Shown: positions 1-50,081 of the stretch, one piece after another
Layout of the letters: each line of letters starts with the position of its first letter
How positions within the stretch are numbered: the first letter of the stretch is position 1
Origin: a virus
IMG/VR virus record: IMGVR_UViG_3300017971_000082
Span: 1-50,081 of that record
DNA length: 50,081 nt
Reading direction: 5' to 3' (one strand)
Position numbers and translations under genes: made by a program
Notes under the pieces: model-generated
What the model was told of the DNA's origin: nothing
Databases searched by the model: none
What the model saw: only the letters and a program-made list of their open reading frames with translations

Positions 1-850
1 CGAACGATACGGGTCAATACAACAGCGCCTTTGGGTATGCTGCCCTCCGCTCAAACACTACGGCCTCGTCCAACAGCGCATTCGGTCATTTGGCGCTCTA
101 CTCGAACACCACGGGCGCGTCCAACAGCGCATTCGGGCATGCTGCCCTCCGCTCGAACACCACGGGCGAGTACAACAACGCCTTCGGGTATTACGCCCTC
201 TTCTCGAACACTACGGCATCCTACAATAACGCCTTCGGGCATTACGCCCTCCGCTCGAACACGACGGCATCCTACAACAATGCCTTCGGGTATTACGCCC
301 TCTACTCAAACACTACGGGTCAATACAACAGCGCCTTTGGGTATGCTGCCCTCCGCTCAAACACTACGGCCTCGTCCAACAGCGCATTCGGTCATTTGGC
401 GCTCTACTCGAACACCACGGGCGCGTCCAACAATGCCTTCGGGTATCAGGCCCTCTACTCGAACACCACGGCCTCGTACAACAACGCCTTCGGGCATGCT
501 GCCCTCTTCTCGAACACGGGCGAGTACAATAACGCCTTCGGGTATTACGCCCTCTACTCGAACACCACGGGCGAGTCCAACAATGCCTTTGGGCATACTG
601 CCCTCAACTCGAACACGGGTCAGCGCAACAACGCCTTCGGGTATCAGGCCCTCTACTTCAACACGACGGCATCCTACAACAACGCCTTCGGGTATAAGGC
701 CCTCTTCTCGAACACCACGGGCGAGTACAACAGCGCCTTCGGGTATAAGGCCCTCAACTCGAACACTACGGGCCAATATAACAGCGCATTCGGGCACCAG
801 GCCCTCTACCTGTCTACCGGAAATCGCAACCACGCCTTCGGTTACCTGGC
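1..850 (+). repeat. 51-bp tandem repeat array in fibre gene (second part)
   Basis: Continuation of the array. An exact 119-bp duplication is visible: bases 8-126 equal 314-432, an offset of 306 bp or exactly six units. The terminal overlap of the contig (1-119 = 49963-50081) lies almost wholly in this duplicated segment, so copy number here is not certain. Confidence 0.85.
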
Positions 851-1181
851 TGGTGACTCTATTACGACCGGCTCGGACAACCTCTGCATCGGCTACGACG
901 TTGACGTATCGGCCGCCGCCGTGACCGATGAGTTCCGCCTTGGCAACACGAACTCCAACGCCACCACGCTCTTGTGGGGCGACATGGCGAACAACCGGCT
1001 CGGCATCGGCGTCTCTTCGATCCCGGCATACAAGCTCGTGCTTGGCGGGCTTGCAAATATGGACTTCGGGGTAGAGGATTGCGATACGGCCGGGGCGACC
1101 GAGGCTGCGTGGATCAAGGTGGTTTACGATCTCGGTGGGACGCCAACGACCGGGTACATAAGGATCTACGCAACGACATGA
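1..1181 (+). CDS. Tail fibre/adhesin with 17-aa repeats, C-terminal part (continuation from 49350)
   Basis: Continuation of the fibre gene; bases 1-119 repeat 49963-50081. Fifteen AFG-type 17-residue repeats follow from 120 to about 850, some shortened to 16 residues by loss of one Thr. After the last repeat comes a non-repetitive tail of about 110 residues (from about 850) that contains the motif NRLGIG, typical of the region after such repeats, and ends in a beta-rich domain likely to be the receptor-binding tip. Repeats differ mainly at the residues after Tyr/His and after Leu, while the nucleotide sequence is nearly identical between copies. The stop overlaps the next start as ATGA. The function as a receptor-binding fibre is inferred. 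Confidence 0.7.
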   Translation, partial: NDTGQYNSAFGYAALRSNTTASSNSAFGHLALYSNTTGASNSAFGHAALRSNTTGEYNNAFGYYALFSNTTASYNNAFGHYALRSNTTASYNNAFGYYALYSNTTGQYNSAFGYAALRSNTTASSNSAFGHLALYSNTTGASNNAFGYQALYSNTTASYNNAFGHAALFSNTGEYNNAFGYYALYSNTTGESNNAFGHTALNSNTGQRNNAFGYQALYFNTTASYNNAFGYKALFSNTTGEYNSAFGYKALNSNTTGQYNSAFGHQALYLSTGNRNHAFGYLAGDSITTGSDNLCIGYDVDVSAAAVTDEFRLGNTNSNATTLLWGDMANNRLGIGVSSIPAYKLVLGGLANMDFGVEDCDTAGATEAAWIKVVYDLGGTPTTGYIRIYATT

Positions 1182-1363
1182 GACTCACTGAAGAAGAGAA
1201 GCGTTTCCTGGTGGCGGTCCTGAGTCAGAGTAACTGGAACGTCCAGCAGAAACGCGAGTTCCAGCTCGCTGGATCCATCGTCGAGAAGCTCTCGGCTCAA
1301 CTGGAGGCCCCGCGACCAACGGTCGCCGAGCTGAAGAAGATCACCGAAGAGGAGTGCGACTGA
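1178..1363 (+). CDS. Small helical protein after the fibre, unknown
   Basis: 61 aa, start ATG at 1178 overlapping the fibre stop (ATGA). It is highly charged and predicted helical, with the N-terminus MRLTEEEKRFL and a C-terminus ending EEECD. No family recognised. The tight coupling to the fibre gene suggests co-translation, perhaps as a fibre chaperone or a minor tail component, but nothing in the sequence proves either. The stop overlaps the next start as TGATG. Confidence 0.6.
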   Translation: MRLTEEEKRFLVAVLSQSNWNVQQKREFQLAGSIVEKLSAQLEAPRPTVAELKKITEEECD

Positions 1364-1746
1364 TGTACTACATGCGCATTCACATGTGGGTCCGCCAGGA
1401 GATCACGCCGGCCCTGAGGGCTCAGGCGACGACCCTGCTTCGCGGAGTTCTCGACGATGTGTACGCCAACAGTGCAGCGTTCGGAGACTTCTGGTGCATT
1501 CGCCAGGGGTTCGAGCTGGAGGGCCGGGGCCGGGTCGAGGCCGAGTTCGAGTTCGACACCTACACGCACGCCGACATGAAGCAGTACCTCAGGGATCTGG
1601 TCTCCGGGAAGCCCTTGGACGCTCAGGTGCGCGTCTGGAGCAAAGACCCCGATGGAGAGGTCTTGTCGGCATCGCGCACTGGATCCACAATCGAGTGGAC
1701 CGAGTACGAGATTCCACAGCCTCCAACGGTGAGCCAGGAGGAATAG
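1363..1746 (+). CDS. Unknown 127-aa protein
   Basis: Start ATG at 1363 chosen because it overlaps the previous stop (TGATG) and has an AGGAG Shine-Dalgarno about 9 bases upstream. A mixed alpha/beta composition is expected; a stretch of alternating charged and aromatic residues (EAEFEFDTYTHADMKQYL) lies mid-protein. No signal peptide, membrane segment or known motif. It sits between the fibre and internal-virion-protein genes, so a minor structural or assembly role is possible. Confidence 0.6.
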   Translation: MYYMRIHMWVRQEITPALRAQATTLLRGVLDDVYANSAAFGDFWCIRQGFELEGRGRVEAEFEFDTYTHADMKQYLRDLVSGKPLDAQVRVWSKDPDGEVLSASRTGSTIEWTEYEIPQPPTVSQEE

Positions 1747-1749
1747 ATC

Positions 1750-2526
1750 ATGGCGTTCCCACAGCAGATGCGCGGCTTCAAGGTCCCGGGTGGCGGCGGC
1801 CGGACGGCTGATCTCCAGCAGATGGGTGCCAACTGGAACATGGGCGACAAGGCGTATCGCCGCAGCATGTGGGCTCCTGCATACACGCTCTCGGCTCTGT
1901 ACCAGAGCCCGGAGGCTCAGTCCTGGCTGAACCCTGCGGATCTTGCTTCGACGATGGGTGTCGAGTCGGCTCTAGCCGGGAGAGAGGCTCTCGGGCGCCA
2001 GGCCGGGACGGCGGCTGGCCAGCAGGGGCTCGGCCCTGGGTTCGCGGCCGGGATGGAGCAGGAGGCGATGCGGGCCTCCTTCTCGGATATCGCTTCGGCG
2101 CTGCAGGAGGCTCAGATGCTCCAGCAGGATCGCCAGTTCATGGGGGCTCGCGATCTGGCTGGGGCTGTGATGGAGGGGCAGCGTGCAGCGTTCATGCGCA
2201 ACCAGGCCAAGCGGGCGAAGAAGGGCGGCAGTGGCGGGCTGATCGGCAGTGGGGCGGGAGCCCTGATCGGCGGCGCCCTCGGCATGGTAGGTGGCCCGGT
2301 AGGAATGGCAGTCGGGGCCGGGATCGGTGGCTCGTTGGGCGGGTCCATCGGTCAGAGCGTTGACCAGATGAACGGGAGATTCTCGCCGGCTCCGAACTTC
2401 TCATCGCTCATGATGCTGCCGTTCATGATGGGCGGCATGGGTGGCGCCCCGGAGAGCACTCAGCAGGACCCGACGATGCATGGGCAGACTGGTCGGCCGG
2501 GCGGCGGGCCGGACATGCCCTGGTAG
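1750..2526 (+). CDS. Glycine-zipper internal virion/ejection-like protein
   Basis: 258 aa. Residues about 159-202 form a long glycine-zipper stretch with repeated GxxxG/GGxxG spacing (for example GSGAGALIGGALG), typical of proteins that oligomerise in membranes. The C-terminus is Met/Gly/Pro-rich (LMMLPFMMGGMGG). The rest is helical and Gln/Ala-rich. It is the first of three adjacent genes (258, 886 and 2342 aa) in the position where podovirus-type phages carry internal virion proteins that cross the host envelope during DNA entry. Ejection function is inferred from the zipper and context. Confidence 0.6.
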   Translation: MAFPQQMRGFKVPGGGGRTADLQQMGANWNMGDKAYRRSMWAPAYTLSALYQSPEAQSWLNPADLASTMGVESALAGREALGRQAGTAAGQQGLGPGFAAGMEQEAMRASFSDIASALQEAQMLQQDRQFMGARDLAGAVMEGQRAAFMRNQAKRAKKGGSGGLIGSGAGALIGGALGMVGGPVGMAVGAGIGGSLGGSIGQSVDQMNGRFSPAPNFSSLMMLPFMMGGMGGAPESTQQDPTMHGQTGRPGGGPDMPW

Positions 2527-2535
2527 GAGACGATC

Positions 2536-5196
2536 ATGCCCAGCCCGTACAAGCAGCGCAGGCAGCAGGAGTCAGTGATCCCGGAGCGTAGCGGGCCTTC
2601 GCTCGGGGAGATGGTCTCGCAGGCGTATGCCCAGCGCGGGCAGCAGCAGATGCGCCAGGACCAGTCGGCGACGGACATGATGCAGATGGCCATGCGGATG
2701 CGCCAGATGCAGCAGGACCAGTCTCGGCAGGACTTCTACCAGGCCCTGGCCAAGGCTCAGGAGGGACGCGCCCAGGCGGGCGAGCAGCGAGCCGTCGAGC
2801 GTGAGGGGCGCGCGGCGCAGTCTCACCAACTCTCTCAGCAGCTGAGCATGGGCCAGCTGGAGATGCAGCAGCAGAGCCTGAAGCGGTCCGAGTCTGCCGA
2901 TGCGTCTCGCGAAGCCCTTGCGAACATCTTCTCGCTGACCAGCCCGCTCAAAGAGGGGCTCGCGAATCGGCGCCAGATGACGGATGCGTCTCGGATCGGG
3001 ATCTCCGAGATGGCGCAGGGCCGGCCGGAGACGATGCGCTTGCTGCAGCAGACTCACGGAGAACTGGTCGAGAAGCGGTTCGGCGAGGCTCGCAAGAAGA
3101 TCGCTCCGTTCCTCGCCAAGATGGACCCGGAGATGCGGGCCAAGGCTGAGCCGGCGATCCTGGAGTCTCTGGCGAAGCAGGAGGAGATGGAGCGCAACGC
3201 CTTCCTGCAGATCTCTCAGGAGGAGATCGATGCCATCGCTCGGCCGAACGCACTGGCGGATGCGATCGCGGCGGCGACGGCACAGCGGAAAGAGACCAAG
3301 GCTCACACGATCCAACTGGACCGAAGAATCGCGGAAGGCGAGCAGTCGTCTCCTCTTGGCGTGCAGACCCGCTGGAGATCGTTCCAGAGCGGCCCGGGAG
3401 CGTACCTTCTCGGGTCTTCTCTCAACGTCGGGGAGATAAAGAAGTATTCGGTCGGGCTGGACGGGCAGCTGAACGGCCAGATCGTTTCCAGCTTCAACGG
3501 GATAGATGTGATCAACTCGATAATGGGCCGCCACCACCTGGTGGCAGACCGGATGCTCGGTTCCAGCATGGGGAACTGGAGCGTTTCTCCGACGACGCAG
3601 ACCGATCCGCTGGTGAGCCTCTTCGCGTTCCCGATCGAGGCGAAGGAGGACGGCAGCTATGCCGGGGCGTCCCGGACCGTCACGATCGACGGCAAGACGT
3701 TCAAGTTCGAGGCCGACCCCGAGACGCTGAAGAGGTACGGCGACAAGCTCCAGGGCCTGAAAGCTCAGTTCGTCCAGATCTCGAACAAGGGGCCTCAGGG
3801 CGACATGAGCGGGAAGCGGTTCGAGGAGATGCTTGCTGCTGGAGACAAGCAGCCGAGCAAGTCGGTCATCGGCACGCTGGTCTACAACAACCTGCTCGCG
3901 TCCGGACCGAAGGGGAACAGGGATCTTCCTGCATCTGTGACGCAAGAGGATGTCATCCGAGGGCGGGACTACATCCAGGCGCTGCGCGATGTATGGGATG
4001 GCGGTCGCCTGACCGTGACGGGGCGCGACGGCAAGCCGATCAGCTACGCGAAGCCTTGGAGCCAGCGGTCGAACTGGCTGCACGAGCAGGGCATCATGAG
4101 CCAGAGCACCGCCGAGGGGCGAGCAACCTCCGAGGGTGCCCTTGCTCAGCAGGGGTTTCCTGGGATCAGCCGGGACAAGGTGATCAGCATCTCGAAGATG
4201 GTGGCTCTGGATCTTCGGAAGAACCCGGTCGTCTCGAAGATCCAGGCGTCGATCAACGATGTTCGCAAGGGGTACAAGGACAGCGGGATCACACTCAGCC
4301 CGGACCAGGAAGCGACTCTGATTTCGGAGACCTTCGATCAGGCTCTTGAGGCTCTGCTCGCTTCGGAGACCGAGGGTGGCGACTCGGAGCTTCTGCGCCG
4401 GTTCGAGGAGAGCGGCGGGGATCTCATGAGCGGGCTCGACACCTTCATCGAGGACGTGGTGAAGCCGCATGCCTACACGCAGTTCAACCGGGACCCGGCA
4501 TTGAACCAGCGGAACTACGAGCGCAGGGAACAGCTACGCAGGACGATGCTCGGGCAGACGCCTTCGAGCGTTCCGGGGCAGCAGCGGGACGTGTACCGCC
4601 GCTTCGACGAGAAGAAGTTCAGCGACGACATCGAGAAGCAGGTGATGACTCTCCTGATGGATGACCGGCGCTGGCTGGAGACGGTGCCGCACCCAGCCGG
4701 GAAGATCCCGAGCAGCGTGTTCATGGCCAGGCCGGACATCACGAACACCTGGAACACCTGGGGCACGGCGGTGCCGGGCTGGTTCGAGGGCCGGATGACC
4801 AGCAACCCGGACATGATGGATCTGGTCCACACGATCTCGATGGTCCAGCAGGATCTCTTCCGCAACCCGGGTGGGATGAACCCATCCACGCTGTCCAAGG
4901 CGATGAACGTGCTCGGCCAGCCTGGCCCGTTCACGCAGGAGGACGCTCTGGATGGGGGCGAGTACCTGGATCGCAGGTCGAGAGCCCTGAAGACACTGCT
5001 GGAGACGAACGGCAAGGCGATGCAGGACCCGCTGGTGCGGACGATCGCGGCCTGGATCAACGCGATCCCGAACCCGCAGCAGAGCATGCCGCTACCGAAC
5101 CTCGGGCAGCCGGACATCCAGGATGCCGGGCCATTCAACCCTCAGTCTGGGCTGGGGGGTGGCCAGGCCCTGCAGGGCTTGACGGGTGGACGATGA
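2536..5196 (+). CDS. Large helical virion protein, probable internal/ejection protein
   Basis: 886 aa. The first 120 residues are Gln/Met/Arg-rich and strongly helical (for example QMAMRMRQMQQDQ), consistent with a coiled coil. The middle and C-terminal parts are mostly helical and soluble, with a Pro/Gly/Gln-rich tail. No enzymatic motif is evident. It begins 10 bases after the glycine-zipper gene and ends 4 bases before the 2342-aa gene, so the three form one translational unit. By position, size and composition it resembles internal virion proteins of podoviruses. This is an inference; no homologue is recognised by sequence. Confidence 0.55.
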   Translation: MPSPYKQRRQQESVIPERSGPSLGEMVSQAYAQRGQQQMRQDQSATDMMQMAMRMRQMQQDQSRQDFYQALAKAQEGRAQAGEQRAVEREGRAAQSHQLSQQLSMGQLEMQQQSLKRSESADASREALANIFSLTSPLKEGLANRRQMTDASRIGISEMAQGRPETMRLLQQTHGELVEKRFGEARKKIAPFLAKMDPEMRAKAEPAILESLAKQEEMERNAFLQISQEEIDAIARPNALADAIAAATAQRKETKAHTIQLDRRIAEGEQSSPLGVQTRWRSFQSGPGAYLLGSSLNVGEIKKYSVGLDGQLNGQIVSSFNGIDVINSIMGRHHLVADRMLGSSMGNWSVSPTTQTDPLVSLFAFPIEAKEDGSYAGASRTVTIDGKTFKFEADPETLKRYGDKLQGLKAQFVQISNKGPQGDMSGKRFEEMLAAGDKQPSKSVIGTLVYNNLLASGPKGNRDLPASVTQEDVIRGRDYIQALRDVWDGGRLTVTGRDGKPISYAKPWSQRSNWLHEQGIMSQSTAEGRATSEGALAQQGFPGISRDKVISISKMVALDLRKNPVVSKIQASINDVRKGYKDSGITLSPDQEATLISETFDQALEALLASETEGGDSELLRRFEESGGDLMSGLDTFIEDVVKPHAYTQFNRDPALNQRNYERREQLRRTMLGQTPSSVPGQQRDVYRRFDEKKFSDDIEKQVMTLLMDDRRWLETVPHPAGKIPSSVFMARPDITNTWNTWGTAVPGWFEGRMTSNPDMMDLVHTISMVQQDLFRNPGGMNPSTLSKAMNVLGQPGPFTQEDALDGGEYLDRRSRALKTLLETNGKAMQDPLVRTIAAWINAIPNPQQSMPLPNLGQPDIQDAGPFNPQSGLGGGQALQGLTGGR

Positions 5197-5199
5197 TCG

Positions 5200-8100
5200 A
5201 TGCCAGACCAGACGCCTTGGAGTCCAAGAGGGTACGACCCGAACCGCATCCGGCATAGCTGGAGTGGCGGGCGGGAGGAGATCGTCGGGGGCTACCGGCG
5301 CCTGATCTATGGGCTCTCTGACCAGGAGATCTTCGGCAGCCCGGAGCAGGCCCAGCAGTACGAGAACCAACTCTGGCAGCGGCTGAGCCTTCCGGAACAG
5401 CAGGCGCTGCGCAACGAGCGGTACGGGTTCTTCGAGCGGCTGAAGTACCTGCGCAACCTGCACACGACCCGGGGCGAGCGCCTGGCGACGGGTGCCGAGC
5501 AGGACAAGGGGCTCTTCGGGAGCCTGCGGGCTGCGGCTGGGGAGGTGGTCGGAGGAGTCGGCGCGCTGCCGGCGATCGCGGGCGGTCTCGCTTCGGCGGT
5601 CGGGCTGGAGAGCGTCGGCCGGGGGATCAAGTCCCTGATGTACGACGACCCGGGGATCAGCGCGGGCCAGGCGGCCAGGCGCACCCGGGACATCTTCCAG
5701 GGGGCCTTCGATCCTCGGTACCTGGAGATGGGGCTTGAGGGGCAGCGCGACTCCTCGGAGCTGCTGGCGACGGCGGTGCGCAAGAACCAGGAGCGCAAGC
5801 GGCTCGGGCTCCCCACCGAGATGGGCTCCGAGCTGATGGAGCGCGACATCGAGATTGGCCAGCGGGGCCAGGAGGTTGCGGCCAGGGGCGGGATCGAGTC
5901 AGTCGGTCGGACGGTCGGGGACATCGGAGCCCTGGTCCTGGGTACGAAGGGTCTGGGCATGGCGGCCGGGGCGGCCACGAAGGTCCCGATGGCTGGTGGC
6001 GTCTTGCGGGGCGCTGGAAATGCGGCACAGGCTCTGGGCAGGGGTGCCGTGGGGCGCGGCGCGGCGGGCGCGGCTTCCACAGGGGCGGCATTCGGTCTGC
6101 TCGGGGTTGGCCGGGAGGAGTCCTGGGGTGCTTTCCCACGGGAGTTCGCTTTCGGTGCGGGCATGCACGGGGCGGGGTCGCTTCTGGGAGGGTTCGGCGG
6201 CCTGATGCGTGGCCGTGCTCTTGGTGGGCAGAAGACCTTGGGGCTTTCTCCCGGCGTTTCCACCCAGGTCGGGACGGGGATGCAGCAGCTGAGCGGGCGT
6301 GCGCTGGCTCCGGCTGTTCGTGGCGGGCGGGGAGCTTCGGCCATTCGCGCGGCGGCGCGCGGCGGCGCGGAGACTGCCAAGCTGACGGCCGGCTCGGTGG
6401 CGGCGAACGTCTACGAGGCGGTGACGGATGAGGATCTGACGCTGGGCGATGCGCTCACCCGGACGCTCCATGAGATCCCGGCGCATGCGGTCTTTGGCGC
6501 GCTCTCGGCGGCGCGCGGAAGGAGCGGAGCCCTGCGGCCCGAGTCTGGAGGCAAGGCTTCCGAAGCCGAGAAGTACCGCCAGATGACAGAGGAGCCGCTT
6601 CCGAGAGCCCTACCGCAAAAGAGGGCTTTCGAGAGCATGAGTGCGTACCGCGAGCGGGTACGGCGCGAGGTTCCTGCGGTGCGCCAGCGTCAGATGTGGG
6701 CCGAGCGTGGGCGTGGTGGCGCCCAGGTGCAGGAGGGCGTGGTGCGCCGCACCGTTCCGGGGAGCATCCGCGCTGCGCGCCGGGGAATGGAGCCGCGCAC
6801 GAAGGACGAGTGGATGCGGGCGAGCGCCGAGCGTGTGAGCAAGGTGGAGCGCCAGGTCGGCGAGATGCGCAAGGCCGAGGACGCCCGCATGGCGCTGGCC
6901 GGCGAGCGGGGCCAGGAGTTCCGCAAGCAGGTGGATGCTCGGGTGGAGTTCGACCGCAAGCAGCGGGCTCAGGAGATCGCGGAGCGCCAGGGCTTCAAGG
7001 ATCCCGAGGCGATGGTCGAGGCCACCCGCCAGCAGGTGGTCGAGGTGTCTCGCCGGGCTGAGAGCCTGCTCGCAAACGAGATCCGCAACGTGACGGGTCC
7101 TCAGGTCGATGAATTCCGGCGCGAGATGGCGACGATGCTCTCGGAGCTGCGCCGGGACCTGCGCAAGCGGGGCGGGATCCACCAGGGTGTGATCACCAAG
7201 ATGTGGAACCGCACGCTGAAGAAGATCGAGGCGATCGATCCCACGCTTGCGGTCCGAGCCCAGGCCCAGATGGTGCGTGCGCGGGAGAAGAAGCAGCCCG
7301 AGCAGTGGAAGGCGTTCGAGCCGCCCAAGCCCAAGCCCGAGTTCATGCCCGAGACAGAGCTGCCCTACGAGGGGATGGAGAAGAAGCCCTCGGCTGAGAG
7401 CAAGCTCCCGGAGCCCGGGCGTCCCACCAGGGGCGCGGAAACGGCCCTTCCTCGGCCGCAAGATCTCGTCGGCTCAGAACCCGTGCCCGGGGAGATCGTG
7501 CGAGAGGGGCTGAAGCTGGCCTATCCGCAGAGCGCCAAGGGGCGCCGCTTCCTGACGAGGGAATCTGCTGCGTCCGCAGAGGGGCACGCGCGCTTCGTCG
7601 AGCAGTTCAAGGGCTCTCCGAAGGAGGTGGCCGGCCAGGCGCTGCTGCACGCCAGGCTGCAGGGGGAGGGGCTGCCGAGGAACACGAATGCGGTCCGGGG
7701 CGAGGAGACGTTCTGGGGCAAGGTGACCGAGAAGGCGGGCGTCGATGCCGGGACCTACTCGGATGCGCTGAAGCAGTACCGCAAGGCGGCCAACAAGGAG
7801 TACGGCAAGGCGGCGGGCGAGGCGACCAAGAAGGCGAAGGCCACCGGGGCGGCGGCGGATCACCTGAAGGGGTACCTGGCCGAGGCAGCCTACGGATCCA
7901 AGATCGGGGTCGATCACCAGGCCAGCCGCGAGAAGGCGATCAACGCGATTGCCCACCCGGCCGGCATGCTGAAGGACGAGTCGAACGCAGCCCACCGGGT
8001 GGCGAAGGCCCGGGAGATGGTGCGCGAGGCCGAGCTGGCGATGGGATTCCACGAGGGCCAGCTGTGGACCAACATCTCGTTCGCGATGGACGCTCGGGCG

Positions 8101-11100
8101 CGCAAGCTGGGCGTGTGGGAGGAAGGCACTCGCCAGCCCAGCGAGAAGCTCTACGAGGAGATGGTCAAGGGAGTCCAGGCCAAGGACACCTACGGCGTTT
8201 ACCCCTGGGAAACGATCCTGAACGAGAGGATCCGAGGCGAGTTCGAGGAGCGCATCCGGGACCGGGGCGATGCCGGTGAGGTTGGCGAGGGGCGCCGGCA
8301 GTTGGCCGGCGAGGCTGGCCGAGAGGTACCGCTGGAGCTGCGGCTGGGGATGGACACGCTCACCGGGTACTACCTCGGCGGCGGGATCAAGAGCGGCCTG
8401 GCCAAGGAGCTGGGGGTCACAGGGGATCTGCTGCGGTTCCAGAAGGCGGTCGCCGACAAACTGGTCGAGACCGGCCTGGCTACGAAGGGCGCCGGGGAGC
8501 ACGACTACCGCTGGACCGATCGCGGGATCGCGATGGTGAACGATCTCAGCAACTGGCTGAATTCAAACAAGCGGTACCGCAAGAACTTCCCCGAGTTCAG
8601 CCCACCGTGGAACGAGGCGGTCGAGCGGCCCTGGGACGTGCGCTGCCTGAGCCCGTGCGGGGCCTTCGATGGCAGCCAGCGCACCGTCGAGGCGACGGCG
8701 AAGCACGGGCTCTCGGAGGGCGAGGCGGATCGTCTCGTGGATCACGAGCCCCTGATGCGCGATCGCCTCATGGAGTGGGCGAAGGGTTCATGGCGCCGGA
8801 TCAAGGCCGGTGTCATGACGGACCCCACCGAGCTGAACGTCTACGAGCTGACCAAGACGCTCAAGGCCGACCCGAAGAACCGGGGCTGGATCCGGAAGAT
8901 GGTCCGCCACCAGTTCACCCCGCTGTGGCAGATCGCGCCTGGCCTGGTCCAGATCGGGGAGAAGGAGGGCACGCACTGGATTCTGCGCAGCAAGCAGCTG
9001 GAGAGCCTGGCGACCGAAGGGCTCGGGAAGGAGTGGGTCGAGGACAAGTCCTTCATCGATGGGAAGACTCAGCCGCGCTTCGAGCGGGTGATCGATATCG
9101 TCGAGGAGTACGGCAAGCTCAGCCACAAGGATCGCCTCGCTCGCATGGCCGAGATCGGCGAGGAGGATTGGGGCCGGGTCCAGGTGATCCGCACCGTCTT
9201 GAGGGAGATGCGCAAGGATATCGTCCAGCATCTCTACGATCCGATCCGGGTTGCGATCAAGCGGGCCAAGGCGACCGGCCAGAACGTGGACGAGGCAGTG
9301 GGCATCGACCTGCACTCGCTGGCTCCGCATCTCGGAGTACCGTTCGATCCGGTGAGCGGGTCGCGCATGGCCTGGGACAACAAGCTGCATCGGGAGTTCT
9401 TCCGGAACAAGAACATCCGCGTGATCGAGGAGGTGATGCAGGCGAAGGAGCTGCTGGAGCCCGGGGCGACCACCTTTGTGAAGCTCCCGAACGGGCAGAT
9501 GCTGGAGGTGACGGGCTACGGTGTGAGGGATTACTTCCCGCACGTCTGGATGAAGTACGACCTGAATCCCTTCCTCGCCCAGCAGTACAAGACGGACATC
9601 TCGGACACGACACCCGAGATCTTCGACGGGATGCCGACGATCAAGGGGCACCTGAGGGTCGCGAACGGGTACGCGAAAGATCCGCTCGTTCCCCAGGCCA
9701 AGCGGCGCAAGTTCGTTGCGAACTGGCTCCAGCGGCGGCTCGACCGGGACGGCTACGTGAAGCACCCGGCCGTGCTGATGATGTACCTGCGTGAGAGCTA
9801 CCGCAAGATCAAGCACGAGCGCGTGATGCAGCAGGGCGAGGACCACCTCCTCGGCGAGTACGCCCCGCTCGACATCTCGACCCCGGCTGCTGCGGGGAAG
9901 ATGCTCTACGAGTCCACGTCAGCGACCACCGAGCAGAGCTACAGTTCGATGGCCGGCCACGAGGTGGGCGGGAACCTGATGATGGAGGTGCGAGGCGTCT
10001 TCCCGCCGCGCTACGGCAAGCGGTTCCAGGCCAAGGGGCCTTGGAAGATGTACATCGTGCGCAACCAGACCAAGCTCGGGATGCGCGAGGAGGGATCCGA
10101 CAAATGGGGAGCCGACGACGTGATCGTGCTCCACCAGCCAGGCCCGATCAACCAGGCCAGCAACTACATCAAGCTGAAGGGGCGAGAGGAGATCCAGCGA
10201 GCGAGGCTCTTCGTGCGCAGCCGGGGCCTGATCCAGGGCATCACGGGCGTGGTGGAGAACAGCTTCCTGTGGGATCGGCTCGAAGAGATCGCCCGAGGCG
10301 GCGGCCCGAAGGACTGGAACGCGCGCAGGGGATTCCTCTGGCGCGCATGGGAGTCGATCGAGACGACGCTCGGCGCACTCGGGCACCACGCTGCGCTCGG
10401 TGGCGTGATCAACTCGCCCGCTGCGCAGATGAACCTGATCGAGGGGAACCTGGTCCTCAACGCAGCGACCAACGGGTTCCAGTCCGTCTCGGCTGGGTGG
10501 AAGACGATGCGTGGCTTCCTTCCGGCGGCGACCAAGCGGGTCCCGATGTACTGGAAGATGGCATCGGAGGGTAAGAGCCACCGGGAGATCTGGGATGCGA
10601 TCGCCAAGGACACGCTCGCCTCGGATCCGAACAACGCCTGGGCGAAGCACTACGAGCGCATCCTGAAGAAGAGCCCATATGATCTCGGCGGGATGCACGA
10701 GAAGAACATGTGGGCTGTCGATGTCGTCGAGGGGCAGGTCGGCAAGGAGGAATCCGCAGTCACCCAGGCGATGGTCGAGGCTCGCGACACAGCGGGGCGC
10801 TGGATCGTCAAGCACATCGACCCCAAGATGTTCACGTCCTTCGAGCTGAGCGAGCAGCACACCCGCCAGATGCTGTACATGACAGCATACGACCACTACC
10901 TCAAGCGATTCGGCAACGGGGCGGGCAAGGGCAAGGCTCCGTTCGTGAACCCGGAGACGGGCGAGCACTTCCGGGTGATCGAGGGCGAGGCGATGCGCCG
11001 TGACGGGACAGCCGAGAACCCGCACCTGCTGAGCGCGCACGATCTGGCCTTCGGCCAGGTGATGCGGACGCACTTCGTGTACAGGCTGGCGTACCACCCG

Positions 11101-12228
11101 GGCATCATGCGCTACCGGCCCTGGCGGATCTTCGGCCATCTCGGCTCGTTCGGCATGCTGCAGGCGATGGAGCGTGCGCGGGACGTGAAGGCGCTCTACA
11201 CGGTGCCGACCGGGCACGGGTTCCAGCAGCCGGACCTGGCTCGGTTCTCCCGAGGCGTGCGCCACATCGTCGCATCGTGGGCGCTCTACACGTTCATGGA
11301 TCAGGTTCTGGGCATGGACACCGGGAACTTCATCGGTGCTCACCCGAGCGATATCCCGGGGCTCTCGGAGATGCCCTGGGTCTATGGGATCCCGAATTCG
11401 ATCCGCTTCATCCCGGGCGGCATCCCCGCTGGCGTGTCCACGATGCCTGCGAAGATGGGTCTCGGCACGGTGCTCGGGGCGGGCCGCCTGTTCCAGGAGG
11501 TGGCGGCGGGTCGGAGCCCTTCGGATGCGATGAGCAACCAGGTGCGGATCTTCAAGGATCAGAACCGCACGTTCTTCCTGCCCTTCGACAACGGGTGGGC
11601 GATCCCGGGCGGGTTCCTCACGATCCCGTTCTCGCGCTCGATCATCGGCAGGATGGGCCAGATGCTCGAAGCGGACGTGCATCCGACCGATCGGGAGAAG
11701 CCTCTCCGGTTCGGCCCCTCATCCAGGCCGGTCTCGACCACCTACGCTGAGATGCTCAAGCGGGCGATCTTCCCCGGCTCCCCAAGCTCATGGTCTGAGG
11801 GCTATCGGACTTCTCGCTACCGTGAGGGCGGGCGGATGACTCGGCAGTACATCCGTGATGACCTGAGCCAGCGGTTCTTCCGTGCTGAGAACCAGCAGGA
11901 GATGCAGGAGATCTTCGAGGAGGCGAGCAACCTGGGGCTCGGTGACTTCGCAAACACGCTGAAGTCGAAGGCCAGGCTCTGGAGCTGGAGCCCGAAGGTG
12001 AGATCCTACTCGATCAGTGACCCGCTCCCGGTCAAGATCAAGAACGCGATCGAGGATGCGGACTCGCTCACGACACTGGAGCGGGCGAAGGTTCACGAGC
12101 TGATCTGGGGCAAGGGCACGCCGCTGATGAGCTTGCGCCCGTCGAAGCTGCGCGCCTTCGCCCAGATGCCTGGTCTACTTGATCTGATCAATCGCTACCG
12201 CAGGGAGTTCATGCTGCGAGAGCGATGA
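5200..12228 (+). CDS. Giant internal virion protein (2342 aa)
   Basis: Largest gene of the genome, about 14 percent of its length. The N-terminal third has several Ala/Gly-rich hydrophobic stretches (near residues 105-135, 225-310 and 390-425) that could insert into membranes. Next comes a long Arg/Glu-rich, coiled-coil-like region (about 460-720), a Pro-rich linker, then a long mixed region. The C-terminal third has aromatic-rich helices. I see no lysozyme or transglycosylase catalytic motif and no RNA polymerase motifs such as those of the N4 virion polymerase, although a divergent enzyme cannot be excluded. It probably enters the cell with the DNA. Its 3' end overlaps the convergent gene by 20 bases. 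Confidence 0.6.
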   Translation: MPDQTPWSPRGYDPNRIRHSWSGGREEIVGGYRRLIYGLSDQEIFGSPEQAQQYENQLWQRLSLPEQQALRNERYGFFERLKYLRNLHTTRGERLATGAEQDKGLFGSLRAAAGEVVGGVGALPAIAGGLASAVGLESVGRGIKSLMYDDPGISAGQAARRTRDIFQGAFDPRYLEMGLEGQRDSSELLATAVRKNQERKRLGLPTEMGSELMERDIEIGQRGQEVAARGGIESVGRTVGDIGALVLGTKGLGMAAGAATKVPMAGGVLRGAGNAAQALGRGAVGRGAAGAASTGAAFGLLGVGREESWGAFPREFAFGAGMHGAGSLLGGFGGLMRGRALGGQKTLGLSPGVSTQVGTGMQQLSGRALAPAVRGGRGASAIRAAARGGAETAKLTAGSVAANVYEAVTDEDLTLGDALTRTLHEIPAHAVFGALSAARGRSGALRPESGGKASEAEKYRQMTEEPLPRALPQKRAFESMSAYRERVRREVPAVRQRQMWAERGRGGAQVQEGVVRRTVPGSIRAARRGMEPRTKDEWMRASAERVSKVERQVGEMRKAEDARMALAGERGQEFRKQVDARVEFDRKQRAQEIAERQGFKDPEAMVEATRQQVVEVSRRAESLLANEIRNVTGPQVDEFRREMATMLSELRRDLRKRGGIHQGVITKMWNRTLKKIEAIDPTLAVRAQAQMVRAREKKQPEQWKAFEPPKPKPEFMPETELPYEGMEKKPSAESKLPEPGRPTRGAETALPRPQDLVGSEPVPGEIVREGLKLAYPQSAKGRRFLTRESAASAEGHARFVEQFKGSPKEVAGQALLHARLQGEGLPRNTNAVRGEETFWGKVTEKAGVDAGTYSDALKQYRKAANKEYGKAAGEATKKAKATGAAADHLKGYLAEAAYGSKIGVDHQASREKAINAIAHPAGMLKDESNAAHRVAKAREMVREAELAMGFHEGQLWTNISFAMDARARKLGVWEEGTRQPSEKLYEEMVKGVQAKDTYGVYPWETILNERIRGEFEERIRDRGDAGEVGEGRRQLAGEAGREVPLELRLGMDTLTGYYLGGGIKSGLAKELGVTGDLLRFQKAVADKLVETGLATKGAGEHDYRWTDRGIAMVNDLSNWLNSNKRYRKNFPEFSPPWNEAVERPWDVRCLSPCGAFDGSQRTVEATAKHGLSEGEADRLVDHEPLMRDRLMEWAKGSWRRIKAGVMTDPTELNVYELTKTLKADPKNRGWIRKMVRHQFTPLWQIAPGLVQIGEKEGTHWILRSKQLESLATEGLGKEWVEDKSFIDGKTQPRFERVIDIVEEYGKLSHKDRLARMAEIGEEDWGRVQVIRTVLREMRKDIVQHLYDPIRVAIKRAKATGQNVDEAVGIDLHSLAPHLGVPFDPVSGSRMAWDNKLHREFFRNKNIRVIEEVMQAKELLEPGATTFVKLPNGQMLEVTGYGVRDYFPHVWMKYDLNPFLAQQYKTDISDTTPEIFDGMPTIKGHLRVANGYAKDPLVPQAKRRKFVANWLQRRLDRDGYVKHPAVLMMYLRESYRKIKHERVMQQGEDHLLGEYAPLDISTPAAAGKMLYESTSATTEQSYSSMAGHEVGGNLMMEVRGVFPPRYGKRFQAKGPWKMYIVRNQTKLGMREEGSDKWGADDVIVLHQPGPINQASNYIKLKGREEIQRARLFVRSRGLIQGITGVVENSFLWDRLEEIARGGGPKDWNARRGFLWRAWESIETTLGALGHHAALGGVINSPAAQMNLIEGNLVLNAATNGFQSVSAGWKTMRGFLPAATKRVPMYWKMASEGKSHREIWDAIAKDTLASDPNNAWAKHYERILKKSPYDLGGMHEKNMWAVDVVEGQVGKEESAVTQAMVEARDTAGRWIVKHIDPKMFTSFELSEQHTRQMLYMTAYDHYLKRFGNGAGKGKAPFVNPETGEHFRVIEGEAMRRDGTAENPHLLSAHDLAFGQVMRTHFVYRLAYHPGIMRYRPWRIFGHLGSFGMLQAMERARDVKALYTVPTGHGFQQPDLARFSRGVRHIVASWALYTFMDQVLGMDTGNFIGAHPSDIPGLSEMPWVYGIPNSIRFIPGGIPAGVSTMPAKMGLGTVLGAGRLFQEVAAGRSPSDAMSNQVRIFKDQNRTFFLPFDNGWAIPGGFLTIPFSRSIIGRMGQMLEADVHPTDREKPLRFGPSSRPVSTTYAEMLKRAIFPGSPSSWSEGYRTSRYREGGRMTRQYIRDDLSQRFFRAENQQEMQEIFEEASNLGLGDFANTLKSKARLWSWSPKVRSYSISDPLPVKIKNAIEDADSLTTLERAKVHELIWGKGTPLMSLRPSKLRAFAQMPGLLDLINRYRREFMLRER

Positions 12229-12610
12229 TCGCATTCCCGATGAGCAGGTCGAGGGCTTCGAGCCCGATCTGGGTGAGGACCGACACCATGTCGTGGAGGA
12301 TGGCGGCTTCGCGGAAGTGCCTGTTCTTCACCTGGCGCATCTGATCGGTGTTCATCTTGTAGAAGTCGATCAGCTCGCGGTCGGAGAAGGTGAGCAGCAG
12401 GTCGTGCTGGACGGAGGCGAAGGTCTCGCCGGCAACGAGGCGTTCGAGGTAGTCCTTGAGCGTCTCGACTGCGATCCCGACCATCGCATCCTTGTTGCGC
12501 TTGAGGAAGTTGCGGATCTCTCTGCGGGCTACGGCCGGGATCTCGTCGAGCCCGCCAGAGGAGAGCATGGCATCGAGGACGGCATCGGTCAGGGGAGTTT
12601 CGGATTCCAC
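12209..12610 (-). CDS. Unknown 133-aa helical protein, last gene of leftward block
   Basis: Start set at GTG 12610, which has AAGGAG 7 bases upstream. The frame is open further upstream to a GTGA overlap with the lipoprotein gene at 12715, giving an alternative 168-aa product. The protein is mainly helical and acidic to neutral, with the C-terminus hydrophobic and Leu/Ile/Ala-rich (LLIGNAIIALAA), which could be a buried helix or a membrane anchor. No family recognised. It overlaps the end of the giant virion gene tail-to-tail. Confidence 0.6.
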   Translation of the reverse strand: MESETPLTDAVLDAMLSSGGLDEIPAVARREIRNFLKRNKDAMVGIAVETLKDYLERLVAGETFASVQHDLLLTFSDRELIDFYKMNTDQMRQVKNRHFREAAILHDMVSVLTQIGLEALDLLIGNAIIALAA

Positions 12611-12711
12611 TTTGGTTCTCCTTGTGTTGAGTGTGAGGGTGATTTCTCTGCCCCGTGGGTGATATGCAGGGTCCAGCATCTTCCTCCACAGGGGCTCGCT
12701 TCGTGGCCAGA
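12611..12711. other. Short intergenic stretch, possible N-terminal extension
   Basis: No separate gene seen. On the minus strand the frame of the downstream gene stays open here, so this may be either leader or an N-terminal extension of that protein. No hairpin terminator is evident. Confidence 0.4.
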
Positions 12712-13068
12712 TCACTCCTTGGTGTTCTTGCCCTGGACGATCTGGTGCAGCTGATCCCACCACTTATGGTTCTCCTGCAGGAAGACCTGGAGACGCTCGG
12801 AGATGGGCTCTCCGACGACCGCCCGATCGGCTTCGAGCTTCGAGCCAGCCCAGGCGTTGACGACGACGGGAGCCAGGTCATCTTTCGAGACGGTTCCCTT
12901 GCAGCCCGTGAGCAGCGCGCCCAGGAGCGCCAGGATCAGAACGGCACAGCATCCACACAGGATCTGGTTGGCTCTGCGGTACCGCTCGGAGCGTGCTTCG
13001 AGGACTTCTTGGGTGCTGGTGTAGTAGTTATTCTCCAGGGAGCGATCCGATGGATTCCTATAAGCCAT
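12712..13068 (-). CDS. Putative lipoprotein / single-membrane-span protein
   Basis: 118 aa. A hydrophobic segment at about residues 36-54 ends in a lipobox-like L-T-G-C with Cys at residue 56, the pattern cut by signal peptidase II. The 33-residue charged N-region before it is unusually long for a lipoprotein signal, so a plain membrane anchor is also possible. The C-terminal domain would then lie in the periplasm. Start ATG is preceded by AAGGAG about 11 bases upstream. Small phage lipoproteins can be spanins (lysis) or superinfection-exclusion factors; neither can be assigned. It shares 133 bases with the regulator gene upstream in another frame. Confidence 0.6.
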   Translation of the reverse strand: MAYRNPSDRSLENNYYTSTQEVLEARSERYRRANQILCGCCAVLILALLGALLTGCKGTVSKDDLAPVVVNAWAGSKLEADRAVVGEPISERLQVFLQENHKWWDQLHQIVQGKNTKE

Positions 13069-13274
13069 AGTAGGAGGTACTCCTTATTGGGATCTTCGAT
13101 CCGGTCGATGAATGTTACGAGTGTGCTAAGCAGGGGCTCTCGGCTACCTGTCCTCCATCTGCTAAGGGTGGACGAAGCATAGCCCGTCCGCTGTTCCAGG
13201 TCCTTGAGCGATAGGCCGCGAAAGGCCATCCACTTCTTGAGCCTCGATGCGAACGGACAATGCTTTCGTTTCAT
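12936..13274 (-). CDS. XRE/Cro-type helix-turn-helix regulator
   Basis: 112 aa. Residues about 8-58 fit the lambda-repressor-like HTH fold: an N-terminal helix (FASRLKKWMAFRG), then LSLKDLEQRTGYASSTLSRW, where the recognition helix follows the Gly turn. Residues 75-112 are Pro/Ser/Thr/Ala-rich and look unfolded; this tail is encoded in the 133 bases that overlap the lipoprotein gene. The start overlaps the stop of the nuclease-like gene as ATGA, so it is translated with the recombination genes. Probably a transcriptional switch or repressor; its operator is unknown. Confidence 0.7.
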   Translation of the reverse strand: MKRKHCPFASRLKKWMAFRGLSLKDLEQRTGYASSTLSRWRTGSREPLLSTLVTFIDRIEDPNKEYLLLWLIGIHRIAPWRITTTPAPKKSSKHAPSGTAEPTRSCVDAVPF

Positions 13275-13660
13275 GTGAAGTCTTCGATGTCTTCTCGGGT
13301 GAAGTGATGCGACCTGTGCGCCAGGTACCTCTCACCCTTGCGAGTGCGAAAGCCCCAGGCTTCAAGCCGAACGTCCCATCCGCTGCTGAGAAGGAACTGG
13401 ATCACATGCAGGGACTGGCCTCTCCACGGGACCGTCCGGGACAGCATCTTGCGGAAGTGTGCCGCGAAGTGTCCTCCGGCTGCGCCTGTCACCTGGATGG
13501 CGACGGGAGGGGCTCCGGGCTTCACGGCGATCAGGTCGAAGATGCCCCACAGGTCGCGTGACACCGTGGCTCTGACGCTTGCGAAGCCTTCGACCCTCCC
13601 GACGAGGTATCCTTGGCTCTCGTAGTCGGAGATGGTCTTCTTGGTCTGGTCCAGTTTCAT
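13271..13660 (-). CDS. PD-(D/E)XK-like nuclease-fold protein
   Basis: 129 aa from ATG 13660, which has GGAG about 9 bases upstream. The pattern GYLVGRVEGF, then FDLIAV with Asp42, then a strand AIQVTG with Gln56 and Thr58 matches the core of a group of small phage proteins with a restriction-endonuclease-like fold, in which the usual (D/E)xK is replaced by QxT. The altered motif leaves catalysis open: it may be a weak or structural nuclease homologue. The C-terminal part has Trp and His/Arg-rich stretches. It overlaps the Rad52-like gene by 4 bases, so a role in recombination or DNA processing fits. Confidence 0.6.
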   Translation of the reverse strand: MKLDQTKKTISDYESQGYLVGRVEGFASVRATVSRDLWGIFDLIAVKPGAPPVAIQVTGAAGGHFAAHFRKMLSRTVPWRGQSLHVIQFLLSSGWDVRLEAWGFRTRKGERYLAHRSHHFTREDIEDFT

Positions 13661-14271
13661 TGAGGGGCTCCTCGGTTGGCTCGCTGCTGGCGCGAGTCGA
13701 AGACGTGCTCTCGCTTGTCGGGCTTCTGGTAGAGCGCGAGCCCGAAGGACCAGCCCAGGTTCGAGGCTGCCCGCTTGAAGGCGTCCGACTCTGCCCCCTT
13801 GCAGGCCATGTCGATGGGGCTCTCGCGATCCGTGAAGTGAATCGCCCTGGCTCCCTCGGGTGCATCCTGCGGTACGTGGGGGTTCGCCGTGCCGGTGCAG
13901 AAGCCTGTTCCGGTGTGGCAGGTCTCGCGGCCATCGGCCCACCGGATGATGAGCTTCACCTTGCAGATCCAGCCGCACCGATACACGGGCATGCACCGCT
14001 TGGTCTGGTAGTCCTGCTTGAGCCCGATCTCGCCGAACACCTCGGTGGGTCCATCGACGGTCTCGCTCGACCAGCCATGCGGCCCGAAGATCTCATTCAG
14101 GCGGGCTCGGACGTAGACGTGCTCCACGTAGTCCATCTGCTGGCCCGCTCGGCCCTTCTGCTCGCAGACGGCCATGTCCAGGCTCTCCTGGCACTTCTTG
14201 CGTTGCCAGAGAACCATCTGCTCGGGAGTCCATTCGGGACTCTTGGTCTCGGTCTTCTGTTCTTCGCTCAT
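13657..14271 (-). CDS. Rad52/Rad22-like single-strand annealing protein
   Basis: 204 aa. The motif VYVRARLNEIFGPHGWSSE (about 52-70) is the characteristic Rad52-type N-terminal block in which the neimFG-WS pattern recurs. A central beta-rich part (CKVKLIIRWADG) follows, then the conserved helix MACKGAESDAFKRAASNLG (about 154-172), matching the KA-x-TDA-x-KRA-x-x-FG block of the family. Such proteins bind ssDNA and anneal complementary strands. Start ATG overlaps the stop of the adjacent exonuclease gene (TGATG), a usual pairing of annealing protein with nuclease in phage recombination. Replication or genome circularisation by annealing is inferred. Confidence 0.75.
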   Translation of the reverse strand: MSEEQKTETKSPEWTPEQMVLWQRKKCQESLDMAVCEQKGRAGQQMDYVEHVYVRARLNEIFGPHGWSSETVDGPTEVFGEIGLKQDYQTKRCMPVYRCGWICKVKLIIRWADGRETCHTGTGFCTGTANPHVPQDAPEGARAIHFTDRESPIDMACKGAESDAFKRAASNLGWSFGLALYQKPDKREHVFDSRQQRANRGAPQ

Positions 14272-15335
14272 CACTCGGCCTCGGGGATGGGCGCATCGGG
14301 CCGCTGGATGCGGATGAGGCGCTCTTCCTTGGTGGGGGTGTACATCCCGGCGTTCTCCCAGCACCAGGCACGAGAGGGGCAGAAAGCGCAGCCGCCATTC
14401 GGGCTCTTGGGAAGCTCCGGGTCGGTGGTCTTGGTCTTCTGCTCGGGCTGGAATCCACGGGGAAGGGTGTTCTTCCCGCTCTTCCATGCCCAGAAGGCGC
14501 TCTCGAAGCCTCTGTAGCACTCTCGGGCCAGGTTGGCCTGGTACTCGAAGGCAAGCCCTCGGCGCACCTGGGACTCCTTGGCGAGGCCAATCAGGCAGGC
14601 TGTGTCGAGCGGCCCGTCGATCGTGCCGTCTGAGATCAGCCGGGTGAGAGCCTTCTCTCCTGTGCAGTTCTCCTCGTGAGGCAGCTCTTCGAGGAGCACG
14701 GCACCGTTGGAGACGGCCTTGTACTCCTCAGGCGTTTCAGGGGCTCTCTGCCTGGAGCGGACGAGGTAGCCGTGGTTGAGCAGGTGGATGCCCATGTTCG
14801 CCTGGCAGACGGCTCCCGGGTTGGGCTCAGGAGAGCGCCTGTTGCCCTTGCGGTCGTTGCGGTACATCCACTTGTCGATCTCGTACTTCGTGCCGGTCTT
14901 GTACTCCAGCACGGCCTGCGTGTCGGGGCAGATGCGGATGATCCCGTCCAGCTTGCCGGTGACGTAGATGGTGACCGCGTTGGCGCTGAGAATCGGGAAA
15001 ACCAGTTTTAGCTGGGTGCCGCGAACTTCCACACCGGATCCGACCAGATCCCCGTAGAGCGCGGCCTCCTCCATGTCACCTGTGCGGAAGACGGCCTGAG
15101 AGCGCCAGTCGTTCACCTCGAAGAGGCCCATGAGCTGATACGTGATGCGCCTTGGGCAGAGCAGCGCCCAATGCGAGCTTGAGGCCCAGAGCCCATGTGG
15201 GAGCCCGTCTTCGAGCCTCTTGATGGCCTTCTCCCACTTGGACAGGGCGATGCCTGCCAGGTGGTCTTCCATCTTGGCGATGGGGTTGTTCTCCATCTCG
15301 ATGAGCGGGAGGAAGTTGATGTTCGCTAGGTCCAT
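14271..15335 (-). CDS. Cas4/RecB-like Fe-S PD-(D/E)XK exonuclease
   Basis: 354 aa. Nuclease core: Asp130 in VTGKLDG and E144-x-K146 in VLEYKTG, the RecB-type PD-(D/E)XK motif. Four cysteines, Cys60 (in LLCPRRITYQL) and Cys316, Cys319, Cys325 (CxxCx5C near the C-terminus), match the arrangement that holds an iron-sulfur cluster in Cas4, AddB and Dna2 nucleases. It probably resects DNA ends to give ssDNA for the Rad52-like partner encoded directly downstream. Start ATG 15335 has AGGAG 5-6 bases upstream and lies after a hairpin-rich leader. Confidence 0.8.
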   Translation of the reverse strand: MDLANINFLPLIEMENNPIAKMEDHLAGIALSKWEKAIKRLEDGLPHGLWASSSHWALLCPRRITYQLMGLFEVNDWRSQAVFRTGDMEEAALYGDLVGSGVEVRGTQLKLVFPILSANAVTIYVTGKLDGIIRICPDTQAVLEYKTGTKYEIDKWMYRNDRKGNRRSPEPNPGAVCQANMGIHLLNHGYLVRSRQRAPETPEEYKAVSNGAVLLEELPHEENCTGEKALTRLISDGTIDGPLDTACLIGLAKESQVRRGLAFEYQANLARECYRGFESAFWAWKSGKNTLPRGFQPEQKTKTTDPELPKSPNGGCAFCPSRAWCWENAGMYTPTKEERLIRIQRPDAPIPEAE

Positions 15336-15350
15336 TTCATCTCCTGTAGG

Positions 15351-15390
15351 GCCTTGCCAGTATGCCAAAGCGTTAGCCACCTGGCAAGGC
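15351..15390 (-). promoter_or_regulatory. Leader hairpin before the exonuclease gene
   Basis: Perfect 10-bp inverted repeat, 15351-15360 (GCCTTGCCAG) against 15381-15390, with a 20-base loop, directly upstream of the ribosome binding site of the exonuclease gene in the minus-strand transcript. There is no T-run, so a processing, stability or attenuation role is more likely than a simple terminator. Confidence 0.5.
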
Positions 15391-15403
15391 TCGGTTGCTC
15401 CTT

Positions 15404-15425
15404 GGGAGGGCTTGACAGCCTTCCC
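15404..15425 (-). promoter_or_regulatory. Second hairpin in the 15336-15479 gap
   Basis: 9-bp stem with one G-T pair (15404-15412 with 15417-15425) and a 4-base loop. It lies after the stop of the 165-aa gene and before the exonuclease leader on the minus strand. No clear T-run follows. The remaining bases of this 144-bp gap hold no gene I can support. Confidence 0.45.
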
Positions 15426-15479
15426 GGTGAAGTGTAGGGGTCGGGGGCAGGGGGCGCCAATGGGAGGTAGTGTCCCCGC

Positions 15480-15977
15480 TCAAGCCTCGCAGACGAAGCG
15501 GTACCCGGTGGTGATGGACTGAGGCGGCCTGGGCTCGAAGCGGCAGTTGCCCTTGCCTTCCCCGTACTTCAGCTGCAGCCAGACGGTGACGGTGCACCAG
15601 TCCCACGGGGTACGGTACACATGAGTCACGGCCCCATCGTATGGGATCGACACGCCATCTTCGATAGCGTGCTGGATGGATCGTCTGCAGCTGTATCGAG
15701 AGTTGTGGCGCCGCCACCCAAGCTCGGCCAGCTCTCGGACGATCTGCTTGCCGATCAGGGTGAACTCTTCACCCGGGATCTCGAAGCGGACAGCGATGCT
15801 GATCCCACCTCCCCATGATGCGGTGATGTGGGTCTTCTCGAACCACTTGGGGAACTCGCGCCTCATCTGCGGTTCGAGCTTCTCCCAGAAGCCCCGGCAG
15901 ACGTTCAGGCGTGAGAGCTGCTTGTTCAGCTTGATGATCTCTTCGGTAAGCTCATCGAACTTCTGACGCTTGATCAT
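15480..15977 (-). CDS. Unknown 165-aa protein
   Basis: Start ATG 15977 has AAGGAG 7-8 bases upstream within the shared leader motif. Residues 1-30 are a charged helix (possible coiled coil: KFDELTEEIIKLNKQLSRL); the remainder is Arg/Trp/Tyr-rich and beta-like. No known motif found. It sits between the DUF932-like and exonuclease genes in the leftward block, separated from both by hairpin-containing gaps. Confidence 0.6.
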   Translation of the reverse strand: MIKRQKFDELTEEIIKLNKQLSRLNVCRGFWEKLEPQMRREFPKWFEKTHITASWGGGISIAVRFEIPGEEFTLIGKQIVRELAELGWRRHNSRYSCRRSIQHAIEDGVSIPYDGAVTHVYRTPWDWCTVTVWLQLKYGEGKGNCRFEPRPPQSITTGYRFVCEA

Positions 15978-15996
15978 GGCTCATCTCCTTGAAGGG

Positions 15997-16020
15997 GGAG
16001 CCTGGCAGGCGCCAGGCTCC
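15997..16020 (-). terminator. Strong hairpin between leftward genes
   Basis: Perfect 10-bp stem GGAGCCTGGC (15997-16006) with its complement 16011-16020 and a 4-base loop. It follows the stop of the DUF932-like gene and precedes the leader of the 165-aa gene on the minus strand. The tract after the stem is CCCTTC, not a U-run, so it may be a processing or stability element instead of an intrinsic terminator. Confidence 0.5.
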
Positions 16021-16036
16021 AGGGTTCGCTTGGTTG

Positions 16037-17191
16037 CTAGGCTTCGACCAGTTCAAGCTCTTTCTTGTCACGGATGCCGAGCATGATCCCGGAGAGCTGC
16101 TCCAGGTCGGCTCGGCGATCCTCGCTGATCTCGCTGGACTGTCCCAGGAAGCTCAGCGCGTTGGCCAGGCGCCACTTGGTCGCCTTGCCTGAGGGGATCT
16201 CGTTCTCGTCGTTGCGGCTGAGCACGGCGTTCACCTGCTCTGCCTCGGCCTTGCTGATGCGCTTGGCCTTCACCAGACCCTTGATCTCGGCCTCGGGCTC
16301 GATCTCCTCCTGAGCGGCGATTGCGAGGGGAGCCAGGCGGTTCTGAAGGGCTTGCGGCTGCAGCACGGACTGGACAGCATCCCGGATCATGCCGGCGCTG
16401 CGCAGCGTGTCGTGGCGGAAGGTGTCCTCTGCGATGGTGATGTCATCGGGCAGCCGCATGCCCAGATGCACCTCACGCAGCATCTTCTCACCGACCATGC
16501 CGTTGATGCAGGCGAGGCGAACGACCTTGAAGGCAAGCTCCTGGCCGCTCGCACCGAAGTCGGAGCTTCTCAGCGCCATGCCGACCCCGAGGTAGTCCAC
16601 GCCACCTGGCGTCTGCAGGGGGATGGGGTGGGGCAGGATCATCTCCATGCTCCACTTGATCTCGTCGTAGCTCGCCCGGTAGGGCTTCATCTGGAGCCTT
16701 CTGGCGGCTTCGAGGAACGAGGCGATGATGTCCACGCTATTCAGGCGCCGATACTGATCGCTGAGCACGCCTCGGATCTGGTTGTCCACGCTGCGGATCA
16801 GCATCCGCTCCCTGGTCTTCGTGTTCGCCAGGGTGGTCGAGATGGCATCTGCGACGACCATGCGTTGCCAGGGCTCTCCGTCGATCCAGTTCTTGAGGTT
16901 GCTGCCCCGTCCGAGCAGGTCGAGCTTTTCGGCGAACTGCCTCAGGGCGTGGCTGTGGAAGTGATTGGGCTCGGTGTCTCCGTTGAACAGCAGGCCGACC
17001 CGGTTCTTGCCGTCCACGGTCACCTCGATGGGCGTGGAGCTGCCGTTCTGGCCGACCTTGACGATGCGATCCTTCACGGGCTCTTGCTCAAGCCTCTCGA
17101 TGGTCGCTGTGGCTCTCTGGCGGCCCGTCTCGACCATCTGGTCGATCCTCTGGGTCACCTTCTCTTTCGAGACGATTTCTCGCTGGTTCAT
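16037..17191 (-). CDS. DUF932-like phage/plasmid protein
   Basis: 384 aa. A block LIRSVDNQIRGVLSDQYRRL (about 131-150) and a later strand VVRLACINGMVG (Cys228-x-Asn-Gly) match the recurring core of the DUF932 family, where the pattern is v-x-C-x-N-G. These proteins are common on phages and plasmids and often lie near recombination genes, but their biochemical role is not established. The C-terminus is acidic and helical. Start ATG follows the AAGGAGATGAGCC leader, which itself lies inside the 3' part of the overlapping zinc-ribbon gene. Family assignment is by pattern only. Confidence 0.6.
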   Translation of the reverse strand: MNQREIVSKEKVTQRIDQMVETGRQRATATIERLEQEPVKDRIVKVGQNGSSTPIEVTVDGKNRVGLLFNGDTEPNHFHSHALRQFAEKLDLLGRGSNLKNWIDGEPWQRMVVADAISTTLANTKTRERMLIRSVDNQIRGVLSDQYRRLNSVDIIASFLEAARRLQMKPYRASYDEIKWSMEMILPHPIPLQTPGGVDYLGVGMALRSSDFGASGQELAFKVVRLACINGMVGEKMLREVHLGMRLPDDITIAEDTFRHDTLRSAGMIRDAVQSVLQPQALQNRLAPLAIAAQEEIEPEAEIKGLVKAKRISKAEAEQVNAVLSRNDENEIPSGKATKWRLANALSFLGQSSEISEDRRADLEQLSGIMLGIRDKKELELVEA

Positions 17192-17333
17192 GGCTCATCT
17201 CCTTGGGTGTGGCGCTGAGGAGCCGCCAGATCTCGGCGGCAGCCTCAAGCTCTTCTGGGGTTACGTTCTCAAGCTCAAAGCACCTGTCGCAGTAGCCATG
17301 CTCGTCAGGCGCTCCACATATGGGACACGGCAC
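17088..17333 (-). CDS. Small zinc-ribbon protein
   Basis: 81 aa from GTG 17333. Cys3, Cys6, Cys15 and Cys18 (CPICG and CDRC) form a compact four-cysteine zinc site right at the N-terminus. An acidic helical part follows. The last third overlaps the DUF932-like gene by 104 bases and is Arg/Glu/Pro-rich, so the functional part is probably the first 50 residues. The start codon lies 4 bases after the preceding stop. Possibly a nucleic-acid- or polymerase-binding adaptor; no specific target can be named. Confidence 0.5.
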   Translation of the reverse strand: MPCPICGAPDEHGYCDRCFELENVTPEELEAAAEIWRLLSATPKEMSHEPARNRLEREGDPEDRPDGRDGPPESHSDHREA

Positions 17334-17337
17334 GAGC

Positions 17338-17679
17338 CTAGTTCTCAGCCAGGCTCTGGGCCTCCTCGCTCGCCCGATCGATGATCCTTCCGATGGGCCG
17401 AGTGAAGATCAGGACGCCATCCGACGATCGGGGTGCAACCATCTGGATCATCAGGAGGGTAGCGACCCTCTCGGGGCCTATGTTCAGCTTCGCGTTGTCC
17501 TCGGGCGAAATGGTCTGGACCTGGATGCAGACGTTCAGCTCGTCCTCGATCAGGTGGATTTCTCGGGTGAGCCCCTCCAGGTCGTGGAACAGGATCTGGC
17601 GCCGAGGCATAGTCAGTTCCATGCGGTAGCGGCACTCTCGTGCCTCGTCGTAAGCCTTCTCTTTGATGTCTTCGCTCAT
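17338..17679 (-). CDS. Unknown 113-aa protein
   Basis: Start ATG 17679 overlaps the stop of the upstream gene (ATGA), giving a protein beginning MSEDIKEKAYDEA. It has a helical N-terminus followed by a beta-rich middle (LNVCIQVQTI, VATLLMIQMV) and a final helix. No known motif. Part of a tight run of small genes between 17088 and 18325. Confidence 0.6.
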   Translation of the reverse strand: MSEDIKEKAYDEARECRYRMELTMPRRQILFHDLEGLTREIHLIEDELNVCIQVQTISPEDNAKLNIGPERVATLLMIQMVAPRSSDGVLIFTRPIGRIIDRASEEAQSLAEN

Positions 17680-17915
17680 TCGTCCTCGTCTCCGTAAAGC
17701 TCGTCCCAGCAGCGGTGGCAGGTCTGGCTGATCTTCCACTCGCTGATGTCGTCCTCGGTGGGGAAGCCACCGAACTCTTGCGGGGTCTTCCCGCACATGG
17801 CGCATCGTCCTGGCTGGACTGATGGCAGCCCGAGTGCCCTCGATGCGATGTCTTTCCGTTCAGGGGATCCGATCGGGTGCTGCATGGAATCCCCAAGCGT
17901 TGGCTTCTCGCTCAT
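17676..17915 (-). CDS. Small CxxC...CxxC zinc-finger protein
   Basis: 79 aa from ATG 17915, which has GGGAG about 8 bases upstream; a GTG at 17924 that overlaps the previous stop is an alternative start (82 aa). Cys38, Cys41, Cys66 and Cys69 (CAMCGK and CHRCWD) are spaced as a zinc ribbon, with an acidic C-terminal tail (GDEDE). The last bases overlap the next start as ATGA. Function unknown; one of five such cysteine-paired proteins in the leftward block. Confidence 0.6.
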   Translation of the reverse strand: MSEKPTLGDSMQHPIGSPERKDIASRALGLPSVQPGRCAMCGKTPQEFGGFPTEDDISEWKISQTCHRCWDELYGDEDE

Positions 17916-17920
17916 TCTCT

Positions 17921-18325
17921 TCACTCCCAGGGAAATCGCTCGATCTCTTCGAGCGTGACGATGTAGTAGCCGACCTTGATGCAGGCTCCCTCCTTGAGGT
18001 CCTCGCCGTTAGCCCGGACGAAGGGCGGCCTGCCGATGGTCACGTAGTCGCCGTAGGGCTTGAGCCTGTTGATCGGCTGAAGCTTTGTGCAGCATCTACA
18101 GCCGTTGTCCACGACCATCATGTTCGCATCGAGGATCGAGTGATTCGGCCTCGGCGGCTCGGCCGTGATCTTGAGCTTCGCCTCGCCATAGTCATCGTCA
18201 CAAGAATCGATGTCGAAGATCGTATCGAATTCATCCGGGCAGAATTCCGTCTCGCGGACCCCCTTCTCCGAGTACACCCTGTATGCGTCATAGAAGCGCT
18301 CAACGTAGATCACTGTCTCGCTCAT
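17921..18325 (-). CDS. Unknown acidic 134-aa protein
   Basis: Start ATG 18325 follows the AAGGAGATGAGCC leader. The N-terminal half is rich in Asp/Glu/Tyr (FDTIFDIDSCDDDYGEAK), and a NGCRCC motif near residue 75 could bind metal. The C-terminal half looks beta-rich and resembles a small barrel (KEGACIKVGYYIVTLEEIERF). No family recognised. Confidence 0.6.
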   Translation of the reverse strand: MSETVIYVERFYDAYRVYSEKGVRETEFCPDEFDTIFDIDSCDDDYGEAKLKITAEPPRPNHSILDANMMVVDNGCRCCTKLQPINRLKPYGDYVTIGRPPFVRANGEDLKEGACIKVGYYIVTLEEIERFPWE

Positions 18326-18542
18326 GGCTCATCTCCTTGATGGTGAAAGGTCGGGCTCTCGGCTTCGCCTCGTGCGAAGGGCTCGGGTGGTAAGCCTCAG
18401 CCCCTCGTGTCCCGGCTCAGCTCCCATTCGCATGGCTGCCACCTATCGGCGGCGGGTCAAGCGTATCTGCCGCGCCAGGCTATCGACCGCTCGTGCCACA
18501 GGCTGATGAGCGATCGATCCAGCCGAGAGCCCGTGTTCGCTA
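18326..18542. other. 217-bp gap with small hairpin
   Basis: No convincing gene on either strand. Next to the 134-aa gene it carries the shared leader motif (18326-18339, minus strand). Further upstream a 6-bp stem CTTCGC/GCGAAG (18363-18368 with 18374-18379) is visible. Possible leader or promoter region for the genes from 18325 downward, but I see no clear -35/-10 pair. Confidence 0.4.
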
Positions 18543-18728
18543 CTAGCCGACCCGCTGAGTTGGCACCTTGGACGAGATCACCTTGAGGGCTCGCTGGATG
18601 ATGTCGCTCATCGCCTTCTCAGTGACTCGATCCTTGTACTTCCTGGCGATCTCCTGGACGCTCTGGGCCTCGGAGACGACCTTGGTAAGCTGATCTCGTG
18701 TCAAGCTCCACATGGGCTTAGCCTCCAT
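18543..18728 (-). CDS. Small helical protein, unknown
   Basis: 61 aa. Start ATG 18728 overlaps the upstream stop (TGATG) and has GGAG shortly upstream. Mostly helical and basic (LTRDQLTKVVSEAQSVQEIA). No known motif. Could be a small DNA-binding or inhibitor protein, but nothing specific supports either. Confidence 0.5.
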   Translation of the reverse strand: MEAKPMWSLTRDQLTKVVSEAQSVQEIARKYKDRVTEKAMSDIIQRALKVISSKVPTQRVG

Positions 18729-18964
18729 CACCTCTCCGACACCGAAAGCTCGCCGGTGATCCGCTCCAAGCCGATCGACTTCGCCCATTCTTCCAGGCTC
18801 AGCAGACGGCACTTCTCGGCGATGTTCAGACGGCCTCGAAGCGCTCCACGCCGAAGGTGGAGAAGCTCGTTCGTCAGGCTACGCTGCAGGAGGAAGTTCC
18901 AAGCGGCGCTGTAGCGCCGCTCGAACTCGATCCAGTCCTCCTCGTGAATGAACCGGATATCCAT
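18728..18964 (-). CDS. Small unknown protein (78 aa)
   Basis: Start ATG 18964 chosen because GAGGAGG lies 7 bases upstream. N-terminus MDIRFIHEEDWIEFERRY is acidic and aromatic; the rest is helical with several Arg/Leu pairs. No known motif. It lies 1 base after the 70-aa cysteine-paired gene and overlaps the 61-aa gene by 1 base. Confidence 0.55.
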   Translation of the reverse strand: MDIRFIHEEDWIEFERRYSAAWNFLLQRSLTNELLHLRRGALRGRLNIAEKCRLLSLEEWAKSIGLERITGELSVSER

Positions 18965-18965
18965 C

Positions 18966-19178
18966 TCATTGCCTCCTCGGCGGCGGATCGACATACAGGT
19001 TGTGGCGAATGTCGCTCTGTATCAGGCTCAGCCTGCAATCGTGGCAGCTGGCCGTCTCCCTGGCGACCCTCAGGGTCTTCACCCTTGTGACTGGCCGCTT
19101 GGTCCGTCGCCGCCCCGCCGCACAGTGGCGGCAGAGCGACTCCCCGTTGAGCGTTGAGTCGATGACGACCCACCGCAC
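18966..19178 (-). CDS. Small CxxC...CxxC protein
   Basis: 70 aa from GTG 19178, with GGAGGG about 8 bases upstream. Cys16, Cys19 (CRHC) and Cys45, Cys48 (CHDC) flank a strongly basic linker (RRRTKRPVTRVKTLR), a layout typical of a zinc-stabilised nucleic-acid binder. Function unknown. It lies 1 base after the 101-aa gene. Confidence 0.5.
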   Translation of the reverse strand: MRWVVIDSTLNGESLCRHCAAGRRRTKRPVTRVKTLRVARETASCHDCRLSLIQSDIRHNLYVDPPPRRQ

Positions 19179-19179
19179 C

Positions 19180-19485
19180 TCAGCGACCCTCCAGCCTCGC
19201 TACCGTGGCAAACTCGGTGGTCTCGTCGGCTCGCCAGCCCTCGTTGTCCTCCGGACGCTCGATCCAGTACCAGAGCAGGCTGCCAGCATCGAAGGGCGGT
19301 TTGGCGTTGGCGTCCCGGCAGAACCAGCGAACCAGATCGTTCTCGTCGCCGATCGCCGTCGCCCTCGTCTCTCCACCGTTGTCTCGGACCGTCTGAATGC
19401 CACGAACGCTCATCCCGTGGCGTCGAGCGTTGCGGATCAGGGCGTCGCTATCGCCCTTCACCAGCACCATTGCTGTGATCTTCAT
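19180..19485 (-). CDS. Unknown 101-aa protein
   Basis: Start ATG 19485 has GGAG upstream in a variant of the shared leader motif (GGAGATGTGAGCC). Alternating strands and helices are likely (KITAMVLVKGDSDALIRNA). The C-terminal half is Trp- and Glu-rich. No family recognised. A hairpin terminator lies just upstream, so it may start a transcription sub-unit or be partly insulated from the 125-aa gene. Confidence 0.55.
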   Translation of the reverse strand: MKITAMVLVKGDSDALIRNARRHGMSVRGIQTVRDNGGETRATAIGDENDLVRWFCRDANAKPPFDAGSLLWYWIERPEDNEGWRADETTEFATVARLEGR

Positions 19486-19501
19486 GGCTCACATCTCCAG
19501 G

Positions 19502-19521
19502 AAAAGGGGGCTCTCGCCCCC
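19502..19521 (-). terminator. Rho-independent terminator-like hairpin
   Basis: On the minus strand a GGGGGC/GCCCCC 6-bp stem with a GAGA loop is followed directly by TTTT. It lies between the stop of the 125-aa gene (19538) and the start of the 101-aa gene (19485). This is the most terminator-like structure in the leftward block, though the U-run is short, so partial read-through is expected. Confidence 0.6.
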
Positions 19522-19537
19522 GGTTGACGGGGCCAGC

Positions 19538-19915
19538 CTACTTGGGCTGGAGGGCTGCCATCGCTTCTGCAACGGCCTTGGCAATCATCGATCCCAGATC
19601 GGCAGGCTCTTCGACCTTCGCAGTCCTCGCCGCCTTGGGAGCTACCTTCTTCGCCGACTTCGGCTTGGTCGCCTTGGGCTTGGACTCCTCCACCTCGGGA
19701 TACTTCGCCGACTGCTTCTCCAGGAAGCAGCTGATGTGCCAGCACATCGCTCGGCCATATCCTCCGCTGAAGAGATGCCCGTCTCCCGCTTCGACCACCT
19801 CACCACACTCCCTGCAGACATCCCGTCTGCTGTTCGGACGGTGGACGATCTCCACGTCGGACTTGCCCTGACGCTCCCAAGACCATACGGTGAAGGTACG
19901 CTTCTCGGTACGCAT
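19538..19915 (-). CDS. Zinc-finger protein with Lys/Ala-rich histone-like tail
   Basis: 125 aa from ATG 19915, with CGGAG about 8 bases upstream in the shared leader motif. Cys34, Cys37 (CRECGE) and Cys58, His60, Cys63 (CWHISC) form a zinc site. Residues 75-105 are Lys/Ala/Pro-rich (KPKATKPKSAKKVAPKAA), resembling the disordered DNA-binding tails of histone H1-like proteins. The C-terminal helix is Ala/Met-rich. Probable DNA- or RNA-binding protein made early. It is the first gene downstream of the 749-bp origin-like region. Confidence 0.6.
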   Translation of the reverse strand: MRTEKRTFTVWSWERQGKSDVEIVHRPNSRRDVCRECGEVVEAGDGHLFSGGYGRAMCWHISCFLEKQSAKYPEVEESKPKATKPKSAKKVAPKAARTAKVEEPADLGSMIAKAVAEAMAALQPK

Positions 19916-20191
19916 CGGCTCATCTCCGGATCGCTCTATTCCCTCAGACTCCACGATCCATCAGAGCACCCTGAGGGTCGAACCAGCCCGTAGCTACCGG
20001 GATCTGGTCCGGTGAACCCCGGTCTGTCTCAGCCCCGGCGGCTCACCCCCAGCTGCCCCCCAGACTCCAGCCTCGGCCCTTCGGGCCGCCGCCGACAGCC
20101 TCGCGAACAGAGACCGCGCGAGCTAAGCTCCGGGCGCGTATACCCAGGATGAGCCGGCAGAACAGCCCCGTCCCCTTCCGTCATCCGGTAG

Positions 20192-20208
20192 ACCCCCCAC
20201 AGGGGGGT
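20192..20208. repeat. GC-rich 7-bp hairpin
   Basis: ACCCCCC (20192-20198), loop ACA, GGGGGGT (20202-20208): a perfect and very stable inverted repeat inside the origin-like region. No adjacent T-run, so it is more likely a DNA or RNA structural element than a terminator. Confidence 0.5.
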
Positions 20209-20271
20209 ACCGTCTGACCCCGCGCGTGGGCTGCACTGAAAGGGCTGTCCCCTCACTTGTTTGCAGGGGTT

Positions 20272-20314
20272 GGGTCCCATCCGGGGGTCCCATCGTGTGG
20301 GTCCCATCGTGTGG
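20272..20314 (+). repeat. Tandem 13-14-bp iteron-like repeats
   Basis: GGGTCCCATC occurs at 20272-20281, 20285-20294 and 20299-20308; the last two belong to perfect 16-base copies GGGTCCCATCGTGTGG that overlap by two bases (14-bp period). Short tandem repeats of this kind bind initiator or regulatory proteins in plasmid and phage origins. Confidence 0.6.
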
Positions 20315-20364
20315 AGGGATCTCCTGGTACCGGGAGGTACGAGCGAGGGACTGTACGGTGAGCC

Positions 20365-20417
20365 CGTGGATAACAGGGCTATCGAGTGGGATCTTAGCCA
20401 GCGAGGATAACAGGGCT
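20365..20417 (+). repeat. Pair of GGATAACAGGGCT repeats with DnaA-box-like site
   Basis: GGATAACAGGGCT is present at 20368-20380 and 20405-20417, 37 bp apart in the same orientation. The first is preceded by CGT, making TTATCCACG on the other strand, one mismatch from the DnaA consensus TTATCCACA. The second copy matches that consensus less well. Confidence 0.5.
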
Positions 20418-20617
20418 TACGAGAGCAGCCCCTGACAGGAGGTGCCAGAGGCTGCAGGAGGAGGAGGATCGCGAACGAATCGGAGAATGCGTCTGCCGAA
20501 CGCATGTTGGCGTCTTCTTCGACCGAATCCTCGGCAACCTCGGATCCGCTCTTGAAGAAAAAAAGACTCCGCCCGGGATGCTGCCTAGAATCCGCTCAGA
20601 AATCCACGGCTTTTACG

Positions 20618-20667
20618 TTTGTGACACAAATGTGACATCTTCTTGACATTTTGTGAGGGCTTTGTCA
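20618..20667. repeat. AT-rich segment with 11-bp phased TGACA motifs
   Basis: TTTGTGACACAAA (20618-20630) is a perfect palindrome. TGACA recurs at 20622, 20633 and 20644 with exact 11-bp spacing, one helical turn, and in inverse orientation (TGTCA) at 20663-20667. It could be an operator or an origin unwinding element with bound protein on one helix face. No good promoter could be drawn from it. Confidence 0.5.
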
Positions 20668-20952
20668 GGGCGGATCATCTTGTAGGATTCCCAGGTCTTT
20701 GAGCCAGGGGTCGGAGGCCCAGTCGTTTGCGATCGCCCATTGCTCGTACTGGGAGAGTCGGCCACCCGAGCACCAGAGGGGTCTACGCGAGTAGGGACGA
20801 TGCGGGATGCGTCGGACGGGCGCGGGGATGTCGTCCAGCAGCGCGGGGTCGTCCCAGTCCTCGCATGTCCGGCATCTCTCGGAGCCCCAGTCGTCCAGGG
20901 GCTTCCAGCACTGGCACCCGGGGCAGTAGCGAGACTCCCTACCCAGGCTCAT
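20665..20952 (-). CDS. Small zinc-ribbon protein
   Basis: 95 aa from ATG 20952; a GTG at 21000 that overlaps the preceding stop would add a low-complexity N-terminus (TTWTARTTWT), which reads better in another frame. Cys10, Cys13 (CPGC) and Cys27, Cys30 (CRTC) form a zinc ribbon followed by acidic and Pro-rich segments and a Trp-rich helical tail (YEQWAIANDWASDPWLKDL). The order resembles small phage transcription- or nuclease-associated zinc proteins, but no HNH catalytic residues are obvious. Function unknown. Confidence 0.5.
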   Translation of the reverse strand: MSLGRESRYCPGCQCWKPLDDWGSERCRTCEDWDDPALLDDIPAPVRRIPHRPYSRRPLWCSGGRLSQYEQWAIANDWASDPWLKDLGILQDDPP

Positions 20953-21004
20953 CGCGTCCGTCCAGGTAGTCCTCGCCGTCCAGGTGGTCCGGCTTGTCAC
21001 TCAT
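20939..21004 (-). CDS. Possible 21-aa acidic micro-protein
   Basis: ATG 21004 overlaps the end of the 76-aa gene, and the stop TAG at 20939 overlaps the start of the zinc-ribbon gene. The sequence MSDKPDHLDGEDYLDGRDEP reads as a typical acidic peptide, while the alternative frame over the same bases is repetitive and unlikely. It could be a coupling leader peptide or a real small protein. Support is composition and overlap only. Confidence 0.25.
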   Translation of the reverse strand: MSDKPDHLDGEDYLDGRDEPG

Positions 21005-21227
21005 CGTCGTCGGCCTCCACCTCCTGGAAGACGATCGCCTCTCTGTCCAGCTCGTAGCCCTTGAACACGCACCGGCTGATCCGCTCACACTTCGCCTCGT
21101 GAGGCTCGCCTGGGCGCTCCCGGGTAAAGAGGCGTACCTCCTTCGCTTCCAGGTACTCCTCGTCGAAGGGGATCACCAGCGCGCACCCGGTGCGGAAGAT
21201 CGCCACAACGGTCGGCGTGCTACTCAT
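20997..21227 (-). CDS. Unknown 76-aa protein
   Basis: Start ATG 21227 lies inside the last codons of the 581-aa gene (8-base overlap), so the two are translationally coupled. N-terminal beta strands (TPTVVAIFRTGCALVIPF) and an acidic C-terminus (EVEADDDE). Two further Cys residues lie mid-protein. No family recognised. Confidence 0.55.
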   Translation of the reverse strand: MSSTPTVVAIFRTGCALVIPFDEEYLEAKEVRLFTRERPGEPHEAKCERISRCVFKGYELDREAIVFQEVEADDDE

Positions 21228-22965
21228 AATCCCCACACCCCCACTCCGAGATGTTCTCGACCCAGCCAGGACCATCAAGGCCCTGGAACCGCTGCCGAAG
21301 ATCCATGCAGATCGCCTTCGCCTTCGCCTGCTGCGGACCCGTGAAGCCCAGCATCGAGCCCTTCTGCCAGATCAGCTTCAGCGAGCTGTACGGCCACACG
21401 ATCAGAGCATCCAGGCTCGGGTGAGGCTCCCAGCCCACGTTGTGCTGCGCCGCGAGGATGATCTTGCGCATCCACCACTCGCCGCTCGGCTTCCACACGT
21501 AGGCATCCAGCAGCGCCGCTCCCAGATCCTGAGCCACCTCCCTGGCATACTGGCTCCCGAGATCCTTCCAGGCGTACAGCGCGCTGTAGAGATGGATGAT
21601 CTGCCACGCAGGAATGATGGGCTCCCCCTCGTGACCCGGCACCTGCTCGTCTTGGCGGCGAGGAACCAGCCCGTAGAGCTTCGGCTTCCAGAAGGTCGCT
21701 ACCCAACTCCAGACCTTCTGAAGATGCGTGCGGAAGGCTGCCTCGTGCCGCGACCATCCCTCACGCTTCACAACCCGGTGGCACTCAGTGAGCAGCTTCG
21801 CGCCACGCAAGAGCGATCGCATGATGTACAGATACGGGGTGTCGTATCCGCCACGCTCGATCGAGTAGTTCGGATCGTGCATCGTGTTCATCTGCTTGTA
21901 GCCAAGCTCGATGCACTGCAGCTTCGCCCACCAATCATGACCGTACCAGGCAAGCTCGGGCACCGTCGAGCCCACCCACTCGCTGCGGGGCGCCTTCATC
22001 CCCAGCACGCCCTCGCGGAAGCGGTGCCGCTCAACCTCGCTCGCGTACCTGTCCGGGCGCCCAAGGCGGTTGCGGCTGTGCCAGCTCAGAGGGCCATCGA
22101 AGTAGATCGCCCGAGGATCAGGGACCTCCAGGTAGCCCTCAGGAAGTTCCACGTGGAACGGGTAGCGGCTGTGAACCCGCAGCAACTCCGCGCGCACGCA
22201 CGCAACGCCCGTCCCGTTGATGTTGTAGATCAGCCTGGGCTCAGCATGACATCCGAAACGCTCGTCCGGACCAGATTCGTTCGGATCCTTGCGGTAGCCG
22301 AAGGTGTCGTACTCGTCGCGCGGCTCGCTCATCAGCGCGAAGTAGTCGCGCTCCACGTTCGGAGCCCAGGACAGCCGGTCCACGATCGGCTCAAGTAGAG
22401 GCTCGGTCTCGTACTCGTCGGTCAAACCGTTAGGCATCAGGATCTCGTCATAGAGTATCTGGCTGCTGTGGATGCCGAACGCGACGATGAAGTCGATCGC
22501 AAGCTCCTGCTGATCGCCAAGCAAGGTCTCTGCCGCCACGTAGGCATCGCTGAGCGGGCCATCGCCGAACGTCACGCCGTGCGCCACCTGGGTCGCAGGG
22601 CGTGAATCCACGAAGGGCTCGGGACCCTCGATGATCGCGCCGAATCGGCCCTGAATCACGCCAGGCGGCGCCACGTTGTCCGAGTTGCGGAACAACACCT
22701 GGAAGCGGCAGATAGGCGCCTGGTCCTCGCAGGTGCCAAGCAGGTCGATCTCGAAGAACTTCTCGGAGCCCACAGGGGTGCCCGGGAGGTTGACGCGCTT
22801 CTTCACGAGCAGGCACGCCTTGCCGTCGCTGTCGATCGTCCACTCGCCCACGCTCGGGAACAGTTGCTCGTCCACCAGTACCGGGGAGTACGGGCTCTGG
22901 TACAGCGCGCGGATCTTCAGCTTCGCCAGATGCTGCGCTACGTCTTCATGCCACTCGAATGTCAT
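21220..22965 (-). CDS. Large unknown protein (581 aa) of the leftward block
   Basis: Start ATG 22965 overlaps the stop of the 97-aa gene (ATGA). The N-terminal half is beta-rich (strands such as GKACLLVKKRVNL, ICRFQVLFRN); the C-terminal half, from about residue 330, is helical and full of Trp/Tyr/His (ELAWYGHDWWAKLQ, LYSALYAWKDLG, KPSGEWWMRKIILAAQH), reminiscent of an alpha/alpha-barrel. No catalytic signature recognised. It is by far the largest leftward gene and stands out among small early genes; it may be an enzyme acting on carbohydrate or a misplaced virion protein. Function not assigned. Confidence 0.6.
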   Translation of the reverse strand: MTFEWHEDVAQHLAKLKIRALYQSPYSPVLVDEQLFPSVGEWTIDSDGKACLLVKKRVNLPGTPVGSEKFFEIDLLGTCEDQAPICRFQVLFRNSDNVAPPGVIQGRFGAIIEGPEPFVDSRPATQVAHGVTFGDGPLSDAYVAAETLLGDQQELAIDFIVAFGIHSSQILYDEILMPNGLTDEYETEPLLEPIVDRLSWAPNVERDYFALMSEPRDEYDTFGYRKDPNESGPDERFGCHAEPRLIYNINGTGVACVRAELLRVHSRYPFHVELPEGYLEVPDPRAIYFDGPLSWHSRNRLGRPDRYASEVERHRFREGVLGMKAPRSEWVGSTVPELAWYGHDWWAKLQCIELGYKQMNTMHDPNYSIERGGYDTPYLYIMRSLLRGAKLLTECHRVVKREGWSRHEAAFRTHLQKVWSWVATFWKPKLYGLVPRRQDEQVPGHEGEPIIPAWQIIHLYSALYAWKDLGSQYAREVAQDLGAALLDAYVWKPSGEWWMRKIILAAQHNVGWEPHPSLDALIVWPYSSLKLIWQKGSMLGFTGPQQAKAKAICMDLRQRFQGLDGPGWVENISEWGCGDYE

Positions 22966-23255
22966 AGCAGCCCTTCCTTGTCGGGGGTCCAGATGCCGGG
23001 CTTCTTCTCTTCCTTGGGCTCGTCCCAGAGGATGTCCAGCGGGATCTTGTCGTGAATGTAGAAGGCGATCGGATGCTTGAGGCCCGAGAAGCCGAACTTC
23101 GCCAGGTACTCCAGCCGCACAGGAGGACCCAGGGGCTGGCGGATCTCGATCGCGTCGGGCAGCCGGCCGTCTTTCGTCTGCACCTTGGATGGTGCCCAGC
23201 GGCCGTTGTCCGTGAGGAGGATGCACTCCAACATGGGAGGTGCTTTCGCTACCAT
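22962..23255 (-). CDS. Unknown 97-aa protein
   Basis: Start ATG 23255 with CGGAG in the shared leader motif (GGAGATGAGCTG). Beta-rich with charged loops; the C-terminal part (YIHDKIPLDILWDEPKEEKK) is acidic then basic. No known motif. Overlaps the start of the 581-aa gene by 4 bases, so the two probably work together. Confidence 0.6.
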   Translation of the reverse strand: MVAKAPPMLECILLTDNGRWAPSKVQTKDGRLPDAIEIRQPLGPPVRLEYLAKFGFSGLKHPIAFYIHDKIPLDILWDEPKEEKKPGIWTPDKEGLL

Positions 23256-23282
23256 CAGCTCATCTCCGTTTGGGGGTAGGGT

Positions 23283-23765
23283 TCAGGCAGTCCTGGGGCA
23301 CCGCGCGCCCCGGATGAAGTCCAGTCTACGCTGCTCGATCCGCTTGCGATGCTCGCGATCCATCTTGCGAAGGTCCCCGAGCTTCGGAACGAACTCGTCT
23401 AGCTCCTCGATGTCCTCGGTCGCTACCTCACCCTCGCGGGTCAGGACATCGATGATCCACGGGCGACCGCCCGTGCGCCGCAGCACGTTGTGAAAGCACA
23501 GGTGGATCGCCAGGGCTTCGAGGCATCCGCAGGTCTCGCACTGCCTCGCCATCTCCAGGGTCTCGGACATCGCCGTGAGCACCCGGGAGACGAAGAATGC
23601 CTCGTTACGGGTCACCGTGAGAACCAACTCCTTCCAGAGCCCGTTCGCGTGCTTGTAGATGGCATCGCCGAAAACGAGGCGGTTGCCAGGCACGGGCTGC
23701 AGTCGAGCCCACGACCGGATCACTTCCTTCGCTTCCATCGAGAGGTTGTTCTTTGCAGCCATCAT
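23283..23765 (-). CDS. First leftward gene, unknown helical protein
   Basis: About 160 aa from ATG 23765; ATGs at 23774 and 23762 are alternatives and none has a strong Shine-Dalgarno. Mostly helical, with Cys residues in CETCGC near mid-protein and a basic Arg-rich C-terminus (KMDREHRKRIEQRRLDF), which suggests nucleic-acid binding. As the first gene of the leftward block it is likely among the earliest made, perhaps a regulator. No family recognised. The gene divergent to it starts only 39 bases away. Confidence 0.55.
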   Translation of the reverse strand: MMAAKNNLSMEAKEVIRSWARLQPVPGNRLVFGDAIYKHANGLWKELVLTVTRNEAFFVSRVLTAMSETLEMARQCETCGCLEALAIHLCFHNVLRRTGGRPWIIDVLTREGEVATEDIEELDEFVPKLGDLRKMDREHRKRIEQRRLDFIRGARCPRTA

Positions 23766-23804
23766 GCCTACCATATTGCCAAACCATTGACGGAGTGGCA
23801 ACCC
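23766..23804. promoter_or_regulatory. Divergent promoter region candidate (39 bp)
   Basis: Only gap between the leftward and rightward blocks. It contains GGAGTGG about 9 bases before the rightward ATG and a TTGCCA...CAATAT pair with 17-base spacing readable on the minus strand, a weak sigma70-like match. Promoters for both directions must overlap this gap or the ends of the genes beside it. No strong consensus is visible. Confidence 0.3.
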
Positions 23805-24071
23805 ATGCCGGACCTGAAATTCGATGGAGAACAAGAGCACTTCGCCTGTTCTCACGACGACCCAGAGTTTGAATTAAAGATCCGCACCTACTGGATGAAC
23901 GGACGCCCGCAGCTGGACATCCGCTGGTTCCAGAGGTTCCATACGGTCTCGGGAGGCAGATTCTGGCAGCCCACCCGCAAGGGTCTGCGGGTACCCTTCG
24001 ACATGCTCACCCTGGTCGAGAAAGGGCTCTCGATGGTCCCCAAGGATCTGGAGGAACCAGATGATCGGTAG
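23805..24071 (+). CDS. PC4-like ssDNA-binding protein
   Basis: 88 aa. ATG 23805 is chosen because GGAGTGG lies about 9 bases upstream; the frame is open further upstream, but there it would overlap the leftward gene. Residues 22-75 resemble the PC4/YdbC fold: ELKIRTYWMNGRPQLDIRWF gives the paired strands with the conserved GRP-x-x-DIR-x-(W/F) pattern, then W54-x-PTRKGLRVPFDMLTLVEKGL, matching the PxKKGIsL-x-x-x-x-W-x-x-L turn and helix. PC4-type proteins bind single-stranded DNA as dimers. First gene of the rightward block; a role in replication, recombination or late transcription is inferred. Confidence 0.5.
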   Translation: MPDLKFDGEQEHFACSHDDPEFELKIRTYWMNGRPQLDIRWFQRFHTVSGGRFWQPTRKGLRVPFDMLTLVEKGLSMVPKDLEEPDDR

Positions 24072-24390
24072 GAACAAGAACCCAGAACCGAAACCCTCAG
24101 AGGCGAACGAGCGCATCCGCCAGGCCCGCGCCGAGCTGCTCCTGAGCCTCAAGCCACAGGTCGAGAAGATGCAGTCCGGAGGGCTCTCGTCCGTCCAGGT
24201 GCTTCACCTGCTCCAGAACGTCCTGGCCGCCAACATGTTCGATGCCCGAGCTTCGGCCTCCAACCAGGCGGTCGCTGGCCTCCTGAGGGTCACGACCGAG
24301 GGGGCGCACTTCATGGCCGACGTGAAGGCCCTGCAGGAAGCCGTCGATGACGCGCTGAACCAGGCGACCGGCGGGGCGGCAACCAGATGA
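24061..24390 (+). CDS. Possible small terminase subunit
   Basis: 109 aa, start ATG 24061 with GAGGA just upstream; overlaps both neighbours (terL start by 4 bases). Almost entirely helical: a basic, Pro-rich N-terminus, then helices rich in Ala, Leu and Gln (ARAELLLSLKPQVEKMQSGG, QVLHLLQNVLAANMF). The size, helical content and position directly before terL fit a small terminase (DNA recognition for packaging), but no HTH or known terS signature can be claimed. Confidence 0.45.
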   Translation: MIGRNKNPEPKPSEANERIRQARAELLLSLKPQVEKMQSGGLSSVQVLHLLQNVLAANMFDARASASNQAVAGLLRVTTEGAHFMADVKALQEAVDDALNQATGGAATR

Positions 24391-25496
24391 GGATCGAACC
24401 CGACGACCTGATCACGTTCGGCCCGTTCATGGGGTTCGGCCACGACGAGGCTCGCGAGTTCGTCGAGCGCGTCGAGTTCCGCATCCGCCGGGAGCACGAC
24501 CCGGCCCTGATCCGCAACGAAGCCTTCATCGACCTGTCGAAAAACCGCCCCCTCGAAGATCTCATCCAGCGGTGGATCTGGGTCAACTCGAAGTTCACCG
24601 GCCACACCGCGCTGCGCATGGACATGCCCCACGCTTGGGCGCAGCTCGAAGTCGTCCGCTACATCGACAAGTGCTGGAAGGACGGGCGACCGTGCCGCAT
24701 CGTGATCCTCAAGGCCCGCCGCCTGGGCATGACCACCATCTTCGTCTGCGTCTTCTTCCTCATGGCCTCGGTCATGGAGCGCATGGACTCCCTGATCATC
24801 TCGGACATCGACGAGCACGCCCGCAAGGCGAAGGACATGGCCGTCTACGCCCTCGATCACATGGTCTACGGGCCGCGATGCAAGGCCACCAAGGAAGGGA
24901 TCAAGTGGCCCAAGCCGCAGTACGGCAACCTGGACATCGAGTCCTCCGAGGGGCGCAACCCCGGGCGCGGCCTGGGTTACAACATGGTGCTCTTCGACGA
25001 GGTGGCCCACTACGTCCGGGACGCCAACAAGATCGTCTCCGACGTGATCGCCGCCGTGCCCAAGTCCGGGTTCAGCCTCATCGCCCAGAATTCCACGCCC
25101 AAGGGGGCCGGCGGGCACTTCTATCGCCTGTACCGGCGCGCGAAGAAGGAGGAGTCCGAATACAAGCACTTCTTCTTCTCCTGGCTCCGGCATCCGGCTT
25201 ACGCGATCCCGCTGCGCGATGAGGACTACCCGCGCTTCGAGAAGCTCTCCGAGCGCGAGACCTCGCTCATGGAGCACCACGGGATGAACCTGGAGCAGGC
25301 GAAATTCCGTCGCTTCGTCGTGGATACCGAGTACAACGGGCAGGAGGAGATCTTCGATCAGGAGTACCCGGTGGACGATATCTCCTGCTTTCTCCGGGCT
25401 GGCCGGCCGGTTTTCGACCCGGATACCATGTTGCTGGTTGACCAGCGCGTGTCTAAGATCGAGCCCGTCTTGCAAGGCGATTTAGTCGAGATCTGA
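24387..25496 (+). CDS. terL: Large terminase, ATPase domain (N-terminal half of a split terL)
   Basis: 369 aa. Walker A-like KARRLGMTT (109-117), where RRLGMTT is the terminase-type variant; Walker B VLFDE (201-205) with the catalytic Glu; coupling motif QNSTP (234-238). This is the DNA-translocating motor that packages the genome through the portal. A typical TerL has 550-650 residues, and this one ends right after the interdomain linker (KIEPVLQGDLVEI, then TGA). The RNase H-like nuclease domain follows 305 bases later as a separate frame. Start overlaps the upstream stop (ATGA). Whether the halves act as two subunits or are joined is open. Confidence 0.85.
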   Translation: MRIEPDDLITFGPFMGFGHDEAREFVERVEFRIRREHDPALIRNEAFIDLSKNRPLEDLIQRWIWVNSKFTGHTALRMDMPHAWAQLEVVRYIDKCWKDGRPCRIVILKARRLGMTTIFVCVFFLMASVMERMDSLIISDIDEHARKAKDMAVYALDHMVYGPRCKATKEGIKWPKPQYGNLDIESSEGRNPGRGLGYNMVLFDEVAHYVRDANKIVSDVIAAVPKSGFSLIAQNSTPKGAGGHFYRLYRRAKKEESEYKHFFFSWLRHPAYAIPLRDEDYPRFEKLSERETSLMEHHGMNLEQAKFRRFVVDTEYNGQEEIFDQEYPVDDISCFLRAGRPVFDPDTMLLVDQRVSKIEPVLQGDLVEI

Positions 25497-25513
25497 CTCA
25501 GAGAGGTACCATC

Positions 25514-25729
25514 ATGAAAGGCTCAGGCGCCGCAACCCATCGCTCCGGGGCGCACTTCGACGATCGGGGCTACACCGCCCACAACTCGAAGTGTTCTCCC
25601 CCCACCTCGGGCAAGGAGAGCCACTCCTTCCCCACCCCCTCGCCGAGCGATCACTGCAACCCGAGGCTCGGGCAGTTCAAGGACGTGGCGTCCTCGGGCC
25701 AGCCGGCCGGGAAGACCAAGACGTTCTAG
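25514..25729 (+). CDS. 71-aa protein inside the terminase interruption, unknown
   Basis: Start ATG 25514 has GAGAGG 7 bases upstream, a better ribosome site than that of the nuclease half. The product is low in hydrophobic residues and rich in Ser, Pro, Gly, His and Lys (CSPPTSGKESHSFPTPSPSD), so it is probably disordered. Its frame is the same as that of the nuclease half: only the TAG at 25727-25729 separates them, followed by 24 sense codons before ATG 25802. No resemblance to homing endonucleases (no HNH or GIY-YIG motif). Could be a small virion or packaging factor. Confidence 0.5.
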   Translation: MKGSGAATHRSGAHFDDRGYTAHNSKCSPPTSGKESHSFPTPSPSDHCNPRLGQFKDVASSGQPAGKTKTF

Positions 25730-25733
25730 GCTC

Positions 25734-25754
25734 GCCGGACTTCGCTACTCCGGC
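25734..25754 (+). other. Small hairpin after the 71-aa gene
   Basis: GCCGGA (25734-25739) pairs with TCCGGC (25749-25754), loop 9 bases. It precedes the stronger hairpin at 25763-25797 and may form one structured element with it. Confidence 0.4.
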
Positions 25755-25762
25755 TCATCTCC

Positions 25763-25797
25763 AGAGCCCTACCGGAGATTCGGGCCGGTAGGGCTCT
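25763..25797 (+). terminator. Perfect 13-bp hairpin just before the nuclease half of terL
   Basis: AGAGCCCTACCGG (25763-25775) and its exact complement 25785-25797 flank a 9-base loop; the tract TCTT follows. It has the form of a rho-independent terminator but ends only 4 bases before the next ATG, and the right arm contains AGGG, the only Shine-Dalgarno-like sequence for that gene. It could therefore terminate transcription, hide the ribosome site, or mark a processing boundary. Confidence 0.65.
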
Positions 25798-25801
25798 TCT
25801 T

Positions 25802-26656
25802 ATGGCATTCAAGGTCGTACCCCACCCAGACAGCCCGCTTCAGGTCTGGTTCCCACCAGACAACAAGCGGCTCTACTCGATCGGCGTCGATGTCAGCGAC
25901 GGGGGCGGGCACGGCAGCCGGTGGGGAGCCGACGCCTTCGGATCACGGCCAGCCGCTTCGACCGTCGTGGTCACCGATGCCGCCACCCGGATCCAGTGCG
26001 CGGAGTATCAGACCTGGAGCCTGCTGCCGCGCGATCTCGGGATCCTCGTCGCCCGCATGGGCCGCTGGTACAAGGGGCGCGAGACCGAAGCCTTCTGCGT
26101 GATCGAGGCCAACAAGAGCGGCATCTCGACCATCGACGCGATGCGCTACGAGGAGGGCTACTCGAACCTCTACACCCGCAGGACGTTCGATTTCGTGGCC
26201 CAGAAGTTCTCGAACAAGATCGGCTGGGAGACCACCCAGAAGACCCGGCCGGTCCTGGTGAACATCGCGAGAACCGCATACAAGGAGCTTCCGGAGATCG
26301 TCATGTCCCAGAGGCTGCAGGAGGAGATCCGATCCTTCCTGTTCCAGGAGACATCCCCAGGCTCCGGAGACTTCCGCCCCATGCACGCTCCGGGCGAGCT
26401 GGATGATCTGGTCATCGCCTGGGGACTCTCGCTGTTCGGCTGCGACTACGCCCTCGCGTCACAGCCCGAAGATCGCCCCAAGCTGGACGAGCCCCCCGAT
26501 GCCTGGGCCTGGAAGGCCACAGACCGGATACTAGACGGGCAGCGCCAGCAACGGCAGTATGGCCACCTGTACTCAGAAGACGAGCAGCCGATGGCTGCGG
26601 ACACCGAGATCATCGAGCCCGGCCAGATGCAGGTCCCGGCTTGGATGTGGGAGTAG
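25802..26656 (+). CDS. terL: Large terminase, nuclease domain (C-terminal half of a split terL)
   Basis: 284 aa. RNase H-like fold typical of TerL: YSIGVDVSDGG with Asp30 and Asp33 on the first strand, CVIEANKSG with Glu102, and GELDDLVIAWG with Asp201/Asp202 in the last helix, giving the metal-binding acidic residues that cut the concatemer. The N-terminus (MAFKVVPHPDSPLQVWFPPD) is the usual strand leading into the nuclease domain, so nothing obvious is missing between this and the ATPase half. No good independent ribosome site: AGGG is buried in the hairpin upstream. It may be a separate nuclease subunit or the 3' part of an interrupted gene. Confidence 0.8.
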   Translation: MAFKVVPHPDSPLQVWFPPDNKRLYSIGVDVSDGGGHGSRWGADAFGSRPAASTVVVTDAATRIQCAEYQTWSLLPRDLGILVARMGRWYKGRETEAFCVIEANKSGISTIDAMRYEEGYSNLYTRRTFDFVAQKFSNKIGWETTQKTRPVLVNIARTAYKELPEIVMSQRLQEEIRSFLFQETSPGSGDFRPMHAPGELDDLVIAWGLSLFGCDYALASQPEDRPKLDEPPDAWAWKATDRILDGQRQQRQYGHLYSEDEQPMAADTEIIEPGQMQVPAWMWE

Positions 26657-26660
26657 CGAA

Positions 26661-26981
26661 ATGATCGAATGGGTCGCCCTGATTGCCCTGGTCATCATGG
26701 CCCTGGTCTGCGCCGCTGTGCTCTTCGGCGCCTTCGTCGTCGTCCGAACCCTGGCTCACGCTCTGCAGGAAGCTCACAAGAAGGTCATGGCCCGCGACCT
26801 GACCGACCTGATGAACGCAGAAGCCAGCTCGCACTATCTCTCCGCAACCCCTGGCGGAAATAACAACATCGACTGGAATGCCGTCCGAAAGAGCCCCGAG
26901 TTCCAGAGGATGGTCAACCAGACACTGAACGAGTACGAGAGCCGGTCTTCACCGTTCCCGTACCCAGGCCAGGAGGGATAA
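26661..26981 (+). CDS. Small membrane protein
   Basis: 106 aa from ATG 26661, 4 bases after terL ends. Residues 3-29 are one long hydrophobic helix (VALIALVIMALVCAAVLFGAFVVV), followed by a helical, then polar Asn/Ser-rich soluble part. Topology N-out/C-in or the reverse cannot be decided. Single-span proteins in this position may be holins, anti-holins or head-assembly factors; a lysis role is possible because no other lysis gene is recognised nearby. Confidence 0.55.
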   Translation: MIEWVALIALVIMALVCAAVLFGAFVVVRTLAHALQEAHKKVMARDLTDLMNAEASSHYLSATPGGNNNIDWNAVRKSPEFQRMVNQTLNEYESRSSPFPYPGQEG

Positions 26982-26984
26982 GCC

Positions 26985-29039
26985 ATGCTCGGTGGGCTCA
27001 TGGACACCGTGGGGTTCGGCAACAGCTCGAAGTCCTACCACCCGAAGTACATCCCCAAGCCCTCGGAAGAGCGCGTCCTCAACCTGGTGAAGGAACGCTG
27101 GGAAGGCGACATGGACGCCTCGCGCCAGCAGTTCGAGCGGATCTGGTTCAACGCCGCTCAGATCTACCAGGGGGACTTCTCGGGCTTCTGGAACACCGCC
27201 ATGCGGCATGTGGAGAAGACTCCGGTGCCGTCGTGGCGCAAGCGGTACATCGCGAACAAGATCCTGCCAGCGGTCAAGCGTGCCGTCTCGATGACGGTAG
27301 GCACGGGCGCCAGGCCCTCGGTCGTCCCAGGCGGCCCAGGCAAGCTCCACCGGGACCGCGCCAAGCTCGCCGAGAAGATCTGGGAGTCCTACGCCCGCAA
27401 GAAGAAGTTCGTCACCAAGCAGCAGTACGGGGCTCTCGTCGCCTGCTGCTCGGGCACCGTCCTGTTCAAGCCCTTCTGGGATCCGGCCAAGGGCAAGATC
27501 GTCGGGATGAAGGGCAACCGCATCGTCACCGAGGGAGACGTGGACTGGAAGGTCGTGAGCCCGCTGAACTTCTACCCCGAGCCACAGGCCAAGAACATCG
27601 AGGAGTGCCAGTACGCCTTCCACACCTACATGATGTCGATCGATGCGATGCGGCAGCGGTGGAAGAACGCCGAGTACGTGCGGCCGGACTCTGGCGACAC
27701 GGGCACGCGCGGATGGATCGAGAGGCGCATGCGCTCGATCTCCTCGGCCGGCTCGATCATCACCGAGCCCGCCACGCGCCGGGGCCGCCAGTACGCCACC
27801 GTCGTCGAGATGTGGATCCGCCCGAGCCCGGACGTTCCCAGGGGCATGTTCGCGGCCGTCTCGAACAACGTGGTCCTGGAGCACGGGCCGAACCCTGGCC
27901 TCGGACTCGACGAGGAGCGGGTTCTGGAGATCCCCTTCATCAAGTACGACTGGTTCGAGGGGTACGAGCGGTTCTGGGGCGTGGGCCTGGTCGAGCTGCT
28001 GGATCGGATCAGCCGGGAGGAGAATTCGACCAAGAGCCGGATCATCGAGGCCGCCATCCTCATGGCGCATCCGATGTGGCGCGCTCCCAAGCAGAGCGGC
28101 CTCGGGGATGTCGTCGGCTTCCCGGGCCAGATCCTGAAGTACAACCCGGCCTTCCCGCCGCCCGAGGTCGTCCAGCCGCCCGAGATTCCAGCCTACGTCA
28201 TGAACATGCCCGCGATGTTCGACCAGGACTTCAAGGACGTTTCGGCGCAGCACGACGTGACCCAGGGCCAGGCGTCGAATGCACGCACCGGCACGGCCAT
28301 CCAGCTGCTCCAGCAGCCAGACGAACTGGTTCACTCGACCGGGCGCATGCGCTTCTGGGAGGCAAGCTCGGACATCGCGCGCAGCTTGCTGGTCCTGATG
28401 AAGGAGAACTACACCGAGCAGCGGATCGCCGAAGTCGCCGGCCCCAACGACTCCTGGCAGATCATCGCCTTCCGAGGGGGCGACCTGGACAAGTCCACCA
28501 ACATCCGGTTCGTCATGGACACGAGCCTCGGGCTCACGAGAGCCTCTCGTCTCGGGATCCTCTCGGACCTGATCAACCTCCAGGCGATCAACATGGGCGA
28601 CCCCTTCGAGCGGCGCCATGCGGTTCGCATGCTGGAGTCCAACGATCTCGACCAACTCTTCAGCTCGCTCACGATCGCCGAGCGCGAGGCCGAGGAGGAG
28701 ATCGCCATCATGTCCCAGGTGAGCGAGGGGCTCCCGCCCAGGATCCCGACCTTCCCCTGGCAGGATCACGTCGTCCACGTCCGGCTCAAGAACGAGTTCC
28801 GGATGACCCCCGAGTACAAGATGCTGCCAACGGTCGTGCGGCAGCTGTTCGATGCGAACGTGATGGAGCATGAGATGCTCATGCTGCAGCAGCAGCAAGT
28901 CATGCAGCAGCAGCAGATGGCCACGCGCGGGATGCCCGGCGAAGTCGGGACCCCCTCCCCCCCGAAGAACAGCAGCAAGCCGCCGGGCGGATCCCAGCAG
29001 AGCGGGTCTGAGGCCCGGCCGCAGGCAGGAGTGGCATGA
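26985..29039 (+). CDS. Portal protein
   Basis: 684 aa, start ATG with AGGAGG 8-9 bases upstream. Position directly after terminase, length and pattern fit a podovirus/P22-type portal: N-terminal region with W-x-x-x-x-x-x-A-x-x-Y (IWFNAAQIYQGDF), a wing with KPFWDP and VSPLNFYPEP, and a helical stem, then a Gln/Met-rich C-terminus (LMLQQQQVMQQQQM) that would form the barrel or crown. Portal dodecamers make the DNA entrance at one capsid vertex and dock the terminase. The stop overlaps the next start (ATGA). Confidence 0.8.
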   Translation: MLGGLMDTVGFGNSSKSYHPKYIPKPSEERVLNLVKERWEGDMDASRQQFERIWFNAAQIYQGDFSGFWNTAMRHVEKTPVPSWRKRYIANKILPAVKRAVSMTVGTGARPSVVPGGPGKLHRDRAKLAEKIWESYARKKKFVTKQQYGALVACCSGTVLFKPFWDPAKGKIVGMKGNRIVTEGDVDWKVVSPLNFYPEPQAKNIEECQYAFHTYMMSIDAMRQRWKNAEYVRPDSGDTGTRGWIERRMRSISSAGSIITEPATRRGRQYATVVEMWIRPSPDVPRGMFAAVSNNVVLEHGPNPGLGLDEERVLEIPFIKYDWFEGYERFWGVGLVELLDRISREENSTKSRIIEAAILMAHPMWRAPKQSGLGDVVGFPGQILKYNPAFPPPEVVQPPEIPAYVMNMPAMFDQDFKDVSAQHDVTQGQASNARTGTAIQLLQQPDELVHSTGRMRFWEASSDIARSLLVLMKENYTEQRIAEVAGPNDSWQIIAFRGGDLDKSTNIRFVMDTSLGLTRASRLGILSDLINLQAINMGDPFERRHAVRMLESNDLDQLFSSLTIAEREAEEEIAIMSQVSEGLPPRIPTFPWQDHVVHVRLKNEFRMTPEYKMLPTVVRQLFDANVMEHEMLMLQQQQVMQQQQMATRGMPGEVGTPSPPKNSSKPPGGSQQSGSEARPQAGVA

Positions 29040-29488
29040 ACCGATCCGATCTCTTCGACGCGAACCGATTCTCGCGTCAGCTCCTCCAGAGGGCTCGCGG
29101 TCGCCGCCTGAGCCCTGAGTACCTCGATGCCGAGCGCGAGGAGCAGTGGAACAATGAGATGCGCCGCAACCCGGTCCCTCACTACGTTCCCGAAGTGGAG
29201 CCTGGCGTTCCGCTGCGGTGCTTCGGGGTCGGCGGGATGACGCACCAGGAACTGGTCGGCCAGCAGATGGAAGCCCTCATGCAGGCAGACCGGGCGACGG
29301 ATGCCATCGAGAGGGCGATGGAGTCCGCATCCCCAGAATCAATGGAAGCCCTTGCTCAGATCCGAGACCTGATCCAGCCGAACCAGAGGGCGCGACTGGA
29401 CATCTTGGCTGTCCACGAGGGTGGTCGGGCGAAGCCGGAGGATATCCGATCCTTCGCCGAATCACTGTCCAGAAGCGATCCGAGGTAA
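29036..29488 (+). CDS. Unknown 150-aa protein after the portal
   Basis: ATG 29036 overlaps the portal stop; GGAG lies 5-8 bases upstream. Charged and helical, Met/Ala/Glu-rich in the second half (QMEALMQADRATDAIERAME). No known motif. Likely to work in head assembly, by position. Confidence 0.6.
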   Translation: MNRSDLFDANRFSRQLLQRARGRRLSPEYLDAEREEQWNNEMRRNPVPHYVPEVEPGVPLRCFGVGGMTHQELVGQQMEALMQADRATDAIERAMESASPESMEALAQIRDLIQPNQRARLDILAVHEGGRAKPEDIRSFAESLSRSDPR

Positions 29489-29490
29489 TC

Positions 29491-30012
29491 ATGGCAGTCC
29501 GAAAGAAGGCCAGCACGAAGGCGTCCTCCAGCCCCGAGCCGCCCGTCGAAGAGGTTCCTGTCGATACGGAACAAGAGGCTCTCGATGCCAAGGAGGCCGA
29601 GGCCCCCTTCCGGCCCGGGGAGTACGAGGGGCGCGCCGTCATGGTCCACCGAAACGGTGGCCAGATGTACGACGTGGAGACGGGAGAGCAGATCTTCCGC
29701 CCCGACGAGCCCGAGCCCGCCCGATCGGCGAAGCGCGCCGGGCGCCCGTCCAAGGCCACCCAGGAAGTCCTCGCTCAGGGCGATGCCGATGTCGCCAAGA
29801 TGCAGGAGGACGAGTGGGAGGCGTACCGCCAGGGACGCTACAAGGCGTTCAAGAAGACCCAGATGGCCCTCGGCAATCTGGAGAACTGTCCCGAGCAGAT
29901 GCCCGATGACTTCGTTCCCCCGGAGATCGCCGAGCATCCGGTCATGCGCATGCATGTGGGCTCGATGCCCCCCTTCCTCCGCAAGCTGTTCCAGAAGAAG
30001 CAGCCCCACTAG
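29491..30012 (+). CDS. Unknown 173-aa protein
   Basis: Start ATG 29491 with GAGG about 6 bases upstream and the previous stop just before it. N-terminus Lys/Ser/Thr-rich then acidic (VEEVPVDTEQEALDAKEAEA); a small beta unit (RAVMVHRNGGQMYDVETGEQ) and a helical, basic C-terminus. No family recognised. Lies between portal and scaffold genes; a head-completion or scaffold-related protein is plausible. Confidence 0.6.
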   Translation: MAVRKKASTKASSSPEPPVEEVPVDTEQEALDAKEAEAPFRPGEYEGRAVMVHRNGGQMYDVETGEQIFRPDEPEPARSAKRAGRPSKATQEVLAQGDADVAKMQEDEWEAYRQGRYKAFKKTQMALGNLENCPEQMPDDFVPPEIAEHPVMRMHVGSMPPFLRKLFQKKQPH

Positions 30013-30034
30013 CCCCAAAAAGGAGCGTTGACAC

Positions 30035-31120
30035 ATGCCGCCTGAAGCCAATAACCTGCAGACACCGCAGGGGACACCGAATGCGGCGGATCCAAACCAG
30101 GATCCCACCCCGCAGGACACCCCGCTGGAGCCGCAGGGACAACCGGCCGGCGATGGGATCACACTCATCAGCGCGAACGGTGAAGAGTTCCAGCTCCCCC
30201 CCGATACGCGGATCCGCCTCAAGTACAAGAAGAGCCCCTTGGATCTGCCCCTCAACGAAGCACGCGATCGCTTCCAGGAGGGCTACCACAACCAGACCAA
30301 GGCCGAGCAGATCGCAGCGGAACGCAAGACGTGGGAAGAGCAAGCCACCGAATACCAGAACTACATGCACTTCAAGGGGTGGCTGGACAACGACCCTGAG
30401 GCGTACCAGGTCATCCAGCTGATGGCCACTGGCCAGGTGCGACCCCAACAGCTCCTCCAGCGACAAAGCGGCCCTCCTCAACATCAACAGCCCCCGAGCC
30501 AACCGTACCCGGGGACTCCTCCGGTCCAGGACGACATGGATTCCTGGTTCGAGGGACCTGGGGCGCAACAGAACGCTCCGTACCCTGGGGCACCCGGCAC
30601 ACCGCAGCCAGTCCAGCAGCAACCCATGCCTCCGGCATACCTGGACCCGATCATGCGCGGAATGAATCACCTGCTCGACAAGGTGAACGCGCTGGAGACG
30701 GCCAAAGAGCAAGAGACAAGAGAGGCTCGCGAGCGCGCTGCGGCCGAACAAATGAACCGGCAGGCGGAAGCCACGGTTTCGGCGATCGAGAAGTCGAAGC
30801 TCCCCACCTACTTCGGGGGCCTGGACAACGCGGTTGACCAAGTGGGCAACCTTCTCAAGTCGAACCCGGAAATGGATCCCCTGCTTGCGGTGAGAACGCT
30901 TGAGTCACAGCTGGAACAGGGCACGGCGGCGAGGTACCAGGAGTACCTCAACAGCAAGGCGCAGCAAGCCCAGCGCCAGAGCTACGCCCCCGGGTTCATC
31001 CAGCAACCGCACCAGGTTCCGGATCTCAGTCAGCTGCCCCAGCCTAAGCCTGGGGACCTGCTGGGAGGCCAGACCAGGCGCAACGTGGCCACGTTCTTGA
31101 GGAAGTTCCGAGGGGGCTAG
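30035..31120 (+). CDS. Probable capsid scaffolding protein
   Basis: 361 aa, strong AAAAAGGAG site upstream. The N-terminus is Pro/Gln/Asn-rich, the middle is Pro/Gln/Tyr-rich and disordered (PPSQPYPGTPPVQ), and the second half has long Glu/Ala/Arg-rich helices (KEQETREARERAAAEQMNRQ) suited to a coiled coil. It lies directly before the major capsid gene. This composition and position are typical of scaffolding proteins, which template the procapsid and then leave. Short C-terminal basic tail (RRNVATFLRKFRGG) could bind the capsid protein. Confidence 0.7.
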   Translation: MPPEANNLQTPQGTPNAADPNQDPTPQDTPLEPQGQPAGDGITLISANGEEFQLPPDTRIRLKYKKSPLDLPLNEARDRFQEGYHNQTKAEQIAAERKTWEEQATEYQNYMHFKGWLDNDPEAYQVIQLMATGQVRPQQLLQRQSGPPQHQQPPSQPYPGTPPVQDDMDSWFEGPGAQQNAPYPGAPGTPQPVQQQPMPPAYLDPIMRGMNHLLDKVNALETAKEQETREARERAAAEQMNRQAEATVSAIEKSKLPTYFGGLDNAVDQVGNLLKSNPEMDPLLAVRTLESQLEQGTAARYQEYLNSKAQQAQRQSYAPGFIQQPHQVPDLSQLPQPKPGDLLGGQTRRNVATFLRKFRGG

Positions 31121-31122
31121 GC

Positions 31123-31143
31123 GCGGCGGGGAGAGCCCGCTGC
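31123..31143 (+). promoter_or_regulatory. Hairpin upstream of the major capsid gene
   Basis: 8-bp stem GCGGCGGG/CCCGCTGC with one G-T pair and a 5-base loop between scaffold and capsid genes, 16 bases before the capsid ATG. No T-run. Might be an RNA processing or stabilising element helping high expression of the capsid gene. Confidence 0.45.
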
Positions 31144-31159
31144 AGAGGAAATCTAACTC

Positions 31160-32599
31160 ATGGCGGGCATCGACGAAGCATACGTCGGAGCAACCAGAGC
31201 CGCGTACCAGGCGGCCCTGAAGGATTACTACCTCCCGTCCATCATCGTCACGTTCAACTCTTCGACGGTGCTCTACTACCGCGCGGAGAAGTCGAGCGAG
31301 CCGGTGGTCGGCGGGACAATCCAGCTCCTCCTCAACACCAAGCGGTCCGAGGGCTACGGCTCCATCCGCTACGGTGGACGCATCCCGGATCCCGATCGCC
31401 AGGGATACACCCGGATGCAGTTCCCGATCCGCTACCACTACGCGCGGATCAAGGTCCCGGGGCCGCTCATGGCCGAGACCCGCGATCCGGCGGGTGCGTG
31501 GGGCGAGGTTGTCGATCTCGAAGTCACGGGTGTTTCCCGCGACGAGAAGAACGACATCAACCGCCAGCTCTTCAACGACGGCTCAGGCCGCCTCGCGATC
31601 GTCACCGACGCCACCCAGCAGGCGGCCGGCATCCTGCAGCTGCGCGAGGTCTTCGACCTGGCCGACCAGGCGCCGGACGTGATGACCGTTCGCGACGGCA
31701 TGATGGTTGCAATCGTGGATGCCTCGGTTTCCACGACCAGCCCGGTCGCCGCGAACATGTTCGACGACATGAGCGGTACCGGCATTCGCCAGGCGATCGT
31801 TGGCAACACCGACCCGCAGGCGAAGACCATCACGCTCTTCCCCATCGACACCTCGACGGGCGGCCCCCAGGGCACCCCGTACACCCTCGCAGGCGTGGCG
31901 GCCGGTGATGCGATCGTGCGCGTCCACGTGCGCGACAACAACATCCGGACTTCCAGCGCCCTGTTGGACGAGTGCGCGTACCGCCACTCGACCGCTCCGG
32001 CGACCGACGAGGGCGCCTCGGGTCGCGAGATGATGGGGCTCGCCGGGATGGTCAGCGCGCAGGACGTGTTCTGCGGCTACAACCTCGGCGCGGTCACCAC
32101 CACGGGTCTCCAGAACATCTCGGTTGCCTCGGGCAACCCGTTCTGGAAGGCGTTCACGATCGACTACGGCGCAGCGCCGCAGCCGCTCGACCTGAACGAC
32201 ATGCAGACCTGCGTGGACCAGATGGAGCGCCTGGGCCAGGCGTTCTGCACCCTGATCGTCACCTCCTACGGTGGCCGCCGCGCGTACCTGCGGACCTTCG
32301 CAGCCGAGCGCCGCTACCCCGACGTGATGGATCTCGACGGCGGCTTCAAGGCTCTCAGCTTCAACGGGCTCCCGCTGGTGCCCGAGAAGGACTGCACGGC
32401 CGGCCGCTTCTACTTCCTGGACGAGACCACGCTTCTGATCGCTCGCATGAGCGAGTGGTTCTGGCTCGCCCGCGACAACGCCATCCTGCACCGGCTCGAC
32501 GACTACGATGCCTGGCAGGCGACCCTCGCGTACTACGCAGACTACTGCCTCCGCAAGCGCAACGCGCTCGCGGGCCTCTTCGGTGTACAGGAGAGCTAG
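31160..32599 (+). CDS. Major capsid protein (HK97-like fold)
   Basis: 479 aa. Gene order (portal, scaffold, this gene), length and a mixed alpha/beta composition with long spine-like helices and many short strands fit an HK97-fold capsid protein of the podovirus type. A mid-protein strand-rich section (about residues 205-265, with TLFPIDTSTGGPQGTPY) may be an inserted domain. Ribosome site AGAGGAA. Identification rests on context and pattern; no direct comparison was possible. Confidence 0.7.
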   Translation: MAGIDEAYVGATRAAYQAALKDYYLPSIIVTFNSSTVLYYRAEKSSEPVVGGTIQLLLNTKRSEGYGSIRYGGRIPDPDRQGYTRMQFPIRYHYARIKVPGPLMAETRDPAGAWGEVVDLEVTGVSRDEKNDINRQLFNDGSGRLAIVTDATQQAAGILQLREVFDLADQAPDVMTVRDGMMVAIVDASVSTTSPVAANMFDDMSGTGIRQAIVGNTDPQAKTITLFPIDTSTGGPQGTPYTLAGVAAGDAIVRVHVRDNNIRTSSALLDECAYRHSTAPATDEGASGREMMGLAGMVSAQDVFCGYNLGAVTTTGLQNISVASGNPFWKAFTIDYGAAPQPLDLNDMQTCVDQMERLGQAFCTLIVTSYGGRRAYLRTFAAERRYPDVMDLDGGFKALSFNGLPLVPEKDCTAGRFYFLDETTLLIARMSEWFWLARDNAILHRLDDYDAWQATLAYYADYCLRKRNALAGLFGVQES

Positions 32600-32602
32600 A
32601 CA

Positions 32603-33697
32603 ATGGCACTGACCAACACGGTGCGGTGGAGAGTCGTCGGGAGCGCAGACACCCGTGGCTTGACCATCGAGAATCTCCGCGAATCCGACGAGCTACGCCG
32701 CATCAGTTGGTTGGTGGCTCCGGTACACAATCCAGGGTGGTACGTTGCAGATACCTCCTTCCACCTCCGCAGCGCCGGGCACGTCTACACGTTGCCCGGC
32801 CCGGAGCGTGGGTCCGGCTTCGACTCGGCCGCCTGGGCTGCGCCCGGGGTCGATAACCTCCAGAACATCAAGCCGCCCTCGGGCTTCCCGAATATCTGCC
32901 TCTCGATCCGGACGATCCCGGCAACCAACGTCGGCCCGACATCGCGCATCTACAGGTTCCGCGTCACCGGCCTGGACTGCATGCTGCGCAAGGTCGAAGA
33001 GACGATCCAGATCGAGAGCATCAACAACGCAGCGGCTGCGATCCAGAGGGCCTGGGGCCGGGTGGGCTGGCGCCAGGTCGAGAAGATCGAGGTCATCGAG
33101 CTGACCGAGCTTTCGGGCGTCGGCTACGGAACTCGGGCCGACATGACACTCGTGGCCGAGGATCTCTACATCGGCTGGGACTTCGTGAACACTCAGGTGG
33201 TCGCGACCTGGTACGACACGCCAGAGCGCGACGACGACGGCGCCGGCAACCCGAACTGGCTCACCGGGCTCCCGTTCAAGATGAAGCGTGACGCCACGCT
33301 CGGCGCCACGACCCACGTTCACAACGTGGATGGGGTGGTCGAGATGGACTTCGACTCCTTCCCCTACGGCTCCAACGCGAACGTGAAGACGAGGGCGAAT
33401 GCCGTCAGAGCCGCAGGCTTCTACACCGGAGGCTGGTTCGGCTCGGATGGATGGACGACATCCCTGGCCTTCAACGGGGGATCGTTCGTCACGGACCAGC
33501 AAGAGCCCGCTCCTGCGGCGGCTCGCCTGACCTGGCGGGATCTGAACGTCTGGGCTCCCGCTGCAGCGCACCGTCCGAACTTCTCCTCGGGCAAGGACGC
33601 CACGCCGGACCCGATCAACACGGTGACCCTGAACGCTTACGCCTTCTTCCTGCATGAGTGGCGGGACGTGCCCGCGCTCCAGGACTTCGAGGATTAG
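32603..33697 (+). CDS. Structural protein, unknown (364 aa)
   Basis: Begins 3 bases after the capsid gene. Beta-rich throughout, Trp- and Tyr-rich (WYVADTSFHLRSAGHVY), without signal or membrane segments. Could be a head decoration, a vertex protein or a tail component. No family recognised. Confidence 0.6.
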   Translation: MALTNTVRWRVVGSADTRGLTIENLRESDELRRISWLVAPVHNPGWYVADTSFHLRSAGHVYTLPGPERGSGFDSAAWAAPGVDNLQNIKPPSGFPNICLSIRTIPATNVGPTSRIYRFRVTGLDCMLRKVEETIQIESINNAAAAIQRAWGRVGWRQVEKIEVIELTELSGVGYGTRADMTLVAEDLYIGWDFVNTQVVATWYDTPERDDDGAGNPNWLTGLPFKMKRDATLGATTHVHNVDGVVEMDFDSFPYGSNANVKTRANAVRAAGFYTGGWFGSDGWTTSLAFNGGSFVTDQQEPAPAAARLTWRDLNVWAPAAAHRPNFSSGKDATPDPINTVTLNAYAFFLHEWRDVPALQDFED

Positions 33698-33699
33698 CC

Positions 33700-35850
33700 A
33701 TGCAAGATCAGATCTACGACGTTCGCTCCGGCCTGAGGCATCACCTGATGATGGTGCTGCCCGTGAACGACCGGGACTGGTTCTGGAGCACGGCGAACCT
33801 CGCGGCGGTCGCAGACCCCACCGAGATCACCCCGGCGAGCTTCAACAACTGGTCGATGCCTGGGTACCAGCCCGTTGGCGCCAGGCTGCATATCGCGGCC
33901 GGCAACCAGGGGACGCTGGCATCCTGCACGATCGACTTCGTTGGCGTCGATGCCTGGGGCATCCGGGTCGAGGACTCGATCGAGCTGCGCACCGATCAGC
34001 AGGACCGATTCAACGGCTGCGTCCAGTTCACGCGGTTCAGCTTCGCGCGGGTGGACAGGATCCGGATCAAGAGCATCACGGCGGCGGCGAACGACGAGCT
34101 GCACATCGGCTTCCCGCTCCCGATGCACTTCCCATTCACAGCTCCGAACCTGCCGACGCTGAACTACTCGGCTCCAGGGCTCGGCCGCAACCATGTCTTC
34201 CAGTTCCCGCACGGGGGCGAGTGGACGTTCATCGATCACATGGCCCGCGCCGAGCTGATCCTGGACACGACGAACGCGAACGCGCTGCACGTCGCAGATG
34301 GCGATCGCCTGATCGTGACCGACGAGCAGAAGACCGTCCGCTGGGAGATCACCGCTGGCGCTGCGGCTGCAGGCTACGAGAAGCTAGACTTGACCGCATG
34401 GGTCACGGCCAGGGACGCGAGGACCGACATCATCGCTGCGGTGCAGTCCCACCACGCGGACTGGTGCCAGCTGCTCACGGTCGGAGCCTCGGGCCATGCC
34501 ATCACGGTGGATGACAAGGCGGGCAAGACGAAGACCTTCATGCTCGGCACGGCGGCGAGCGAGGAGTACATCGCAGTCACCATCGGCGGATCGGCCGCTG
34601 CCACGGCAACCAACCTCGGGGCAGCGATCACCGCAGCGGTTGCAGCTGGCCACCTGGGAGCCCACATCTCGGCGAAGGTGGTGGGCGATACCGTGCGCGT
34701 CTTCTCGAATCGCTACGATCTGAAGGACTCCTTCGGGATCTCGATCTACGCGAACGACGAGGACGTAGCGGCTCCGCTGACTCCGGCGCCTTCGTTCGCG
34801 ATCACCCGGCCCCGCTGGGGCGTGACTCCGATCATCAAGGAAGGCATCGCGCGGCAGTGGACTGCGAACGCGACGGCGGACCGGGCAGCCATCTGGTTCG
34901 TCGGCGGGACGCAGAAGACCTTCGTGGAGCTTGTGCGAGAGGCGGCTGGCGTCTGGTCGATCATCAAGACGGGCGGCGCCGGTACAGCGATCGCTGTGGA
35001 CTTCACCCCAAAGCGCGCGATCGACTTCGATCCGTTGTTCTATCTGGTTCTCAATTCACAGATCCCGCAGCGACACGGGGATGCCTTCTGGCTGCAGGAG
35101 GGGGCACTGGAGGACGATTTCGAGTTCGACGATACGGTTCAGGCGACCTTCTGCACGCCTGGCAACGAGATCGACATCGCGACGGCAGCCCCGACTCCGG
35201 CCACGGTGGCAAGCCGGACGGCGACCGCGATCAACGGTGGCTCTGGCAACACGACATGGAAGGCTGCCTACGACGATTCAGTCTATGCAGCCGCTGGTGG
35301 CGATCGCGTCTTGCTACTCAACGCTCCGGCGATCGCAACCGTCCTGATCCCAGAGTCGAACTGCGCGATCCAGTACGGCGACCCGACGATGGCCGGCTAT
35401 GCCATCCGCGCGCCGCACTGGTACTCGCTCGCCTTGAACTTCGAGATTCAGGGGTTCGGGGCTCATAGCCTTGGGGTGAACAGCATCCCGGGGTCCTTCC
35501 AGTACGCGATCTGGGATCTCTGGAGGATGGCTGCCGCGCCGCAGCCGGGCCTCAAGTTCATCGGTGACGCAGGGGCCTACTCCCTCGGGAGCCCGCGTGC
35601 GATGGTCTGGGACAACTCAGGTGTCGGCGAGACAGCCCTCGTGACAGGCGGGCTCTCGGGGCTGTTCATCATGCAGACTGTGCGGACGCCCGAAGAGACC
35701 AGGCGCACGCATCACAATCCGTTCGGGGTCTCCAAGTTCGGCAAGAACCGGATCATCGAGGCGGAAGCCCAGATGCTCGGTAACCGCATGGGTGGTGCTG
35801 GGACGATGGATCGCAAGTTCATCGGCGCCGGCCGCAAGGTGAAGAGGTAA
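33700..35850 (+). CDS. Beta-rich virion protein with TxxNL module
   Basis: 716 aa from ATG 33700, 2 bases after the previous stop. Beta-rich. At about 34470-34770 it holds a module with the signature GGSAAATATNLGAAITAAV followed by strand VGDTVRVFSN; the same module recurs in other genes of this block (35853, 39686, 40734). A second degenerate copy may lie near 35110-35360 (PATVASRTATAINGG). C-terminal region has Gly-rich stretches. Probable tail or head-surface component. Its own family is not recognised. Confidence 0.6.
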   Translation: MQDQIYDVRSGLRHHLMMVLPVNDRDWFWSTANLAAVADPTEITPASFNNWSMPGYQPVGARLHIAAGNQGTLASCTIDFVGVDAWGIRVEDSIELRTDQQDRFNGCVQFTRFSFARVDRIRIKSITAAANDELHIGFPLPMHFPFTAPNLPTLNYSAPGLGRNHVFQFPHGGEWTFIDHMARAELILDTTNANALHVADGDRLIVTDEQKTVRWEITAGAAAAGYEKLDLTAWVTARDARTDIIAAVQSHHADWCQLLTVGASGHAITVDDKAGKTKTFMLGTAASEEYIAVTIGGSAAATATNLGAAITAAVAAGHLGAHISAKVVGDTVRVFSNRYDLKDSFGISIYANDEDVAAPLTPAPSFAITRPRWGVTPIIKEGIARQWTANATADRAAIWFVGGTQKTFVELVREAAGVWSIIKTGGAGTAIAVDFTPKRAIDFDPLFYLVLNSQIPQRHGDAFWLQEGALEDDFEFDDTVQATFCTPGNEIDIATAAPTPATVASRTATAINGGSGNTTWKAAYDDSVYAAAGGDRVLLLNAPAIATVLIPESNCAIQYGDPTMAGYAIRAPHWYSLALNFEIQGFGAHSLGVNSIPGSFQYAIWDLWRMAAAPQPGLKFIGDAGAYSLGSPRAMVWDNSGVGETALVTGGLSGLFIMQTVRTPEETRRTHHNPFGVSKFGKNRIIEAEAQMLGNRMGGAGTMDRKFIGAGRKVKR

Positions 35851-35852
35851 TC

Positions 35853-37883
35853 ATGAAGGGCATCACGGAACGCAGCTTCAGCCGCTCCTCTCTGATCCGC
35901 TCGGGGATCTACGCCCAGGGGCTGCTGGCCGGTGACGTGGCTCGCGGCTTCCTTCTCAGCGATGCGGGCAGCGCGGTCCCGGCCGCCGTCCTGGACGACG
36001 GGGACAAATACTTCGAGCAGCGTCCCACCCCGTGGTTCTACGAGTGGATGAAATGGGGCGAGTCTGGGGATGCCCGCATCGCCGAGCTGACGGGCTCCAC
36101 GCTGAAGAAGGCCGGCCAGATCGACGGGCGCGTTCTGTGGGCTGGCGACGTGGTGGCGCAGCTGCACGACAACAGCGGCAACGCCGGCTACGCTCGCGCG
36201 ACGGTCGAGAACACGGCAGCCGCTGGCGACCGGCTCCAGATCGCAGACGGCACCCACACTCGCCTCTACGAGGGCGAGGATACCCTCGGCATCTTCGACT
36301 TCCTGGCGACCCAAGCCTACGGGGACCAGATCAGGGTCGCCGATGGTGTGCTCACCTACACCCTGACGCTCACCCACAACACGGACATCGCCCTCGGGCG
36401 CGTTGAGATGGGCTCGACGGCTGCGCAGACGGCAGCGAACGTCTACTACGCCTTGAACGAGGCGATCCGGGCTGGCCTCCTCTCCTCGGACATCGTGGTC
36501 TACCAGGACTCGGCGGCGAACATCACGCTCAGCCGCTACAGCGTGGCCGGTGTGCTCACGCTCACGGCGCCGACGAATGCCGGGCCGACGATCAACGCCG
36601 CTACGCTACAGAGCCTCGCAGCCACCGCAGGCAACGTGCGCTTCGCGATCCGCACAGCGACGGTCGGCACGACCGAGGATCTGATTCGGGCGATCATCTA
36701 CGACCAGGGCCTCGGCAACCTGGACTCCGACATCACGATCTACCAGGAGAACGACAACCTGGGCGCCGGGACGACCGTGCTTCGGCTCCGTCGCGAGACG
36801 GGGGTGATCACGCTCACCACCCCGGTGAACGCTGGCCCGACGTTCTCGGGTGTCGTCTCGGTGACGGCAGCCAGGCCGGCGAGGGTGAAGCTGCGCATCG
36901 AGGGCTTCGACACCTGCGGGACCCCGCACGAAGAGGAGGTACTCCTGGAGTGCGACGGTGACGGCACGGCGGGGGCCGATGTCTTCTACCGCAGCCAGTA
37001 CGCCTATCAGTGGTGCCACGCCCAGATCCTGGAGAAGGAGAACATCGCGACCGCCGATTACCTGAACATCGGGAACGAGTTTCGGCATCACTCGCTGCGC
37101 TGCACGCTGCTGGACGCTGGGACGGCTCTCGACACCTACGTGATCAACGACGGGGTGAATCCGGCGGTCACGTTCACGTTCAAGGCGGTAGCCCCTGGTG
37201 CGCTCGATGTCCTGATCGGGGCGAGCGCTGGGGCGACGGCGACGAACCTCAAGGCCAAGGTGGACGCGCAGATCGGCGTCTCGCTGGCCGCCACGATGCT
37301 CACCACGCTGGACGACGGCGGCGGGAACGCCGGCAACAACTCGCTCCTGATCTGGGACACCCAGGCCACGAACCGACCCGGCTACAAGCACACCGAGACC
37401 GGGACCACCTGCTGGCTGGAAGATGGCCCTGGCAAGACGGGCTTCTCCCTGCTCTCGGGCAACCGGCAGCCGATGAGCGAGGCGAACATCAAGATCGGCC
37501 TCTTCTGGCGCGTGCGCGACATCCGGGACATCACCTGCGTGAAGTTCGATCGCCAGCACGTCGGCGACGGCGCAGCGATCATCGAGGCCAACAACAACGT
37601 GCGGGGCTTCTACCCGCTGAACCTCGTGCGCGGCAACGGAACGGTAGCCCCGTACATCGATCGGCGGGACAACTCGCTGGTCGTGAACAACTACACCGAA
37701 CTCACCCGCTCTGCGGTTTACAACCCGAGCGGTGCTGTCCATGAGCTGAAGACGTATCCCGAGGGCGGGATGCACTTCCTGATGTTCCAGTTCGATCCGC
37801 TAGAGCCGCAAGACCTTCCCCAGGGTCAAGTGAATGCGAACATCGCGGATCCGAGACCCTCCAACGAGATCCTGAGCACATGA
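35853..37883 (+). CDS. Beta-rich virion protein with several copies of the TxxNL module
   Basis: 676 aa. Contains at least three copies of the shared module: about 36340-36600 (MGSTAAQTAANVYYALNEAI), about 36650-36870 (TTEDLIRAIIYDQG) and about 37140-37365 (GASAGATATNLKAKVDAQI). The strand pattern GVLTLTAPTNAGPT and GVITLTTPVNAGPT marks adjacent copies, indicating internal duplication. Few Cys residues. Likely a repeat-built surface or tail protein. The stop overlaps the next start. Confidence 0.6.
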   Translation: MKGITERSFSRSSLIRSGIYAQGLLAGDVARGFLLSDAGSAVPAAVLDDGDKYFEQRPTPWFYEWMKWGESGDARIAELTGSTLKKAGQIDGRVLWAGDVVAQLHDNSGNAGYARATVENTAAAGDRLQIADGTHTRLYEGEDTLGIFDFLATQAYGDQIRVADGVLTYTLTLTHNTDIALGRVEMGSTAAQTAANVYYALNEAIRAGLLSSDIVVYQDSAANITLSRYSVAGVLTLTAPTNAGPTINAATLQSLAATAGNVRFAIRTATVGTTEDLIRAIIYDQGLGNLDSDITIYQENDNLGAGTTVLRLRRETGVITLTTPVNAGPTFSGVVSVTAARPARVKLRIEGFDTCGTPHEEEVLLECDGDGTAGADVFYRSQYAYQWCHAQILEKENIATADYLNIGNEFRHHSLRCTLLDAGTALDTYVINDGVNPAVTFTFKAVAPGALDVLIGASAGATATNLKAKVDAQIGVSLAATMLTTLDDGGGNAGNNSLLIWDTQATNRPGYKHTETGTTCWLEDGPGKTGFSLLSGNRQPMSEANIKIGLFWRVRDIRDITCVKFDRQHVGDGAAIIEANNNVRGFYPLNLVRGNGTVAPYIDRRDNSLVVNNYTELTRSAVYNPSGAVHELKTYPEGGMHFLMFQFDPLEPQDLPQGQVNANIADPRPSNEILST

Positions 37884-38386
37884 ACCTAGACTCTTTCAAC
37901 CGAAAGCTGAAGAGTATCGACAAGACGCTGTTCGCCAAGCGGGATGCCCCTCCACGCAACGAGCGCGAGCAGCTCGACCGCATCTCATACCAAGCTCGTG
38001 AGACCCGGTTCCTGATCTGCCAGAAGTCTCCCAAGACGGGCGAAGAGAGCGTCGTCAAGGTCATCGAGACCGAGGATGGAGGCTTCCGCGCTCCCAGCGA
38101 CCGTGACCTTCAGTGGGTCCGAGAGATGAACCATCTCATGCAGAAGGTGTGGGCGAACCCCGACAACCGCCTTGTTCTTGAAACGTGGTGCATGGAGAAC
38201 CTCGATAAGCAGCACATCCAGAATCAGGAGAAGCTGCTGGAGGTTCAGAGGGAACTCTTCATCGGTCCGATGTACGAGGAGATCCGCTCGATCTACCAGC
38301 ACCAGTATCGCTCCCTCTTCGCCGGCAAGACGTATCACATGCTGCACCGCAAGGGGAGACACAACGTCCAAGACTGGAGGCGGTAG
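37880..38386 (+). CDS. Unknown 168-aa protein
   Basis: ATG 37880 overlaps the previous stop. Basic, helical protein with Glu/Gln/Arg-rich coil segments (QHIQNQEKLLEVQRELF) and a basic C-terminus (YHMLHRKGRHNVQDWRR). No known motif. Lies before the membrane-anchored coiled-coil gene, with which it overlaps by 1 base. Confidence 0.6.
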   Translation: MNLDSFNRKLKSIDKTLFAKRDAPPRNEREQLDRISYQARETRFLICQKSPKTGEESVVKVIETEDGGFRAPSDRDLQWVREMNHLMQKVWANPDNRLVLETWCMENLDKQHIQNQEKLLEVQRELFIGPMYEEIRSIYQHQYRSLFAGKTYHMLHRKGRHNVQDWRR

Positions 38387-38754
38387 TGGAAGACCAGATC
38401 GTGATGATCGTTCGGGAGCTGGGCTCGCTCGGCATCATCGGGATGTCCGCTTGGTATCTGTTCAGGTTCTACCTTCCGAGGAGAGACCAAGAGCACCAGG
38501 AGGCTCTTGAGCGAACGCAGATCAGCTTCGAGAAGCTGCTGCTCGCTCAAGGGGAGACGTTTCGATCGGGAATGCAGAGCCTGTCTGCTCGCGTCAAGAA
38601 GTCCAGCGAGAACATCGGACGAGTCATCGAGGCCCAAGAACGGCTTACCAATCAACTCCGAGACCACGAGCAGCGAGAAGAGGTGCAGCTCGAACAGCAC
38701 ACTGGATATCTCACGAAGATTGAGTCCCACCTAGAGAAGATGGCGGCGAAATGA
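38386..38754 (+). CDS. Membrane-anchored coiled-coil protein, possible holin/spanin-like
   Basis: 122 aa from GTG 38386, overlapping the previous TAG. One membrane helix at about residues 11-30 (ELGSLGIIGMSAWYLFRFYL), then basic PRR and a long Glu/Gln/Leu coiled coil to the end. This N-anchor plus coiled-coil layout is shared by i-spanins, haemolysin XhlA-like proteins and some virion anchors. The location among tail genes makes a lysis role possible but unproven. Confidence 0.5.
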   Translation: MEDQIVMIVRELGSLGIIGMSAWYLFRFYLPRRDQEHQEALERTQISFEKLLLAQGETFRSGMQSLSARVKKSSENIGRVIEAQERLTNQLRDHEQREEVQLEQHTGYLTKIESHLEKMAAK

Positions 38755-39689
38755 ACCTCGGGGAGCTTCTAGATCGGCTGCGATTCCTGATGGAGACGAA
38801 TCGCGTCCAGAGGCGCTGGACCGACTCGGAGCTTGTGATCTACCTGAACGATGCCCAGGAGTACATGCGGGCTCTCAAGATCGAGGCGGATCCCGATTAC
38901 TACCTCGATATGGAGATGACCAGCGATATCGGGCTCACCCTCACGGCAGAGGGGACCGGGATGTACTCGCTCGTGCTGCCCGAGTACATGGAGTACGTGC
39001 GCCGGATCGAAGCCTTCGGGACATCGGGGACGGGTTTCGGCACGCCGGTTGAGCAGGCGAAGCTGAGGGATCACCAGCGATCTAGCACCTGGAGCTACTT
39101 CGAGGGCGTCTACGGGATCCAGACCTGGATGTACGGCGGCCCGCGCAAGCTGTTCTTCGCGACGGCAGACGCCGCAGACAACATGCGGATCTGGTTCGTG
39201 CGCCGGGCGCCGAAGATGGTGCGGTTCACGGCGCAGCAGCCGGTCGCATCCCCCACGCTCATCCATGCTCTCGCGACGGCGGGTTCGCTGGTCGGCAAGC
39301 TCGACAAGACGGATGATTACTACGTCGGCGCGACGATGGAGATCAGCACAAAGACGGCCGGGCCTGGCGATCCGGAGGGCGAGACCCGCAGGGTCACAGC
39401 CTACGCGCGGGACACGTACCCGTCGATGCAGTTCACGACGGAAGCCTTCAGCGCAAACGTGAGCACGGGCGACATCTGCGACATCCTCCCGTCCGTCGAG
39501 GAGATGCACCAGGAGCTGCTCGTGTACCTGGCTGCACAGAGAGCCCTTGCGAAAGCGGGGAACAGAGATCAGATCGATGCCCTTCAGGTGACGAAGGGCG
39601 AGCTTCTTTCACAGTACCTGACCACGGCAAACGATCGATTCGATTCGACCCCGGACCACGTGTCCTGGCCTGGAGATGACATGCGATGA
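38751..39689 (+). CDS. Head-tail adaptor / tail tube A-like protein
   Basis: 312 aa, ATGA overlap with the previous gene. N-terminal pattern ELLDRLRFLMETNRVQRRW, then TDSELVIYLNDAQEYMRALK matches the helix-W-(T/S)-D-x-E-L-x-x-x-(I/L)-N-x-A-Q/E signature common at the N-terminus of podovirus adaptor proteins that attach under the portal. The middle is beta-rich, with a helical C-terminus. It would close the head and start the tail. Confidence 0.65.
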   Translation: MNLGELLDRLRFLMETNRVQRRWTDSELVIYLNDAQEYMRALKIEADPDYYLDMEMTSDIGLTLTAEGTGMYSLVLPEYMEYVRRIEAFGTSGTGFGTPVEQAKLRDHQRSSTWSYFEGVYGIQTWMYGGPRKLFFATADAADNMRIWFVRRAPKMVRFTAQQPVASPTLIHALATAGSLVGKLDKTDDYYVGATMEISTKTAGPGDPEGETRRVTAYARDTYPSMQFTTEAFSANVSTGDICDILPSVEEMHQELLVYLAAQRALAKAGNRDQIDALQVTKGELLSQYLTTANDRFDSTPDHVSWPGDDMR

Positions 39690-40732
39690 GTACAGCAGTA
39701 ACCCTTCGAGAGCTTGTAATCGACCAGGCCAGCGGGTCCTACACGGGACTCGCAGGCGAACTGTGGCTGTTGCCCGAGACGGGGGACTCGCGGGACAAGG
39801 CGATCCTCAAGGGGCTGGAACTCGTCGAGCCGGTTGCTGGACTCGGGCCTGTCATCCTCCGACTGTTCGACGTGAACGCTCTGGCGAGGGAGGCAGCAAC
39901 GATCACGTTCTCTGCCCAGCCGGCGGACACGAACCTTCTCACCTACACGGATCCATACCACACGGCTGTCATCTTCGAGTATGACAGCACGGGAGCCTTC
40001 ACTGCTGGGCGCCAGCCGGTCTTGATCGGATCGACGTTCTACGAGACGGCCAGGAACACCTATCTGGCCATCCTTCGGAACATCGAAGATGGGGTGATGC
40101 CTGGTATCGCTGCGATCGTTCCGGAGAGCATCACGCTCGGGGCTGCTGGAGTGGACACCCATACCCTGACGGTGACGGATGGGACCACGACCTACATCTT
40201 CGAGCTGGACAACAACGGAGCCTGGACGGCTGGGAACATCCCGGTGCCGATCGGAGGGACGGCAGCCGCGACGACCGCGAACCTCCTCGAACTTCTGAAG
40301 TCGTGCTTCCCGAACAACGAACTCGTCACCCATTCGATCGACCCTGCCGCGCCCGGGAAGATCTGGATCCACGGTGTCCAATGTACGGTTGGCGGTGCGA
40401 CGTTCACCGTGACCAGGCCGATTGTCACATTCCGGACGCTGCTTCCTGGATCCACTGCGCAGCATGGTGGGGGCACAGGTCTTTTCGTTGCGGGCGCGGC
40501 ATCGCCCGTTGTCGCGACCGCAGGCGGCGCCGCTCTCCCTGGCGCGGTCATCGCTGCCGAGTATGGTCTCTATCATCCTGGAGACATCCTCGAAGTGAAT
40601 CGTCAGTTCGACGGAGGGATCTTCGCCCAGGTCACGACCGGAGCGAACGCGCGAGTGAAGCTCCTCTTCGAGTACATGGGACAGGGCCGCCTCAGTGGCC
40701 GGACCTACGGCAAGTCCACAGCGCAGTATTGA
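39686..40732 (+). CDS. Virion protein with two copies of the TxxNL module
   Basis: 348 aa, ATGA overlap. Two copies of the shared beta module: about 39895-40140 (EYDSTGAFTAGRQPVLIG then YETARNTYLAILRNI) and about 40150-40420 (FELDNNGAWTAGNIPVPIGG then TTANLLELLKSC). The DNNGAWTAGNIPVPIG and DSTGAFTAGRQPVLIG strands are clearly duplicates. C-terminal part is Gly/Ala-rich beta. Likely a tail or baseplate-type component; function unknown. Confidence 0.6.
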   Translation: MSTAVTLRELVIDQASGSYTGLAGELWLLPETGDSRDKAILKGLELVEPVAGLGPVILRLFDVNALAREAATITFSAQPADTNLLTYTDPYHTAVIFEYDSTGAFTAGRQPVLIGSTFYETARNTYLAILRNIEDGVMPGIAAIVPESITLGAAGVDTHTLTVTDGTTTYIFELDNNGAWTAGNIPVPIGGTAAATTANLLELLKSCFPNNELVTHSIDPAAPGKIWIHGVQCTVGGATFTVTRPIVTFRTLLPGSTAQHGGGTGLFVAGAASPVVATAGGAALPGAVIAAEYGLYHPGDILEVNRQFDGGIFAQVTTGANARVKLLFEYMGQGRLSGRTYGKSTAQY

Positions 40733-40733
40733 G

Positions 40734-43700
40734 ATGACGCATGAGCCCCCCTACCAGGACCACCCGATCCTTCCAGGTCGGGGAGGACTCGACACGGAGA
40801 CCGATGCGGCACTGATCGACGCAACGCGGTCTCCCGACCTGGAGAACATTCACTTCTCCAAGCAGGCCATCGAGGGGGCTTTCGGCAGCCGCAAGCTGCA
40901 CCGTTACCTGCCACGCCTGGCGGGCGTGCGCTCTCTCCCGAGACCCATCGTGCGGGTCGCCGCCCAGGCCAGGATCGATCAGGTCCCGCACAGCGTGATC
41001 CCGTATGTGGCCGAGCAGCAGCTGGCTGCGACGGATGACATGCAGATCGACGTGTCCTTCCGCCTGAACGGGAGCTACCCGTACACCCTCACCGGCCGGG
41101 ACCAGACCGAAGATTCTGTCTCGACGCCTCCTAAGAGCGGGAAGATCAATGCTCCGGCCGGTGGGGAATTTCAATTCCAGCCTCTCGCTCAGCGTGGTGG
41201 GACCGACATCGAGGAGCTGATCTGGGTTCTTGGGCTCGCGATCATCCGGCCCGAGGGTTACAAGACCGCCAGCGGCACGCCAGACACGGCGGTCGATGCT
41301 TCTCAGAAGGATGTGATCTTCCCGGTCTTCTACTGGTGGAGCGAGGCCGACCGGCGGATGAAGTTCGCGGCAGCGAACACCTACCTGGTCCCGGGCTTCG
41401 ATTACCACCTGAGCCTGCAGATCGGAAAGCAGACGACCGGAACCTCGGCCTGGTACCTGACCGGGCCTGGCGGCGAGACGGTGGCTCTCGGGGAAGTGCC
41501 GGTCGGAGATGGCGCCACGTTGCTCCCCCTGATGGACGACATCTCGCGCGACCGCAAGAACGCGATCTACCTGTGCCGTCCGATGATGCGCGACACGGGG
41601 GTGTGGCCGGACGCGCCGCTGTTCCGTGGGCACTACGGGGTGACGGCCCAGGCGTACACGTCGAATGCGCTGGCCGAGGATGACGTGCAGATCAACGATC
41701 TCGCGCTTCCGGGTGTCGGGGCTAACTCTTACGTCCACTACTACCTGCGCGTGAACGACCCGGGGAACGCGAACGATGGGGAGATCCGGCGCATCACGAC
41801 CTACAACGGGTCGAACTCGGTCAAGATCGGCGCAGACATGCCGAACCCTGCGGCGATGGTGGGGGCAACGGTGGATGTCATCCCGCCGATGGAGTGTTGC
41901 CCGCAGGATGTGGTCCTTTCGGAGCTTCGGCTGTGGAACACCCATCTCACCCAGGCTCAGATTCAGTCGCTCGCGGGGTGGAGGTTCGGTACTGACCTGA
42001 CTTCCGCTGAGCCCTTCAAGAATCTGGGGGGCTCTGTGCTGGGGGATGACGCGAAGTACCTGATCGGGTACTGGCCGCTCTCGGAGGACGGCGGGACGCT
42101 GCTGGAGGATCTGGGGCCGCGCAAGAACAACGGCTGGATGAGCGGCTCGGTGAAGCACCGCTCGGCGCGAGACGGCACGGTGAGCCTGGACGGGGATCGG
42201 GTCTCGATCCAGATGGACCTGGGCGAGGACATCGAGCGTCACCCCGCGCTGAGCTTCAATCTGGGCGAGGACGGCTACCGGCTGCACTACCGGCTCACGT
42301 ACCAACTGTGCCGGGACATCGTGAACCGGGCGGTCTGGGCGATCCAGGTGCTGAACGCTGGCACGGACACGGACACGGTGACGGTCCAGGACGGGGCGGG
42401 CGGCTCGGAGACCTTCGAGATCGACGACACGGGGGCGGTGACACCTGGCAACGTCGCGGTAGACATCCTGGGGCCGCCGGCCTCGCTGAACGCCGAGGAG
42501 ACCGCGAGCCGGCTGAAGACAGCGATCGACTCTGCGATCGGCGGCACGCTGGGATCTCATCTCTCGACGGAGGTTTCGGGCTCGGTGGTCTACGTCTACT
42601 CGAACGACGTGGACTTCCCCTTCCCGGCGATCGCCTTCAGCGAGACAGGCTCGACCTTCTCGGTGCGTGAGGCGCCCGAGCGGGGCTACTACGAGACGAT
42701 CCACGACTTCGACAACCCCAAGGGCACGACGCCCGAGCCGATCCTGAGCCTGCGCTGGACGAAGGTGAACGGGAACCGCTGGCTCTACTTCCTCTGGCAC
42801 AACGGGGTCGCGACCTACATCGTGCCCGTGGATCGGACCTTCGCCTTCCCGGTGATCGGTCAGCGTGTGAACGCGCTGTTCGGGATCCACAAGGGGACGG
42901 GCTCTGCGAACGATCACCGCTTCTACTACTTCGTGAGCAACGGGGCGGATGCGGTCCAGGGCTGGTCCGAGACCGTGAACCTGGCGACGGACGTGCTGCC
43001 TGGGACATTTGCTGTCCCGGACTCCGACAAGAGCCGCCTCAGCATCGGGGCTTCGATCGTCGGCGAGCCCACGATGGGGAGTGGCCAGAAGAACGCCTGC
43101 CTAATGCGGGTCTGGGAATTCTGGGTGGGCTTCCGTCCATTTATGAACCTGGTCGGGAGCCCGACACTGATCCGGTTCCCAGCAATCGACCCCTGGACGA
43201 CGCTGGACCGCGTTCTCGCTCCGGCCGACGTGATGCCCGTGATCGCCGCCGATGCGTCCACGGTGGCCCTGGAACAGGGCTCGACGGTCTTCTCACCGAC
43301 ATCGGGCCAGAACTTCAGCACGAGGCTCGACTCGTACCCCACGAAGTACCTGCTGCTCTTCCCGGGCGTGCCGACTCTGCACCTGGAAGAGGATCGCTCT
43401 CAGCGAACCGAGGTGCGCCTGGCTGCGGTCGATGCCATGACACTCGCGGTAGGGACTTTCGCATCCCCCTGGGACCGGGGGACTCTTGCCAGCGCGGAAG
43501 CCCGGGTGGCCGCTTACCTCTGGGGGACGGACTTCGAGGCGGCCACCCCCTTCTTCCGGATCCAGACCGCGCTCGGCCAGGACGTGATCGATCCCGAGAC
43601 GCCGGAGCCCGGGTACGGCTACGAGCCCGAGGAGATCAACCTGTCCTCGATCCCGCCGGACGGGGAGGATTGGGCGCTGACCGAGCTGTACCAGGACAAG

Positions 43701-44708
43701 GGAGCCCTGGCGTACACGTCCTCGGAGCCTGGGCGCTGGATGGTGGCGATCGTGCCGTCCTCGGTGGGCGTGCCTCAGGAGCTGTTCCAGCCGGCCTGGG
43801 CGGATGGCCTGGTGGTGGGCGTCGAGCGCGTGCGGGGCCTGGGCCAGCTGGAGCTTCCGAGCGGCCAGCGGGACATCGTGGCCGGGGTCGGCGGCGGTCT
43901 CTACCTGATTGACGATCGCTGGGTGCGCGACCACCCTGTACCGAGCGCGACCGATCGGTACTCGGTGAGGCTTCGGAACAGGTCTCCGCACGAGGCTGAG
44001 CTGCTCGAAGAGCTGCTCGAAGAGCGGCTACGTGAGAGCTGGCGCAACCGGCCCCATTACGGAGAGGGGATCCAGCTGCCCGACAGCGGATCCATCCGGG
44101 TGGCGCTACCGCGCACGGGCGCCGGCACCGAATTTTACCTCTTTAAGATCCGGGTCAAGCTGAACGACGTGGCTGGCAAGCGGACGCTCGGCTCGCGAGT
44201 CGGGATGAAGCTCCGCACGCCCGGGCGAGACCTGGTGGAACTTCAGAACTGGTGGTGGTACCTCGAAGACGGCTGCCCGGTGTTTCGCATCGACAACTTC
44301 GATGACTTCTACCAGGTGAAGCTGGGCTCCTCGGAGCTGGACCTGGTGAGGGACAACCTGGTGCTCGGGAAGTGGGTCGAGATCTGGTGCGAGATCGAGA
44401 TCGATTGGGGCGCGGTGGCCTTCGGCACGCCGGCCTTCTACTTCGAGGGGCGCCGCTTCGAGAACACGCTCATCACGGGGACGCTCACGCCGGACGAGAT
44501 CCCGACCCACGATCAGCCGACCGGGGACTGGCTTCTGAGATCCTCTTCATCCTGGCTCGGGGTCTACGGGAACGATGATCCCTACGTGACGGGAAGCTGG
44601 GCGAACCCGAACATGGTCTCGTTCCGATACGGCATCGGGGGCCAGCTCTCGAAGTTCCGCATGGAGTCCAACACAAACTCAGAGCCGCCGGTTCCACCTC
44701 ACATCTGA
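40734..44708 (+). CDS. Giant tail protein with LamG-like domains (1324 aa)
   Basis: Start ATG 40734 lies 1 base after the previous stop. Around residues 385-460 is a concanavalin/LamG-like segment with the signature ELRLWNTHLTQAQIQSLAG and YLIGYWPLSED. A shared TxxNL module follows at about residues 545-640 (NVAVDILGPPASLNAEETASRL). A second LamG-like strand set lies near 720-810 (RVWEFWVGF) and a third beta domain near 1130-1260. The repeat ELLEELLEERLRE at about 1090 is a short coil. Such domains bind carbohydrate; likely a tail or receptor-contact protein, inferred. Confidence 0.65.
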   Translation: MTHEPPYQDHPILPGRGGLDTETDAALIDATRSPDLENIHFSKQAIEGAFGSRKLHRYLPRLAGVRSLPRPIVRVAAQARIDQVPHSVIPYVAEQQLAATDDMQIDVSFRLNGSYPYTLTGRDQTEDSVSTPPKSGKINAPAGGEFQFQPLAQRGGTDIEELIWVLGLAIIRPEGYKTASGTPDTAVDASQKDVIFPVFYWWSEADRRMKFAAANTYLVPGFDYHLSLQIGKQTTGTSAWYLTGPGGETVALGEVPVGDGATLLPLMDDISRDRKNAIYLCRPMMRDTGVWPDAPLFRGHYGVTAQAYTSNALAEDDVQINDLALPGVGANSYVHYYLRVNDPGNANDGEIRRITTYNGSNSVKIGADMPNPAAMVGATVDVIPPMECCPQDVVLSELRLWNTHLTQAQIQSLAGWRFGTDLTSAEPFKNLGGSVLGDDAKYLIGYWPLSEDGGTLLEDLGPRKNNGWMSGSVKHRSARDGTVSLDGDRVSIQMDLGEDIERHPALSFNLGEDGYRLHYRLTYQLCRDIVNRAVWAIQVLNAGTDTDTVTVQDGAGGSETFEIDDTGAVTPGNVAVDILGPPASLNAEETASRLKTAIDSAIGGTLGSHLSTEVSGSVVYVYSNDVDFPFPAIAFSETGSTFSVREAPERGYYETIHDFDNPKGTTPEPILSLRWTKVNGNRWLYFLWHNGVATYIVPVDRTFAFPVIGQRVNALFGIHKGTGSANDHRFYYFVSNGADAVQGWSETVNLATDVLPGTFAVPDSDKSRLSIGASIVGEPTMGSGQKNACLMRVWEFWVGFRPFMNLVGSPTLIRFPAIDPWTTLDRVLAPADVMPVIAADASTVALEQGSTVFSPTSGQNFSTRLDSYPTKYLLLFPGVPTLHLEEDRSQRTEVRLAAVDAMTLAVGTFASPWDRGTLASAEARVAAYLWGTDFEAATPFFRIQTALGQDVIDPETPEPGYGYEPEEINLSSIPPDGEDWALTELYQDKGALAYTSSEPGRWMVAIVPSSVGVPQELFQPAWADGLVVGVERVRGLGQLELPSGQRDIVAGVGGGLYLIDDRWVRDHPVPSATDRYSVRLRNRSPHEAELLEELLEERLRESWRNRPHYGEGIQLPDSGSIRVALPRTGAGTEFYLFKIRVKLNDVAGKRTLGSRVGMKLRTPGRDLVELQNWWWYLEDGCPVFRIDNFDDFYQVKLGSSELDLVRDNLVLGKWVEIWCEIEIDWGAVAFGTPAFYFEGRRFENTLITGTLTPDEIPTHDQPTGDWLLRSSSSWLGVYGNDDPYVTGSWANPNMVSFRYGIGGQLSKFRMESNTNSEPPVPPHI

Positions 44709-44710
44709 TC

Positions 44711-47700
44711 ATGGCGACCACGATCATCATCGACGTTCCGCTGGACGAGGGCAAAGACGCCCTGCTCAGCGCGACATCCGACCTGGGGACTCCGGGCTCC
44801 CCGGTGCTGCGGGCGTCTCGTCCGATCTCCATCCACCACGGCATGGGGAAGGGCGAGCGGAACTGGCAGTTCGCGAATTTCCGCAATCGACTCTACGTCA
44901 CCAACAACGAGAGTCGGCCCAGGGTGTGGGACGGGGACGTAGCCTCCAAGTCGTCCCTGTCTCCACCTAGCGGTACGATGCGCACCAGCGTCGAGCGGAA
45001 GAAGGTGCGGGTCAGTGACGAGGGAGCGGCATACCCGGATGTGATCTTCGGACCCGTCGCTCCAGCCGGCAGCGGAGTATGCCGTCTGACATCTGCCGGG
45101 GCACCGTTCGAGCAGATAACGGTCCTCGATTCGTGCTGGACGCCCACAGCATCGGATGTTGGCAAGATCATCGTCATCCCGACATGCCGCGTCTTTGGAG
45201 ACCTTGGGGCTCCAGTGACAGATGGTCCTAGCTACATCGGACAGATCAAGGACGTGCAGTCGGCAACGGTCTTCACGGTGGATCCGCCCTATGATGGGAC
45301 CGTGCAGTCTCCTCCCGTTGCGACCGATGTGGTCTTCATGGTCTTCGATGCCGAAGACATCGACGATATCGCAGAGAGTACGCCATACGGCGATCGGAGG
45401 CTTATACCATCCGGCGCGAATGAGCCCTGGGATACCGCGTCAGATGGAGACTGGAATTGCTCTCCAGGAAAGTCGAACAAGTACAGCCTGGGCTTCGCTG
45501 GATCACACGGGCTTGTCGTCGATGGCATCCAGTTCAAGGATCTATCGGACGAAGAGCTGAAGATCGGCCCGGACACGGTGATCGATTTCAAGTGCTACCT
45601 GCGCGCCGAGCGTCTTGAGACGGGGCTCGGTGGCAGGATCACACTCTGGGAGCGGCGGAACGATCCGGACACTGGCTCATGGGAGCTTGCGATCGTCGAG
45701 AACGGGAAGGTCCGCTTCCGGTTCTACGACACGAAGAAGGAGGACTGGCGGTCGATCCAGACCTGCGGTCGCGTGCTCACGACGGGCGAATGGTACTACT
45801 TCCGCTTTCGCTACAAGTACAAGCGCAGCGGCGGGTGGGAGCCGGACGATCGCTGGATGCAGCGGCAATCAACGTCGCCACCGATCCTTGGGCGCTACCG
45901 AGACAGTCTTGCTGCGTGGGCTTGCGAGGGGAAAAACCCTGCAGATCCGCTCCTCGTCGTTCCAGGGTGCCACAACTCGTTCGACCTGAACCAGGGGCTG
46001 AGCGATGCGAACATGCGCGTCAACAAGTCGCACAACCCAGAAGGAACAGCATATCTGAAGTCGAGCCCGTGGATCGGTCCAAGGTACGGGTCGAATAGGT
46101 TCTACTGGCCAGTCGGCTGGCAAGACCAGCCGTCCGTTGCGTACAACCTCCGGTTCGACTCGACTGCAGCAGGGAACGCAGCCGGGCCTGATGTCGGACA
46201 TCAGATCTTCGCCTGCACGATGCGGCTTGCTGGGAACAACGGACCGAATATCACGCTTCCGAGATGGTTCTCGCGCAATCGTGACATCGGGATCCCGACC
46301 CAGGCGGTCGATGGGGAGATCTGCGATAACGACATCGGCGGAACAGGTACGAACTACTACCCCGCTGCCGATCGTGCCGCTGGCCACCTTGCTGCAGGTA
46401 TTCAGAGAGGCGCCGAGCGCGCTGTCCTCTGCTACGTCTATGGAAGGGATGGCCAGGCAGAAAGGTTCGCGAGCCAAAGGATCCTCGCTGTTCGCGACAT
46501 CGACAACTACGACATCGGGAACTCTGACAATGCAGACGTTGGATCGGAAAGCTGCCAGCTGTACCTGACGGATGACCCTGCGCTTGGAGCGGATGGCCTG
46601 GGCACGATCAATATCACGACCTTCCCGGCCGATTACGTCGTGGCATTCTGCCTACCGAATGGAGAGAACCACTCGGAAAACGCGACCGGGAACAAGACAC
46701 CTCTGCCGACCCTGATGGTGCAGGGAGAGAACCCTGTCGGGTCCGATGATAGCCCGGACGATGCCGATGCTCCGATCCGGATGTTCGGCTCCGCTGGATC
46801 CGACAAGCCCGAGAACGCAGCCCTGGGCTTCGATGGTCAGTTCGACGATGTGGGCTTCAAGGTGTCCGAGGTTTCCGCGATCTCGAATACCGACGAGTAC
46901 ACCCCGGACATGATGATGCCGGACCCGCTATTCTCCGGTCCGGTGGACACGCGCATTTTCTCGCTGCCTCCCCTGCAGTTCGATACGAGCGCCACATCCC
47001 AGCCGTTCCCGCAGGACGACTACGACATCATCCCCGCAGGATCAGGAGCCGGTGATCCGGACTGGTGCTCCAGGCTGGACGAGCCGACGACAGGACCGGA
47101 CATCGACGCAGAGATCGGAGACATGGCGGCCTCTGTCGTGCAAGACGGCTACAAGGTCCCGAGGCGCGGAAAGCATCTGATGGCTGTGACCTTCTACGAT
47201 CCGGATCAGGACGTGGAGAGCCCGCCGAGCGAGATCGCCGAGCTGCTGGTCGAGGCCGAGGAGGGCGCAGACGGGACCCCGGACCCGATGGACGCCTCCT
47301 TTCGACTGGTGGCAGACATCGTTCCTCTGTGCGGCGACCGGGACCGGCCGAGGCTCTGGCGAAGGATCTACCAGTCTCTCGCCGGCGGGAGCGTGCTCTT
47401 CCTCTCGGCTGAGCTGAAGGACAACCGAACATCCCAGGTGGACGTGAACCCCTCTCTGACCTGGTTGCCGTTCCAGCCGACGCTGGACTGGCTCCGGGCG
47501 GAACCCCCGGTGTGCCGATCGATGATCGCGACCGAGGGCCGGATGATCTACGGGGGCTTGCGCGAGGCTCCCCAGGCGATCGCGTGGTCAGATGGGTTCA
47601 AGCCCTGGAGTGTGCTGCGGACGAGCCGGGAGGTGTGCGAGAGTCGCGATGGCTCCCCGGTGACCGCGCTAGGCTACCTGCTGGGGCGCACGTTCGTCTT

Positions 47701-48823
47701 CCAGCGGGATGCGACGTTCTCCCTGGACTTCGCCCTGGTGGGCGTCCGGGAAGCCGCCAGGCTGCGTAGGATCCAGAGCAACACCGGAGCGGTCGGCCCG
47801 ACTGCGGTGGTGGAGTTCGACGATGCCCTCTTCTTCCGTGCGGAGAAGGGGATCTACATGGTGGACACTTCGCTCCGGTCGGTCTACGTGAGCCCGATGA
47901 TGGAGGGGGCCTTCCGCGACCTGGATGCGGAGGCCCTCTCCTCCATCGCTGGGTGCTACGACCGCAGCCGAAACCAGGTGCTCTTCACGTCGCAGGAGTC
48001 GGCTCTCAGCTTCCCGAAGAGGATCTACACCTTCGAGGTGACGGACACGCCGTACTCCCGCCAGCAGATCCCGGTGGGCTCCCTGCTCTCGCACCAGGAG
48101 GGGATCACGGCCCTGCTCTCCGGGGACGACCCGGGAACGGAGCAGCAGCAGGTCTATGCCGGGACGATGCAGGGCTTCGTGACCAAGCTGGACCAGGAGG
48201 GAGCGATCCGATGCGGGGAGAGCGGGTTCGGGGATCAGACGGCCTCTGTGATCGGTGTTTCTGGGGCTCAGGTGGTGATCCAGAAGACCGGCAGCCTCTC
48301 TCTCGATCCAACCGGGGATGGCATCGTCGGAATGCCGGTGCTGTTCACGCGGGACACGACGCTCACCCTGGCGGACGGGACGACGGAGACGGTGGAGCGC
48401 CCGGTTGCCGAGGGAACAGTGGTCCGTGTGGAGACGGTCTCGGGGACGCAGGCCCGCCTGTACCTGGCGGAAGCGGCCAGCGGACTGGTTGCGACCGATG
48501 GGGTCTACCTGGGGGGCTGGGTTCGTAGGTGGCAGTCGAAGATCTTCGGGATGGAGAAGTTCGTTCGCACGCAGCGATCGCATCTCCTGGATCTGTTCTT
48601 CGACGAGGAGATCGGCGGCTACATCCAGCTGGCGATCTACCTGGACCGGGCCAGCACGCCGAACGACATCTCGCTGGTCGAGATGGACGACGGCGAGCGC
48701 CTGATGAGCACGCCGTACCGCTCGGTCTTCTTCCAGTTCGAGGTGTCCAGACACGGGCACCTGGTTCCGCTCCACATCCACCTGCTCGGTTACCGGGCTC
48801 TGCTGGAGACTCAGCATGGTTGA
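44711..48823 (+). CDS. Giant tail protein, nozzle-like with inserted LamG-like domain (1370 aa)
   Basis: N-terminal strand FRNRLYVTNNESRPRVWDGD (about 56-75) and the C-terminal series from about residue 780 (GRMIYGGLREAPQAIAWSDG, TFVFQRDATFSLDF, DALFFRAEKGIYMVDT) resemble beta-propeller blades of podovirus tail nozzle proteins, where each blade carries a W/F-x-D/S-G turn. Between them, about residues 230-750, is a region with a LamG-like domain (VIDFKCYLRAERLETGLGG, WYYFRFRYKYKR) whose codon use looks less biased than its neighbours. A tail tube/nozzle is inferred from these blades and from the position before the fibre. Confidence 0.6.
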   Translation: MATTIIIDVPLDEGKDALLSATSDLGTPGSPVLRASRPISIHHGMGKGERNWQFANFRNRLYVTNNESRPRVWDGDVASKSSLSPPSGTMRTSVERKKVRVSDEGAAYPDVIFGPVAPAGSGVCRLTSAGAPFEQITVLDSCWTPTASDVGKIIVIPTCRVFGDLGAPVTDGPSYIGQIKDVQSATVFTVDPPYDGTVQSPPVATDVVFMVFDAEDIDDIAESTPYGDRRLIPSGANEPWDTASDGDWNCSPGKSNKYSLGFAGSHGLVVDGIQFKDLSDEELKIGPDTVIDFKCYLRAERLETGLGGRITLWERRNDPDTGSWELAIVENGKVRFRFYDTKKEDWRSIQTCGRVLTTGEWYYFRFRYKYKRSGGWEPDDRWMQRQSTSPPILGRYRDSLAAWACEGKNPADPLLVVPGCHNSFDLNQGLSDANMRVNKSHNPEGTAYLKSSPWIGPRYGSNRFYWPVGWQDQPSVAYNLRFDSTAAGNAAGPDVGHQIFACTMRLAGNNGPNITLPRWFSRNRDIGIPTQAVDGEICDNDIGGTGTNYYPAADRAAGHLAAGIQRGAERAVLCYVYGRDGQAERFASQRILAVRDIDNYDIGNSDNADVGSESCQLYLTDDPALGADGLGTINITTFPADYVVAFCLPNGENHSENATGNKTPLPTLMVQGENPVGSDDSPDDADAPIRMFGSAGSDKPENAALGFDGQFDDVGFKVSEVSAISNTDEYTPDMMMPDPLFSGPVDTRIFSLPPLQFDTSATSQPFPQDDYDIIPAGSGAGDPDWCSRLDEPTTGPDIDAEIGDMAASVVQDGYKVPRRGKHLMAVTFYDPDQDVESPPSEIAELLVEAEEGADGTPDPMDASFRLVADIVPLCGDRDRPRLWRRIYQSLAGGSVLFLSAELKDNRTSQVDVNPSLTWLPFQPTLDWLRAEPPVCRSMIATEGRMIYGGLREAPQAIAWSDGFKPWSVLRTSREVCESRDGSPVTALGYLLGRTFVFQRDATFSLDFALVGVREAARLRRIQSNTGAVGPTAVVEFDDALFFRAEKGIYMVDTSLRSVYVSPMMEGAFRDLDAEALSSIAGCYDRSRNQVLFTSQESALSFPKRIYTFEVTDTPYSRQQIPVGSLLSHQEGITALLSGDDPGTEQQQVYAGTMQGFVTKLDQEGAIRCGESGFGDQTASVIGVSGAQVVIQKTGSLSLDPTGDGIVGMPVLFTRDTTLTLADGTTETVERPVAEGTVVRVETVSGTQARLYLAEAASGLVATDGVYLGGWVRRWQSKIFGMEKFVRTQRSHLLDLFFDEEIGGYIQLAIYLDRASTPNDISLVEMDDGERLMSTPYRSVFFQFEVSRHGHLVPLHIHLLGYRALLETQHG

Positions 48824-49007
48824 TGATGTGGGTGGCGGCAGAGCACCGATCTACAACCCTGGCGTGGAATCGGATCGGCAGCGAGAGGCGATTGAAGCCC
48901 TGGACGCAAAGATTCAGGGTGAGATTGATGATCTGCGAAAGAGCCTTTCTACCGATTCGACCCAAGACGAGATCGACTGGCTCCTGTGGATGAGGCGATT
49001 CGCATGA
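48816..49007 (+). CDS. Small 63-aa protein
   Basis: ATG 48816 overlaps the tail protein end by 8 bases. Acidic/helical (REAIEALDAKIQGEIDDLRK) with a Trp-rich C-terminus (EIDWLLWMRRFA). No known motif. The stop overlaps the next start as ATGA. Possible tail-assembly helper. Confidence 0.5.
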   Translation: MVDDVGGGRAPIYNPGVESDRQREAIEALDAKIQGEIDDLRKSLSTDSTQDEIDWLLWMRRFA

Positions 49008-49348
49008 GACGCATGGTCATCGCTCAGCTGAGCCGCCTGAAGAACGAGAACCCGATGACGGTACCCGACACATGGGAGAAGGTCCATCTCGTCCCAAGCG
49101 ACTCAAGAGTTCTATGGGATGAGGTGGAGCTGCTCGTCGGGAGTTCCAGCTCGACTACCAACTACTACGTCGAGCTGAGGATCAACAGCTCCACGACCCC
49201 TATGCGAATGGAGGTGATCAGGAACGAGGGGTATCACCGCGTCCTGGCACAAGCTGTGTTCTTCCCAGGAGACACGATCGAGATCAAGGCCGATGTGGCT
49301 GGGCATCTCGTCGCGCATGGTCACGTCCAGAGAGCACTGAGAGAGTAG
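49004..49348 (+). CDS. Unknown 114-aa beta-rich protein
   Basis: Start ATG 49004 overlaps the preceding stop (ATGA); an ATG six codons upstream in the same frame is a less likely alternative. Beta strands rich in Ser/Thr (EVELLVGSSSSTTNYYVELR, TTPMRMEVIRN) suggest a small jelly-roll or sandwich. It sits directly before the fibre gene and may be a fibre-attachment or hub component. No family recognised. Confidence 0.55.
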   Translation: MRRMVIAQLSRLKNENPMTVPDTWEKVHLVPSDSRVLWDEVELLVGSSSSTTNYYVELRINSSTTPMRMEVIRNEGYHRVLAQAVFFPGDTIEIKADVAGHLVAHGHVQRALRE

Positions 49349-49349
49349 T

Positions 49350-50081
49350 ATGTGGAAGCGCCAACCAGGGCCATTGCAGCTCAGGCGGGCCGTTCCTGGC
49401 ATGGATCTTCCGCCAGGCGGTTCGGCATACTCGGTTTTGAGAAAGGCTTCCGATGCGGACTACGATGCCGAGTGGAAAGATCTCCACCTGAACACTGACG
49501 GGACGAACCTGCTCGTTCATTCTGGCATCTCGCTCGGCGACACCCCCGAGTTCCGTGTCTACGGCTGGGAGGTAACCGATGCCAAGCGCTACTTCTCCAT
49601 CGCGGTAGGCAGCGCCGGCCCGGAGACGGTCGAGTTCACGCTGGACGGGGTGCGGGCGGGGCTGATTGACTATGCAACGTATTCGTATTCCTTTGGCGAA
49701 AACGCCCTCAACTCGAACACGGGTCAGCGCAACAACGCCTTCGGGTATCAGGCCCTCTACTCGAACACGACGGCATTCTACAACAGCGCATTTGGGTATC
49801 AGGCCCTCTACTTCAACACGGGCGCGTCCAACAGCGCATTCGGGCATGCTGCCCTCCGCTCGAACACCACGGGCGAGTACAACAACGCCTTCGGTCATTA
49901 CGCCCTCTACTCGAACACTACGGCATCCTACAATAACGCCTTCGGGTATTACGCCCTCTTCTCGAACGATACGGGTCAATACAACAGCGCCTTTGGGTAT
50001 GCTGCCCTCCGCTCAAACACTACGGCCTCGTCCAACAGCGCATTCGGTCATTTGGCGCTCTACTCGAACACCACGGGCGCG
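49350..50081 (+). CDS. Tail fibre/adhesin with 17-aa repeats, N-terminal part (continues at 1-1181)
   Basis: N-terminal part of a protein of about 597 aa whose frame runs off the window end and continues at base 120 after the circular join. The start ATG lies 1 base after the preceding stop. Residues 1 to about 105 form a non-repetitive head that probably attaches to the tail. From about 49677 begin repeats of the type N-(N/S)-A-F-G-(Y/H)-x-A-L-x-S-N-T-(T)-(G/A)-x-x, 17 residues or 51 bp each; seven full copies lie in this part. Repeats of this kind resemble trimeric, YadA-head-like beta-roll stalks found in phage fibres and bacterial adhesins. Receptor binding is inferred from that resemblance and from the position after the tail proteins. 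Confidence 0.7.
   Translation, partial: MWKRQPGPLQLRRAVPGMDLPPGGSAYSVLRKASDADYDAEWKDLHLNTDGTNLLVHSGISLGDTPEFRVYGWEVTDAKRYFSIAVGSAGPETVEFTLDGVRAGLIDYATYSYSFGENALNSNTGQRNNAFGYQALYSNTTAFYNSAFGYQALYFNTGASNSAFGHAALRSNTTGEYNNAFGHYALYSNTTASYNNAFGYYALFSNDTGQYNSAFGYAALRSNTTASSNSAFGHLALYSNTTGA
49677..50081 (+). repeat. 51-bp tandem repeat array in fibre gene (continues 1-850)
   Basis: Near-identical 51-bp units encode a 17-residue repeat with core AFG(Y/H)xALxSNTT. About 23 units exist in the whole circular gene, counting the degenerate first (SFG) and last. Because copies are so similar, the number of units could change by recombination or slippage, and the assembly may have collapsed or expanded them. 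Confidence 0.85.

Follow-up and report, generated by a model that had tools for sequence, protein, structure and literature searches.

The large terminase locus of the analyzed window, a linear metagenome-derived IMG/VR virus record of 50,081 bp, consists of separate genes for the two TerL domains, a predicted small gene between them and a hairpin, all on the plus strand. The ATPase domain is encoded by a gene of 369 aa (24387..25496) and the nuclease domain by a gene of 284 aa (25802..26656, stop TAG). As the original prediction had stated, the ATPase frame terminates with TGA (25494-25496) inside the interdomain linker, its C-terminal end being GDLVEI, and the nuclease opens at 25802 in a different frame; the two products add up to 653 aa, and 305 bp lie between them (25497-25801). 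The packaging-module context is given by the portal protein gene on the same strand (26985..29039; Pfam P22_portal, 1.9e-12; phrog_156, 1.6e-29), and the major capsid protein gene (31160..32599, plus strand; phrog_14242, 1.7e-43) served as the anchor for finding relatives.

The ATPase half matches the PHROG terminase family phrog_2 TerL (5.8e-12), and the ATPase family profile built in this analysis matches the T4 gp17 ATPase 2o0h (2.9e-18). Its AlphaFold model (pLDDT 77) has the T4 gp17 ATPase 2o0j as the best fold match (1.7e-11). The domain carries Walker A and B and motif C, as a TerL ATPase does, in the form of a deviant Walker A (ILKARRLGMTT), a Walker B (NMVLFDE) and a motif C (NSTPKG). 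The nuclease half matches a terminase family in PHROG (1.2e-4). Since the window nuclease on its own had no PDB match by sequence, its link to gp17 rests on the nuclease family profile, also built in this analysis, which matches the RB49/T4 gp17 nuclease 3c6a (1.9e-16), and on the fold: the AlphaFold model (pLDDT 73) adopts an RNase H fold with T4 gp17 3cpe as the best match (1.7e-9), and the G20c nuclease 5m1p is matched as well (5.5e-7).

The three catalytic acidic residues of the RNase H-fold nuclease are in place, the triad D30, E102 and D201/D202 being invariant in an alignment with 10 homologues. The claim that all acidic residues of the nuclease are retained thus holds for the triad and fails at position 51, where the window has Ala and all other aligned nucleases (10/10) have Asp. 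This position lies outside the triad; it is that of the acidic residue in the GD-Y/S motif that follows the first strand, and its column would correspond to an Asp that is reportedly important in T4 gp17. Window-specific extra residues adjoin A51 near the nuclease active site (nuclease residues 33-53). Given the replacement of a conserved Asp and the long branch of the window TerL, a partial loss of nuclease function is possible.

The position of the cut was compared with that of the domain boundary in unsplit relatives. The match of the ATPase domain HMM ends 2 residues before the stop codon and that of the nuclease HMM starts at residue 1, whereas in 33 unsplit relatives the median distance between the two matches is 5 residues. 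The terminase is therefore cut exactly in the linker with zero residues lost, and the earlier view that nothing essential is missing at the junction is borne out. Direct repeats of 6 bp or longer flanking the 305-bp segment were not found.

The segment proved to be more than an insert with a small ORF and a perfect hairpin, although both of these predicted features are there. The 71-aa ORF (25514..25729), rich in G, S, T, P, N and Q, is preceded by a Shine-Dalgarno-like AGAGAGG (25500..25506; anti-SD duplex of -7.8 kcal/mol). Its GC content by codon position is 0.52/0.61/0.89, and its codon log-likelihood of 0.111 per codon exceeds that of every off-frame window and, among windows of true genes, ranks at the 8th percentile. 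Because these are real coding statistics, the segment looks like an expressed small gene rather than a chance ORF in an insert. Database relatives of the 71-aa product were absent from Pfam, PHROG and the pattern scans, and the predicted lack of a homing endonuclease was confirmed, as Pfam and PHROG yielded no nuclease motif of this kind in the intervening ORF. A small basic protein (~96 aa, RFGEQG...KARH...YW) is conserved near TerL or portal in many relatives (L007, L123, L112, L093 and others); homology of the 71-aa ORF to this RFGEQG-type protein was considered and is unsupported.

The hairpin (25763..25797) has a 13-bp stem and a 9-nt loop and ends 4 nt short of the nuclease start codon ATG. 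No other perfect hairpin in the window is as long, and just one more, at 15997-16020, reaches 10 bp or more. The nuclease gene has a single SD-like stretch, with which the hairpin overlaps, and a weak T tract follows the hairpin on the 3' side.

The closest relative found is L107, an IMG/VR metagenome contig of 7.2 kb that was obtained by scanning with the capsid protein and not with the terminase. Its capsid protein is 38% and its nuclease 33% identical to those of the window, identities for the portal protein and both terminase halves range between 28 and 33%, and no relatives closer than 38% by capsid were found. The layout of L107 is that of the window, with the ATPase stop at 939, a 69-aa ORF at 1035-1244 and a nuclease starting from GTG at 1241. 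The 69-aa ORF has a strong SD and a gene-like codon score (0.369 vs. a gene median of 0.433); its stop overlaps the nuclease start, it lies in a different frame from the nuclease, and there is no room for a hairpin like that of the window. The small ORFs of the window and L107 are no more similar than shuffled sequences (0.73 of shuffles reach the score).

Single-gene terminases prevail among the other relatives. Scans with the ATPase profile yielded 80 relatives (22-33% identity); in all of them (80/80) the ORF that contains the BLAST match is as long as a normal TerL, and the nuclease match, where present, is in the same ORF as the ATPase. Jasmine, Shocker and DS1 have single-gene terminases with no split, as do, by annotation, the Bacillus phages BSP7, Mel-JY34 and Youna2. 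Nucleotide BLAST of terL in phages gave no matches, no close kin emerged from exact-pattern scans for which the two terminase halves, the portal and the small ORF were used, and two scans of bacterial and archaeal genomes found no relatives. Among all loci fetched, a survey by HMM identified 112 single-ORF terminases and 11 split ones, namely those of the window, L107, L024 (ctLwi270), L112 (its ATPase cut by the contig end), L123, L132, L161, L162, L188, L189 and L190. Small ORFs between the halves were also found in L024 and L132, and the small proteins at this place in the window, L107, ctLwi270 and L132 are ~60-85 aa long. In L161, L162, L123, L188 and L189 the open frames of ATPase and nuclease abut or overlap, the overlap in L162 being a 4-nt ATGA. 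Another split is possibly represented by L165, where a stand-alone terminase nuclease ORF (153-860) lies near the contig start, 3' of an unrelated-looking ORF. TerL-like regions in the Bacteroides phages PQ571277 and PQ571269 and in MW354676 (BSTP8) are annotated as tail spike or sheath, probably by misannotation.

On a 49-taxon TerL tree built from both domains, the split state requires 3 changes, compared with 8.4 on average when the labels are shuffled, and all 3 are forced by starred, well-supported branches. Joining the window and L107 with the L162 clade was rejected by the AU test (p-AU 0.0007), and L024 with L132, placed far from the other split lineages, make up a third case. The window and L107 come out as sisters with moderate support (88/45); the branch of the window TerL is long. 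Based on the three forced changes, the AU rejection and the distant L024 and L132, the separation of the domains is recurrent and, judged by its distribution on the tree, arose independently in two or more further groups of phages, the count covering changes of state irrespective of their direction.

A TerL usually has both domains in one polypeptide; in the window and L107 they are found in separate ORFs; a complete ATPase and a complete nuclease in neighboring separate genes are what the window shares with ctLwi270 and the L162-type contigs. The locus thus very probably encodes a stable two-gene large terminase. This would probably be a functional enzyme of two parts, not an intron-bearing or erroneous gene, because the closest relative is alike and the same state evolved separately in other groups. 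A terminase of two polypeptides explains both the split in L107 with a different gene in the gap and the overlapping halves elsewhere. Of the two options originally proposed, a two-subunit terminase is supported by L107 and by two other independent lineages, and a shared split in relatives, one of the signs originally named for a stable two-gene terminase, is seen in these contigs as far as can be read from their genes; removal or bypass at the RNA or translation level found no support. On the other side, the window and L107 are both metagenome sequences, and L107 comprises only 7.2 kb.

In the two-gene terminase, a terL that is usually a single gene in this family would have been divided at the linker between motor and cutting domains, with a small gene placed between the parts. 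ATPase and nuclease would be translated separately, the small ORF from its own SD and the nuclease from the ATG at 25802. The ATPase would serve as the portal-docked motor, and the nuclease would bind it non-covalently to cleave the concatemer when packaging begins and when it ends. More speculatively, the hairpin might lower or time nuclease synthesis, either as an attenuator or by hiding the weak SD. According to a rather unlikely proposal, the small protein would be a third subunit, linking ATPase and nuclease or regulating them, and domain separation would recurrently bring in such a bridging protein.

The possibility that no working packaging enzyme is made, with terL decaying, recently disrupted by insertion of a small gene or misassembled, appears quite improbable. 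The metagenomic assembly, the loss of the conserved nuclease Asp (A51) and the long TerL branch would fit it, but both frames are intact with gene-like codon usage, and the same split is seen in the independent contig L107 (~30% identity) and in nine other loci, so that a shared assembly error or recent damage is ruled out. Removal of a self-splicing intron of ~305 nt (group I, group II or of unknown type) from the terL mRNA, which would yield a single TerL, is very improbable. The insertion point is precise with the flanking coding sequence intact, the segment folds somewhat better than shuffled sequences (z -2.5), and self-splicing introns are known in phage genes, as a paper on Bastillevirinae reportedly describes. 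Nonetheless, the covariance-model search with Rfam found no family match in the 305-bp segment, including group I and II introns at E-values up to 10, in line with the predicted absence of a group I core. The segment is a coding gene by its codon statistics, phage-like codon usage being seen in both the window and L107; the latter has a different small coding gene at this site that overlaps the nuclease start, and in the clade with overlapping genes there is nothing to splice or bypass, since the halves abut or overlap. Programmed recoding to a fused protein, by bypass or by a -1 frameshift into the small ORF with TAG readthrough, has hardly any likelihood: frame 2 has no stop between 25457 and the TAG at 25727, nor from 25730 on into the nuclease, so that the small ORF shares the nuclease frame at a distance of one TAG and 24 sense codons with the hairpin between them, but L107 does not conserve this, its small ORF and nuclease using different frames, TAG is also the ordinary stop of the nuclease gene itself, and we know of no precedent for a translational bypass of ~300 nt.

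With respect to known systems, the window resembles T4/RB49 gp17 (3cpe, 2o0h, 3c6a) by profile, fold and the pattern of the catalytic triad; T4 gp17 is one polypeptide, whereas the window has two domain genes with a third ORF between them. The uncultured podovirus ctLwi270 (MW202554, Manatee Spring) has, like the window, two ORFs, both annotated as 'terminase large subunit', and the system is therefore not categorically new, as such an arrangement already exists in a public record. In ctLwi270, however, the TerL belongs to a different family (phrog_38) with an ATPase ORF of 551 aa and an independent origin on the tree; the 62-aa ORF between its halves overlaps the nuclease start and has no detectable similarity to that of the window. 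The IMG/VR contigs L123, L161, L162 and L188-L190 are similar to the window in having separate genes for the ATPase (~340-370 aa) and the nuclease (~245 aa), and differ from it in that these genes abut or overlap with no gene between them and, by the AU test above, in their independent origin. Actinobacteriophage annotation also distinguishes by name between the ATPase and nuclease genes of the terminase. Two terL-related genes were described in the Arthrobacter cluster AT phages KitKat and KellEzio, the passage on them leaving unstated whether they are two halves of TerL (PMC5513430). In the Enterococcus phage iF6, terL is broken by inserted genes (PMC10054541); these are VSR endonuclease genes that leave a 95-aa fragment, and no break at the domain boundary is described. 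A literature search of limited coverage, which took in few subscription journals, found no description of a terminase stably split between its domains.

DNA-packaging models treat the motor and the nuclease as one flexible polypeptide. If the two-gene reading is true, independent natural separations, including those with overlapping genes, would mean that the covalent link between motor and nuclease is dispensable. An associated C-terminal nuclease is considered universal in tailed phages in a review of jumbo phages (PMC7824862). The split terminases could then serve as natural systems for motor-nuclease coupling, for the need of a nuclease per motor subunit and for the setting of the nuclease dose.

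Outside the packaging module, the window contains several other conspicuous ORFs. Two very long ones (2342 and 886 aa; 5200-12228 and 2536-5196) have no PHROG or Pfam matches, and two adjacent giant ORFs of 1337 and 1370 aa (40695-44708 and 44711-48823), which lie 3' of the structural genes, have no Pfam match. An ORF on the minus strand (14271-15380) matches the Cas4-domain exonuclease family phrog_1990 (1.1e-10).
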